Assembly (NCBI GenBank): GCA_032164245.1
Contig: JAVMKO010000001.1
Coordinates: forward strand, 248,567,644 to 248,631,643
Length of the DNA stretch: 64,000 nucleotides
From: Sternotherus odoratus
Lineage: Eukaryota > Chordata > Testudines > Kinosternidae
Direction of reading: 5' to 3'
Shown here: positions 1-64,000 of the stretch, piece by piece
Numbering within the stretch: the first letter of the stretch is position 1
How the letters are laid out: each line of letters starts with the position of its first letter
Position numbers and translations under genes: made by a program
Notes under the pieces: model-generated
The model's input: the letters and a program-made list of their open reading frames with translations, nothing else
The model's database searches: none
What the model was told of the DNA's origin: nothing

Positions 1-1190
1 CCATATTCACCACTGTGAGTATTGATTTTTGGGGGTACAAAGTAGGCCTTGTAAGGTGTCATTTTGTACATCTTGATCTGTTGAACAACAATAACCAGTT
101 GGATTGTATGTACTATCATTTTATGTGAAGTTATGAAGTGTTACCATATGTGTTACTGAAATATGTTGTGAGGTTGGGAACACCCACAACCAGTCTTTCA
201 GTTACAACAAAGGAGTAGCCAGATGTTCATTAATGGCTCAACAACACACAATTCACTAACCCAGAGGCTTCTTGGAGAATACTCATACACAATGGAAACT
301 GCTTAACTAAGAGGACTCCCTGACCTCCATGTCACAGCAAGGATCTTTTTAGCAGCTGGAAGAAGGTATAAGAGAAGAAATGACATCAACATTTGGCCTC
401 TTCCACCGCCCCTTCCCCATCTCAATACCTGGAGGAACGGCTGGAGGAGAAAGACTTTGAACTGGGGAAGAGTGATCCCAGACTGGAAAAGTAGTCCAGT
501 CAGTATATGCAGGAACTGTAACCTGCTCATACCATCTCTCAGGTGAGAAAAGCTATCTGATTCAAGTCATGCTTAGACTAAACGTTTAAGAGTTAGAAAG
601 TGTGTTTACTTTTTATTTTCTGAAGGTAACTCTCTGACCTTTATACCTACCACTGATAATCACTTCAAATCTATCTTTCTGTAGTTAATAAACTTATTTT
701 ATTATTTTATTCTTACCAGTGAATTTGTCTAAAGTGGTTGGGAAATCTGCGCAGGTTACAAAGGTCTTTCATGTCCACTTTCCTATGAAGAAGTGGCAAA
801 CTAACATTTACATTGGTCATCCTTCTGACCAGTGCAAGACAGTACCATTCCTGGGTGAAAGACTGGAGAACTGGGGGAATTGGATGGAGTCTCTTATGTT
901 TGTTCATGAGTGTTTGACAGACTATTCATGTAACTCAGTTGGGTGTGTCCCTGCCTGTGGAGATCTGTGTAAATGAAGTACCTGTCAGAGGCCTGTAGCT
1001 TGATATTAGCATAACAGCGTGAGGGATATGCCAGGCTGATGGGTTTTGGAGGGCGCTGTGGTCCCATAGTCCAGGTTGTACCCCAAGGACCCCCTCACAC
1101 ATGCCCCTCAAGATACTCCTGTTCCAAGGCAGTGGGGAGATGTACAGGAAACAACTGTGGATGAGAACTTTGCCCAGCATGTGTAGGAAA
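1..1190 (+). repeat. LTR-like remnant of an endogenous retroelement
   Basis: No open coding frame of note. The stretch looks like an old LTR/leader: a moderately A/T-rich block ends with an AATAAA at about 689-694 followed by a T-rich tract, as in the polyadenylation part of an LTR. I recognise the general style as a dispersed reptile repeat but cannot name the family, and I see no matching second LTR in the window. It could equally be a different non-coding repeat. Confidence 0.35.
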
Positions 1191-1870
1191 ACCTGATTTT
1201 CTTAAAGTTTTCCAGCCATCCAAGGAAGACAGATGATCCTCATGGGGGATTAAATACTCAGAAGCATCAAAAGAACATTCTGCAAGGGCCAGACAAACAG
1301 GACAGTACGCTGCCTTCTTGGAGCCAAGATGTCATTAAGATTAGAGAGGCTTTTGGAGACAATGGGAAAGGATTCATTGGTGATGGTTCATATCAACACG
1401 AATTACACTGCACTGTGGAATATTTTACAGATAGTATATGCCTTCAGGGGACCCAGAAGGGTGCTGAAGAACAATCATCTCTGAAATCCCTCCCCAGACC
1501 CACGAGCAGGACAGAAGATTTTGAAAGTGAACCACTGGTTAGGTACGTGGTATAATGTCAGTGGTTTTGTGGGACATTGATCCATCTTCTATGAGGAGAG
1601 CAAGCTGTATAGTTTAGATGGCCTCCACCTCAGTAGAAGGGGGCTAATGTTCTCAGGAACAGACTGATTAGAGTGGTCAGGAGGGTGTTAAGCTAATAAG
1701 AAAAGGGAAGTTTCAAAAGAGGGAAGATATGAACAGTCAGCACATGAATCCAGGAACCAAAGGACATGACGAGACCAATGCTAGGAAATTGCTCATTGAT
1801 GAGAATAAATTTGATTTAGTTAGTATTACTGAATCCTGGTGGGATGATTCCCGTGACTGGAATGTTAAAA
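1190..1870 (+). mobile_element. CR1/L3-type LINE fragment (ORF1 esterase end and endonuclease start)
   Basis: Broken frames carry pieces typical of CR1-clade LINEs. Around 1617-1645 the translation reads DGLHLSRRG, like the C-terminal motif of the SGNH esterase domain in CR1 ORF1. Around 1806-1865 it reads DLVSITESWWDDSRDWNV, the N-terminal strand of the APE-type endonuclease of ORF2. Stops and frameshifts make it non-functional. The same element appears to continue at 2660-3124 and 8457-9180, split by two later insertions. Confidence 0.7.
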
Positions 1871-2119
1871 TCCATGTTCCTTGTGGTAGCATTTACTGGA
1901 ACATTCTACCTCCTACCATCGAGCAAGTTCTCCTTAGTTCCCAAAATCTAAAGGTAACCGTTAATTTATGCAAAGGTTATGCCCTGTTTAACCATCCTTA
2001 TGCTAATTTATGCTTCAGCTAATATCTGACAGGATACAGGCCTGTAGGTTTCTTGCGTTCTGGCTGAATACAATGAAAGCAGCTAACCATAATGAAGGCA
2101 GGGCAAGGTAGCCCTATAG

Positions 2120-2654
2120 CAGGGGTGGGCAAACTACGGCCCGCAGGCCGGACCATCCGGCGTAGCGCTGTGGGCCGGGGCTGCGTGCTGCCCCCTCCCC
2201 TGGAGCCGCACCATGGGGGCAGCACTCCGGGAGGCCAAGGCTGCATGGTTCCACACACACACACACACACCCTGGAGCCGCGCCGAGCAGCCATGGTAAG
2301 GGGTTTTGGGGGGGGGGGTCTCTGGAGGGGGCAGTGAGGGAGCAGGGTGGGTTGGATGGGGGGAGGTTCTGGGGTGGTGGTTAGGGGGTGGGAGGGTAGA
2401 TAGGGGTTGAGGCAGTCAGGGAGCAGGGGAATTGGGTAGGGGGGTGGAGTCCTGGGGGGTGGTTAGGGATGAAGGGTCTCAGGAAGGGGTAGTCAGGGGA
2501 CAAGGTCGGGGGAGGGGTTTGGATGGGTCGGGGATTCTGAGGGGGCAGGAAGTGGGAGGGGGCCGGATTGGGGGCGGGGACTTCCCTATCCGGTCCTCCA
2601 TATAATTTTGCACACCCAATGTGGCCCTCAGGCCAAAACGTTTGCCCACCCCTG
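2120..2654. mobile_element. hAT-type MITE (CAGGGGTGGGCAAAC ends)
   Basis: Terminal inverted repeats are CAGGGGTGGGCAAAC at 2120-2134 and GTTTGCCCACCCCTG at 2640-2654. The flanking 8-mers CCCTATAG and CCCTATGC match at 6 of 8 positions, as expected for an aged hAT target duplication. The ends are followed by GGCCC-rich subterminal sequence. The middle (about 2295-2580) is a G-rich degenerate minisatellite. No transposase is encoded. It interrupts the LINE copy. Related ends occur near 28970 and 37811-38499. Confidence 0.8.
2252..2271. repeat. (CA)n microsatellite
   Basis: A short uninterrupted CA run lies inside the hAT MITE. Confidence 0.85.
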
Positions 2655-2659
2655 CCCTA

Positions 2660-3124
2660 TGCCTACATTGCAGACCAGGGCTATATATACTTGGTGCTTT
2701 AAAAAGGGCAGTTTCACAAAGATGAAAACGATGATGAGCCAAATCAGCGGGGAGGAAGAATTTAATCAGAGAAATGTGAATGATAATTGGGAATTCTTTA
2801 AGAAAACTTGGTTTAGGGGGCAAGTGAAGGTAGCTCTAAAATAATATTAAAAAAATGGAAGAAAGGGAAAGTTGATAGTAATGAATATAAACAAGAAGCT
2901 AGAAAATTGTAGAATACTGATAAGAAAAGCAAAGGGGCAAATGGAGAAATCTGTGGCCAGGAGAGAGAAAGACAACAAGGAGTTTTTAAAGTATATTAGG
3001 AACAAAAGGAAACCTAGCAATGGTATTGGCCTATTATGAGATGAAATGGTAGAATTATCAATCATAATGGAGAAAAGGACAAGTGTTCAATACATATTTC
3101 TGTTTTGCATTTAGGAATAAACAC
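2660..3124 (+). mobile_element. LINE fragment, linker between endonuclease and reverse transcriptase
   Basis: The decayed frame is rich in Lys, Glu, Arg and Asn (for example NQRNVNDNWEFFKKTW near 2765-2810), as in the linker before the reverse transcriptase of CR1/L3-type elements. It lies between the hAT MITE and the LTR retrotransposon and lines up with the reverse-transcriptase remnant that resumes after 8456. Confidence 0.6.
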
Positions 3125-3522
3125 TGTGGTAAACCCAGGTCTGGAAGGCTGTGGTGAGAGGGGAAACTGCAGGTTAAATTAGGTCCAGCTGAGGAAGGCT
3201 GCTGCAGCCAGAAGCAGGGCCAGCTGGGACCGGTTAAGGAGGCAGCCAGAGTCCTTTAAAGAGACTCCTCCCCAGAGAGGGGTGTGGGAGTGAGGAGTGT
3301 GTTTGGAGGCAGGAGGAGTTGGAAGAGTGAGTTCGTGACAGCAGAAGGAGGTAAAGGCGAGCAAGAGGCAGATACAGAGAGGCTGCCAGCAGGCAGGGAG
3401 GCAGGAAAGAGCCCCTCCCAGGAGGGAGCTAGCCCTCCCTAACCGGTGGGAAGCCAGACCCAACAAGGGGGGACTGCCCAGAGGACTGGAGCCTGGGGTG
3501 CCCGGGGGCCCCCCTTGCCACA
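3125..3522 (+). repeat. 5' LTR of the Gmr1-like element
   Basis: 398 bp, beginning TGTGGTAAACCC and ending TTGCCACA, directly followed by a 2-nt spacer and the primer site. A TTTAAA at about 3256 is the only TATA-like sequence noticed; no clear AATAAA is present. The sequence is purine-rich on the plus strand. Confidence 0.93.
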
Positions 3523-3524
3523 AG

Positions 3525-3542
3525 TGGTGTCAGAGGTGGGAT
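3525..3542 (+). promoter_or_regulatory. Primer-binding site, tRNA-Leu type
   Basis: TGGTGTCAGAGGTGGGAT starts 2 nt after the LTR and is complementary to the CCA end of a leucine tRNA (vertebrate tRNA-Leu(CAA) would give the same sequence with A instead of G at one position). This places minus-strand DNA priming exactly where expected. The isoacceptor is inferred from memory of tRNA-Leu ends. Confidence 0.8.
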
Positions 3543-3637
3543 TGTGAGTAGACTTGGTGGCAAGACCCCTCGACCAGGGCGAAAAGCCCCCCCCTTTATT
3601 CAAAAACAAAAAAAACAAAAAAAAAAAGAGAGAGAAA

Positions 3638-6600
3638 ATGGAGGAGGTGGTGAAAGCACTGGTTCAGGCCACTGCGGCCCAGCAGGAGGCTGTTCGAGTG
3701 CAGCAGGAAACCAACCAATTACTGATGTCTCAGGCAGCCCAGGACCGAGCCACATTGCAGGAGTTAGTGAAGCAGGTGAAAGTCCTGGGCACCCTGGCCC
3801 GTGGGGGTCCTGATGCCCGGCCGCTGCGGGCAAACAACTATTTACAGAAAATGACGGCGGATGACGATACCGAGGCCTACCTTCTTACGTTCGAGAGGAC
3901 AGCCCTGCGAGAAGCCTGGCCCCGGGAGCAGTGGGCAAGTATCCTGGCCCCTTTCCTGTGTGGAGAGGCCCAGAAGGCCTACTTTGATCTGGCAACCGAG
4001 GCTGCTACAGATTATCCCCAGCTCAAGGCTGAAATCCTGGCAAGGGCGGGAATGACGCCAGCCCTGAGAGCCCAGCAGTTCCACGACTGGAGGTACAAGT
4101 CTGACAAGCCGCCAAGGACCCAGTTGTTTGACTTGATCCACCTCGCCCGGAAGTGGCTGCAGCCTGAGACCCACAGACCAGAGAAAGTGGTGGAAATCCT
4201 AGTCCGGGACAGGTATATGCGGGGGTTGCCGCCTGACATAAGGGGGTGGGTCCGTAAGAATGATCCCTCCTCCTATGACGAACTAGTAGCCCTCGTGGAG
4301 AGACACCTAGCCTCCCAGGAGCTGCCTTGGACTACCAAGGAGGGAGTACGCCTGAGTAGGAGACTGGGCACAGGGCCAAAACCCCGGAGTACCATGACCC
4401 CAAGCCGATACATGGAGGGAGGAAAAGAGGCTGGGGATCAGCCTGAAACCGTGGAGAAGCTTGGGGACTGGGGGAATGAGACTCGGGGGGTGAGGCCTAA
4501 CAGCCCGAGAACCAGGGTGCTAGCCCGAGCGGGTATACGCTGCTATGCATGTGGGGAAGTAGGGCATATAGCGGCCCAGTGCCCAAATCAGGCAGAGCCC
4601 ATGCAGTGCGACCTGGGGGGAATAGAAGGTCCATGTGACCTAATAAGTCAGGTGGGGGTCGCGGTGGCCCCCCATAGATACACCCGGCCCGTTAAGATGA
4701 ACGGCATTAGCACCACCGCATTAGTAGACTCCGGAAGTGCGGTCACGCTGATCTCGGGGAAGCTGGTCGGGCGGGACCAACTCGCCCGGGCCAAGCGCTC
4801 AGGAGTATCCTGCGTGCATGGGGATGTTAACTATTACCCCACCATCCCTGTAAGCATAGACCTCCGGGGAAACCCCACGAAGGTAATGGTGGGGGTAGTC
4901 CCGAAGCTCCCCTACCCAGTCCTTATTGGGCGAGACTTCCCGGGGTTCGATAGCCTGCTCCCCGGAGGGGAGGCAGAAGGGGCTAGCGCCAAGAGCCAGG
5001 AGACGGCACCGAGGGTGCGCGGACCCCCGGCCTTCCGGGAATTTGACCAAGAGCTATTTTCCAAGCCGGGGGGACCCAAGAAGTCTCGGAGGGAGAGAAG
5101 GGCAGCGAAGGAGTTGGGGACAAAGATTCTGACCCAGTACCGGAGGGTTGCGCTGGTGGGAGAGCAAGTAAGCCCCAGGGAGGAGAGGGCTCAGCGAGCT
5201 GTGGGGGAGCCCGACGTCGGACCTAGTGCCCCTCAGGCTGACACAGAGAGAGAGTCGGGGGAAGATCCCCCAGAGTTGGGGCCCCCTGGCCCGTCAATGG
5301 AAAATTTTGGGCAGGATCAAGCCAATGATCCAGCCTACCACAATATCCAGAGGGAGGTAGTTGAGGTGAATGGAGTCCCGGTAGAAGGAAAGGTCAAGGG
5401 CCGAGAGCCGTACTATATAATAAAAGGGGACCTGTTGTACAGAGTAGCCCGGGTAGCGGACCAGACCGTAGAGCAACTCTTGGTACCACAAAAGCACCAG
5501 AGAGGCGTGATGGACCTAGCCCATAGCCACCTCTTCGGGGGCCACCTGGGGGTAGATAAAACCCTCGATCGGGTCTTGAAAAGATTTTTTTGGCCAGGAG
5601 TCTACGCGGCTGTCCGGCGGTATTGTGCCTCCTGCCCGGACTGCCAATTGCATGCCCCCCGGCCACACTTACGGGCCCCGTTGGTACCTCTACCCATCAT
5701 TGAAGTCCCGTTTGAGAGGATCGCGATGGACCTGGTAGGCCCACTAGAGAAATCTGCTCGGGGCCACCAGCACATACTGGTTGTGCTAGATTACGCCACC
5801 CGATACCCGGAAGCTGTGCCCCTACGGAACACTATGTCTAAGACCATAGCCCGGGAGTTGGTGCAGATTTTTTCCCGAGTGGGGATTCCCAAGGAGATCC
5901 TAACCGATCAAGGGACCCCCTTTGTGTCTAAGCTAATGAAGGACTTGTGCAGCATGCTCCAAGTGAAGGCCCTAAGGACGTCGGTTTATCATCCTCAGAC
6001 TGACGGTCTGGTCGAGCGCTTCAATAGGACGTTGAAGAGCATGATACGGAAGGTAGTGAGCCGGGACGGGAAGGATTGGGACACCCTGCTCCCCTACCTA
6101 CTGTTTGCCGTGAGGGAGGTACCGCAGGCCTCAACAGGATTCTCCCCATTCGAGTTGTTATATGGGCGCCACCCTCGGGGCATCCTCGACATAGCCAAAG
6201 AGGGTTGGGAAGAACAGCCGAATCCGGGGAGAAATGTCATTGAACATGTGTTACGGATGAGAGAGAGGATAGCTCAGGTCACCCCCATTGTGCGGGAGCA
6301 CATGAAGAAGGCCCAAGAAGCCCAGCGGACGTACTACGATCGCCGGGCGTTGAGCCGGAAGTTCCAGGTGGGGGACCGGGTAATGGTGCTGGTACCTACG
6401 GCGGAAAGTAAACTGTTGGCCCAATGGCAAGGGCCTTACGAGGTGATCGAAGCTGTGGGGAGCGTAGATTATAAGGTCAGACAGCCTGGGCGCCGGAAGC
6501 CGGAGCAGATCTACCACGTGAACCTACTGAAGCCTTGGCAGGATAGAGAGGCTCAAGTAGTCGCGCTCGGCACAACCCCCCGGGAAGGGAACCCGCCTAG

Positions 6601-8116
6601 CCAGGTACGGATATCCCCCGAGCTGACCCCAAACCAGAGGGAAGAAGTGATCAGCATGATCGAACGCCACCCTGACGTGTTCTCAGAGACACCAGGCCGG
6701 ACCAGAGAAGTATGCCACCACATCCACACAGAGCCTGGGGTAAAGGTATATGTCAAGCCATACCGGATCCCTGAGGCCAAGAGGGAAGTGATTGGGGCAG
6801 AAGTCCGGAAAATGTTAAGATTAGGGGTCATAGAGGAGTCCCATAGCCAGTGGTCCAGCCCCGTGGTCTTGGTACCCAAGCCAGATGGCAGTGTGCGGTT
6901 CTGCAATGACTTCCGGCGGCTAAACGATGTCTCCCAGTTCGATGCATATCCGTTACCCCGAGTAGACGAGTTGATTGACAGACTAGGAACAGCGCGGTTC
7001 CTTTCCACCCTGGACCTGACCAAAGGCTACTGGCAGATCCCCCTGACCCCGGCGGATAAGGAGAAGACGGCCTTTGCCACTCCAGAGGGTTTGTTCCAAT
7101 ACACGGTCCTCCCCTTTGGGTTACACGGGGCCCCCGCCACCTTCCAGAGGCTTATGGACAAACTGCTGCGGCCGCATCGCAAGTATGCAGCCGCTTACTT
7201 AGATGATGTGATTATCCATAGCCCCGACTGGGAGACACACTTAAGGAAGGTGGAGGCAGTGCTAGACACCCTGAGGAAGGCCGGTTTGACTGCGAATCCC
7301 GCCAAATGCGCAATTGGACTAGCAGAAGCCAAATACCTCGGGTATGTAGTGGGGAGAGGTCTGGTAAGGCCCCAGCTCAACAAGCTAGAGGCGATCCAGA
7401 AGTGGCCACGACCAGTCCGGAAGAAGCAGGTCAGGGCATTCCTGGGGTTGGTCGGGTATTATCGACGGTTTATTCCCCATTTCGCCGCCCGGGCATGCCC
7501 ACTAACTGACCTGATGAGAGCCCGTGGCCCGGACATCGTGAAATGGTCAAATGCAGCCGAAGAGGCGTTTAGGGATCTGCGGACGGCCCTCTGCACTGAC
7601 CCCGTACTAATAGCCCCGAATTGGGAGAAAGAGTTTGTATTACAGACGGATGCCTCTGAAGTAGGACTAGGAGCGGTGCTGTCCCAGATGATAGATGGAG
7701 AAGACCACCCGATCCTATACCTCAGTCGGAAGCTCCTGCCCAGGGAACAGAAATACGCTGTGGTAGAGAAGGAGTGCCTGGCGGTGAAGTGGGCCATAGA
7801 GAGCCTCCGCTACTACCTGCTTGGAAGACGGTTTTCCCTGGTCACGGACCATGCCCCGCTGAGATGGATGCACCAAAATAAGGACAAAAATGCAAGGGTC
7901 ACCAGATGGTTTCTCTCACTACAACCCTTCCACTTCCGCGTGCAACATAGATCCGGCCTCCTGCACGGGAATGCGGACGGCCTGTCAAGGGTACACTGTG
8001 CAGCGACCCAAGTAGCCCAACCCCATGGTGTTGAGCGGGGGGGGGGGGGAGGGGGATGTGTGGTAAACCCAGGTCTGGAAGGCTGTGGTGAGAGGGGAAA
8101 CTGCAGGTTAAATTAG
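3638..8116 (+). CDS. gag-pol: Gag-Pol polyprotein, integrase before reverse transcriptase
   Basis: A single frame of 1492 codons. I start it at the ATG 3638, the first in-frame ATG; the frame is open further upstream but without ATG. In order: coiled N-terminal region; capsid with a SCAN-like segment (about residues 150-227); CCHC zinc knuckle [14 protein letters not shown] (302-315); aspartic protease with DSG at 364-366; integrase HHCC finger (about 629-670) and D698, D757, E793 core with D35E spacing; a GPY motif at 932-934; reverse transcriptase from about 1060 with YLDD at 1187-1190; RNase H with catalytic-type Asp at 1338. No envelope gene is seen. There is no frameshift between gag and pol. 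The last 19 codons or so are encoded by the polypurine tract boundary and the 3' LTR, the stop being TAG at 8114. All catalytic motifs are present, so the protein looks functional. Confidence 0.95.
8037..8058 (+). promoter_or_regulatory. Polypurine tract
   Basis: A run of G interrupted by single A residues ends immediately before the TGTGG of the 3' LTR, the expected plus-strand primer. It is translated as a Gly run within the polyprotein frame. Confidence 0.85.
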
Positions 8117-8456
8117 GTCCAGCTGAGGAAGGCTGCTGCAGCCAGAAGCAGGGCCAGCTGGGACCGGTTAAGGAGGCAGCCAGAGTCCTTTAAAGAGACT
8201 CCTCCCCAGAGAGGGGTGTGGGAGTGAGGAGTGTGTTTGGAGGCAGGAGGAGTTGGAAGAGTGAGTTCGTGACAGCAGAAGGAGGTAAAGGCGAGCAAGA
8301 GGCAGATACAGAGAGGCTGCCAGCAGGCAGGGAGGCAGGAAAGAGCCCCTCCCAGGAGGGAGCTAGCCCTCCCTAACCGGTGGGAAGCCAGACCCAACAA
8401 GGGGGGACTGCCCAGAGGACTGGAGCCTGGGGTGCCCGGGGGCCCCCCTTGCCACA
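8059..8456 (+). repeat. 3' LTR of the Gmr1-like element
   Basis: Same length (398 bp) as the 5' LTR and I find no difference by eye. Followed by the ACAC target duplication at 8457-8460. Confidence 0.93.
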
Positions 8457-9180
8457 ACACACATGATGTAGTCATTTTCTAGGACAGCACTCTCCACTCC
8501 ACTAGAATCTCTGTGGGATATGAAACAGAAGCTACTAAAGTTAAGACTTTTTTAAAATCAGCAGCTCAAATAACTTCCATCCAAGAATTTTAAAACAGTT
8601 GGCTGAGGAGCTCACTGGACTAATGTTCATTTTTAATAAGTCTTAGGACACCAGGGAATTTCTAAAAGTCTGGAAGAAAGCTTAACATTGTGCCAATATT
8701 TTAAAAGGGTGAACAGGATGACCTAGGTAGCTACAGGCTTGTCAATCTGACATCAATCCCAGACAAGATAACGGAATGGCTGACGCAGGACTAAACCAAT
8801 AAAGAATTAAAGGAAGGCAATAAAATCAATGCCAGTCAACATAGCTTTATGGAAAACAATCCTGTCAAAATAACTTGATAAAAAAGATTTCCAGTTTGGT
8901 TGATAAAGATAATAGCGTTGATGTCATATATTTAGACTTCTGTAGGGTATTTGACTTGGTACCACATGACATTTTGATTAACAGACTAGAATATACAAGT
9001 AACATGGCACACATTAAATAGATTAAAAGCTGTTAACTGATGGTCTCAAAATGTAATTGTAAATGGGGAATCGGATGTGCTATTCGTGGGATCCTGGTTC
9101 TTAGCCCTATAATATTTAACATTTTATTAATGACTTGGAAGAAAACCTAAAATCATCACTGATAACATTTGCAGATGCCA
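8457..9180 (+). mobile_element. LINE fragment, reverse transcriptase region
   Basis: Decayed CR1/L3-like reverse transcriptase. Fragments in shifting frames read DLGSYRLVNLTS (about 8722-8756), QHSFMEN (about 8838-8858) and LDFCRVFDLVPHDILINRL (about 8932-8988), the conserved path of non-LTR reverse transcriptases. It continues the LINE copy interrupted by the LTR retrotransposon. Confidence 0.75.
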
Positions 9181-10740
9181 CCAACTGGGAGAGTGAGTGG
9201 CAAATATTGCTGAGGACGGGTCACTGATACCTAGTGATCTGGATCATATGGTACACGGGGCTTCAGAGCCCAAGCTCCAGCCTGATTTGCAACATATACA
9301 CAATTATTTTTAGCGTGCTAGCTCTGCTACCATGAGTTTGTGGACCTGGGCTAGGAGGCTCGCTCCCACATTCAGAGCAGACATACCCTTATACGCTGCT
9401 GCAAAGCTCCTCCCACTGGGGCTACACTACATATAAGGGGCGTGGGGGGGGGGGAGTCTGTTATTCAACTTTTTTGGTGTTGCAACAAAAAAGAGAAACT
9501 GATACAAATTAGAAGGCCAAGCCTGTTGTGAGTACCTACCAGATCTGAGCAGTGGACTTCCTAGTAGGGAGGAAGGCAACTGTCAATTCCTTATGCACAA
9601 ATAAAGGCAAATTCTGGAGAGCTGCTGTCTGGATCTGATACCCTCCTATTGTCTTGCCAATCAAGTAAATGGGGAGGGTGAGGGTGGGGGAATCTATAAT
9701 CCATTTTCTCACTTTACCAAAAAAAAAGGGCCCAAATATCCATTTGTATCTTTCTAAAGACCAGGTGTTATATAGGGCAAAAGTAGCAATCTCTATCCTC
9801 ACGCAACTGGGTTGGTGGTGTTGCCACATTCTTATTGAACAAAACAACCTAAGACCCTTACAGAGAGTTCGTCTGTACTAGGAGCCACACACAGATAAAA
9901 TCTTCAGATTTACAATCCTAGCTCACAGAATTGAGATGGATGGGAGAGCTATAGCTTGATCAGTTATAAGCTTTACCCTGAGGCTACACCATTACAGTTG
10001 CATGACTCAAGGGTGTAAAAGCACCAGTGCATTCCCCCTCCCCCCCCCCCCAACTACGAAAGTGAATTAAATCCCAAAGTGGTGAAATAGTACTTGGCTA
10101 ATGCAGAGAACATCTTAGGGGCTCCTGTCTCTACTTTCATTTAATGAAAGCCTAGAGGGAGGTTTGTATCAGACAGCACCAGAAATGTCTTGAAACTAAG
10201 TACTGGGAAAGGACTTGACAGTAGGAAAAATTCCTAAAAAATACCATTTTTGCCTCCATTTTTAAGAGCTGATATAATTTATTTAGCTTTTTTCTTAACA
10301 GCACATACAAAATTCTCTAAATGCATTTACAAAGGTTATAAACAGTGCATATGTAATACACATTAAGAAGATATTCAAATATAATAAACCTCCTACAAGA
10401 CCTTCCTCCATTGTCCTCCCTAACCAATCTCCCGTCACCAGAGAGATTAGGAGAACAGGTGACCGTTGCAGGGGTTCCTGAAGGTCACCACATCCAGGAT
10501 CTGGGAGATTTAAGTGGAAGAGTGAATTCCAAAGCTAAGGATCCCTCTGAGACCACCCTGCTGCCAAGCCTATTATTATAAGATGGTCAGATCTTTACTT
10601 GATGGCACCATCAAGACGACCTCTCTTACATCTGTAGTAGACATGTACGCCAACTCCAAACAATATTTGCCAAATTCCAAATGAAGTTCTCCCCATAAGT
10701 TTAACAAACGTTACTGTCTCTGTGAACTGCCACTAAGGCC
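9181..10740. other. No gene recognised
   Basis: About 9200-9470 looks like another short interspersed insertion in the LINE tail, with a G-run at 9445. The rest is A/T-rich unassigned DNA with a C-run near 10040. No convincing frame, RNA gene or inverted-repeat ends were found. Confidence 0.4.
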
Positions 10741-10949
10741 AGATCTATGGTAGGAAAACAAACATGTTTTTACAACATATTAGCAAACACTAACAACCTA
10801 GTAAATTGCAAAAACAAAACAAAAAAACAAACCAAAACACAAACCAAAACCCCACACACCTTATTTCCTAGTGTATTCATGGTGGAGAGAATTAAGGTGT
10901 CAATTATCGCTCTCATTAGAGTCAAGAGCTATGTAGATATCAGACTCAT

Positions 10950-11060
10950 GGACATTTTTTTTTTTCATGGACATTTTTTTTTTTTCATGGACATTTTTTT
11001 TTTCATGGACATTTTTTTTTTTTCATGGACATTTTTTTTTTCATGGACATTTTTTTTTTC
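10950..11060 (+). repeat. Tandem repeat of CATGGACA plus T-run
   Basis: Six or so units of CATGGACATT followed by a run of T, each 18-21 bp long and differing mostly in T-run length. The apparent frame over it (His, Gly, Asp and Phe repeats) is a by-product of the repeat. Confidence 0.9.
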
Positions 11061-11489
11061 TGTTAAGATGCCTATTACACTGCTCCCAATCCTGCTTGTG
11101 CAATGGGACAGTTTACCCAGTGTGTAGTAGAGAATAAGTTATGGATTAAGGTAGGGCATGCACAGGAATTAAAATATGATCACTCGTGGAAGGGTATGTT
11201 AGAGCAGTGGCCAGGGGCTGAGTCAGCAGCAGTGGCCACGGCTGGGTCTGGGGTCAGCACAGCAACTGGGGCAGCGAACAGCTATCACCTACTGGGGGTG
11301 GAGCAGTGGCTGGGGTTGAGTCAAGGACTGGAACAGAAATATATTTTTTTAGATGAATATTTGGGAGAGGCTGTGTCCCGCTTGCCCCTCCCCCCGCATG
11401 CCCCTGAATGAAGGGTAAATTGGTTGAGATTCAACTGAGATAGGGTTGTGTCTTTTTGGCTCCCTGGATGCTTCTGAATAACCAGGAAA

Positions 11490-12051
11490 TACCGTATTTT
11501 TCATCTTATAGGACGCTCCGGCCTATAAGACGCCCCCTCGTTTTTTAATAAAAAATCCGGACCAAAAAAAAAAAAAAAAGCGCCTCGCTCTCCCGTCCCC
11601 GCCGCGCGGGCGGGCTGCCGAGGTTCCCACCTCCCCGCCGTGGGCGGGCTGCCGGGAGCGTTCCCGGCAGCCCGCCCGCGGCGGGGAGGGGGGAACCGGG
11701 ATGCTCCCGGCAGCCCGCCCGCGCGGCGGGGACGGGAGAGCGAGGCGCTTTTTTTTTTTTTTTTGGTCCGGCGGGGAGGGGGGGAACCGGAGCGCACATT
11801 TTTGTTTTGGTCCGGCGGGGAGGGGGGAACCTCGGCAGCCCGCCCGCGGCGGGGAGGGGGGAACCGGGACGCTCCCGGCAGCCCACCCGCGGCGGGGAGG
11901 GGGGAACCTCGGCAGCCCGCCCGCACGTCGGGGACGGGAGAGCGAGGCGCTTTTTTTTTTTTTTTTTTTGCCCTATAAGACGCACCAACTTTCCCCCCCC
12001 CCCCCGTTTTGGGGAAGAAAAAGTGCGTCTTATAGGGCGAAAAATACGGTA
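11490..12051. mobile_element. TA-target MITE with TACCGTATTTTTC ends and GC-rich core
   Basis: The left end TACCGTATTTTTC (11490) is inverted at the right end GAAAAATACGGTA (to 12051), with a shared subterminal CTTATAGG/ACGC motif. TA at both borders suggests a Tc1/mariner/pogo-like target. The core is a set of GC-rich blocks separated by poly-A or poly-T tracts. The blocks at about 11579-11660 and 11665-11750 are inverted copies of each other. No transposase. The long GC frames over it are artefacts. Confidence 0.8.
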
Positions 12052-14029
12052 GCTGTTGCCAGTTTTGGCAAGAAGATTGTATCAGCTCCTTTCAGAGGGA
12101 AGACTTCTCTTCTGCATATGGCTAAAATGTCGACCCTGTAAAATGTACGAAAGGCAAAGGTTTAGCCACATGGTCAGAAACAAAGCTGACCTGGATTTTT
12201 TTTTCCCCGCTGTGGAAATTTCTGATCAAACTAAAACCTTCCAATTTGTCTACATTTTCCATTCAAAAAGTTTGAATTTTTAGATACTTGACAATATTTT
12301 GGCCAAAATATTTCAACACAAAAAGTAGTCCCCAGAAAACGTGTCTTTTGCAAAAAAAAATTCATTTAACCAGAAACCTGATTTTCCATTCAGCAGTTTT
12401 GATGGAAAATTTTTGACCAGCCCTTGTCCTAGGGAATGATAGCTGTACCACATCCACTTCCATACCTGTGAAGTGTATAGTGTGGTCACTGGGGAACTCT
12501 CTACTTACTAACAGCAAGTTTCCATGACATGGGGGTAGAAATTTTTGAGCCTTTTTTCCAAATAATGGCTTGGCACTGGTACAGCTGCTGTAATATTGGT
12601 ACTAGTTCTGACGTACTTGTGGGTTACCAGGCACTACCATGAACAGTTCCGGCTCCTGGCGCGCATGCGCACCCGCAACTGGAATGCGCATAGGGACCGT
12701 CACTCGAAGAAGTTCCCATTACAGCAGCAATAACGAGTACACCTGTGGGATGCAGTAGCTGCTTGAATTCACAGATGGCTCAGTCCATTACGGCTGAAAA
12801 CTCAGAAAACGCAGAGCCTGCCGCAGCATTCTAGGGAAGGCTTCCAAAACTCTGGAATCCCCAGACAGAAGAGTTTCCTATTCACTATAATCACACCGCA
12901 CTGCACCCGGCTTGCCTGAGGGTTCTGAAGAGGGTTGAACTGATTACAAAATGTCCCATACATAATGGTAGACTCATTTTATACAAGGCAGGGGAATTTT
13001 TAAATCTGCTTCTCCTGCAGATGAAAAGCCCAGGTGTTTGTTTCTTTATATTCCAGCCATCTTTTCCCTTCACCCGGTTCCTTGGAAAGAAGTTGTAAAT
13101 GAGAGCTGAGACTTCCCTTCATTGGATCCAATGGGGCAACTCAATTAACAAGGCCCTCTTAAGAGCTGCCCTTCACCTCTGTGCAATGTAAGTATTTACA
13201 TACATTCTTCATCGCTTTCCTACCAATAGCATACCTTCATGAGCACTTCCTGCCTGGCAAGCTAGGATGTAAACCTCCAGCTTTTCAGCATGCCATGCAC
13301 TAAATGGGTGAACCCTGCTGATGTGTGCTAAGCTCCCTATTGCGCACTGATGTACCACTGCTTCAAACAAAAATCCTCCTGGTTTCAATATATACCTTGG
13401 ATTGTATAGTGTGGTCAAGCACTGAAAGACAACAGCTGCGTCCAACTGAAGCAGCTGTGGCACTGCTGTGACGGGTGAAGTCTCTCCCATATATTTAAGC
13501 CAGTTCTGCCCTTCATTAGATCTTCAATGGAAGTAATGGATGCTGCACTTGTGAAAAATGAGGAATACAGTCCTACAGTTTGAAAACAGTTTTGAATTAA
13601 AATTGGCATACTACACCCATCCGCTTCCTCCAAATGCCGCTAGCAGCATGGAGCAAACGTTTGTCCATTCGTCTGCAAAAGATTCACCAGTTAAACCAGT
13701 ACAGGCGCTGGACCATAGCCAGCCCTCTAACTGGACTGACTAGCTTCAAGAAAGTCAGACAGATAGGTATTGAGTGGAGTTTTTTTTAAAACATCACCTT
13801 CTCTAGAACTTTCCCCATAAGAGGAAGATTAGAGACTGGGCAATAATTGGAGAGAAGATCAGTGTTAAGAGTTTGCTTCTTGAGCAAATGCCTAAGAATT
13901 TCTTCTTTAAGAAGCATGTTTATTCTGAAGTTCCAACAATCTAGGTCTTATAAAAGCTGTAATATTGAAACTGCACAGATGTAGCAAAAAGAAACTAGAC
14001 TGTGTTTAGGCCTTGTTAGCTGGATATGA
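12052..14029. other. Mostly unassigned DNA; possible DIRS-terminus scrap
   Basis: About 12640-12735 (GCGCATGCGCACC, then ACTCGAAGAAG) resembles the terminal sequence style of the DIRS element at 61.96-62.3 kb and may be a detached end. Nothing else is recognised, including the short frames near 13.2-13.7 kb. Confidence 0.3.
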
Positions 14030-17000
14030 GAAAATCGGTCTCACTCACCCAAAAACTGTAGCGTCCTGGATACATAAATTCAGCAGTGATGGGTTCTTTA
14101 GTCCCCACACTGTAGTAGGCAGCATCTAAAGTTTTTCTGATTGGCTGGTCTGACTCTCCAGGTAACTCCTCCCACTGGAGAGTTGCTTCTAAAGTTAGTA
14201 ACTGTCATATCTGAATAAAACATTCTTTCAAAACGTATTAACAGATAAAACTGTCCATCATTAAGTAGTAATAACTGTCCAACATGAGGGGGAAAAACTA
14301 CATATACATTGGGATGATTCCAAAGGGCACTGATTACATGTAAGAGGGTTTTTCATCAGCTCTTCCTAAAAAAAGGAAAAATACTTAACACTTTTGAAAA
14401 TTAACCCAGGAGGAGGAAATGAAAAAGATGGGATGAATTAACGGACCCAATCCCCTACCAGAACTAAACTATTTCAGCTGACGCACATTTCCTCATTCTC
14501 GCTGCAGAGGCTGAGTTCATAAATTCAACAGTGGTGGGACTTTTCTAGCGGTTCCTTCCCTTCCCCTGTTATGATCACTTACTGGGAGAGCTAAGAGAGA
14601 AGCCAGAGGCTGCCTCACCAGACTGAAGTCTATCAATCTTAAGAGACTCTGGTGAATGAATGCAGGGACCACTCACCAAGCTGCTGCCCTGCAAATTTAT
14701 TCACCTGGTGTAGTGGGCCTGTCACACCCTGAATTGGCGGTTGCCCTTGTGGAATAGGTTTTCATTGTGAACCAGGAGTTTCCCCCTTTGCTTTATATGC
14801 CTCTAAAATTCCCCACCAAATGTATCTCAATATGGAGGCCCTGGAGGCTTTCTGTCCCCTAACTCTGTGGTGTGTTAGAACAAATCAAGCAGATGTTTCT
14901 CTGAAGGTCTTTGCTCTAATATAGATACAAATTGCCCTCCTGTCTAATATGGGCCATACCCTCTTTCAGATGGGTTGGTTTGGGGCAAAAGAAGGAGGAG
15001 GAAAATGTCCTGGGACCAAGGCAAAAAAGAATTTATCTTAGGGGTGAACGATGGGTCTGTCATGGAAAATATGATTCTGAGGGAAGACAAGAGAGGGCTC
15101 CCATCTCGGAGACCTTTCATGCGGATATTCTGACCACTATAAAAGTAACTAATGGTCACAAAAGACACACACTTTGGACAGGGTGTTTGAAAAGTGAACT
15201 TGAGAATGTATTCACTATTGGGGAAAGATCCCATGGGGCTACCCTATGAAAAGGAGGTGGCCTGATTAGTTCTGAGCAATTTTTTGATGTGAGGATGATG
15301 GAATGAGGGAGATCAACCCTCAGCTGCCGGAACTGAATATAAAGAACCGATGCGTGCATTCTAAGTGCGTTGTACTGCAGCCCCAGAGATAGAAATGTTT
15401 GTAAAAATTCTAGGACCAATTGAAGTTGATCCTGCCATATAGCCTCTTGATGTGCACGAGAAATCACATCTTTCCATAATACTGTATAAGAGAATTGTTA
15501 GAAAAATTTCTGGACTTCAGTAGGGTTGAGATCACATCCTTCAAGTATCCTGGGTTATATCGCAATATCAAGGCAGTGAGGTTCAGGGATGACAGGCTGT
15601 GATGAAACAGCCCTGAGATAAAGTAGATCATAGTGGTATTGGAAGGGCCACGGACAACTCCACAAAGTCAGAAAATCTGGGATGTCTGGGCCAGAGTGGT
15701 GCAATCAGAATAACCGTAGCCTGTTGTCTCTGTTTATGTTGGATGGTGTTATCATAGGAAAAGGAAGAAATGCATATAGCAAAGCCTTAGGCCATACCTG
15801 TGAGAAGGCATTGATAACCCTGGCCCAACGATCTTTCCTCTTGGCATAAAAGTTATTTGTTTTGGCATTGGAGCTGGATGCAAAGAGATCGCATGTTGAT
15901 GTCCAAAAAAAACCTAGACTATGCAATCGAACTCCCTCTGGTAGAGACACTGTTCCCCCGGTCTGTGATTTTGTAGCTGAACCAGTCTGCCATAGCATTG
16001 TTCTTTGACATGCATGGCTCAGGCAGGATGTCTCTCTCAGCCCACCTGTAGGCAGCTGTGACTTCTGCTTGCAACACACTTGACCAGGTGCCCCTTTGTC
16101 AATGTATGCCACGCAGGAGTGTTCTCTGTGAATCAGGAGTTTAAAGGTCGGGAGGGGTACCTGAAGGGCTAGGCTAGAAAATCACCCACAGTTCCCAGCA
16201 GTGAGAGTCTAGCTGCAACCACTGAAACTGTACCATGTGCCAAGTTGTGTGAGCTTCTGAGTCCCTCTTCATGGTAAGTCTCTGTGATACCAAATGAAAA
16301 CTGCTCATGGATCTTGTTAGAGGTCGTTGCCATCCACAGAGGGGAAGTCTTACAGTGAGAGATGGATTTGTGACTGCAAGCAAGGAAGCTCAGGAGGTAG
16401 TACTGCAGCCACCTGAGGGGAAACTTTGCCCACATGAGTAGGTATCTGCATGAAACTAATAAACCTCAGTACACACACACTCCTTCAAATGGGAATCTGG
16501 ACTGGGAAGGATATTTCTGCACAATTCATGCCTGAATGTCTCAGGAAAGGAAAGTCCTGCCGCGTGGTTTCCAGCCAACCCCCCAGGTGTCTGTACAGGG
16601 CTCAACTGTCTTTTCTCCTGATTGATTATAAACCTAGGTTGTGGCTTGGGGGGAGGCGAGGGGAGCGTCCATTGCCTGTTTCTGACAGACTTCTGTAGCC
16701 AGGGTACTTCTCAGGGTGGTGTTGTGGAAAGGGTACAGGTGTACCCCCTTTCTATTGCTATCAGGACCTTTGTGAATAGCCTAGGGGTAGTGGCAATGCC
16801 AAAAGAGCTTCATACTGCATGTGTGAAGTGCAAACCTCCGGTACAGTCTGTGGACTGGAAGGATGGGAATGTGGAGATTCTCCTCCTTCAGGTCCACCGA
16901 GATTAGGAAAGCCCCCTGGGTGGCAGCCAGCATGACGGTCTGAGCGGTCTCCATTTTTAACTTGTGGGAGTGGACTAATTTATTGAGAGTCTTGAAGTCC

Positions 17001-17250
17001 AGCATCACGCTGTCCTCCCAATTTCTTGTGAATCAGAAAAATCAGGGAGCATTGGCCCTGACATCACTCCTGGTTTGGGACAGGCTCTTCTGCCCCGTTT
17101 TGAAGATGATTGATTTGCCTGAATATGGTCCTTCATCTAGAAGGGGCTTAGGGAGAAAGGAAAAATTTGAAGTCGAGATCCTTTTGAATTCTATGGTGGA
17201 CCCTTTGGGAATGTCTCTTACCCATTTGTTTGTGGTAGTCATGGTTTAGC
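14030..17250 (-). pseudogene. Decayed DIRS-type retrotransposon (RT, RNase H region, tyrosine recombinase)
   Basis: Reading the minus strand from 17250 downward, broken frames give reverse-transcriptase pieces (DFKTLNKLVHSHKLKMETAQ and LISVDLKEENLHIPILPVHR, about 16830-17005), then the domain after RNase H (DLFASSSNAK, ALLYAFLPFPMI, about 15755-15900), then recombinase pieces (LSLGLQYNALRMHASVLYI about 15340-15395; PWDLSPIV about 15210-15235). The order and motifs match the younger DIRS copy at 62.3-64 kb. Two similar direct-repeat scraps containing CATAAATTCA near 14070 and 14520 may be the counterparts of the DIRS terminal repeats. Many stops and frameshifts; inactive. Confidence 0.75.
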
Positions 17251-17513
17251 ATCTGTCAGTTTAGATGGGTAAAGCAGACACTATTTCAAATGAGGACCCT
17301 CTTACTATATGAAAGTGGAATTAAATTAAACTTTAGACTATAGCCAGAACACTAAAATAGTTACTTTATTTTCAAACTTCTGTAGACAAGACCAAAGACA
17401 ATTTGCAATTGCCCAATAAGCAGTCCTGGAGTTAAGTTAAATGCAGCAATTTATCTACACTGTGAGATTTAATATTCCAGTACTGAACTGAGGGATTTTT
17501 TGGAAGAAAGTGG

Positions 17514-17800
17514 TACAGTAGACTCTCAATTATCCAGGATGTGGATTAACCAGGATGTCAAAAAACTACACGCAACTTGTAGGGCTGGCTCTGGCTTTGC
17601 TGCCAGCCCAAGCACACACACAAAAAAACCCCACCAGGGCACAGGGCAGCCAGCGAACCAACACCCCCTCCCCCCAGCGCAGGGTGGCTGGTGAACCAAG
17701 CCCCGCTCCCCATATTTCCTATGGATGGTGATTATCCGGGATTTTATTAACCAGAATTAATTTTTTCCCTATCATCCTGGATAATCGAGAGTCTACTGTA
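17514..17800. mobile_element. pogo/Tigger-like MITE, 287 bp
   Basis: The ends are perfect inverts over the first bases: TACAGTAGACTCTCAATTAT at the left and the reverse form GATAATCGAGAGTCTACTGTA-type end at the right, with TA at both borders. Internal ATCCGG and AACCAG motifs repeat in inverted form. No coding capacity. Confidence 0.85.
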
Positions 17801-18434
17801 GTCTGTTTTCTTCACTCAAAGATTCACCATCAAAGCCTATCCACCTTCCGAGCCTGTCAATAGCACTTCATGAAAGAGCTAAAGAGCAGTAGGACATGTT
17901 TCTTCCTTGTTTCGTAAGTGACATCTTTATTGTCTGAACAAATAATAAGGAATCAAACAGTTATCTTCTCAATGTGGTAGCATAAAACCCACTGCCTGTA
18001 GCAAGCTGCTGACTAAGCCCCAATAATGGAAATTCAATGTATGTGTATCGTACATAGGTTTTGTAAGTTTCCCTCCAGGTGCTCAGTTTCATTTGGAACT
18101 AAATTTTATAAGGAGAAAAGTACTGATGAAACATGTCTCCATAAGACAAAAATAAAGTAAAATTAATGTGCAATTTTACAGCTGTGGCATTTTTTTTTAA
18201 TTGTATGTCCATCTCCTTTCACACAAGAATCTTGACGCTATCTTACTAATTTAGAATGGTAGGTGACCAGCAGTTCTGTTCTCCATAACCTTCAGCAAAA
18301 GCAGTGACATGCATTTACATAGCGTATCATAGTTTAGTTTTTGGCACAGTTGCTGGCCCAGTGGATGGGAGGGAAGCAGTAGGTGGTTAAGTGAGGCTTT
18401 TGTCAGTCCTGTATTACATTAGTGTGGTCTAGAG

Positions 18435-19496
18435 CAGGGGTCTCAAACATGCTACCCGCCGAGCCCTTCCCTGTGGCCCACGAAGCTCCCCGCGGGCACC
18501 CCTTCCCCGGTTGTTTTCTGGGACTGTTAAGCTCTCCGCCGCCTCTCCCCCTCACCTCTTTTTTATTGCTGAAATATGGTAACCCTACTGCTCCCCCGCT
18601 CCCAGCACACTGCTTCCCGCTGCTCTTTCGGGTTACCATTCATCCGGATTCTCCCAGACACGTCCGACTTTTGGGGATAAAAATATCATCCCGATGGAAA
18701 TTGCAAACGTCTAGAGATGTCCGGGATTTCCCCCGGTGCAGAGCGCGGTGTTGGGCTCGGGCAGACAGCCTTTCTCCCCCGAAGCACGTCCTCTCTCCCC
18801 CCCTTCTCCTCCTCCCTCCCCTGCATTCTCAGAGCTGCTGGCCAGGCTCTCCTCAGCATGAGGCTCCGCAGCTGGGCGGGGGAGGGTCGGGACCAGGCTG
18901 TGCCTTGGGCTGGGAGCATGGCCGCGTGTTGCGCTGAAGGGGGAGCCCCACACTGTTTTGAGCTGCACGGTGTGTGTGTGGGGGGGAGGGCAGGGGTTAG
19001 AGAAGGGGCAGAGAATTTCTGGAGGAGGCAGCCAAGGGACAGGTAGTGGTGGTGGTGGGGGGGGAGTTAGATGGATTGGGGGTTCTGGGGGGCAGTCAGG
19101 GGGCAAGGAGCAGGGAGGCTTAGGTAGAGGGTGGGGTTCTGGGGGGTAGGGGTCCCAGGAGGGGGCAATCAGGGGACAAGGAATTGGGGAGGGAGTTTGG
19201 GATTCTGAGGGGGGCGGGAAGTGGGAGTGGGCGGGGCTAGAGCACTCCTCTTTTTTGATTGGCGAAATATGGTAACCCAAGCTCTTCCTACCCCCAGGCA
19301 GTTCTCTGGTGGCTTAGCGGTTTCTGGGAGGGAGGGGCTAGGTGTGCTCAGAGGTGGGGCAGGGGTGGGACCTCATGGAAGGGGTGGAGTGGGGGAGGGG
19401 CCAGAGGCAGCGAGGTGGTGTGTCAATGATGCAGCCCTCGGGCCAGTGCACTAGTCCTCATGCGGCCCTCGTGGTCATTTGCGTTTGAGACCCCTG
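18435..19496. mobile_element. hAT-type MITE (CAGGGGTCTCAAAC ends), 1062 bp
   Basis: Ends are CAGGGGTCTCAAAC and GTTTGAGACCCCTG. Flanks GTCTAGAG (18427-18434) and GTCTAGAT (19497-19504) match 7 of 8, an hAT-type duplication. Just inside the right end is the GGCCCTCGTGGTCATTTG subterminal motif, also seen at 39.5 and 41.8 kb. A second element appears nested at about 18629-19279, with GGTTACCAT and ATGGTAACC ends. The middle contains G-rich minisatellite (about 18970-19230). Confidence 0.85.
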
Positions 19497-20705
19497 GTCT
19501 AGATGGATGCACAACTGTTTGAATGACTGTACTCAAAAAGTAGTTATAAATGGGTTGCTGACAAACTGGGAGAACATATCGAGAGGCATCCCCCAAGGGC
19601 CAGTACTATTCAATATATTTATTAATGACTGGATTATGAGTGCTTACAAAATTTGCACAACACCAAGCTAGAAGGGGTTTGCAAGCCCCTTGAAGGGTAG
19701 AATTAGAAATAAAAATGACCTTGACAAATTGGAGCTTTAGTTTGAAATCCACAAGAAGAAACTCAATAAGGAGGAGTGCAAGTACTACCGTAGGAAAGAA
19801 AAAAAAATCAAAAGCACAACTACAAAATGCAGAATAACTGGCAGTAATGATGAAAAAGATTGGGGGAGGATAGTGATTCATATTCCATTTCTAATCCAAC
19901 CATGTTATGCTTTTACTAAATAGACCATCATTGTGGGGTGTATTTACTCGAGTGTCATATGTAAAAGATGGGAGGTAACTCTCCCGCTCTCCACAGCATG
20001 GTGAGGCCTCAGCTGGAGTACTGTGTCCAATTCTGGGCACCACACTTTAGGAAAGATGGACAAATCGGAGGGTCCAGAGTAGCAAAAATTACAAAAGAAT
20101 TAGGAAACCTGACCTAGGAAGAAAGGTTAAACAAACTGGGTATGTGTGGTCTTGAGGAAAGACGACTGGAGGGGGGATCCTGATAACGTGGGTTAAAGCA
20201 GGGGTAAGTTAATAGGTTGATCATGGGTCAAATCCACACTGTCAGACACTGTTGAATGGACAGCGAAATATTTTTACTTACCCATTATCACTATTGTTAT
20301 TGTGGTGTGAAAAATATTTCTCTGGAATCTGTACCGTGACTATATCTTGACCAAGAGATTTGGACCGTAATAAAAAAATAAATTGGCCATCCCTGTGTTA
20401 AAGGCTGTTTACAAAGACAAGGGTGGTCAAATGTAAATCATGTGGTAATGGTCTTACTCTGCAGATAGAAGGGGAGAAGACTTAGGTTAGATATTATAGA
20501 AAACGTTTTAACTATAAGGGTACTTAGGCTTTGGAATAGGCTTCCAAGGGACAGTGTGGAATCCCCATCAATGGAGGTTTTTGAGAATGGGTTGGATGAA
20601 TATATCAGGGATGATCTAAGTTTACTTGGTCCTGCCTCAGCCCAGGGGGCTAGACTAGATGACTTCCTGAAGTCCCTTCCAACCCTACACTTCTATGATT
20701 CTATT
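19497..20705 (+). mobile_element. CR1 LINE 3' end
   Basis: Contains the late reverse-transcriptase region (GIPQGPVLFN-like reading near 19585-19620, with defects) and a typical CR1 tail ending in CTTCCAACCCTACACTTC then TATGATTCTAT repeats at about 20680-20705. A 197-bp hAT MITE is inserted at 20199-20395. Confidence 0.8.
20199..20395. mobile_element. Short hAT-type MITE inside the CR1 tail
   Basis: Starts CAGGGGTAAGTTAAT and ends with the inverted CCATCCCTG. Flanks GGTTAAAG and TGTTAAAG match 7 of 8. Removing it rejoins the CR1 sequence at GTTAAAG. Confidence 0.7.
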
Positions 20706-21286
20706 ACACTCATTCTAAAAGCTTCGTTTCACTGATATGTTTCATTAGCAAAACTGAAGTTTTCCCCCACCACCATTCTGATCAGTTTCCCCTTCCCACT
20801 CAAAATACATGAAACTTCTACTATCTTGGTGAACTGTGCTTACAAGTAATTAACAGATCAAAAGAAGGACAGATCACCAATTTTGGCGGCTGCTGGCACA
20901 GGTCTCAATGTTACAGTGATGGAATAAGGCATAAAAAGAGGGTTAAGAGAACATATTTTTACTTTCCTCTGAAGGCCCACAACCAACCAAGCAAAGTGTG
21001 CATGCAGAGATAGGATGGGGGCTCATCCCAGATGATTCTGACCACCATTTTTATAAATACCACCCTTTAAAACTACCAGGATGGAAGCTCATTCTTCTTT
21101 TAGCAGAGCAGGAGTCTTGCTCCTATGTACTCACAAGCTTGGTTCCTAATATCTGTACTACTTACTTAGCTGTTACTTCTCCAAATATAAATTTTGATTT
21201 TATATTTTTTTCTTCCACATCTGAGTTTTCAAACTTAAAAATAAGATGAACTAAACTTCTTTATGGAAAAAATTATATTTTACAGT

Positions 21287-21292
21287 TTTATT
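21287..21292 (-). promoter_or_regulatory. Candidate SUGT1 polyadenylation signal
   Basis: AATAAA on the minus strand, about 435 nt after the stop codon, the first canonical hexamer downstream of it. A T-rich stretch follows within 30 nt. Would give a 3' UTR of about 450 nt; longer forms cannot be excluded. Confidence 0.45.
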
Positions 21293-21726
21293 CTTAAGCA
21301 GAATTAGAGAGCAAACAATTAGCACGGTAGTTGAGAAGTGTGTTTACCCAAAGTTGCCAGAACTAATAAATTATTCAACAGAAATACTGTGAATTAAAAA
21401 TAAGGCAATAATCCTAAACAGCCCATTAAAGGTCTCCTCATCCCCAAAAGTACAGAACTGATGAAGCTAGTAGAAAGTGTCTATTTATGACTTAGTTCAA
21501 TCTGTTTCTGAAAACCTCTCATGGACAGGAGTGAGAAAAAATAGGCTTCCATTCCTGATTTAACCTGAACACCTGCAAACAAAGGAATTACTAAAGCACG
21601 CAAGATGTAAAGACGAGAATTCCGATCTTCAAGGGAACACCCAGTGTCTTAAATCCAAGAATGTCATGTCCATACACAGTGGTCAGTGTGTGAATATGGG
21701 CAATACAAAGATGCCAAATCAACAGA

Positions 21727-21828
21727 TTAGAATTTTTTCCATTCCATGTCATCAGGAGGATTTACGTCTACCTTCCTTTTCCCCACATCAGACCAGTTGG
21801 TGCTCAGAACAGTCCCGCCAGACTCCAT
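21727..21828 (-). CDS. SUGT1: SUGT1 coding exon 13 and stop
   Basis: 102 nt with stop TAA at 21727-21729. Encodes [20 protein letters not shown], then [13 protein letters not shown]. The last residue is Phe where human has Tyr. Acceptor ATTGCAG. Confidence 0.96.
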
Positions 21829-24800
21829 CTGCAATATGGAAGAATATTTGTTTAGTCTGCTGAAGTTAGTTATAGCCAGTCATTTAAAATGATCCACATT
21901 TAAGGAGATTAAGTTATTCAAAACTAGAGTCTGCAGGAAGCAATGCACTAATGCAGATACCTCTGGAATTCTCCAGAACTTCTCAAACCCTTCCCTATAT
22001 ACTATGTGGAATTATGATGATATTAAATGAAGATTACTTGATCTAGACATAGGATGCACATGATTGTTGTATCAATCTTTGCACATAAGATTTCGGACAT
22101 TAAAATGTAATAAAGAAATTTCTGTCCATGTGTCCAATTCTGATATGATTAAGGCAAATAAGTAGTGACACTGCTTCAATATACAGTAGCCTCTAATAGT
22201 CCAATCATACATTCTTGCACACTCAAACGCCTATTTAAAATTTAGCAATTGACAGAAAATGAGGAGGAGTTAGGTTCTCTCCTCCAGAGATCTCATGACC
22301 AACCAGGAAGGGGCAAGTTGCTTCCACTGACATTAGTATAGGCTCAAAAAAATAAAAATTAAAAAAAAAAATGAGCAAGTACTAAAAGCAATCTTTGTGC
22401 TCCAAGTCTAAGCTCACCAATTAGAATTAATGAGAGAAATGCAACTCTTCCAATTGCCAGTACATAAAAATACTATCATACCAACATCAATAGATCATTT
22501 GTTTTCATACTCAGTAGGGGCTGAGTTTTCAACTGCTAGAGATTCATATATATAAATTCTTGTGCATTTATGCATTTTACCATAATTACAGGTGCAAACA
22601 GAGAGACGTCTAAATATTTGCTTGCCTCCGATTACTGCATTTGCATATGCAAATGACATGGCCCACAACATTTGGCCTCAACTTTTTAAAAAATGTTATT
22701 TACTTTACAGCATTCACAAATATGTGAGGATAAACTGGAGTCTTACGAAGGACTTGTTCATAGCACGTTTCACTTCATCTGTACCATCTGAATAGATCTG
22801 CTGAAACAGTTTATTTAAAGCAGCGTCTCCCTCTAATTTTTCATTCTTTTCTTCTTCTTTGATCTCAACCACCAATTTATCCCAGTTCCTTGTATAATGA
22901 GAGGATGATGGATATAGGTGTTGGGAGTCTGGAAATAACATCTGCAGTAAGTTAAATCAGCAAAATTGGCAGCATTTAGAACATGAAATAATTAACCCCA
23001 CCCAGAATTGAGCAAAAAGTACCATGCAACTGTAAGCACAGATCTTGCCAGACAAACCTGATAGCTTTACAATTTGGTCCAAAAAAGCAAACAAATTAAG
23101 GGAATTGTAGGATGTGGATTTTCAGGTGGATCATCTGATACCGCACAACATCCTATCTTGTAAAATTCAGTCTGATTGGGTTGAATAGGAGCTATGCTTA
23201 AAGATTAAAATTGTCTGAAGAACATGACAATCATGAACTGGCAATGTATCCATGTGTCACAAGGTAGGTGTGAGAGCTGGTGTTATTCAAGATCTTAGGA
23301 CCTGATTCAATGACAAGTAAAGTCATTGGGAGTTCTTCCATTCAATGGGTGTTGGTTCACAGCCTTAATGATCCCAGGACGACTGGGATACGTCTTCACT
23401 ACAGCACTAAGTCGATTTTCCTTAAGTCGATTTTCTGAAGTCGACTTTAGAAAATGGACTTAGTGCATCCCCACATAGGACAGCAACTCCGTGTCTGTCT
23501 TTAAAACTTTTGCAGGGGTCGACATAGGGAGTGTTGCACTGTGGGCAAGTATCCCACAGTGCGGGGAATCCCCAGCTGTCACCGCCTTTCGGGGCAGCCA
23601 GGCACGCTCCCCAGGGGACAAGCCCCAGTCCGAGCAGCTCCGCGGACGCCCCCACCCGCCCGAGCAGCCCCGCGAACCCCCCCCCCCCGCCCGCCCCAGC
23701 AGCCCAGCGAACCCCCCGCCCGCCCGAACAGCCCCGCGCCAGACCCCCCCGCCCGCCCGAGCAGCCCCGCGCCGGACCCCCCCGCCCGCCCGAGCCGGGG
23801 GGGTCCGGCACGGGGCTGCTGGGGCAGGCGGGGGGGGGGTCCGGCGCGGGGCTGCTGGGGCAGGCGGGGGGGGGGGGGTCCGGCGCGGGGCTGCTGGGGC
23901 AGGCGGGGGGGGTCCGGCGCGGGGCTGCTGGGGCAGGCGGGGGTTTGCGGAGCTGCTCCGAATGTCGGAGGCTTAATGTCACCTGCAGCCTCACTAGCTG
24001 AAAATCGACCTAGAGAGAGGTGGACTTCAGCTACGCCTCTGGTCCCTTAAAATCGACTCTAAGGGCGTGCAGGTGAGGACGGGTACAGGCTTAAATCGAC
24101 TTTAGCTTGCTAAAGTCGACTTTAAGCCGTAGTGGGGACCAGGACTAAGTAACTGACATTAAAATATCTTGCAATTCATACTAAAAATCAGGAGGCATTG
24201 CAACCATTAGGGAGGGCAGGCAAAAAAGGAACCTAGCAAAGCTGATAACATGGGGAGAAATAAGGATCATCTTGAAAAGTTATCTAAAGCAAAGTGCAGT
24301 GGAAGGGAGAAATCAGGAACACAGCAATGCTGAAAAGCCCTATATAATATAAACAGAGAAGCTGAGCTTTGCTGAATATGGCACCAAAAAAAGTTAATGC
24401 AATTTTGGGCTATGTATGCAGATCTATCACAGGGTTCTGCATGTGTGTCACCAAATGCTCTACAAATCTGAGACTGAAAACAGAACAATTCTTTCGGGTC
24501 TGGATGCCTCAACAACAAAAATATGGAGGTAAATCAGCAGGAAGAAGATGAACACAACATCGGGCATTAGGCAGCTATAGAGACTTCTTTATAAGGAAAC
24601 ACTAACGAGTGCATTATGTAGTTTAGCTCAGCAATGTTGGGAGTGGAGGAGCGCAGAGCATACCAGACAGACATGTACAAATGACAACTGTGAAAATGAA
24701 AGGAGAGAAGCATTTTAGGGGGCATAAGTAATGAGCTGAAATGAAAGGAAAATTAAGTCAAGTATCAGGAAAATCTTTTGATGTATGTGAGCACTATTAA

Positions 24801-27800
24801 ACTAAAATTTTCTCCAAAAGATACAAGCCCCTCTCAATGCAATAAAGGAGAATACAACTTAACTAGGCAGCCCAATCAAACAATAAGCTCCCAAAGAAAC
24901 CCAGATAACAAGCAAGCATCCTGAATAATCCCCTTAGGTAGATCAATGCCATGAGCAGACTGAACATCTGAATTCTTAGGGCTTTACTACCAATGAGAAT
25001 CCATTCCCACTACACATGAAGTTCATGAAATTAGAGTATCAGAATTACATGTTTACGTTTACTAAAGGTAAACCCATTACTACAATATTTCATATGTACA
25101 AGACGTTCTATATAATTGGAAAAAATGTTAATAGGACAATATGTATATTTGCATTAAATGCTAAATGAGGTAAAAAAACCAAACCTGATGGGTCTTGTTT
25201 TAGCTTAGGAGAATCTCCCTGGCCCTCCAGCTTCTCCCATCTTATAGCCTCTGGCTTCTTCATTTTTATCTCAATCTATAAAACATACAAGATGTATCAA
25301 GACCAAAACCTGTAATTCCAGGTCACAAAAAAAGTTTTGAAGATTAAAGTAGGCTAGGTTGCAGGACAATTAGAGGTAGTAGATATTAATTTATGACTAA
25401 AAAAAAATCTCAAATCTATGCCATTCAGTTACACAAAAGTTAACCTATGCATAATTTTATTACACTAATCCTCCTCCTTTTTACTCCCTATTGTTTATTA
25501 TTCACTCGAGCCTTGTTTCAAATTAAGATTGTAAACTCTTAGGGCAGGGACTGTGTCTTTCTGCACATCAGTATCTTATCTAGCACAATTAATCCTCATT
25601 CTTAGAACCAAGTATTGGGGGCAGCCGTATTAGTCTGTATCCACAAAAACAACAAGAAGTCGGTGGCACCTTAAAGACTAAGATTTATTTAGGCATAAGG
25701 TAAAAATCCCATTTTTTCAAATGCATGGAGCCTTTGAGCACCATAGTAATACAGGTTTTACATAAAAACAAAATGCAAGTTTTACATTGACAGGGCTGCA
25801 GAATAAGAATTCAGTAGCTTACCTCAAACTTCTCTCATATCTAAAGGTTTAGTATTTGAAGCACAATACATAATTACAGAGTATGCAATAGCCTGAAGCT
25901 ATTAATGATTTCTAGAAGACATTAAAAACTCTACGGTGTTAGCTGGATAAATAAAAACCTAGACTTCAAAACTGTTGGGGGAGAAAATGCCTGATATTCA
26001 TTCCAAATTTGGCAGTGAGAGTGGACACTGTAAATGCAATCTAAAAGAGCCCTCTAAACAGCCATATTCAGATGCGTTCTCATAGCTGTTAAACTTATAT
26101 TTTTGCTTTGCAACTTTGTAACTCAATAGCTAATGAGAAAATCCAAAACAGATACAAGTTTCCTAAATAAATACAGAAGTCAGTATTTATATTTAAGACA
26201 AACTTCACCTCAAAACAGAATTATACTGTTCACTTACAAGAACAGCTAGTACGATGCTACAGTACCTTAAATTGTGTCTTATTAATTACTAAAAATTCCC
26301 TGTTTTGTCTGATCAGAATACATAGTTTTACCTAAAGCCACTATAACCTGGAGATCCCAGCAGACCTAAGAACAAAGAGACCTTTGTAAAATGCTAGTCC
26401 TAGAGCTCCTAGCAACAAGCTGCTTAAACACCATCATGCTGATCAGAAATCTGAACTTCTACTTCATCCATTCATCAAATCAGCTGCAGATAAGCAATAA
26501 TTTAAGACGGTTTTTAAAACAGGAAGCAAGCTCACAGTCATCTGTTCAATCCCTAGGTTTCTGCTTTTAAGTCCAGCATATTCAAAGCAGTATGCTGGGT
26601 TTTAAAATGCATGAAACATTCAATTATCCCTGCATTTTCTTTGGGAGGGTTACAAGCCATCATTCCCCTTTCTTACACGAGTTTACAATCGAGATTTACT
26701 TTGTTTACCAACAACCTGGAAAAGTGAAACAAAGCACAGAACCCCAAAAGAGGCAAGGATTTCAATAAATGTGTTTTAACATACTCACAGGTCTAAGATC
26801 CGCCCAAAGCAAAATAATGCTTACTCCTCCACCATATATTCAATTCTCAACTGCTGCTCGTAAGTGGAGGAACACATTGCCTCAACAGCTTCTTACTAAA
26901 TCACCTCTTCCCACCAAGTCAATATTCAGAAAACTTAGTACAGTCGAGCCCCGCAATACCACGCCCTGCAATAGCGCGAATCCGCTTATAGCGCAAGACG
27001 CGCATGGCTCCCAACGGCGGCACTTTGATGTAGCGCACCCCACAATACCGCGACCCCGCGTTTACCGCGGGCGATATTTTTGGACCCCAATCATTGTGGT
27101 ATTGCAGGGTTCCACTGTACATTATCTCCCTCTACTCTTGTTATTTTGGAGTGTTCAGCACCCTTACTGCAGCAGTTTCTGAAAAATGTTTAAATCAGTT
27201 TCTTTTGAACCTTTTTCCTTTCTGAAACTGAAGTCACTTGCTGTTGCTGCGGTCTGCATTTCTAGCAGTAAAGCCTACAAAATGAAACAACCTAGAAAAT
27301 GTTATTTAGTAAGCAACGTTAGTATTAGTAATCAAACAAGACTATTTGAAACTTAGCTGGTGTCACTCCTGATCAGAACAAACTGAACAATGCTGGAGTC
27401 CTTGCGATTTCTGCTTCTGTATTACCTTACACAGAAACAAATCTTCAGGTTTGAAGAGACGGAAGAGGAGAAAAAGGAGCATGCCAGACAAACTACAAGT
27501 CTCTGAAGCACTTAGGTGAATCAGCACCTTTTTTTAAGCATTGCAGGCCCCAGCAAAGAATTCTAGTACAGTAAAACCTCCATTTAACGGACTAATTCGG
27601 GCGAGGGGGTGTCTGTTAAAGCCGAAAGTCCGTTATTTAATAAAAAAAAAAAAAAAAAAAAAAAGAGCTGTGGGAGCAGCAGCCCACCCGAATTAGTCCG
27701 TTATATCGAGGTTTTACTGTATCATGGCAGCTGGGACCCGGCAGCGAGCCCTCCCGCTGCTGGGACTCGGGCGGGAGCCAAGAACCGTCAGCCCGCCTGC

Positions 27801-30800
27801 TGGTGGGACCCGGGCGGCAGCCGGCAGCCAGCCCGCCCGCCCGCTGGTGGGACCCGGGCGGCAGCCGGGACCCGGCAGCCAGCCCTCACACTGCCGGGAC
27901 CCAGGAGCCGGCAGCCCGCCCGCAGGCGGGACCCGGCAGCCCGGACCTGGGAGCCGGCAGCCAGCCAGCCCGCCCGCAGGCGGGAGCCGGGAGCAGCCAG
28001 CCCGCCCGCAGGCGGGAGCCGGGAGCAGCCAGCCCGCCCGCAGGCGGGAGCCGGCAGCCAACCCGCCCGCTGACGGGACCCGGGTGGCAGCCGGGAGTCG
28101 GCAGCCAGCCCGCGAAAAACGGATTTCGGATGCATCGGAAATTTTTTCCATTGCATCCGAAGTCCGTTAAATCAGGGTCCATTAAATCGGGGTCCGTTAA
28201 ATCGGGGTTTTACTGTACATTGGTCACAACTGAATTCTACTTTTTGAAGAGGGGAGAACTAAACTTCAAATCTAGAAGCTTGTGTTATATGTGGTGCCGA
28301 AGAGCAGTACAACTAATTTTCTACGTAAATATTATGTAGAAAAATCCCAAATTGTTTCCACACATTAACATTAAACTACATTTGCTCTCTGCTTGTCTAA
28401 TTACCTCCATGATTCAAGTGCTTTTGAACTTGGGTACACTCTTCATTTGTTCTGCCTCCAAATTTATGAACTACAGATGTTTCCCAGACCCATGTCCAAA
28501 TACCTTGAGGTGTCTGAATGAAGTTCCCCTGCTTCCTCCTTCCCCCACAAAATATAGACTATGAGTATCTGCTATAAAACTTTCCAACCAACAGGAACGG
28601 GGGATTTGGATAGGCATGGGAGTCCCAGGCGCCTGTCAGGGAGCGGGGGTGTGGATAGGGACCGGGGCAGTAAGGGGGAGGAGTCCTGGGGGGCAGTTAG
28701 GACAGGAGATCTTGGGAGAGGGCGGTCAGAGGACAAGTAGGGGAGGTCGGAGTCGGGAGAGGAAGGGGGAGGGGACAAGGAACGGGGTGGGGTGGATGGG
28801 TTGGGGATTCGGGGTGTGTGTGGGGGGGAAGTCAGGGGGCAGGAAGTGGGTGGGGGTTGGATAGGGAGTGGAGGCAGGCTGTTTTGGGAGACAAGCCTTC
28901 CCCAACCAGTTCTCCATAGAATTTTGTAACCCCGATGTGGCCCTTGGGCCAAAAAGTTTTTCCACCCTGGTCTATCAGCTCCCCTAAGCTCTCTGTGCAG
29001 TAGCCACCCAGCAGGTTATCAATTGCCAGGCAGTTCAGCTGTCCTTCCCCACACTGCTGTGTGCTGCTCCTGGCTTCTGCCTTGAAGCTGCTCCCAGGGA
29101 AGGAGGGGTGCTATGTCAGGGTGCCCCCTCCCCCCGTTCCTTTACCCCATCTCCTCCTGGGGAGGAGGGAGAGAACAACATGGCTCAGGATGGAGGGAGC
29201 TTGCTGGCAGCAGCTGCTGTCTCAATTTGCTAATCTACTTAAAAAGGCAATGTACTTAAGAGTGGGTTCAGTGTACTTAAAGGGGAAATGTGCATCTCTC
29301 TGTCTCTCTCAGAGTGTGTCTTGTCTGCCCTCCCTCCCTCCATTCGTGCTGCCTTATAGAGTGTGAGGCTACACAACGCGTTAATCCTTGAGGGCTCAGC
29401 CGAGTGCTAGTTCATCATTTAGCAGTAAGGCTTTACCTGGGAAATATCCCACCCTCTGATTCCACCACCTCAACCAAGCTTTTATTTTTTTTCTATCTAT
29501 CTATTTGTTGTTGGGCTTTCCCAGGAACCTAACACCACTCCTCTCCCCATTTATATTAATTCTTATGTGGAAATTGGATTCGCTTACAGTACTATTTTTC
29601 AGGAACATAACTACAAAGTAAGTGAGGAGTTACTGTACAAATATGGTCAGTGATGGAGTCTCCATCACAACCCTTGGTAAGTTGTTCTAATGATTAATTA
29701 CCCTCACTGTCAAAAATTTACACCATGTTTCCAGTCTGAATTTATCTAGCTTCAACTTCCAGCCACTGGATCACGTTATATGTTTCTCTGTTAGACTGAG
29801 GAGTCCACTATTAGACATTTGTTCCCAATGTAGATACTTGTGGACATAATCAGGTCACCCCTTACCAATTTCTGTTTTGTTTCAGTAGTACTGCAATAAA
29901 GATCAATTTATTTTTGTTTCAACACCTATTCATAACTTAAGAGCAAAAGGGAAGCTTCTTGACAGGTTAACTTTAAGTCCTGATTACAGTATAACTAAAT
30001 CCAGTTTGTAGCCCATCAGCAATATGAATAGCTCTCAATATCACTCAGGCCCCCACCTACCCTAGTTACCCTTTGGTTAATAAGTGCAGAAGCTAATGAC
30101 ATGTTACTGTCCATAGTGATCGCCTGTGTTCTATGGAAGTTGCACTTTCGCGATAAAGAGATTGCACTACAGTACTTGTCTGAGGCAAACTGAAAAATAA
30201 CATTTCTTTTGTTAATTTTTACAGTTCAAATATTTTTAATAAAAAAATAATAATATAAAGTGAGCAATGTACACGTTGTATTGTGTTGTACACCTCTACC
30301 CCCTATAGAACGTGGTCCTCAGGAACCAAAAAAATCTCACTGCATTATAGGGGAAACCACACTATATCAAACTTGCTTTGGCCTCGAGCATTTCTGTTAT
30401 TAATAGTCAGTAAATCATTTTTGTTAGAACATGGTGTATGCAGTAAATAAATCTGACTGACCCCTCAGAACGCCTGCCCCATCCAATCCCCCCACTCCTT
30501 TTGCCCTGACTACTCCCTCCAGAGACCCCCCCCGCCCCAACCACCCCTCCCAAAACCCCATCCCGAGCCCCCCTGCTCCTTGTCCCCTGACCACCACCTC
30601 CGTCCCTAATCACCCCCAGGACTCCACCCAATCCCCCAGCTCCCTGTCCCGACCGCCCCAACCCCTATCCACACCCCTGCCCCCTGACAGGCTGACCAGG
30701 ACGCCCACACCCTATCCAACACCCTCATTCCCCATCCCTTGACCGCCCCATCCAACACCCCTTGCTCCGTGTCCCCTGACCACCTCCCGAGACCCTCTGC

Positions 30801-33800
30801 CCTTTATCCAACCTCCCGACCCCAGCCCCCTTACCACACCGCTCAGAGCAGTGTGTTGGAGACAGACATGCTGTTGCACAGCCCCGGCCCCTAGAGTATG
30901 TTGTAGATGAGACAGAAAACCATTTTGCTTTACTGCGTTATATCCGAATTCATGTAATATTGGATCACATTGTATTGGGGTAGAGGTGTAATTGAACTCA
31001 AAATAGTTCAAAATGTAGAAAAAATCCACAAATATTGAATAAATTCCAATTGGTATTCTATTGTTTAACAGTTCAATTAAAACTGCAAATAATCAATATT
31101 TGAGTTAATAGCGTAAGTTAACGGTGATTAATATCTATTTCATTAGAAGGAGGCAGAAACCAACTGTGCAAATTGGGTTCTGTTCTCCTCTCTTTTGGGA
31201 CTCATTTAGGAATTAATACACACATTAACACTTTCACAAACCTTTCACCTCAGCCTCCACAATCTTGATTCTACACTCCCTTACCATTATTGGCAATTTA
31301 AGTCAGCCCATAGTTCTCTCTCTGTAATCAGGCTAAAACCTTTTTTTTTTCTGAGCCTAGGATCACCTGTGTCCCTGGTTGTCCTGTGCTCCTTCTCATC
31401 TCTCTGCAGGCCATCCAGAGCACAATGCCCTACATGCTACTACAGTAGACGCTCATTAGTAGTAACATATTGGTGGTGCCCTTTTGCTATGTTGCTTCTG
31501 AGTGGCTGTTGCTATTATGGGGATTGTCATCTGACCAAAGGCAGCCTGCTTTTTCTGGTAAGTAAAACACCTACATACATGCTAACAATGTAGGGTTGTA
31601 ACAATACAACATATGTTTATTATTCATATCATAACACATTAGTATACATACTGTACATTTTAAACATGTGCTATGTTCTGCATTTGTATCCTACCACCAT
31701 ATTGTATCCAGACTGGAGTATTAAGGGATATTTTTATATTGTTAAATCAAGTTTTATTTTTAACCTTTTAAGAACAATTAAACCTCAACCATGACCACAA
31801 ACAAAATCTCTTGATCTTACTTGTAAACATTTTTTGTACTTGCACTTAACTGTAATACTTTGCACATACTGTAAGTCACCATGGGTAAGGTGTCTTAAGC
31901 AAATAGTGCAATAACCTAAAGTATTATTCCACAGTGTATTCTATTTATACAGTAAGTAACAACTGTTTGCAAGCATGGCTTTGATTTTTGGCTAGGGAAA
32001 AGCCCTGTCATCAACCAAGTGCCTTTTGCTGGTGCCATGGAATTCCATTCAGATTTGTTAGAGTTGTAAACTGCTGAAAGTCATCACTTCTCTGCTACAG
32101 TTTGAATCAATTGCTGATTGATTTTGATAGCATGCCAAAACTTCCTAATGTTTAAGGCTAGGGACTAGCTGCTGCAGCATACACTGCACTGAGAACCAGC
32201 AGGAGAATAAACTCAGCTTGGGTGCTGCCAAAACCGACCTAACAGCAGGATGGAGGGAATGAAGCATGCACTAAGATAGCCTCCTGTCCAAAACATGGGG
32301 ACCTGTAGTGGCCTCAGTTACTCACAAGTGAGCACCACTTGGGGCAAGAGCACTCCTCTTCTGGGGGCAGAAAAGAATCCCTGAAAATGATAGTAGTAAG
32401 AAACAGGAGAAAAATGAATTCTGCTGACTTGTTTATTCTGTATCCTTCACAGCTATTAAGCAATGCCTTAGATCCCACAGAGATTAAATTCAGAATACAA
32501 CCCAGCTCTGATATGGCATATCCAAATTCCATACACTGAGCCACACTTCCTCCATGTCCTTGTCCTTTTCTATTGCATATTTAAAATTGGGATAGTCACG
32601 CATAGGTAACCCATTGTTTCAGTGTGTTGTAAATAATCCTCCAGTGGCTGGCTCAAGGAGGATTCAGCAGGGTGGTTTGATCCCCCTCAGTGAAGGGAAT
32701 TTAAATCAACAATTTAAATCACCAAGTGGAAAGCCTCAATTTAATTCACTGATTTTAATAAACTTTTCCATTGGTGTATCAGTTATTTTCTACAGAAAGA
32801 TACATTCATTGGTTGAGACAACCATTAAAACATGTTGATTTACAACTACATAGAGTCGTTACATTAGATCCGCTACATCGTTTTACTATCTAGGAGGATA
32901 CATTATAACTATATACATTTATTTAAGCAATGATACAGCTCAATACACCTGGCCCTCACTATAACCCACGTCGCTATAGCACGATCACGGCCATGGATCC
33001 TAAGTTTAATTACCTTACTGGGATCCATGGTAACGCGGTCCCCGCGGTACCGAGCATGGTTCCTGAACCCCATGTTCTAGCGAGGGTCCGGTGTATTTTC
33101 AAATTCTTATTAATTGTACATTTTTGGTAAGTTAGAAAATGGTAAATGATATATTCCTTTCTACTAGATAATTAACTTTGTCCATGGTTTGTCAGACTGC
33201 ATTTGAAAGGCAAATGAAATTTAATTAAACAGACAAAACAGTAGTTATTTTTTACTTAAATGTTTTAATAGATAAGTTTAGTCCTAAGCATATTAAAATT
33301 GAATCAGAATATAAAGCGGTAAATTAAATTCAAACTAAAAAAAAAATCTGATTATAAATAAAAATCCATTTTTTTTTAAAAAAATATTTTTATCCAACTC
33401 AGATTCAAATTTTCTCCTGCCACCAGCTAATATAGTTATTTCTGTAGCTTAGGTGGCAGAAATTCTGATGCACGCCCTGATAATGATGCAGGATGGGGCC
33501 TGATGACAGTGGAACAAAAATAGTATTTTTTTTTAAACCTTTCTGCGGTCATGCATTCCACATTTAAATACAATTTTTTAAACAATTTCTTATATGCAAG
33601 TTGGTAAATCCTTAGTTTTCCCCCACCATATTTGTTCAACAAAGAATAATCAAGAATCTTGATTAACATCCAATTGACATACTTAGCACAAAGAATATTA
33701 AGTATTTCTTTACTCTTTGCTGGAGAAAGTGTGGTGAATAAGATCACATTTTGCACATGAAATTCGAGCTAACTATATATATATATGAAGTGGAACTGTC

Positions 33801-34805
33801 CCAGTAATACAAGTCATCTTGATATAAGCACTGCATTTTGGCTCCCCCTGCTGGAAATAAGTATTTAAAACAACTGATGCTATTAATGCACAATTCTCCC
33901 ACTAAGTGACTAACTTAGTTTGTGGCTTTAGCCACCAAAGATGCATGACCTCTGTTACTTACAATTAACAGTTACAGTGGTAATCTGTAACATTACACAG
34001 CACCTACCTATGCTTTTCTCAGACATATGATTCAAAAACTTTGTATTAGAAAGATGAGCTGGTCTGATGTCTAAGTGTACACAGACACAGAGTTACGGAC
34101 CCCCAAATCTGTTTTGATATTTCATCACAGTTAGCACAGCAGAGTCAACACAACTCTAGAAAGAGCTACATTCTTTTCTGGATCCAATACCAAAATTGTT
34201 TAATTTTGATAGCAGAACCTATTGCTGTGAACAAGACAGAAGACAGTTTCGCTTTCAGATCCCAGATAGTCTTTGCAGATCTAGCAGACAGAGTACACTT
34301 GCCCAAGCCAAATCAGGCTACACAATAAAAGAACTCTGGTTACAAGCACACATGGGACAGAGAAGCTGTTTAAGAGAAGACAATTTTGCAGCAAATGGTT
34401 TAGAGAATTTTCTTTCATGTAAGACTTAAATAAACATGTCTGAAACAAATTTAAAACCAAACACAGCTCTCTCTAATAGTCACCTAGATATTTAGGTTTT
34501 CCTGTATTTCTATAAGGTTACAAGTAATATTTTAAAACAACCTGGAGCAAGTCAGAAATATTAGAAGGGTAGTTTGAAGGGCAACAGGTAGAGAAATTCT
34601 GACCTTGGAGGAGTAAGAAGTAGGTAACAGTTTAAGTTTTAGGAGGTCGATGCCACAAGAAGAGATGGATACCAACCACTGTGGGCACGAGTTAGATAAC
34701 CTGAAAACTATTTGGATATACCGTATATACTCGAGTATAAGCCGAGTTTTTCAGCCCACTTTTTGGGCTGAAAAAAGCCTCCTCGGCTTATACTCGAGTC
34801 ACCCC

Positions 34806-34843
<38 letters not shown>

Positions 34844-37800
34844 CTCGCTCCCCGCCGCGCGGGCGGGCTGCCGGGAGCGTCCCGGTTCCCCCCTCCCCGC
34901 CGCGGGCGGGCTCCCGGCAGGGACAGGACGGGTCGCGCCCGCAATGGCCGGGGCTCCCCCCGTGACAGGCCGCGGCACGGAGCCGCCGGGCCCAACCGCC
35001 CCGGGATCCTCCCGAGCCAGCCCTGCTACCGCACAGCGGGGGCTGTTCCCCCCCCCGGGGAGGGGTGAGTGCAGGGCCCGGCCCGGGCGGCGGGCTCGGG
35101 GGGGGGGGGGGGAACGGCCCCCGCTGCGCGGTAGCAGGGCTGGCTCGGGAGGATCCCGGGGCGGTTGGGCCCGGCGGCTCCGTGCCGCGGCCTGTCACGG
35201 GGGGAGCCCCGGCCATTGCGGGCGCGACCCGTCCTGTCCCTGCCGGGAGCCCGCCCGCGGCGGGGAGGGGGGAACCGGGACGCTCCCGGCAGCCCGCCCG
35301 CGCGGCGGGGACGGGAGAGCGAGGCTTTTTTTTTTTTTTTTTTTTTTGTCCGGCGGGGAGGGGAGGAACCGGGGCGCACATTTTTTTTTTGGTCCGGCGG
35401 GGAGGAGGGAACCTCGGCAGTCCGCCCGCGGCGGGGAAGGGGGAACCTCGGCAGGGGGGAACCTCGGCAGCCCGCCCGCGGCGGGGAAGGGGGAACCTCG
35501 GCAGGGGGGAACCTCGGCAGCCCGCCCGCGGCGGGGAAGGGGAAACCTCGGCAGCCCGCCCGCGGCGGGGAAGGGGGAACCTCGGCAGGGGGAACTCGGC
35601 AGGGGGAACCTCGGCAGGGGGGACTCGGCTTATACTCGAGTCAATAACTTTTCCAGCTTTTTGTGCTAAAATTAGGTGCATCGGCTTATATTCGGGTCGG
35701 CCTATATTCGAGTATATACGGTAATTACCCAAGCTTTCAAGCAGTCAGCTCAAGAGAGAGAAAGTCAAACAGTCAGAAATAGGATTAGCAAAGAACAGTA
35801 GGATGTAGATGAGTTTTCTTTTCCCAGAGATGGAGAAAGGACATAAGGCCAGCATTGCTACTTCAGAAAAGCCTACCGTTCACTAAGAAGGAAGCAGTAC
35901 TGTCAATGACTTGAAGTAGTTATTTGATTGAGAAAATACCATAATTACTGATAGTCAGATTATGAGAAGAGTAGGAGTTTTCAGAAGTGTGTGACACCTA
36001 GCAAGCATTTTGCTCCAATTGCGGGTGTGCCGGTTTATTTATTTATTTATTTATTAAATCTGGAGCTTAGTCTCTCAAATTTTGGAGGCCTGGATTTTCT
36101 GCAGGACATAGACTGGGGGAGAGTTTGACTGAATTTAAAGAGTCTGAACTGCTGTAGCCACCAAGGAAAATGGTGGCTGGAAAAAGTATTCCTATATTTA
36201 GAGTTGTTAACAGATACATACTTTGAAGTCTGCCCAAAGGCTATCGGTTGGGACCCATATGAGTACTGAAACAGTTTAAGAGATTTTTTTTATGTTTTCA
36301 ACACATTTTCGTTAAGTCTAGAAGATATTCACAGGACTTAAAATGTCATACCCAATGGCAGATTTTTCCCCTACTCAAAAATATACAATAAACTCCCAGT
36401 ACATGTTCTCTATTCTTGCAAATTGTCTGATATATTTGTATAGACATATTATACTGTTGGTTCCATTACTAAAAGACACATACCAGAAAACCCAGCTTTA
36501 GGGTGTTAAAAGTTAAATCTACATAAGGTGGCTCTGCTTTGTTCTTTTAAGACAGTTCTCAAGCAGCATGAATTAGAAAGTTTCTCAGGCTAGAGCATTA
36601 CAAATATGGACCTCTTGGATAAAAGACAGATGATGTGTTCTAGATTCTCAGAGACTAAGACGCGATAAATCGACCACCAGCGGCTCCCTCATCAACTCCG
36701 GAAGTCCAGCTCGTGAAGAGGCGCGAGCTGGAGTCGACGGGGGACCGCGCCGCTGACCGCCACTGCCGTGAGGATGGGAGGTAAGTCGGCTGTAGAGTGA
36801 TTTTAGCAGGAGTCAGTGTTAAAGCAGTGCTGAAACTTTAACTCAGACATCAGTTTCAGGTGTTTCAACAACAACAACAAAAAACTCAACACACCCCCCT
36901 CTCCCTAAAGACATCTAATATTTTAAGAGACAAAGTAAAATACTCTGCCTCAGTTTCTGAAAGATTTTGTAATTTTTATTATTTGTTTATTATTTTATTT
37001 ATTATTTATATTTATCTCAAATATTATTTGAGACTACTGAGAGACTACCCTACTATGTTTAAGACCAGTGAGCTATAGCTCACGAAAGCTTATGCTGAAA
37101 TAAACTAGTTAGTCTCTAAGGTGCTACAAGTATTCCTCGCTTTCATTCCAATTAGGCTCCACCAGCTGGTCAAAACTCATCACACTGATTTCAGTTATCA
37201 CAAACTTCAACTTAACTTAGTGTTTCTTCACACTTCAAGAGGGCACACTTCAATTATTATCTCTACATGAAAGACTCGAGCAACTACCTACAAGAAAATT
37301 GCATTATGGCAAAAATTCTTATTCTGCCCAGCTGATAAGAATCAAGGTCGCACAGTCTCAGCGTACTCAAGTGGAGAAGAAAAGGAAGTGCAAGATACCC
37401 AAATCAAAACCTAGAATGGCTTTAAAGGCAACCAAAAAGAGTGTGTGGATTGCTCAGCTCCAAACCACCAACTCAGACAAAATCCCTCTGCCTAGGGCTC
37501 TAGATACCCACTTTGCCTTTTAAGAAGTTATTTTTATAATGCCCAAGAATATGTGAGGTGCTTTGCAGAACAGACACAGTTCCTGTCTGAAAGAGCTTAC
37601 CATATAAATTCAGACATGATACAATGAGTATAATACTAACGGTAAGGGCAGAAAGGACAAGGGCATCTCCCTCTCACCGCTCTCCTTGGGCCTACCTGTT
37701 CCCAACCCTCAACACGGTTATCACAGCCCTAGAGCTGCAAGTTTATCCTGGTGCTCTCCTCTCATCTCCCATGCCAAAACAGCTCTACTGCAGAGTACTG

Positions 37801-40800
37801 CTTAGTTTGCCCACCCCTGAACTATAGCCCGCGGGCCACATCCGGCCTGCAGGCCCTTCCTGTCCGGCCCTTGAGCTCTCGGCAGGGGAGACTACCCCCA
37901 TCCCCTCCCCCACCTTCCTTACTCCCCCAAAGCCTCAATGCACTGCGCAAGCAATGCTCTGGGAGAAGTGGGGGCAGCGCATTCCTGTGGATCAGCGTGG
38001 CAGCGTGTCTGGCCAGAGCCAGACACGCTGCTCTGAGCAGCATAGTAAGAGGGCCAGGGAACTGGATAAGGGGGGCCCAGGAACAGGGAAGGAGGGGATT
38101 AGATATGCGTGGGAGTCCGGGGGGGGGGGGGGGGGGGGCTGTCCGGGGACAGGGGTCAGGACAGTCAGGTGGGTTGGTGGGAGAGTCTCGGGGGGAGGCG
38201 GTCAGGGAACAAGGAGGGGGTGCATGGGTCAGATTCTGAGGGGGCAGTGAAGGGAGGGGGGGTTGGATGGGGGTGGGGTCCTGGAGAAGTGGTTAGGGTG
38301 CGGGGGGATCTCAAGAGGCGGCGGTCAGGGGACAAGCAGCAAGGGGGCTGGATGGGTTGAGGGTTCTGAGGGGGGCAGTCAGGGGGCAGGAAGTAGGAGG
38401 GGGCAGATAAGGGGCGGGGGGCCAGGCTTCCCTACCCGGCCCTCTACACAGTTTTGCAACCCCAACGTGGCCCTCGGGCCAAAAAGTTTGCCAACCCCAA
38501 CTTAGTTCCTCCATACACCCTTTCACAACAGCTTAGTCACCCACAGTATTGCACCGAACACTGTAGCACCAGTGTAAGTAGATGTAAAAGGCAATACACC
38601 CCTCTTTCTACAGAAGCCCTTCAGGCTTTGGAACTACAGGACAGGTCTACATGCCAATTAAAAACACCTGGCTGGCCCATGCGAGCTGACTTGGGCCTGC
38701 AGGGCTCGGGCTGTTTAATTTCCGAGTAGATGCTGAATCACAGACTGCCTGTGAAGTGGAAGGGTCCAGGAGCCTGGACTCCAACCTCAGCCTGAACAGT
38801 TACACCAAAGTGAAACAGCCCCTTTGCCTGAGCCAACTGGTACAGGCCAGCTGCAGGTGTCCAACTGCAGCATAGACACATCCATAGACAAATCTCTGCT
38901 TGTATTAAGGTAAAGATTCAGGCGTAACTCTGAGTAAAACTCTGCTTGTATTAATGAAAAGGGGCAAAGTTAATGACAGTCATACTGACCACCTGATTTT
39001 TGATCACTGAAAACCTTCAAAAAATTCTCGAATACACTTTTCAAAAGCGAGTATTTGGGTTTTTATTAATTTAAACCCAAATTTTTCATGTCCCAGATCT
39101 GCTTGCTCCCCTCCCACAGGAGTCCCTGCTGGATGGTTCAGCATACCTGTACAGAGGGAGAACAAAGAGGATAACTGCTGATTGGTGGCTGTTGGTTGGG
39201 GGGAAGGGGGGAAGGGAAGGGGTAGGTAGCCTGGTCCTGATTGCAACAGGACTGCCTCCCCCACACTGCAACTGCAACTTGTCTCGCCCTTCATTTCCTG
39301 GAAATGTATCAGTGTTTATTTCAAAAATGTCCTGAACCCATCACACCCCTGCACCCTTCCTGCCTGCCCCCCCCCCCGAGGTTGGGGTGGGGACTTCAGG
39401 GAAGGGGTTGGAATGGAGACAGGGAAGAGGTGGGAAGAGGCAGGGCCATATGGAAGGGGTGGAGTGGGGGCAGGACCGGGGGCAGCAAAAAGGGGGGGTG
39501 TCAGTGATGCGGCCCTCGGGCCAATGTACGAGCCTCCTGTGGCCCTCGTGGTCATTTGAATTTGAGATTGCTGGCTTAAAACACTTTTCAAGTATAGCAT
39601 GGATTCGCAAAAAGCATCCAAGAGTTAACTGCATGGCAATTTTTTTGCAAGCAGTCATCTGAAGAAAGGCTATATTAAGAATGCCTAAATTACTGCAGCA
39701 CTTAGGTTTTAAGTCAAGTCTGACAACTTGTTTGCTGTATCTACATAAAATTGCGTTGAATGACAAGCAGCCTTTAACTCCTAAAGTTTAGGAAAGGTTT
39801 CATAAGAAGTTTGGAGATTATGAATATATAAAGAGATGAGCAAACAGTCTTTTTCTAGTGGCAGGTAAAAACATCCACACTTTATAAATGAAGTCATTTG
39901 CACTTCAGTAAAAGCTGTATTAGATTTTGCTAGCTTCTGATATTTACATGTCTGTTTAGAAGTCTTCTGTTGGCTGAAGGGCACCTTGAAAAAAAACAAT
40001 TCTGTATGAAAAAAGCTAGTCATTATGACTGTCATAGGAACACAAGACAAAAGAGCAGAAATGTTTTCAACACCAGAAATATTCAAAGAAATAATTTACA
40101 CTTTAAAAGCTTACCTTTGTTGAAAGCACTTTAAATGTACTTTGCTCTGGTACTATGGAATGCAGAAGAACAAGGTTTAAGTTGCAGTCTTCTCCTGATG
40201 GAAGTCTCAACAATGCGTTCAACTGTTAACAGATAAACATATCTTTGTGATGACCATAGAGTACATTAGCTGCAATTTTCCATCCTATCATTAATTTTAA
40301 TCCTCCACTGACAACTTTCAGTGATTAATTTAATGACCCTTCACTTGGAATGTTTTAATGAAATGTCAAGCACAAGACAGGAATTTCAAACTGTACTACT
40401 TCTTACTGCATTATTCAACAGTGGATTTCAAAGTGCACTAGAAAATAAATAGGAGATGGTTGTTCCTACCCACCAACTAGCTACTCAAAAAGCCTGTTAT
40501 CTCATCAGTTTGATCTGCATTCTTTAGGAAAGTGTTGCATGACAATAAGAAGATAGCAAAACATTAACAGTGGAACACAGAAAGATTATGCAGCTTCCCT
40601 CTTCCCATATACTTTAAACATTTACTTCTGAAGCAAGATGTGCGCATGTAATCTTGACCATTTAAAGCAGATACTAACTGAACATGTATGGTTTTGTTCA
40701 CCAAGAATGAACAGCTAAGCAACAGAAACCCATATCTGCTGTCAGAATAAGAGAAACCAAGATTGATATGGTGCCAGTAATATACTGAACACAAACATAC

Positions 40801-43800
40801 TGATGCTAGATAGCAATGCTTCATTTAAACTGGTCACCTCATGTCATGATTGTCAGAATAGATCTGAGGATACCAAAAATATGGGAAGTAAAACACCAAT
40901 ATGCACTTTATACCATGTTCTCCCTTAACATTCTTGTAGAAAGTTGTACTTTATTCTGTCTTTTTCATGGTAATTGAATGGACTGACTGATGAGATACAG
41001 AGTGTCTGTGTCAGCAAATAGATGTCCTGAAAGACAGAGATGCATATCAACTAAGAAGTTATTTTTCAGTGAACTAATAATCTAATCACCTCTTTTTCAG
41101 AAAATTGTACACTGATGTCATCCTTCTGTGCGTTCTTGATCATGAGAGTTACGATTACTTGAGATTCTGTTTGGTACCAGTCATACCTTTAAAAAGAGAA
41201 GGACATCAAAACTAAGTTTTCTTGCATGTGATTCAAAAACATGTAAGAGAACTTCAGTGTAATAAAACTCAAGTACTGTTGAGCACAGAAACATTACAGG
41301 ATTTGTGTTAATTGTTTTGAATTTACACAGCACAAAGGGCTGAGGTTAAGCAGGCAGAATTAAGTTATCAGTAGATTTCCCCTTCTTCCCCAATAGTTAA
41401 CTCAATGCACTTGAGCAAACAAGAACTGCCAGTGGAACGGAAAATATTTACAACTACTCTATTAAGAAGCAAAAATGTAAATAACTAATTTACATAATTA
41501 AGTCTTCAAAAATCTACTTATTGCCAAGCATCACAATACTATTTTGTGCTTCTATAGTGTTTTTCATTCAAGGATCTAAAAGCACCTTATGAATACGATA
41601 TACCAACACACGTGGGCAAGTCTTCGAATTCTAACTTTGATCTAGAACTAGCAACAGAACCCAGGAGAACTAGAGTTCATTCCCTGCTCTAGAGATGCTA
41701 GATAATGCTTCCTCCCTTGAAGTGTTAATTGAGGCTGAATTTCAAGTAAACTGTTTGAAGCAAAGTGCTTCTTAAAAGACCTGCTGCCACCTTTTGCATC
41801 CACTGAAGCATTTAGAGCAGGGATCTTAAACTCAAATGACCACGAGGGCGACATGAGGACTAACTATTTAGATAACACTTTCTTAGCCAGAATAGTACAT
41901 TAGCCCAAGGGCCGCATCACACCCACCCACCCCCACACACATACACAGCTTCCCTCCAGCTCCACCCCCACTCCTCCCTCTCCATGAGTCCCCACCCCTT
42001 CCCTGCCCCCATTCCAAACCCGTACCCCAGAAAGTGTGCTGCACACCCTCCCCTTCCCAGAGTGCAGTTTCTGGGCATTTGCACTAGCAGGGGGTGCAGC
42101 AGCCAGCACTGACAAGCCCCACTGTCCCTACTACCCCTCACCCCGCTCCCAGGGACCACAGACAACAACCCTCCCTCCATGAAGTGCAGGGTTGAGACAT
42201 TGCCCAGGAGCCCCCAGGCATTACGTGTGCTGGGGGGCTGCTCCCACCGCCCCAGGAGAGTGGGGCAGACTTAAAGGTGAAGAAAGCCAGAAGCTCAAAG
42301 GGGGTGGTAAGTGCAGCAGGATTAACACCGGGAACCCTCCCTGCACCAGACCGTTTCTTTACATGGGGGTTCTTTTTGGTCTGCTCCTACCACTTCAGCT
42401 GGGGCAGCTGGTAGCATGGACGGGGGGCATTCTGGGATTAGTAGTACAGCTAGCAGGGCAGGTCCCAGGGCCCCAGTGGCGCACAGCAGCATGCAAACTA
42501 CAACTCCCAGCACACCTGAGAGAGGGAGAGCACATGGCCCCGAGTTGCCATGGGTGCTCCTCCAAATACCTCCCCCAAAGCTCCCATTGGCCGTGATTGC
42601 CAGTTCCTGACCAATGGGAGCTGTGGGGAGTGGTGCCTTGAAGCTGAGACTAACACAGAAGCTATGTTTAACAGCCCTCTTAGAATTGGTATGCTAATGC
42701 ATTTTTTTCCTTTTTCTTTCTTTCTGTGTATATAAATGCATTTAACTTCTGTTCCATTCTATGCATCCGATGAAGTGAGCTACAGCCCACGAAAGCTTGT
42801 GCTGAAATAAACTAGTTAGTCTCTAAGGCGCTACAAGTATTCCTGGCTTTCTTTACAGAAGCTACATGCTGCCCCTCCCTGGGGGGTGAGGGGGGAGGGG
42901 GAAGCTGACTGGGGAGAAGGGCGGATGCAGGTAAGAGTGTTTGAGACCCCTGATTTAGAGGAAGAACAATCTTATGTAGCAAGAGCTCTGCTGGGTGGCT
43001 TGAGTGGAGGAAAGTAAAACAAAAGGGACAGAGGACTGAGTGCAATTGGCTGCACAGAACTAACTCCAAAGGAGGGCAAATTAAGGTAAAATTTTTGAGG
43101 CTTAGACAAACAGATAGCATTCCTTTAAAACTGCAATCCTTTTACTTCTAGTGCTGTTTTTTCACCATTCGAATGTCTATTTAGCCTCTTCAGAATTGAA
43201 GTCATTTTTGAGACAATAGGTCATGAGCATGGGCAGCTGGTGAACCGTACATTGGGAAGGCCCGGGTGGTGAGGGGAGGGGAGGAGGTTGAGGGAAGAGA
43301 CCTCCGGTCCCTCCCCTTCTGCCTGACGCCCTGTCCCCTCCCTTTCTGCTCCCCCTCCCCTGAAGGAGCCCAGAGCACCTTGACCACAGCCACTAGCCGG
43401 GGTGCTGGTCAGTGCGGTCCCAGTACCCCCAGTCCTGGGCGATGCTGCCCCACGTCGGCAACAGACCGGCTCTCCCCAGCCCCAGGCAGAACAAGGCTGG
43501 GCCATGGAAGAGTGCCGAAAACTGCAGGAGGCAGCCTGGGGGCAGGGCCACACCAAGCTGTTTGGGGAGGCACAGCCTCCCCAGCCTATGATACCCATAA
43601 TCTGTGGTCTGACAAACTTTAAATGCAAAGAGTATGACCCAAAACCATTTTTTTACAAGCGCTATATAGCAATCAGTCATCAATTACCACACAAGTAGCT
43701 AAGCTTACCAGTTTCACCCTATACTTAATATTAGGGAAAAAGTATTGGTCAACTATTACTACAGAGTTCACTTTTTCATCAATTTATACTGTATGAATCA

Positions 43801-46800
43801 TATAGAAATCTCTCTGTTCTGATGCCTAAGCAATATCTAAGGTATGTTTTGCCCCAGTTGAACATTAGTTGGGATACCTAATCCCAAATCCCTAGATATG
43901 TTCTGTGAGCTGAGCATCTTCAGTGGAGAGTTCCTGGCCTGACAACAGCCTGTATACATGGACTTTTTAGGACATATTGAAAAGCCGATCTACCAATACA
44001 TTTTCTGAGAGGATGGGCTGGGGAGTTTAGTGTTGACATGCTAAATGAAGTCATTGCATCTGGGCTTCTGAAGCTTGTACTCGGAGGACAGGCACTCTCA
44101 GCATATCTAAATAAATTAATAAAATATCTTTTACGCCACCAGGTTAAACAGTTTGAAGTTTAGGATACATTGGGGCTCCTTACGGCTTGAAAGAAGATTT
44201 GGTATTTACACAAACCCAAACCATAAACACGATCAGCAAACATCTGATCCAGTGTAGAGAATTTAGTTTTAACTTGTGCTTTACAGAACAGACTACATTT
44301 ACCATTTGGAATAACAGCTTGCTAGAAATACACATGCTATATAAAATGATTGTTAAATAATTCAAATGTAATAAAGCTAAAAAAGACTTACTTGATTTTT
44401 GATGGTTGGGTTTGCTGCTGTATAGTCTGATTGTGGCACATGACATTTGAAAGACATTAAAAAGTTAATATAGTTCACTGTATCATGATGCACTTTTCAA
44501 AGAAACATTCTTAACCATATATATACACACATTGTACATTAACAACTAAATTGCCTTTTTTCTCCCCGATGCACAGTGCATTAACTAAGTTAAACATTTT
44601 GAAAACAAATCTCCTGGTTAGTCCCATAACCATTTTCATAGGACCAGCACAAAAGACCTTGAAATCTTTGGATGGAAGAAAAACAAAGAACTGGAATGCT
44701 CTGAAGTTGCAAGTGACCGGAATGTTGTGAAAGTGCTTTATAAATAGTAATTCAACTTCTCAATTCAGCCACCTTCTCAGGCAGCAAGTATTATACCCAT
44801 TTTGCAGGGAACGAAAGAGACAATGGTTAAATGGCTTACCTAAAATCACAAAGGAAATCTACAGGAGAGCTGGGAACGTAACCCAGAGTTCCTGACTTCC
44901 AATCTTTTGCTTTTAACCACGAGGCCATTGTCCTTGTGATAAACACTACTCCTGTCAGACTTTCCACATAGTACCTATATTCAATATGCATAAGTTGGGG
45001 GTAGTTTGAGAGCAACAGTCTCTAGGACCAACATTGCAAATTGGACAGCATTAGGTCTGGACTTAATATTAGCTGTGAATGGCTCACCAATTACCAAAGC
45101 AGTTTCTCCTCTCTGGGCGTTCACACCTCCAGATCATTCCTCCCTTTCTCCCCCAATTGAATTTACCTTGCTTTCTTGCCTGCATATTTATGCCTGCCTC
45201 TGGAGATTTCCACAACATTCATTTGATGAAGTGGGTCTTAACCCACAAAAGCTCATGATCCCTATAATCTGTTAAGTCTGTCTATAAGGTGCTACAAGAC
45301 TCTGTCGCTAGAGTGCATAAGTGTAATTGATTACTCTTGCAAGATTAATCATTATGTAATGGACAAAATTAGACTTGCTTTATTATAAAGCTTATGCACA
45401 TTGATATAACTGCTAGAACTGTGTGCTTGTTTAATCCTTTGTAAGAGTCTCTGTAAGTCTGACATCAACGAGGAGGAGTTTAGGCTAATGTTAACCCCCC
45501 ACAAAAAATGCTATAGAGTAGGAAGATTTAAGTTAGTTTTAGAGCCTGTTAATATGAAGCAACTAAGAAAAGTCTCAAAGCATGCTCTTGTTTAGTGCCA
45601 CAATTAAGAATAAGCAGCAAGTATGTTAAGAAAAAGCCTTACCATTTCAATCTGTGGTCCTGCTGTAGGGACAAAAACAAGTTGCATTTTTCAAACAAGA
45701 GCAACATGATTAATTTACTAGGTAAATTTGCTTCTTTCAGCTTTCTTCAACTATTCAGAGAGATTCTGTATTTGTATCAACACTAATTGTATCTACAGAT
45801 TTAATTTCAAGGTGTTCAATTTCAAAAGTCATGTGAAAGGACAACTGCAACACAAATGTATGTTCTGATTAACAGGATGATTGCACCTTCTGATCAATAG
45901 TTCCTAACAAGTGAAGATGTAACAGACTTCTGTTATGACATGAAGGTTTTGGCAAATCAGGACCTAAAGCTTTGGTTTAAGATCTTCTGCAGTACTTTGT
46001 ACCTTCTTATCCATACGTTAGATATTCCTGCTCAAGTTGGAAAGGTAATTCTGATAAGAACTCTAGTTTAATAGAGGAGAGTGATGACATTTAACAAATG
46101 AAGAGTTAAGGTTATTTGAGCAACCCTAACTGTGCAATACGATATTATCAGAATTTTTTTCCATATAGACCTTAAAAAAAAAACATTTTGCCAGCAATTC
46201 TAATTTAGAGATATTTAAGGTTGGTCCCCCTTTCAAGAAGTGAATAGCAAAGCAAAAATCATTGCTTTTTGCTTCTTCATAAGGGACAAAGTGCCTCAAA
46301 GACTTTTTAAAAACGCTGCTTTACTAACATTAAAAATACCATGTTTTGAATTCTATTTTTGCTAGAAAATCCTCTGGAGAATCAGTAAAATGACATCACA
46401 AAATGACTAACAGGGACAAGAACAAGCTCAACTTGGAAGAAAAGCTCATTGTGGCATATGACATGGCATCCTCTCCCTTCTGAGAATAGAAAAAACTCCA
46501 ACCACAGTCCTTCAAAGTGTTCCTCCAACAAAATCAAGATAGTCAAGACCGGATATTCTTGTTATTTCTTCAGCAAAAGAGAAAAGCGACTGAAAAAATC
46601 TTGAGGCCATCTTTATATGATCTAAATAGGGCCCTACCAAATTCATGCCTATGAAAAATGCATCACAATCTGAGAAATCTGGTCTCCTCCCCCCCCCCCC
46701 CCATAAAATCTGGTCTTTTGTGTGCTTTACCCCATTCTATACAGATTTCGAGGAGACCAGAATTTCTCAAATTGGGGGTCCTGCCCCAAAAAGGAGTTTC

Positions 46801-49800
46801 AGGGGGAGTCACAGGGTTATTTTAGGGGGAGTTGCAGTACAGTAAACCTCGATTTAATGGACTAATTCGGGCGAGGGGGTGTCCGTTAAATCAGAAAGTC
46901 CGTTATTTAATTTAAAAAAAAAACAACGAGCTGTCGGAGCAGCAGCCCGCCCGCCACAGGGCCGGGGAAGCAGCTTCGCAGCCCGCCCGCTGCTGGGACC
47001 CGGGCGGGAGCCGGCAACCGTCAGCCAGCCCACCCGCCCGCTGGCGGGACCCGGGCGGGAGCTGGGACCCGGCAGCCAGCCAGCCAGCCCGCCCGCAGGT
47101 GGCGGGACCCGGGAGCCCGCCCGCCCGCAGGTGGCGGGACCCGGGAGCCCGCCCGCCCGCCCGCAGGTGGCGGGACCCGGGAGCCCGCCCGCCCGCAGGT
47201 GGCGGGACCCGGGAGCCCGCCCGCCCGCAGGTGGCGGGACCCGGGAGCCCGCCCGCCCGCAGGTGGCGGGACTCGGGAGCCGGGAACCAGCCCACCCGCA
47301 GGTGGGAGAAGGGAGCCGGCAGCCCGCCCGCTGGCGGGACTCGGGCTGGACCCGGGAACCGGCAGCCAGCCCACCTGCTGCCTGGACCCGGGCGGCAGCC
47401 GGCAGCGAGCCCTCCCGCTGCCGTGACCCGGGTGGCAGCCGGGAACAGGCAGCAAGCCCTTCTGTTGCCTGGACCCGGGCGGCAGCCGGGAGCAGGCAGC
47501 CAGCCCGCCCACCAGCCAGACCTCCCGCTGCTGTGACCCGGGCAGCAGCCGGCAACCAGCCCTCCCGCTGCCTGGACCCGGGCGGCAGCCAGGAGCCGGC
47601 AGCCAGCCCGCGAAAAACGGATTTGGAATGCATCGGACTTGCTCATAAATTTTGTCCGTTGCATCCGAAGTCCGTTAAATCGGGGTTTTACTGTATTGCC
47701 ACCCTTACTTCTGAACTGACTTCAGAGCTGGGCTTCCGGAGAGCAACAGCCACGCTCTGAAGGCAGCGTCCCGCCAGCAGCAGCGCAGAAACAAGGGTGG
47801 CAATACCATACCATGCCATCTTTACTTCTGCAATGCTACTGCTGGCGATGGCTCTGCCTTCGTAGCTGGACTCCCAGCCAGCAGCTGCCACTCTGAAGGC
47901 AGTGCCACTGCCAGCAACAGTGCAGAAGTAAGAGTAGAGGTACCACAATCCCACCTATAAATAACCTTGTGACCACCCCACAACTGCTTTTTGGGTCAGG
48001 AACCTTACAATTACAACATTGTGATATTTCAGATTTAAATAGCTAAAATCATGAAATTTAAGATTTTAAAAATACTATGACCATGAAAATGACCAAAATG
48101 GACTGTGAATTTGGTAGGGCCCTAGATATAAAGGATAAATACCAGACTTACAAAAAGAGTTATGATCCTCAGCTGTCTGTTGTTAAATTAATATCAACTC
48201 ATACTGCCCCACTGATCTTTCTTTTCCAGTGCACACTGTGAAGGGAGTAAGTCTGCAGATAGTCACAGTGGAGGAGAAAGTAGCCTTATGAGCTGCTACT
48301 TCATATCCACAGCCGATACATCTATGAAGCCTCTGGGCAACTTAGGAAAAGTAGGTTGCACCAAAGTGTGGGAAAAGCTGCACTAAGTTGCATGCTCTCT
48401 GTCAAGACTGGCCAACCTACGCCAAGAATTAGTAAAAGTTGACCACTGCTTCGGGCAGTGCTCTCTCACTGAAGACTACATTTCTACTCCAGATCACAGC
48501 TGGTTCCAGCAACTAGTAGGAGCATGGTTATTGCTGCTTTATTATGGTCTCTCGGCCAGAGGGATGAGAATGGTTCTTTTGGGGAAGGAAAGACTTCAGA
48601 GAAGTTGAGGCCCAAATCTCTAACTCTCCATTGGTTTTCCAGCCCCCACATATCAATCTTGCAAGCTTCTATTTTGGGATACAGAGTGCAAGACATGCTC
48701 CAACATCACTACAGGGCTCTTACATTAAGTTGGTCTCCATGTACTTCTACACAAGGGCAGCATATGGAGTCAAACTGTGTAATATAAATTGGATTTAAGA
48801 TTATGTTCATTGGCAGAATTTACCAACACAGGATTTGCATGACAACTAAGAAAATTTCTGAAATATCTGGATTTTTGTTCTCAAAGTCTGAACTTAAAAC
48901 AGGTACTTTTCCCATCTGCATGACTAATTCTGGCATGGATTTTTTCTTTCAAAAATCTAAAGCAACATTTATAAAATGTAAGCAAAAAAAGTCTTGGGGC
49001 ACTGATCCTCACAGAAACAATTGGCGCACCTAGTAGTTTATGCTATAAAGATTTCAGATTTTGAAATAATGTTTAAAAGCCTGGCAAATATCAAAACAAG
49101 TACAAAATAAATGAAGCCACTCTTACTGTTTAGTGTTTCTTCGCATCTTTTAATCCAAATAGTAAAAGAAGTATCCACATCTAGAAGAGATTGAATATAC
49201 AACATTTCAGTATCTCAAATCTATTAATCTAACAATGGGTACTGTTACTTGTCATGAGGATGCATAAAGGGGAGACTTGCAACTATGGAACTGGTTTGCT
49301 TTGATTCTTAAATACAGAAGACTAGATATTAAGTGTCAAGACTCCTTCAAATCAATTATACTATGTTTGATATTAGTATTTAATTACATAACTAACTCCC
49401 CAGCTTTGTTGGGCTGGATGTTAATACACTGATCAGCAAGTCAAATTAAGTTTGAACTGACCCAAATCTAGTATTCAGCTTTCAGGCTTCCTCACCACTT
49501 CCATTTAACTGAGAGGTTGGCAACCTTTCAGAAGTGGTGTGCCGAGTCTTCATTTATTCACTTTAGTTTAAGGTTTCACGTGCCAGTAATACATTTTAAC
49601 ATTCTTAGAAGGCATCTTTCTCCCTAAGTCTATATAACTAACCTATTGTACGCAAACAAGGTTTTCAAAATGTTTAAGAGGCTTCATTTAAAATCAAATT
49701 AAAATGCAGATCTTACGCCTCTGGCCTGTTCAGCCCGCTGCCAACCTGGGGTTCCATTCACCTAAGCTGGCAGCAGGCTGAGCGGGGCCTGTGGCCAGGA

Positions 49801-52800
49801 GCAGCAGGCAGGAACCCGTGGCCGGGAGCAGAAGAATTTTTGTGTGCACATGGCCTGTCACAAATTAGAGGGAACATTGAGAGGGGGTACCTAACTTCTT
49901 CCTGGTTCTAGCCCAGTCTCTGTCTCTCTCTGCACTGAGCTGAGGGTGCAATGAGCACAGGGCTGAAGGAGTAGGCTGGAGGTTGGGGTGCAGGGTCTGG
50001 TCAGGAGCTCAGGTTTGGGGCAGGAGGTTTGGGTGTGGAGCGCTTACCTGGGACAGCTCCCAGTTGGTGCGAGGGGGGTCAAGGTGGGAATGTTGGGCGT
50101 GGCGGGGGTGCAGGAACTCCCGTTTGGTGCTCAGGGTGGAGGTGGGGACGTGGTGTGTGTGTGTGCAAGAGTCAGGGCATGGCATGTGTGTGGGGGCTAT
50201 GTATGTGGGGGGGGGTGCAGGGGTTAGGGCAGGGAGCATCCCTACGACCCCAGCCCACACTCTCAGCCTCCTGCCCTGAGCAGCTCACGGCACTGGGCTG
50301 GAGGGGGATATACCCTGATTCCCCAAGCCCCCACCCCCCATGTCCTCGCCTCTTCTCCGCTTCCCCCCCCTGCCCCCCCGGAGAAGCAAGGGCGCTGCAG
50401 CTCAGCGTCTCCCCCTTCCCCGGGAGATCAGATACAGATTTCTAAAACAAGTCTGTTTGCAAATGAGGTTGTATCAGTTAGCTGTAAAGGTAGGAAATGG
50501 TGTAAATAAAAAAAAAATCACAGACGCCAAGACAGTAAAATTCAAAATCTTATCAATTTTAGAAGGGACTTGCACTCACATACAGGCAGCTTAATATCAA
50601 TCAAGTATGATCTTAGCATAACCTGATTGGTTTTGAAGAAACTCTATAGAGAATGAAAAAAAATAATCATTCAAGGACTCAAGTGTATTCTTTTAGGACA
50701 GTGTGCACATTGCATGTGAAGAATACATAGGCTTATAAAGTAAATCATATTTGCTAAACAAGTAAAAAATAAAGAGATTCTGTAAGTATATCAGCAAGTA
50801 TATCAAAAGTAGGATGACTGTGAAAGAACTGCTGGATCTGCTATATTACAGGGGATTAAAGGAAGTAATTAAGGAAGATAAGGTCATTGCTGAGAAGCTA
50901 AATGACTGTTTTGCATCAATCTTCACTTCAAAGGGTATTGGGGAGATTCCAATCTTGGCCCTGCTCTTCTCTAGAAATAACTGAGGTATTATCAAATATT
51001 AAAAAGAGATGCTAAAAGAAACTGATAATTTAAGAGAGAAATAAAGCACTAGGCCCAGATGTTATATACACTGAAGTTCTGAAAGAGTTGTGCTAACAAA
51101 AATATGAAATTTAACTATAAACCAGTGACAGCCCTCTGGAACAAGAGTGATATAAACGCTGTACCTTTCTTTTAAAAAAGGTTTTGAGGGGTAAACTTGA
51201 GAATTACAGACAAGTAGGCCTTACATCTGTACCAGGCAAACTGGTTAAAACTATTATCCAAAATACAACACATCAAGAAGTTGTTAATCTGATAAAACGT
51301 AACCAGCATAATTTCTGCAATGGAAAATAGCATCTCACTAGTCAATAGTAGAGGGCAAAGGAGAACAGGTTGACAGTTTATTTTAGACTGGTTTCCAAAA
51401 GGCTTTTTGACAAGGTCCCTAGTCTCACAAGAAGAAACTAAAAAAGTTAAGCAGTTATGTGGCGGGGGACAGAAAATATTGTCCTGCATCAAAAACCATC
51501 AGCGATCCCGAAATAGCTCTGCATGTCCGCCGAAAAGCTGCCGAATGCGGAAGTAATTCATTCGGTAGCTTTTAAACAGTGCCAGGAGCGCGCAACCCCA
51601 CTGGGAGCACTCGGCGACCCCGGGTTTGAGAAACCCTGTCATAAAACAAGAAAACACTGAACGAAACGGAAAAGTAGAAAAGTCAAAACTGATTAAGGAG
51701 ACATTTTTTCACCCCGTGCATAATTAGATTATGGAACTCTTTGCTACAAAAAGTCAATGGAGGCCAAAAATTTAGCAAGATGGGGGAAAAAAAAAAAGCA
51801 GGTGGGAACGTGTGGAGGGGGAGATTGGATATTTATATGAACAAGAATATCCAGAGTCACCACAATTAACAAAAATACTAAAGCTCTCTTTCAGGGTTTA
51901 AGGCAATCTCTAGAGATCATGAGGAGACTGGATGTGGGCAGACAGATTATCACACAACTGTTAACTGCAGGATTATTATATTTTCCCCTCAGTATAAGGT
52001 ACTGGCCACTGTCTGAGATAGAATACTAACTAAATGGGTCTTGGATCTGATCAAGTAAGGCAATTCTTACATTCCTGTGTATTTCATGTAACTTGTGGGT
52101 TTCAGTTTCTCAGTGCTCCCTCCCTATGCCCCAGAAAAATATGAGTGTTTTATTTTTTGGGTGGTGCCCTAGGGAGGATTCACAACCACCCTGGAGAAAT
52201 CATTTTGTTCTGAACTGCCTTGCAGCTTATCAAGACATGACCACTCTTCCTTTTCCCGTAATTGGGAAAAAAGGCCAGTTTTTCAAAAGCACCATACTTC
52301 ACCAGTTCAAGAGTTCAGGAATCCAGAGATTAAAGTATTAGTAACTCCATATGACAGAAAACTAGACCCTTAGCCCAACTAAAAAGTAAATTAAGTGATG
52401 AAAAACAGGGGACATTAAAGACTCTTCTGTAGTGTATAATCAGTATAATCTAAGGTAAGAGAGTCACAAGAATGGCTTATGAGCTCAGACATATATCTGG
52501 AGTTGTATAAACTCCAAAGAAACTGTGCAGAGAAAGTTATGTTTTTATTAGTTTACAATTTCACATTGTATAAGAGGAATTCAGTCTATTTCTATTGAGC
52601 TTTTCCATGATGCTCATCACCACAGTATCAGATCACCTCAAACACCTGAATTTTTCTGCAAAGTATGTCTGAAGCAGGGAAATATCCCCATTTAACCCAT
52701 AGGGAATTGAAATACATGGGCTTACATTTTCAGAAGTGACTACTGATATTTCATGGCCAATTCTATATGCCTTAGAAGGGCTTTATTTTCAGGGGAGGGG

Positions 52801-55800
52801 GTGCTCACTTACGTTTCACATGAGTCTAGCTGGGTATCCAAAAGTTGTAGTACCTGAATCACTAGTAACTTCTGAAAATCATGTTCTTCAATTTAACCTG
52901 AGCCTTATAGAAGCTTTTAAATATTTACTGATTAGTGTGCAAAAAAGTGTAGTTTCAATACTTACTGTCCAATTTCTGTCCTTCTTTGAAAGACTCTAGA
53001 GCAGAAGCATAGTTTTTGATATGGTATTCACTTATCCTGACATACACACAGAAAAAACAAGAGCATGGTAGTTATGTTTCCAATTAAATTCACATTTCTG
53101 CTAAGCACAGTTTATTTTACTTTACACTGTATTAGGGTGGAAAAGTAGTCAATGATCTATTATATTTGACTTTAATGAACAAAAGCTACAGATTTGTCAT
53201 AACTGTAATTTGTAAGTTACAATTAACTGGGATGCTAGGAACAGAATAACATTGCAAAGGTAGAAACATGGAGGAATTTGGCACATTGTCTATTAATACA
53301 AGAGCTCTATTACTGATACTTCACAGTGAATCACCAAAATCAGAGTAAAACTGGTACCAAGTTTAAAATGACATTGTCCAACAGCCCTCTTATAAAGATC
53401 CAAATAATTAAAGCTATGAATGCTCCCCACATCCTCTCCTCCTTGAGACTGACCCTCACCACGTTAAATTAGTCTGCCTTTTATAAAAGGGCAATGGAGA
53501 CCTATTATCTGATGCAAACTAGTGCTACAATGAGTACATTGTATTTTAAAAAATCAAAAATGGAAACTTGCTGCCCGTGGCTTGTTAAATGGTTACATAC
53601 CCTTTCCTGAGAAAAGCTGTGGCATCATTGGGATTGAGTTCTAGGGACTTCTTTGCATCTGCAACAGCATCTGTAGTAAGCCAGTTTTGCATGTTAGTCT
53701 CTTAAGAATTGCATTATTCCAGTTACAGATCTTAAACCAAAGACCTAAAAGGCAAAGTGACAATTCAATCCCAACTAAACATTTAGCCATAATCTCAACA
53801 CCTTCAAAAATATGGCACAGAGCCTGCAAATAAGCAGTCAGATGTTTTTTTAATGTAGCGTACATTACTCTGTTCCAGAAATACTGTAACTTAATTTACC
53901 CTAATGTTGTATTTGACTTGAATCTGGAGACAAAGCTAACACTGTGCATTTTATCATTTTAACACAAAGTAATTCACATACTAAAGGTGTTGCCTCAATG
54001 AATAAGTAGTTTGAGGTTAATGCAACAGTTAGATTCCTGAGCTCCATTTTTAAATCTTAAATGAAGAGCGTAAAGTATTAGTTTTCTTCATCTATGCAGA
54101 AAGTCATGCTACTGAAGTACAGCAATTATCTTACAATATAGTCATCATTCAAATCTGCTACAGCTACTCATGGGGGAATTCTGCACCCCTGCACAATGCA
54201 GAATTTTGAAAAATTAATATTGGGCACACAGAATTTCCTTTTTTTCCCTACAGAAATGGGCTGCAGAGATGTTCGGGGGCACTGGACCTGGCAGAGCCTG
54301 GCTCACAAATAGAAGACAGGGCCAGAGGGAAGGAAAGGAAACTCAAGGTTTCCCAGAATGCTCTGAAGGAAGAAGGCGGTGGCACCTTGGCCCCACCATC
54401 AGGCTGTTTCTCCCTTTGGATCCCTGAGCTCTGGATGGTGTAGGTCCTGAGTGTGTCAGGTTGGGGGGCTGGTCTCTGGGCGGCAGGGGTGAGAGTGTCA
54501 GGGAGTGGGCCCATGGCTGGGCTGGGAGGGTAGTGGGGGAGAACAGGATTTGAGTGTCTGGGATGGGGGAGGGGAGACAGAGAAGCAGGAACTAGTGTGT
54601 CATAAGGGTTTCTTTCTCTCTCTACTCCTGGGGGAAATTTTGTGTGTCTGTATTGTTACAGACATACTTGCTGACAGTAAATTACCAAACTAATTTGAAA
54701 TAAATTACCAAACTAATTGAAATTGGCGTGATTATATAGTGTTATTTTGACAAATAACATTTGCAGAATTTTAAAACCTTGTGTGCAGAATTTAAATGTT
54801 TTGGCTTAGAATTTTTAATTTTTTGATGCAGAATTTCCCAGGACCATACAGCTAGTCTATTCTTCATTCTGCTGCTCTGCCCACTAAGTGCAATGGACTG
54901 TAACCTACAGTCAATCAGAATGTTTGGGTTTAAGCTGTGCATTCTAAGGCCAATTCTACTCAAAATTTAAGGTTTATTTTTATTTTTTTAAGAACTGTAG
55001 CAGACACTGAAGAAACCATTTAGAAAGTGAAACTTTTCTCAAAACAGAACATATTTAAAATGTTACATCACTTTTAAGAAAATAAGGAGAACGTTTAAGT
55101 CATAAATCTAGTAACTAAAATAACTAAGCAATTAACTTGAAACAATGGGTTATTCTTTCATTAGTGTATTCAGCACATTAAAAGGAAAGTTAGGACTGCA
55201 AAGCTTCCATGAGAGACCAGAAGTGATCAGATATTAGATAAGCTATATTAGTGGCAAATGTGGGTTGCTTTAATTGGAAGTTACAAATTCCTAATACTAT
55301 ACTTCACTTGATTAAGACATCTTTCTGTAAGGAATGTCATAATGTGGTCTTAAAGAGACACAAAGTACAGTTTAAGATATGTTACCCCAATAATTCTGTA
55401 GAAGAATATGAGCATAAGCTCTTTGACAGTAATATTCTGCATCATCCGGCTTCTGTTCCAAGGCCACTGTCAGCTTCTGCAAATCCAAATACAAAAATTT
55501 AACATGACAGTTTCTGTAAATCCCTCTAACAATAGAACCCAGTGTGTAGCTCACGGTGAAATGTGCTGCTGGGAAAAACACACAACCCCCCCCCCCCCCA
55601 ACCCAACACTACCAATTAGCACAATTTTGCTTTAAGTAAAATTACACTAGAACTAAATATCCTGAGCTCATGGAAATGCCTGACTAGTCCTCAGTTTTGA
55701 TTCCCAAAGCCTTTACCTTACAACGAACAGAGTTCAAAATATGATTGACCCGTACATATTTATTCAAAATACTTTTGTGAAAAAGAGCAAACGTGTTTTG

Positions 55801-58800
55801 AATAAGTTATAGTACACCCATTTCCATGATGCATGTGCAGCACAGACCAATTTATAACTCCCCAAAATGAGCAGCAATAATTGTTCCCCAAGGCGTCTGT
55901 GTAATATCAGATCAGATTCTACGGACAATTTTTTTTAAACAAAACGATTCTTAATAATTGCACCCACCTGTAACACACACTTAAAGCTTGGGTTCACACA
56001 CAGAAAAAGGCTGCAGATATGTCTGTCGTTACTTTGTGATATTTCTATCTTTGGTTTAAAAGTGGAAACCATTCCCAAAATTCATCTTTTCCACTCCATT
56101 CTTATTATACTAGACCCTCACTAGAACGCGGGATTTAGGATCTATGCCAAGTACCGGGTTATATAGACTCACGTTTTTGTGACCGAACTAAATTTGGGAT
56201 CCATGGCTGTGACCGCATTATAACCGAATTCATGTTATATAGATGTGAGGGTCTAGCAAAGGTCTGGTGTATTAAGATCTTTGCTTGGGCCCCAAATCTC
56301 TAAAATTGTCCCTATCAACGAAATGATTGCAAGAGCATCATTTATCTTGGCCTCAATTCCAGTTACATCTAGCCCCTCTCCAAATCCTTCAGTCATTTTT
56401 CCTTACCTAGACACCCACTTGAAAACCTTTGCCCGTGCTCTCAAATTATTGTACAATTTCATATCAGTATCCTAAGTACTTGTTTTTTATCCTCTTTTGT
56501 TCCCCATACTACTCACAAACATTCCCACAGAAGTAGAGAGTTAAAGAAACCCCTATGACAGCCCAGTTCCTTTTTCTCTGCCCCATCCCCATTAGAGCCC
56601 AGCTGGGAGCCAAGCACCCACAACCCCTTCACCCCAGAGCCCACAGGGGCTCCGTAGCCCAGACACCTGCCCCCGCCTTCCCCTCCCAGAGCCCAGCTGT
56701 GGCCCCACCACCTGCCCTGACACCCATCCTCTCTACCCCTCAGAAACCCAGGGATCCAGAGGGAGAAAGAGCCTGATGCTTGGCTTGTGTTGAGTCTCCT
56801 GTGTGCCAACCTCTCCTTCCCTGGCGGTGTGCTAGGAACCGCAGCTACCAGGAACTTTCTAGCTCCTCCCTGCTTCCCCCAGGGCATTGTCTTCTATCAT
56901 GAGCTGGGCTCTGCTGAGTCCAATGGCCCCTAGTGGCAGCAAGCAGCACTTCAGCCCCTTTCTGTGGGAGAAAGGAAATTCTGTGCAAAGAAATATTAAT
57001 TTCCACAAAATTCTGCATTGCACAGTGGTGCAGAATTCCCCCAGGAGTACTGTACCTGAAATCTAGTCCTTTGCTTCCTGATATGGTTCTACCCTCTCTT
57101 CAAAAATCATTTATTCAAGATAACCTAACTCAAGTATTATGGTAGAGGAAACAAAAACTATTCAAGTAATACGTAAAACTTCAGTGCTCAGTTACTCTGC
57201 ATCTTTCCTTGCAAAACATTCTTCATCTGTATGTTATTTAAACTGTAATCTACTCAGAGTCGGGATCCTGTTTTTATCACTGACTGTAATGCACCTAACC
57301 CACATAGTTGGCACTTCATAAAAATGCTAGTGCTGAAAATAGCTACTTGAGACAGCCTCCATAATAACAAACAGTCCTGTGGACAGACATTATGGTCTAA
57401 TAGTAGAGAGAAGAAGGGTTCAAGAAATCTGGATTCTTATTCCAGTCTTAACACCTACTCAGCCAGGCTGCTACAGAGTCACTTCAGCACTCTGTGCCTC
57501 CATTCCCCTAACTTTATAACACTTTTCTACCTTGTCTAACCCACACACCTTCTGGGTGCGGTGTTGTGTCCCATCTAGTGGCAATGAGACCACTTAGGCC
57601 AGGTCTACACTACCTTTTGGATCTGCAGGTAGTGATCAATCTATCGGGGGTCGATTTATCACAGGGGTCGGCAACCTTTCAGAAGTGGTGTGCCAAGTCT
57701 TCATTTATTCAGTCAAATTTAAGGCGTCACATGCCAGTCCAGAAGGGGCAGGGCTTCAGGCAGAAGGGGAGGGGCTGCGGGGTCAGCCCGCCACTGCTAT
57801 GGGGTTTCCCCCACAGGCTCCAACCAGCTGGGGTCCGCCACCTGCCCCCACTCAGCTCCTGCTGCTAGCCTGGTGTAGGGAACCCAGGCTACCAGTGGGC
57901 TGAGATCTCAGCTGGCAGGAGCCTGCGGTGGAACCCCCAAAGCAGCGGCGTGCTCAGCGCTTAGCCCACCGCCGCTCTGGGGTTTCCCCCTTGCAGGCTC
58001 CTGCCAGCTGAGATCTCAGCCCACTGGTAGCCTGGGTTCCCTACACCCAGGCTACCAGTGGGCACTGAGTGGGGCAGGCAGCAGAACCCCAGCTGGAAAG
58101 GAGCCAGCAGGGGAAACCCAAAGTGGCTGAGCCTTTCGCCGCGTGCCAGCGGAAATCGCCTCACGTGCCACCTTTGGCACGCGTGCTGTAGGTTGCCAAC
58201 CCCTGATTTATCGCAGCTAGTCTAGACGCGATAAATCGATCCCCAAGCGCTCTCCTCTTGACTCCGGGTTGCGCAAGAGGCGCAGGCGAAGTTGACAGGG
58301 GAGCGGCAGCAGTCGACTCAGCGCCATGAAGATGCTGTGATAAGTAGACCTAAATAAGTCTACTTCAGCTACACTATTCCCGAAGCTGAAGTTGTGTACC
58401 TTAGGTCAATCCCCCCACCCCATCCCCAGTGTAGACCAGGGCTTAGAGACAGAGAAAATTAATCTACTCTACAACCTTAGCCAACAGCCAATTGACTTTT
58501 AGCTCATGAACTAAGCTCCAGAAGTCCCAGGTTTGATGATCCTGGTTGCTGTCGGCGTTACACCTGCAGAGACTTTGAGGCTCAGTTTGATAGCTCCCAA
58601 AGTGCTCAGAGGTGCTTGTACAGGAACTGCAACTAAAAAGTTAACCTTATGCTAATGTTAATGTGCTTTAAGTAGAGAAACTCCACATAGTCTTATCTAC
58701 TAAGGGCTTGTCTACACTACCTGCTGGATAGGCGGCCATGGAGCGATCCAGCAGGGGTTGATTTATCACTGAATGCTGGACCGTCAACTCCGATACTCCA

Positions 58801-59835
58801 CCAGAACAAGAAACGCAAGTAGTGTTGAGGGGAGAGCACCAGCTGTCAACTTAGGGTATGTCTTCACTACCCACCGAATCAGGGGGTAGTGATCTATCTA
58901 CTGGTGATCAATTTATCGCGTCACATCAAGTTGAAATAAATAGATTGTCACGGGCACTGCCATCGACCCCAGAACTCCAGCTCATCAAGGGCTTGTCCTC
59001 ACTACGGCAGGGATGCATCGATTTTTTGGCGATTGATTTATCGTGTCTCGTTAAGACGCAATAAATCAATCGCCAGCGGCTGCCCAGTCAACTCCAGAAG
59101 TCCAGCTCGTCAAGAGGCGCAAGCTGGAGTCGACGGGGGACCGCGCCGCTGGCCGCCACGAGGTAAGTCGGCTGTAGAGAGGTCAATTTCAGCTACATTA
59201 TTAACATAGCTGAAATTGCATATCTACAGTCGATTTCCCCCCTAGTGGAGACCAGCCCCAAAAGGCGCAAGCTGGAGTCGACGGGGGAGCCCACTGCCGC
59301 CATGAGGACGGCAGGTAAGTCGACCTATGATGCGCCGACTTACGCAACTTCAGTTACATGAATAATGTAGCTGATCTTATTGTGACGCCTCCCCCTAGCG
59401 CAGACCGAGCCCCTCTGCAGTGACGACATCCCGGACGTCACCTCAGCTACTCCTCATGTCGCTAAATTGCCTATCACGGGTCGACCCGCGCGGGGCAGTG
59501 TAGACGAGCAGCACCAGGCGCGCCCACAACCACACGTGGCCGAGCGACCGGCCGAGGCCCAACCCGGGACACTCCAATGTGCGCCGCCTCCTCCCGCCGA
59601 GGACACGGGCCGGGCTCTACTGACGCACCGACGGCGACGCCGGGCCCCCGCCCCCCCGGCCTCTCACCTGCGCCGCCGCCCCGGGGTCCTGCTCGACGTC
59701 ACCGTCCGGGAACCTGGCGAGAGAACGACACAGCAGCGCGCGGTTAGAGGGGGCCGCGGCGGCTCCGGCCGGGGCCGCGGAGCGGGGAGAGGGGGAGACT
59801 CACCGCGGACGCTCCGGGTCGAGGGCCGCCGCCAT
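21727..59835 (-). CDS. SUGT1: SUGT1 (SGT1 homologue), complete gene, 13 coding exons
   Basis: SUGT1 is a cytosolic/nuclear co-chaperone that links HSP90 to SKP1-containing ubiquitin ligases, kinetochore assembly and NLR immune receptors. Coding exons, minus strand: 59804-59835, 59668-59713, 55386-55476, 53601-53670, 52966-53036, 49127-49180, 45643-45662, 44392-44426, 41090-41186, 40115-40222, 25185-25275, 22747-22928, 21727-21828. Every junction has GT-AG ends and the phases agree; the total is 999 nt, 332 residues, against 333 for the short human form. TPR repeats span about residues 20-120, the CS domain about 139-230, the SGS domain about 240-332. The extra exon of the long human isoform, Alu-derived there, is absent as expected. 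The N-terminal 26 residues are diverged. Transcription starts in a CpG island; introns are filled with MITEs. Confidence 0.96.
22747..22928 (-). CDS. SUGT1: SUGT1 coding exon 12 (SGS domain)
   Basis: 182 nt, beginning [20 protein letters not shown] and ending [11 protein letters not shown]. It is the core of the SGS domain, which binds LRR proteins and S100 partners. The acceptor is TTTCCAG at 22929; an AG 13 nt upstream would break the frame. Donor GTAAGA. Confidence 0.96.
23385..24146. mobile_element. MITE with GTCTTCACTAC-type inverted ends and TCGAC-rich subtermini
   Basis: Left end GTCTTCACTACAGCACTAAG and right end inverted (TTAAGCCGTAGTGGGGAC), with repeated AAGTCGAC/GTCGACTT motifs at both sides. 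Core 23640-23945 is a GC-rich tandem and inverted array built on GCCCGAGCAGCCCCGCG and its complement, forming a large potential hairpin. Lies in SUGT1 intron 11. Exact borders and target duplication were not resolved. Confidence 0.65.
25185..25275 (-). CDS. SUGT1: SUGT1 coding exon 11
   Basis: 91 nt encoding [20 protein letters not shown] then [10 protein letters not shown], the end of CS and the linker to SGS. Acceptor TTTATAG, donor GTTTGG, a weaker donor than the others. Confidence 0.93.
25615..25700 (-). repeat. Short interspersed repeat (TTAGTCT / GGTGCCAC family), fragment
   Basis: Contains GTATTAGTCTGTATCCAC and TGGCACCTTAAAGACTAA, the reverse form of the family seen at 37060-37150, 42764-42855 and 45224-45310. 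I recognise it as a widely dispersed reptile repeat but cannot name it with confidence. Confidence 0.6.
26941..27117. mobile_element. pogo/Tigger-like MITE, 177 bp
   Basis: Ends CAGTCGAGCCCCGCAATACC and inverted GGTATTGCAGGGTTCCACTG, bordered by TA on both sides. Several CGC- and ATAGCGC-type inverted motifs inside. Intron 10 of SUGT1. Confidence 0.85.
27569..28215. mobile_element. Tigger-like MITE with GC minisatellite core
   Basis: Ends CAGTAAAACCTCCATTTAAC and inverted GTTAAATCGGGGTTTTACTG, bordered by TA. The core (about 27725-28110) repeats units built on CCCGCCCGCAGGCGGGACC. Within it, 27569-27719 is itself a complete miniature version with its own GTTTTACTG end and TA border. A larger relative sits at 46840-47693. 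Confidence 0.85.
28600..28970. mobile_element. hAT-type MITE, left-truncated
   Basis: Right end GGCCCTTGGGCCAAAAAG then TTTTTCCACCCTGG resembles the right end of the 2120-2654 element. Upstream is the same kind of G-rich minisatellite. The left end is not recognisable. Confidence 0.55.
29630..29890 (-). mobile_element. CR1-type LINE fragment, antisense
   Basis: Reverse complement resembles the region shortly before the 3' end of reptile CR1 elements (for example GGGTAATTAATCATTAGAAC and GTGATGGAGACTCCATCAC). Family assignment from memory. Confidence 0.55.
30291..30988. mobile_element. TA-target MITE (CACCTCTACCCC ends)
   Basis: Inverted ends CACCTCTACCCC and GGGGTAGAGGTG bordered by TA. Subterminal GCATTATAGG and GCGTTATATCCG motifs are typical of Tc1/mariner-like MITEs. 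The middle (30465-30840) is the complement of the G-rich minisatellite found in the hAT MITEs. Confidence 0.8.
30989..32943. other. SUGT1 intron sequence, nothing recognised
   Basis: A/T-rich. Only short frames; a scrap with CAGTAGACGCTCATTA near 31445 resembles an end of the 17514-17800 MITE family. Confidence 0.4.
32946..33093. mobile_element. TA-target MITE, 148 bp
   Basis: Ends CACCTGGCCCTCACTATAAC and inverted GTTCTAGCGAGGGTCCGGTG, with TA on both borders. Internal GGATCC-based inverted repeat. Same broad family as 30291-30988 and 56110-56255. Confidence 0.8.
33094..34718. other. SUGT1 intron sequence, nothing recognised
   Basis: A/T-rich with a short (TA)n near 33775. No convincing repeat ends or coding frame. 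Confidence 0.4.
34721..35721. mobile_element. TA-target MITE carrying a long GC-rich hairpin
   Basis: Ends CCGTATATACTCGAGTATAA and the inverted AGTATATACGG, bordered by TA (34719-34720, 35722-35723). After a 30-odd base poly-A tract, 34842-35056 is repeated inverted at about 35100-35325, arms of more than 200 bp with few differences and a spacer of about 45 bp. The right part (35390-35620) is a tandem array based on GGGGGAACCTCGGCAG. No transposase. Intron 10 of SUGT1. Confidence 0.88.
36030..36058. repeat. (TTTA)n microsatellite
   Basis: About seven TTTA units. Confidence 0.85.
36655..36795 (+). mobile_element. Fragment of the GTCTACACTAC MITE family
   Basis: Contains GACGCGATAAATCGACC, CTGGAGTCGACGGGGGACCG and GAGGATGGGAGGTAAGTCGG, the same blocks as in the cluster at 58.7-59.4 kb. 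Both ends are missing. Confidence 0.65.
37060..37150 (+). repeat. Short interspersed repeat, 3' part
   Basis: GAGCTATAGCTCACGAAAGC then AAACTAGTTAGTCTCTAAGG, near-identical to 42770-42850. Confidence 0.7.
37811..38499. mobile_element. hAT-type MITE with G-rich minisatellite core
   Basis: Right end GGCCAAAAAGTTTGCCAACC and left GGCCC-rich subterminus match the 2120-2654 family. CTTAGTT flanks both sides (about 37801-37810 and 38501-38508). The left terminus reads in the opposite sense to that expected, suggesting rearrangement. Core has a G-run near 38119-38139 and G-rich repeats. Confidence 0.7.
39325..39575. mobile_element. hAT-type MITE, right half
   Basis: GGCCCTCGTGGTCATTTGAA and the decayed terminus TTTGAGATTGCTGG match the right end of the 18435-19496 element; G-rich minisatellite lies to the left. 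The left end is lost. Confidence 0.6.
40115..40222 (-). CDS. SUGT1: SUGT1 coding exon 10 (CS domain)
   Basis: 108 nt, 36 codons in phase 0, starting [20 protein letters not shown] and ending STFKVLSTK. Acceptor GTTAACAG, donor GTAAGC. The next intron, to exon 11, is the largest at about 14.8 kb. Confidence 0.95.
41090..41186 (-). CDS. SUGT1: SUGT1 coding exon 9 (CS domain)
   Basis: 97 nt encoding [20 protein letters not shown], then [12 protein letters not shown], the first half of the CS domain, the HSP90-binding fold. Acceptor TTAAAG, donor GTGATT. Confidence 0.95.
41818..42952. mobile_element. hAT-type MITE with perfect 8-bp target duplication
   Basis: Starts CAGGGATCTTAAACTC and ends GTTTGAGACCCCTG. 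ATTTAGAG flanks both sides exactly (41810-41817 and 42953-42960). Same family as 18435-19496, inserted in the opposite orientation. A short interspersed repeat is nested at about 42764-42855. SUGT1 intron 8. Confidence 0.9.
42764..42855 (+). repeat. Short interspersed repeat, 3' part, nested in a MITE
   Basis: GATGAAGTGAGCTACAGCCC, ACGAAAGCTTGTGCTGAAAT and TTAGTCTCTAAGGCGC; shared with 37060-37150. Confidence 0.75.
44392..44426 (-). CDS. SUGT1: SUGT1 coding exon 8 (35 nt)
   Basis: 35 nt encoding [11 protein letters not shown] plus two bases; the PSKIKYDW motif is completed by exon 9 and starts the CS domain. Acceptor AATCAG, donor GTAAGT. Confidence 0.9.
44735..44945 (-). repeat. MIR (CORE-SINE) copy, antisense
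   Basis: Plus strand reads ATTATACCCATTTTGCAGGG, AAATGGCTTACC, GAACGTAACCCAGAG and TTTAACCACGAGGCCATT, matching the reverse complement of MIR around its CORE. Old and diverged. SUGT1 intron 7. Confidence 0.7.
45224..45310 (+). repeat. Short interspersed repeat, 3' part
   Basis: GATGAAGTGGGTCTTAACCC, ACAAAAGCTCATGATCCC, AAGGTGCTACAAGACTC; a more diverged copy of the 37060 family. Confidence 0.65.
45643..45662 (-). CDS. SUGT1: SUGT1 coding exon 7 (20-nt microexon)
   Basis: 20 nt; with the preceding base it encodes TGPQIEM in the linker between TPR and CS domains. Acceptor CTACAG, donor GTAAGG. Placement is required by phase: exon 6 leaves one base and exon 8 begins in phase 0. Confidence 0.85.
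46627..48124. mobile_element. hAT-type MITE (TAGGGCCCTACCAAATTC ends) hosting another MITE
   Basis: Ends TAGGGCCCTACCAAATTCA and inverted TGAATTTGGTAGGGCCCTA. Flanks GATCTAAA (46619-46626) and GATATAAA (48125-48132) match 7 of 8. Its middle is interrupted by the Tigger-like MITE at 46840-47693. SUGT1 intron 6. Confidence 0.85.
46840..47693. mobile_element. Tigger-like MITE with 32-bp GC tandem repeats
   Basis: Ends CAGTAAACCTCGATTTAATG and inverted CCGTTAAATCGGGGTTTTAC plus TG, with TA borders. At 47093-47280 about six units of 32 bp (CAGGTGGCGGGACCCGGGAG then CCCGCCCGCCCG) run in tandem, followed by looser CCGGGCGGCAGCC repeats. Same family as 27569-28215. Long frames on both strands are artefacts of the repeat. 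Confidence 0.88.
49127..49180 (-). CDS. SUGT1: SUGT1 coding exon 6
   Basis: 54 nt encoding [18 protein letters not shown], the helix that caps the TPR domain. Acceptor CTTCTAG, donor GTAAGA. In human, the optional exon of the long isoform lies just before this one. Confidence 0.93.
49511..50440. mobile_element. hAT-like repeat (GGTTGGCAACCTTTCAGAAG end), right end unclear
   Basis: The left end GAGGTTGGCAACCTTTCAG and AAGTGGTGTGCCGAGTCTTC match the element at 57662. The right half (49970-50400) is G-rich then C-rich low-complexity DNA. I could not fix the right border. Confidence 0.5.
50800..52085 (+). mobile_element. CR1/L3-type LINE, decayed, with 3' end
   Basis: Reverse-transcriptase scraps ([20 protein letters not shown] in about 51200-51258; QKAF then KVP near 51391-51418) and a 3' tail containing GGGTCTTGGATCTGATCAAG and TTCTTACATTCCTGTG. 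Interrupted near 51462-51640 by CG-containing sequence ending GGTTTGAGAAACCCTG, probably an hAT scrap. SUGT1 intron 5. Confidence 0.65.
52966..53036 (-). CDS. SUGT1: SUGT1 coding exon 5 (TPR3)
   Basis: 71 nt encoding [20 protein letters not shown] then QKLD, the third TPR unit. Acceptor ATGTCAG, donor GTAAGT. Confidence 0.95.
53601..53670 (-). CDS. SUGT1: SUGT1 coding exon 4 (TPR2)
   Basis: 70 nt encoding [20 protein letters not shown] and LRK, the second TPR unit. Acceptor TACTACAG, donor GTATGT. Confidence 0.95.
54167..54846. mobile_element. hAT-type MITE (GGGGGAATTCTGCA ends) with perfect 8-bp duplication
   Basis: Starts CTCATGGGGGAATTCTGCA and ends TGCAGAATTTCCCAGGACCA. TACAGCTA occurs exactly at 54159-54166 and 54847-54854. 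Repeated CAGAATTTT motifs lie near both ends. A second copy is at about 56513-57050. SUGT1 intron 3. Confidence 0.85.
55386..55476 (-). CDS. SUGT1: SUGT1 coding exon 3 (TPR1)
   Basis: 91 nt with [20 protein letters not shown], a near match to the conserved first TPR unit. Acceptor TTTGCAG, donor GTAACA. Ends one base into a codon. Confidence 0.95.
56110..56255. mobile_element. Short MITE (CTAGACCCTCAC ends)
   Basis: Inverted ends CTAGACCCTCAC and GTGAGGGTCTAG; internal ATAACCGAATTCATGTTATA resembles the subterminus of the 30291-30988 element. Borders approximate. SUGT1 intron 2. Confidence 0.65.
56513..57050. mobile_element. hAT-type MITE, second copy, opposite orientation
   Basis: Right end GCAGAATTCCCCCAGGAG is the inverted form of the left end at 54167, and the left part mirrors the sequence around 54581-54645. 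The target duplication is not clear. Confidence 0.65.
57380..57540 (+). repeat. MIR (CORE-SINE) copy, sense
   Basis: ATTATGGTCTAATAGTAGAG, ATCTGGATTCTTATTCCAG, GAGTCACTTCAGCACTCTGT and GCCTCCATTCCCC follow the MIR order in sense. Old and diverged. Confidence 0.65.
57598..58445. mobile_element. MITE of the GTCTACACTAC family, split by a hAT element
   Basis: Left end CCAGGTCTACACTACC and right end AGTGTAGACCAGGGC are inverted. Contains GACGCGATAAATCGATCC and GCAAGAGGCGCAGGCGAAG, as in the neighbouring copies. The hAT element 57662-58205 sits inside it. Confidence 0.75.
57662..58205. mobile_element. hAT-type MITE (CAGGGGTCGGCAACC ends) with internal palindrome
   Basis: Ends CAGGGGTCGGCAACC and inverted GGTTGCCAACCCCTG. 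Flanks ATTTATCA and ATTTATCG match 7 of 8. The arms 57869-57926 and 57993-58050 are inverted copies, a hairpin of about 58 bp with a 66-bp loop. Confidence 0.88.
58700..59415. mobile_element. Nested cluster of GTCTACACTAC-family MITE pieces
   Basis: Three successive left-type ends (GGGCTTGTCTACACTACC at about 58706, GGGTATGTCTTCACTACCC at 58855, GGGCTTGTCCTCACTACGG at 58989) and two right-type ends (TAGTGGAGACCAGCCCC at about 59242, GCGCAGACCGAGCCC near 59400). Blocks with GCTGGAGTCGACGGGG recur. It lies in SUGT1 intron 2, ending about 250 bp from exon 2. Confidence 0.7.
59668..59713 (-). CDS. SUGT1: SUGT1 coding exon 2
   Basis: 46 nt; completes Arg-11 and gives [15 protein letters not shown], which aligns residue for residue with the family's first TPR helix and its DEDPQAALE-type stretch. 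Acceptor TCTCGCCAG, donor GTGAGA. The sequence is GC-rich and drifted, so this is the least certain exon apart from exon 1. Confidence 0.8.
59804..59835 (-). CDS. SUGT1: SUGT1 coding exon 1
   Basis: 32 nt encoding [10 protein letters not shown] plus two bases of the next codon, donor GTGAGT. The ATG has GCATC ahead and GCG after it. Start chosen because the Ala-rich beginning matches the family and the frame joins exon 2 in phase. Only a 90-bp intron separates it from exon 2. Confidence 0.85.
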
Positions 59836-60560
59836 GATGCTGCCCGCTTCGCCACCTGGGGACCGCTGAGCGACAACAAACCCGCCCGCAGGCCCGCGCC
59901 GCGCGCGCGCGCACAGAGGCGGATAGGACCGAAGGGGGTGGGTGACGTCACTTCCTTTCGTCCACTAACCGTCGCGGGCCAGCCCCACGTGACGAAGGCA
60001 CGCTGACGCGGTCGGCACCGGTTGCCGCCGCTCGTTGGTTGCTCGCGCGGAGTCAGCCTCGCGCCCTCTAGCGCAGGAGGACTGGGAGCGAGGAGCGCTC
60101 AGCCCGCTCCTGCCCCACCCCGCAGCGGTTGGCATGGCAACGCCAGGAACCTCCGAGGTCCCTGCAGGCTCCGGGCCCGGCCGCGGACCCCAGCCCCGAG
60201 CCAGCGGGGCCTCCGGCGCGTGGACCCCGTCCGGCCGCGGCAGCGTCCTCCCCCGGTCCAGGTTCCCGCCGGCAAAGGGGGCGCCGGGGGGTCCGGGCTC
60301 AGCTCTGGCGGGTCCTCCCCTCCACACTCGGTCTCCTCCAGACCAGAGAGGCGGCGTCCCGCCCCGCGGTCCTCCAGTGAAGCGGAGCCGGCGGCTCTTT
60401 CCCGGGCGGGGCCACAGGGCGCGCTCCCGGTGCTCTTGCCCGCTCATTTAGCAACGGGCAGCTGCAGAAGTGGTCGCTAAATAACCAGCCCCTCCGCTGC
60501 AGCCGCCGGCGGGCCCGCCCCCTGGGTGGAGGCGGCAGCTGTTCACACCGCTCGCCTGCG

Positions 60561-61310
60561 GGTCAGTGAGACCATCTCCCACGAGCAGGTTGGGTCTTCC
60601 CCAGGTAGCATCACCAGACCGCCAGGCGGGGTCGCCATGGTTTAGGGGAGCCCTGGCCTGTGAAAGAAGAGAGTTGGCACCCAGCTGTTTTTTAGCTTCT
60701 AGGTCTGGTGCCATTGAGGGTTGCTGGGTGCTCGGTTTTCAACTGGAAAATCGGGTCCAAAAGGAGTTGGGGACCCGAAGTGGCACCAGAAGCAAAAGTC
60801 GAGTTACTGCGCCCCCAGGGGAGGCAGGGTGACATTAACCCAGAGCAGCCTCTATGCAGCTGGGACTGCCTCAGACCTGCAGCCAGGCTCCTAGAGACAA
60901 GCCCGTGAGAGGGGAGGAAGGAACAACAGGGCAGGACCTAGGGCGAGGGGCGGGGAAGAAGAGGCAGGGCCTTAAAGGTCCAGTTTCCAGCATTTACAAA
61001 GGTGTTAAGAGTCCTGGAAAAATAATGCTGCAGTGTCAGTGGTTGTTTGGTTCTCTTTATCACCTGATTGAATCAGCACCTGATTGAATGATGCCAAATT
61101 CAAGCTGCATTCTGATTGCCAGTGCTGAGGAAGGCTGCCTCAAGATGCTAACCTGGCAGGGGGAGGAGAGTGAGTTCAACATCTGGCCATAGTCAGTCAC
61201 ACTTCAAGGCCTGATGAAAGTTTTTCCTATCACCACTCCAGGGGCAAGAAGGGTTCAGTGTACCGAGGCAGAAGAGTGAGCAGAATAGGGGAACAAGCAG
61301 GGGAACTAAG
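60561..61310. other. Upstream flank, nothing recognised
   Basis: No repeat ends or convincing exon were found. The short frames lack family features. Confidence 0.35.
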
Positions 61311-61960
61311 CTATATGGGAAGTGGTAGGATGTGACACAAAGGCCCATCGGTATCAGCTTGGAAACAGTTCATTGTTCTATAACAGCACCTGACATGAAT
61401 ACTATGAAAGCTGTATGATATCTGTAATGTTATGTGAGATCTTAAATGAAAGCCAGCATCACACTGATCCTCAATTGTTGGGTGATGTATATAGGGATGA
61501 TATTTAAGGAGTTGTGTATATGTACTGAAAATATATTTTAGACTCTGCGACCGGGGCAGGGTTGACAAACAAATTTTGCGAAAGGTAGGTCTGCATATGT
61601 TCATGTGTCAATTAAGCATTGTAAGCAAACACAATGGGAGCCCATTTTGTATACGGAGTCAATGCAAGTATGTGAACATAACTTGGAGAAAGAACATCAG
61701 GACAGGAACCATGGGGGTCATCTTGACTCCAGGGACAAAACAATGCATTTTGGGAAATACAAGGAAAAACAAAAGGATATTTTGTTATCCAACAATAAGA
61801 GAGCAAAAAGGACAGAACTTTTTGCGTTCATGAAAAGTGGATTGCAGCCATGTTGGTTAGTGAAGCTTGGCGATTGCCTTACATGAGAAACTACTTTAGA
61901 CAAGGATTTTACCCTGTTAAATTTTGCACGCTAAGAAGTATGTTGTAGTCTGTTTTATAT
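61311..61960. repeat. Possible LTR-like remnant
   Basis: The run of ATGATATCTGTAATGTTATG, GTGAGATCTTAAATG and later CCATTTTGTATACGG is in the style of reptile endogenous-retrovirus LTRs, as at 1-1190, but no paired LTR is visible. It directly abuts the DIRS end at 61963. Confidence 0.3.
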
Positions 61961-61962
61961 GT

Positions 61963-62272
61963 AAAAGACAGTTACTCACCTTTCGTAACAGTTGTTCTTC
62001 GAGATGTGTTGCTCATGTCCATTCCAACAAGTGTGTGCGCACCGCGCATGCACGGTCCCGGAAAGTTTTCCCCAGCGGTACCCATAGGGTCGGCAGGGGC
62101 GACCCCTGGAGTGGCGCCCTTATGGCAATGTATATATGCCCCTGCCGACCCTCCCCCCGCTCAGTTCCTTCTTGCCGTTACTCCGACAGAGGGGAGGCGG
62201 GAGGGATTTGGAATGGACATGAGCAACACATCTCGAAGAACAACTGTTACGAAAGGTGAGTAACTGTCTTTT
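61963..62272. repeat. DIRS terminal region: perfect 64-bp inverted repeat
   Basis: Arms 61963-62026 and 62209-62272 are exact reverse complements over 64 bp, separated by 182 bp. The segment contains TATATATG at about 62131, a TCAGTT initiator-like site near 62161, and AAAGGTGAGTAAC, a strong donor consensus on the plus strand at about 62254-62266 with the mirrored one on the minus strand in the left arm. A third, partial direct copy (GATTGCTCATGTGCATTCCA) follows at about 62284. This is the 3' end of the minus-strand DIRS element. Confidence 0.85.
62254..62266 (+). promoter_or_regulatory. Splice-donor consensus in the DIRS terminus
   Basis: AAAGGTGAGTAAC on the plus strand, preceded about 120 nt upstream by a TATA-like box; mirrored on the minus strand near 61971-61983. 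Confidence 0.5.
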
Positions 62273-62322
62273 CTTCTTTGAGTGATTGCTCATGTGCATT
62301 CCAACAAGTGACTTACGAGCAG

Positions 62323-63636
62323 TTATCTCGGAGGTGGGAGAGGAGTAGTCTTAGTCCCTGCTGACAGGACCGCTTGTCCCATAGCAGCGTCCTCCGAGGT
62401 CTGCTGTACGATGGCGTAGTGCGAGGAGAAGGTGTGAACCGAAGACCATGTCACTGCTCTGCAGATGTCAACAATCTGCTGTGGATGCGGCCTGGCTCTG
62501 GTTGAGTGAGCTGTTAATGGCGGAGGAGAAACGTTCGAGAGGTTATAACACAGTTTGATGCACGAAGTGATCCATCCCGAAAGGCGTTGAGAAGAAATCG
62601 GCAACCCCTTCATCCGCTCCGCTACTGAAATAAAAAGTTGTGGAGATTTACGAAAAGCTTTTGTACGTTCTATGTAAAACGCCAGAGCCCTTCTCACATC
62701 TAAAGAATGTAGCATTCTCTCCTTGTTGGAGGCATGAGGTTTAGGAAAGAATACCGGGAGAAAAATGTCCTGGTTCAAATGAAAAGCAGAAACCACTTTA
62801 GGAAGGAAGGCCGGGTGAGGCCGTAGCTGAACCTTATCTTTATGGAAGACGGTATACGGTGGCTCAGAGGTGAGAGCTCTGAGCTCAGAGACCCGTCGGG
62901 CAGAGGTAATAGCCACAAGAAAGGCCGTCTTCCAAGAAAGATAAGAGAGTGGGCAGGTGGCTAGGGGCTCAAAGGGTGGTTTCATGAGGGCTGTTAATAC
63001 CAGGTTAAGATCCCACTGAGAAACTGGCGGTCGCACCGAGGGGTGCAACCTTTCCAATCCCCTGAGGAAACGCCCCACAAGTGGGTTGCTAAATACCAAG
63101 GCTCCCCCCACTTCTGCATGAAAAGCTGATATGGCCGCCAGGTGTACCCGTACAGTGGAAATGGCTAAGCCCTGCTTCCTAAGATCCGGAAGGTAATCTA
63201 GGATAAGGGATATGGGAGCTGAAGTGGGGTGTATTCCTTTACCATGAGCCCATAGGGAAAATAGTTTCCATTTGGCTGTGTATGTGTTACGGGTCGACAG
63301 TTTTCTGCTACCCAATAAGACCTCCCTGACATCAGTGGAGCACTGAAGCTCTGAGGGGTTCAACCACGGATATTCCACGCCGTAAGGTGGAGCGATTGGA
63401 GGTTGGGGTGAAGCAATCGCCCATGGTCTTGGGACACTAGTGTTGGGAGGAGAGGGAGGGTTAGAGGTCTGGAGACGGAGAGAGACACCAATAGAGTGTA
63501 CCAATGTTGACGGGGCCACGCCGGTGCTATTAGGATCATGGACGCTCCAGACGGGCCTTGAGCAGCACTCTGTGAATAAGGGAGAATGGAGGAAATGCAT
63601 AAAGAAGACCCTCCTTCCAAGGGATCTGAAAGGCAT
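62323..63636 (-). CDS. DIRS-type tyrosine recombinase
   Basis: An open frame of 437 codons (first ATG counted at 63636; the true start is unknown because it overlaps the RT/RNase H frame). In DIRS elements the recombinase inserts the circular DNA copy instead of an integrase. N-terminal SAM-like core-binding part near GSRKLSTRNTYTAKWKLFSL and LAISTVRVHLAAISAF; catalytic part with SARRVSELRAL (first Arg), HSTR (His-x-x-Arg) and WSSVHTFSSHY (nucleophilic Tyr). All signature residues are present and the frame is unbroken, so this copy is young. It lies just inside the inverted terminal region. The RT part of the element is upstream, mostly beyond the window. Confidence 0.9.
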   Translation of the reverse strand: MPFRSLGRRVFFMHFLHSPLFTECCSRPVWSVHDPNSTGVAPSTLVHSIGVSLRLQTSNPPSPPNTSVPRPWAIASPQPPIAPPYGVEYPWLNPSELQCSTDVREVLLGSRKLSTRNTYTAKWKLFSLWAHGKGIHPTSAPISLILDYLPDLRKQGLAISTVRVHLAAISAFHAEVGGALVFSNPLVGRFLRGLERLHPSVRPPVSQWDLNLVLTALMKPPFEPLATCPLSYLSWKTAFLVAITSARRVSELRALTSEPPYTVFHKDKVQLRPHPAFLPKVVSAFHLNQDIFLPVFFPKPHASNKERMLHSLDVRRALAFYIERTKAFRKSPQLFISVAERMKGLPISSQRLSGWITSCIKLCYNLSNVSPPPLTAHSTRARPHPQQIVDICRAVTWSSVHTFSSHYAIVQQTSEDAAMGQAVLSAGTKTTPLPPPR

Positions 63637-64000
63637 CTGCCGGGCTGAGGTTCAGGAGGGAACAAAACCTCTGGCATTTCCTGTTGGCCCTCGTGGCAAA
63701 CAAGTCTAGGAGGGGAAACCCCCACTGCAGGAAGATTGAATGCGCAACATCGGGCCTGAGCGACCATTCGTGGCCCCGAAATGAGCGACTGAGGGTGTCC
63801 GCTAGGACATTCTGAACCCCTGGGAGATAGGTGGCTATGAGATGGATGTTGTGTAGAATACAAAAATCCCAGAGGGCCAAGGCCTCCCTGCATAGGGGAG
63901 AAGAGCGAGCACCACCCTGTTTGTTTATATAAAACATTGTCGCTGTGTTGTCCGTCTGGACCAGCACACACTTGCCTTGTAACTGGTCCCAAAACGCCTG
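63360..64000 (-). pseudogene. DIRS RT/RNase H polyprotein, 3' part, with frameshift
   Basis: Reading down from 64000, the RNase H-like part shows VQTDNTATMFYINKQGG, LWDFCILHNIHLIATYLPG and QNVLADTLSR, then the post-RNase H segment with DLFATRANRK and GLLYAFPPFSLIHRV. The frame hits a stop (TGA) at about 63536, while the expected continuation (MILIAPAWPRQHWY) lies in a different frame down to about 63360. This indicates a 1-nt indel near 63550-63570. It overlaps the recombinase frame, as is usual for DIRS elements. The RT domain is outside the window. Confidence 0.8.

Follow-up and report, generated by a model that had tools for sequence, protein, structure and literature searches.

An LTR-bounded element of 5332 bp occupies positions 3125-8456 of the window, the whole 64-kb stretch of DNA that was analysed (Table 1). 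We found the hallmarks of an LTR retrotransposon at its ends, namely LTRs with TG...CA termini, a primer-binding-site-like (PBS-like) sequence, a polypurine tract (PPT) and a 4-bp target-site duplication (TSD). The PBS-like site may resemble the 3′ end of tRNA-Leu. The LTRs, the TSD, the PBS-like site, the PPT and the SCAN domain described below are all present at this locus, and none of them was named in the initial annotation. Elsewhere in the 64-kb window we detected no further copies or solo LTRs of this element, and only short pieces of its A-rich 5′ untranslated region and its G-rich tract recur.

Table 1. Features of the retrotransposon and its insertion site, with positions in the window.
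Feature	Position	Strand	Evidence
Target-site duplication ACAC, left copy	3121..3124	.	Sequence read; matches 8457-8460
5′ LTR, 398 bp, ends TGTGG...CCACA	3125..3522	+	0 mismatches with 8059-8456
Probable primer-binding site TGGTGTCAGAGGTGGGATT, starting 2 nt past the 5′ LTR	3525..3543	+	Sequence read
gag-pol polyprotein, single frame, 1492 aa	3638..8116	+	ATG 3638, stop 8114-8116; open reading frame
SCAN domain, C-terminal capsid part of gag	4067..4318	+	Pfam PF02023, E 1.7e-17; solved SCAN-type domains
CCHC zinc knuckle	4538..4588	+	Pfam PF00098, E 3.1e-6
Aspartyl protease, active-site motif DSGS	4691..4939	+	Pfam PF00077 above cut-off, PF13975 just below; motif
Integrase zinc-binding domain (H2C2)	5483..5659	+	Pfam PF17921, E 1.5e-19
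Integrase catalytic core, D698, D757, E793 (DD35E)	5708..6016	+	Pfam PF00665, E 3.2e-11; motifs; matches to Ty3 and PFV integrases
Integrase C-terminal GPY/SH3-like module	6389..6538	+	Pfam PF22938 above cut-off, PF24626 below
Reverse transcriptase, YLDD at 7196-7207	6872..7348	+	Pfam PF00078, E 7.5e-33; Ty3 RT-RH match, E 5.9e-89
RNase H	7622..7930	+	Pfam PF17917, E 5.5e-37
Polypurine tract, G-rich, immediately 5′ of the 3′ LTR	8037..8056	+	Sequence read
3′ LTR, 398 bp	8059..8456	+	Identical to the 5′ LTR
Target-site duplication ACAC, right copy	8457..8460	.	Sequence read

The gag-pol frame has no internal stop, compared with 35 to 111 stops in each of the five alternative frames across this DNA, and the chance of an open run as long as its 1492 codons, calculated from base composition alone, is about 1e-25. 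This frame crosses the PPT and its stop codon lies 58 nt into the 3′ LTR. Several relatives carry protein tails with a G-x-[VIM]-C-like pattern near the point matching 8037-8116, which suggests that frames extending into the LTR may be widespread in the family. Comparison with the family (75 rows for the protease, 88 for the integrase, 90 for its C-terminus, 93 for the reverse transcriptase and 81 for RNase H) yielded 255 columns conserved at 95% or more, 252 of which are kept by the element; the three departures (family residue, position, element residue) are M1106L, F1329W and E1356D. The intact coding frame claimed in the initial annotation is thus supported by both the uninterrupted codons and the conserved columns, and by sequence the coding potential of the element looks complete.

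Pfam matches along the polyprotein follow the order SCAN, zf-CCHC, aspartyl protease, Integrase_H2C2, rve, GPY/SH3-like C-terminal domain, RVT_1 and RNase H, with the residue numbering of the Pfam run beginning 28 codons upstream of the ATG at 3638. The catalytic motifs of the integrase are MDLVGP from residue 697 (D698), TDQGTPF from 756 (D757) and a third one from 785 (E793), leaving 35 residues between D757 and E793. Pfam and motif reading therefore place the domain order, the three acidic residues and the YLDD of the reverse transcriptase (RT; residues 1187-1190) exactly where they had been claimed to lie. Among Pfam matches to E 0.01 there was no chromodomain, the mark of a chromovirus, at the integrase C-terminus, which carries the GPY/SH3-like module.

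Residues 141-227, approximately, of gag match the solved SCAN domains of ZNF24, ZNF174 and PEG3 (E 1.2e-12 to 3.8e-11), and five solved SCAN-type chains in total (ZNF24, PEG3, ZNF174, ZNF42 and ZSCAN10) are matched by the capsid part. The vertebrate SCAN proteins ZNF24, ZNF174 and PEG3 are zinc-finger proteins, whereas the SCAN of the element sits within a retrotransposon polyprotein. The domain is also found in the gag of relatives P0005, P0010 and P0067, and the SCAN region of the element is 51-59% identical to that of four closer rows (P0005, P0010, P0016 and P0067). SCAN has been described in over half of the frog Gmr elements (PMC4131045), and it is believed that amniote transcription factors owe their SCAN domain to the capsid of Gmr1-like elements (PMC4592553).

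The element shares with the Gmr1 family an integrase located between the protease and the RT, a single gag-pol frame and a SCAN domain in gag, the last of these being common, not universal, in the family. The inverted order of integrase and RT was reportedly already in print in 2002, in work by Goodwin and Poulter (as cited in PMC3601003). Integrase upstream of RT is described as the order of the Gmr1 family (PMC2774666, PMC3587641, PMC8220671); its attribution to deuterostomes in the initial annotation is out of date, since crustaceans (PMC3587641) and an annelid (PMC8220671) have been reported too. In pufferfish Gmr elements a single gag-pol frame spans 1506-1634 aa and the LTRs measure 337-518 bp (PMC11117352), compared with 1492 aa and 398 bp in the element at this locus. 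The latter differs from the described family in that its host is probably a turtle and in that its nearest RT is 81% identical, among the matches listed. Our link to Gmr1 runs through a cod protein (P0070) and through the published descriptions of the family. Judging from its sequence, we consider it highly probable (about 0.93) that this locus of a turtle-like genome holds a Ty3/Gypsy LTR retrotransposon of the Gmr1-like kind that is complete, probably autonomous and of recent insertion, apparently a young and intact new member of the described Gmr1 family.

The two LTRs show no difference in 398 bp, indicating a divergence of at most 0.75% at about 95% (rule of three). Taking the mean reptile mutation rate of 1.17e-8 per site per generation (PMC9995274), a rough hand calculation sets the age of the insertion at no more than about 320,000 generations, provided that the LTRs were not homogenised; their identity could instead arise through gene conversion or assembly. 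The CpG observed/expected ratio is 0.60 in the open reading frame and 0.43 in the window, a difference that fits young DNA but that coding sequence might show regardless of age. For pufferfish Gmr1, the insertion-age distribution has its peak at 0 (PMC11117352).

We gathered as relatives 125 proteins, comprising 120 listed of 5583 RT matches and five new ones from 12 gag matches. Horizontal transfer of a Gmr1-like element into the turtle lineage, for example from an amphibian or a fish, would agree with the identical LTRs, with the origin of the eight species-labelled proteins among the 12 gag matches, all of them from frogs, and with the lack of any named reptile among the 120 listed of 5583 RT matches. 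However, the nearest RT, from P0005, is 81% identical among the matches listed, and those of the nearest species-labelled rows, from a stickleback (P0014), Xenopus (P0010) and a poison frog (P0035), are 79-80% identical among the same matches; because the nearest RT identities are 79-81%, none of the sampled species is a recent donor. Moreover, with 120 of 5583 RT matches listed, the lack of reptiles among the listed relatives may reflect database gaps, the length limits of the search or, as we infer, repeat masking before annotation. We regard such a transfer as improbable. A domesticated or host-maintained gag-pol gene would account for the long intact frame, and host zinc-finger proteins do employ SCAN domains, but the complete LTRs, TSD, PBS-like site and PPT, along with the absence of any LTR divergence, indicate a newly inserted mobile element and make domestication very improbable.

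Comparison with the solved polyprotein of yeast Ty3 (7q5b) indicates how the Gmr1-like element departs from a conventional arrangement. Both its RT-RNase H (RT-RH) and integrase pieces align with Ty3 along most of their length, the former (residues 1000-1458) matching residues 584-1009 of the Ty3-G chain and the latter (605-999) matching residues 1087-1445, so that the order of the two blocks is opposite: Ty3 carries RT-RH ahead of integrase, whereas the Gmr1-like element carries integrase ahead of RT. The gag piece gave no match to 7q5b at E 0.001. Since conventional Ty3/Gypsy elements, such as Ty3, have the integrase last, the locus could in principle hold an ordinary element whose order was made by local rearrangement or misassembly, a doubt already raised for this DNA. 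Nevertheless, 114 of the 125 relatives contain both the integrase and RT domains, and the integrase comes first in all 93 of these with an RT identity of at least 60% (67-81%) among the matches listed, which include fishes and frogs. The RT comes first in 19 of the 21 distant relatives (RT identity below 60%; 45-52%) among the matches listed, 17 of them from the arachnid Cordylochernes scorpioides, with one each from a frog and Trichinella. Each of the two exceptions (P0002 and P0027) is a protein with a tandem pair of copies arranged in the usual order; in P0002 the second of these has no integrase match. Rearrangement or misassembly is rejected because this order is common to all 93 of the listed close relatives that contain both domains; the unbroken frame, flanked by identical LTRs and a TSD, likewise speaks against it, and we give it practically no credence. 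On this comparison, the position of the integrase before the RT is an inherited trait of the clade, with no local change. One scan of viral contigs (IMG/VR) confirmed no relatives with an integrase core.

A Ty1/Copia element, in which integrase before RT is the normal order, would fit the domain order only and was rejected as exceedingly improbable, given that Ty3 provides the best solved matches for RT-RH (E 5.9e-89) and integrase (E 2.9e-39, with the foamy-virus integrase at E 4.8e-24), that the RT matches Pfam RVT_1, that gag contains a SCAN domain and that Pfam, with 14 matches to E 0.01, gives no Copia-type RT family.

Grouping of the Gmr1-like element was examined in RT and integrase trees, built at first from the element and 102 of the 114 relatives, those covering both domains to at least 85%; the other 12 fell short of this coverage. 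When P0002 and P0027 are kept, the order label needs two changes in each tree; when they are dropped, a 100/100 branch sets the 88 integrase-first rows apart in the RT tree and in the integrase tree alike, recovered in 100% of 200 bootstrap trees. With or without these two rows, the 12 RT-first rows all come from one arachnid, C. scorpioides, and the integrase tree without P0002 and P0027 warns of long branches meeting. We thus built smaller trees with wider references, containing 22 integrase-first and 10 RT-first rows, the latter including two frog elements and Trichinella, and an alga in the RT tree alone. The split was recovered for RT at 100/100 and in 100% of 200 bootstrap trees, and for integrase only at 79/88 and in 84% of 200 bootstrap trees, in a set where two of the added rows are less than half filled. 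In each of the four drawn trees (RT and integrase, full and wider sets), the element is placed with the integrase-first rows, in a group that includes the cod (Gadus morhua) protein P0070, and its nearest rows in the trees without P0002 and P0027 are likewise integrase-first. Its nearest rows overall are P0005 for RT, and P0067 and P0005 for integrase; the pair of the element with P0005 was starred in the first RT tree and unstarred in both later ones, and the exact position of the element inside the family is not firm. Both domains group with integrase-first elements, RT at 100/100, and integrase at 100/100 against the arachnid rows and more weakly with the wider references (79/88). The assignment to Gmr1-like Ty3/Gypsy elements is supported by the domain order, the SCAN-type gag, the single frame and the RT and integrase trees, with the weaker separation of the integrase in the wider set.

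By analogy with the general biology of LTR retrotransposons, RNA would be made from the 5′ LTR and translated into one polyprotein, with no frameshift from gag to pol. The SCAN-containing capsid would build the particle, and the protease would cleave a chain in which the integrase precedes the RT. The RT would then copy the RNA using the tRNA primer and the PPT, and the integrase would insert the cDNA, making the 4-bp duplication.

The remainder of the window contains other repeats and open frames. On the minus strand, positions 62323-63651 hold a 442-aa open frame that resembles tyrosine-recombinase proteins and presumably belongs to a DIRS-like retrotransposon; its best 14 matches are all turtle proteins (the top one from Gopherus, with 70% identity), the fifteenth is from coelacanth, followed by more turtles, lizards, amphibians and fishes. 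These matches indirectly indicate that the host is probably a turtle. Pfam gave no hit for this frame to E 0.001. At 11557-11973, densely packed direct and inverted repeats, rich in G+C, are accompanied by poly-A/T tracts, and P, R, G and A residues form comparable runs in open frames at about 23422-24050, 27588-28339, 34617-35744 and 46854-47760. A short tandem array at 10937-11069 combines T-runs with CATGGACA units. At 59386-60480 both strands carry long, overlapping open frames with many R, P, G and A residues, which may mark a CpG-rich promoter region of a host gene. No tRNA genes or Rfam families were detected within the 64-kb window.

We found no description of a turtle Gmr1-like element in the titles or abstract beginnings that searches of the open-licence PMC literature brought up, and a study on turtle Gypsy elements (PMC9004415) does not name Gmr. 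A survey of metaviral capsids reports 32 capsid-like ORFs in the painted turtle, and human SCAN proteins were not detected by its models (PMC11011659); because its models miss these proteins, the survey neither confirms nor denies Gmr1-like copies in the painted turtle. According to a 2015 review, experimental proof of retrotransposon repression by the SCAN domain was then lacking (PMC4592553), and a young, intact Gmr1-like amniote copy would be a practical entry point to this question. We consider it possible, although somewhat doubtful, that turtles host a currently active Gmr1-like lineage, recently expanded or acquired, whose SCAN-type capsid exists alongside host SCAN zinc-finger proteins. 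If so, turtles would offer a living amniote system for a direct test of the proposed relationship between SCAN and Gmr1.
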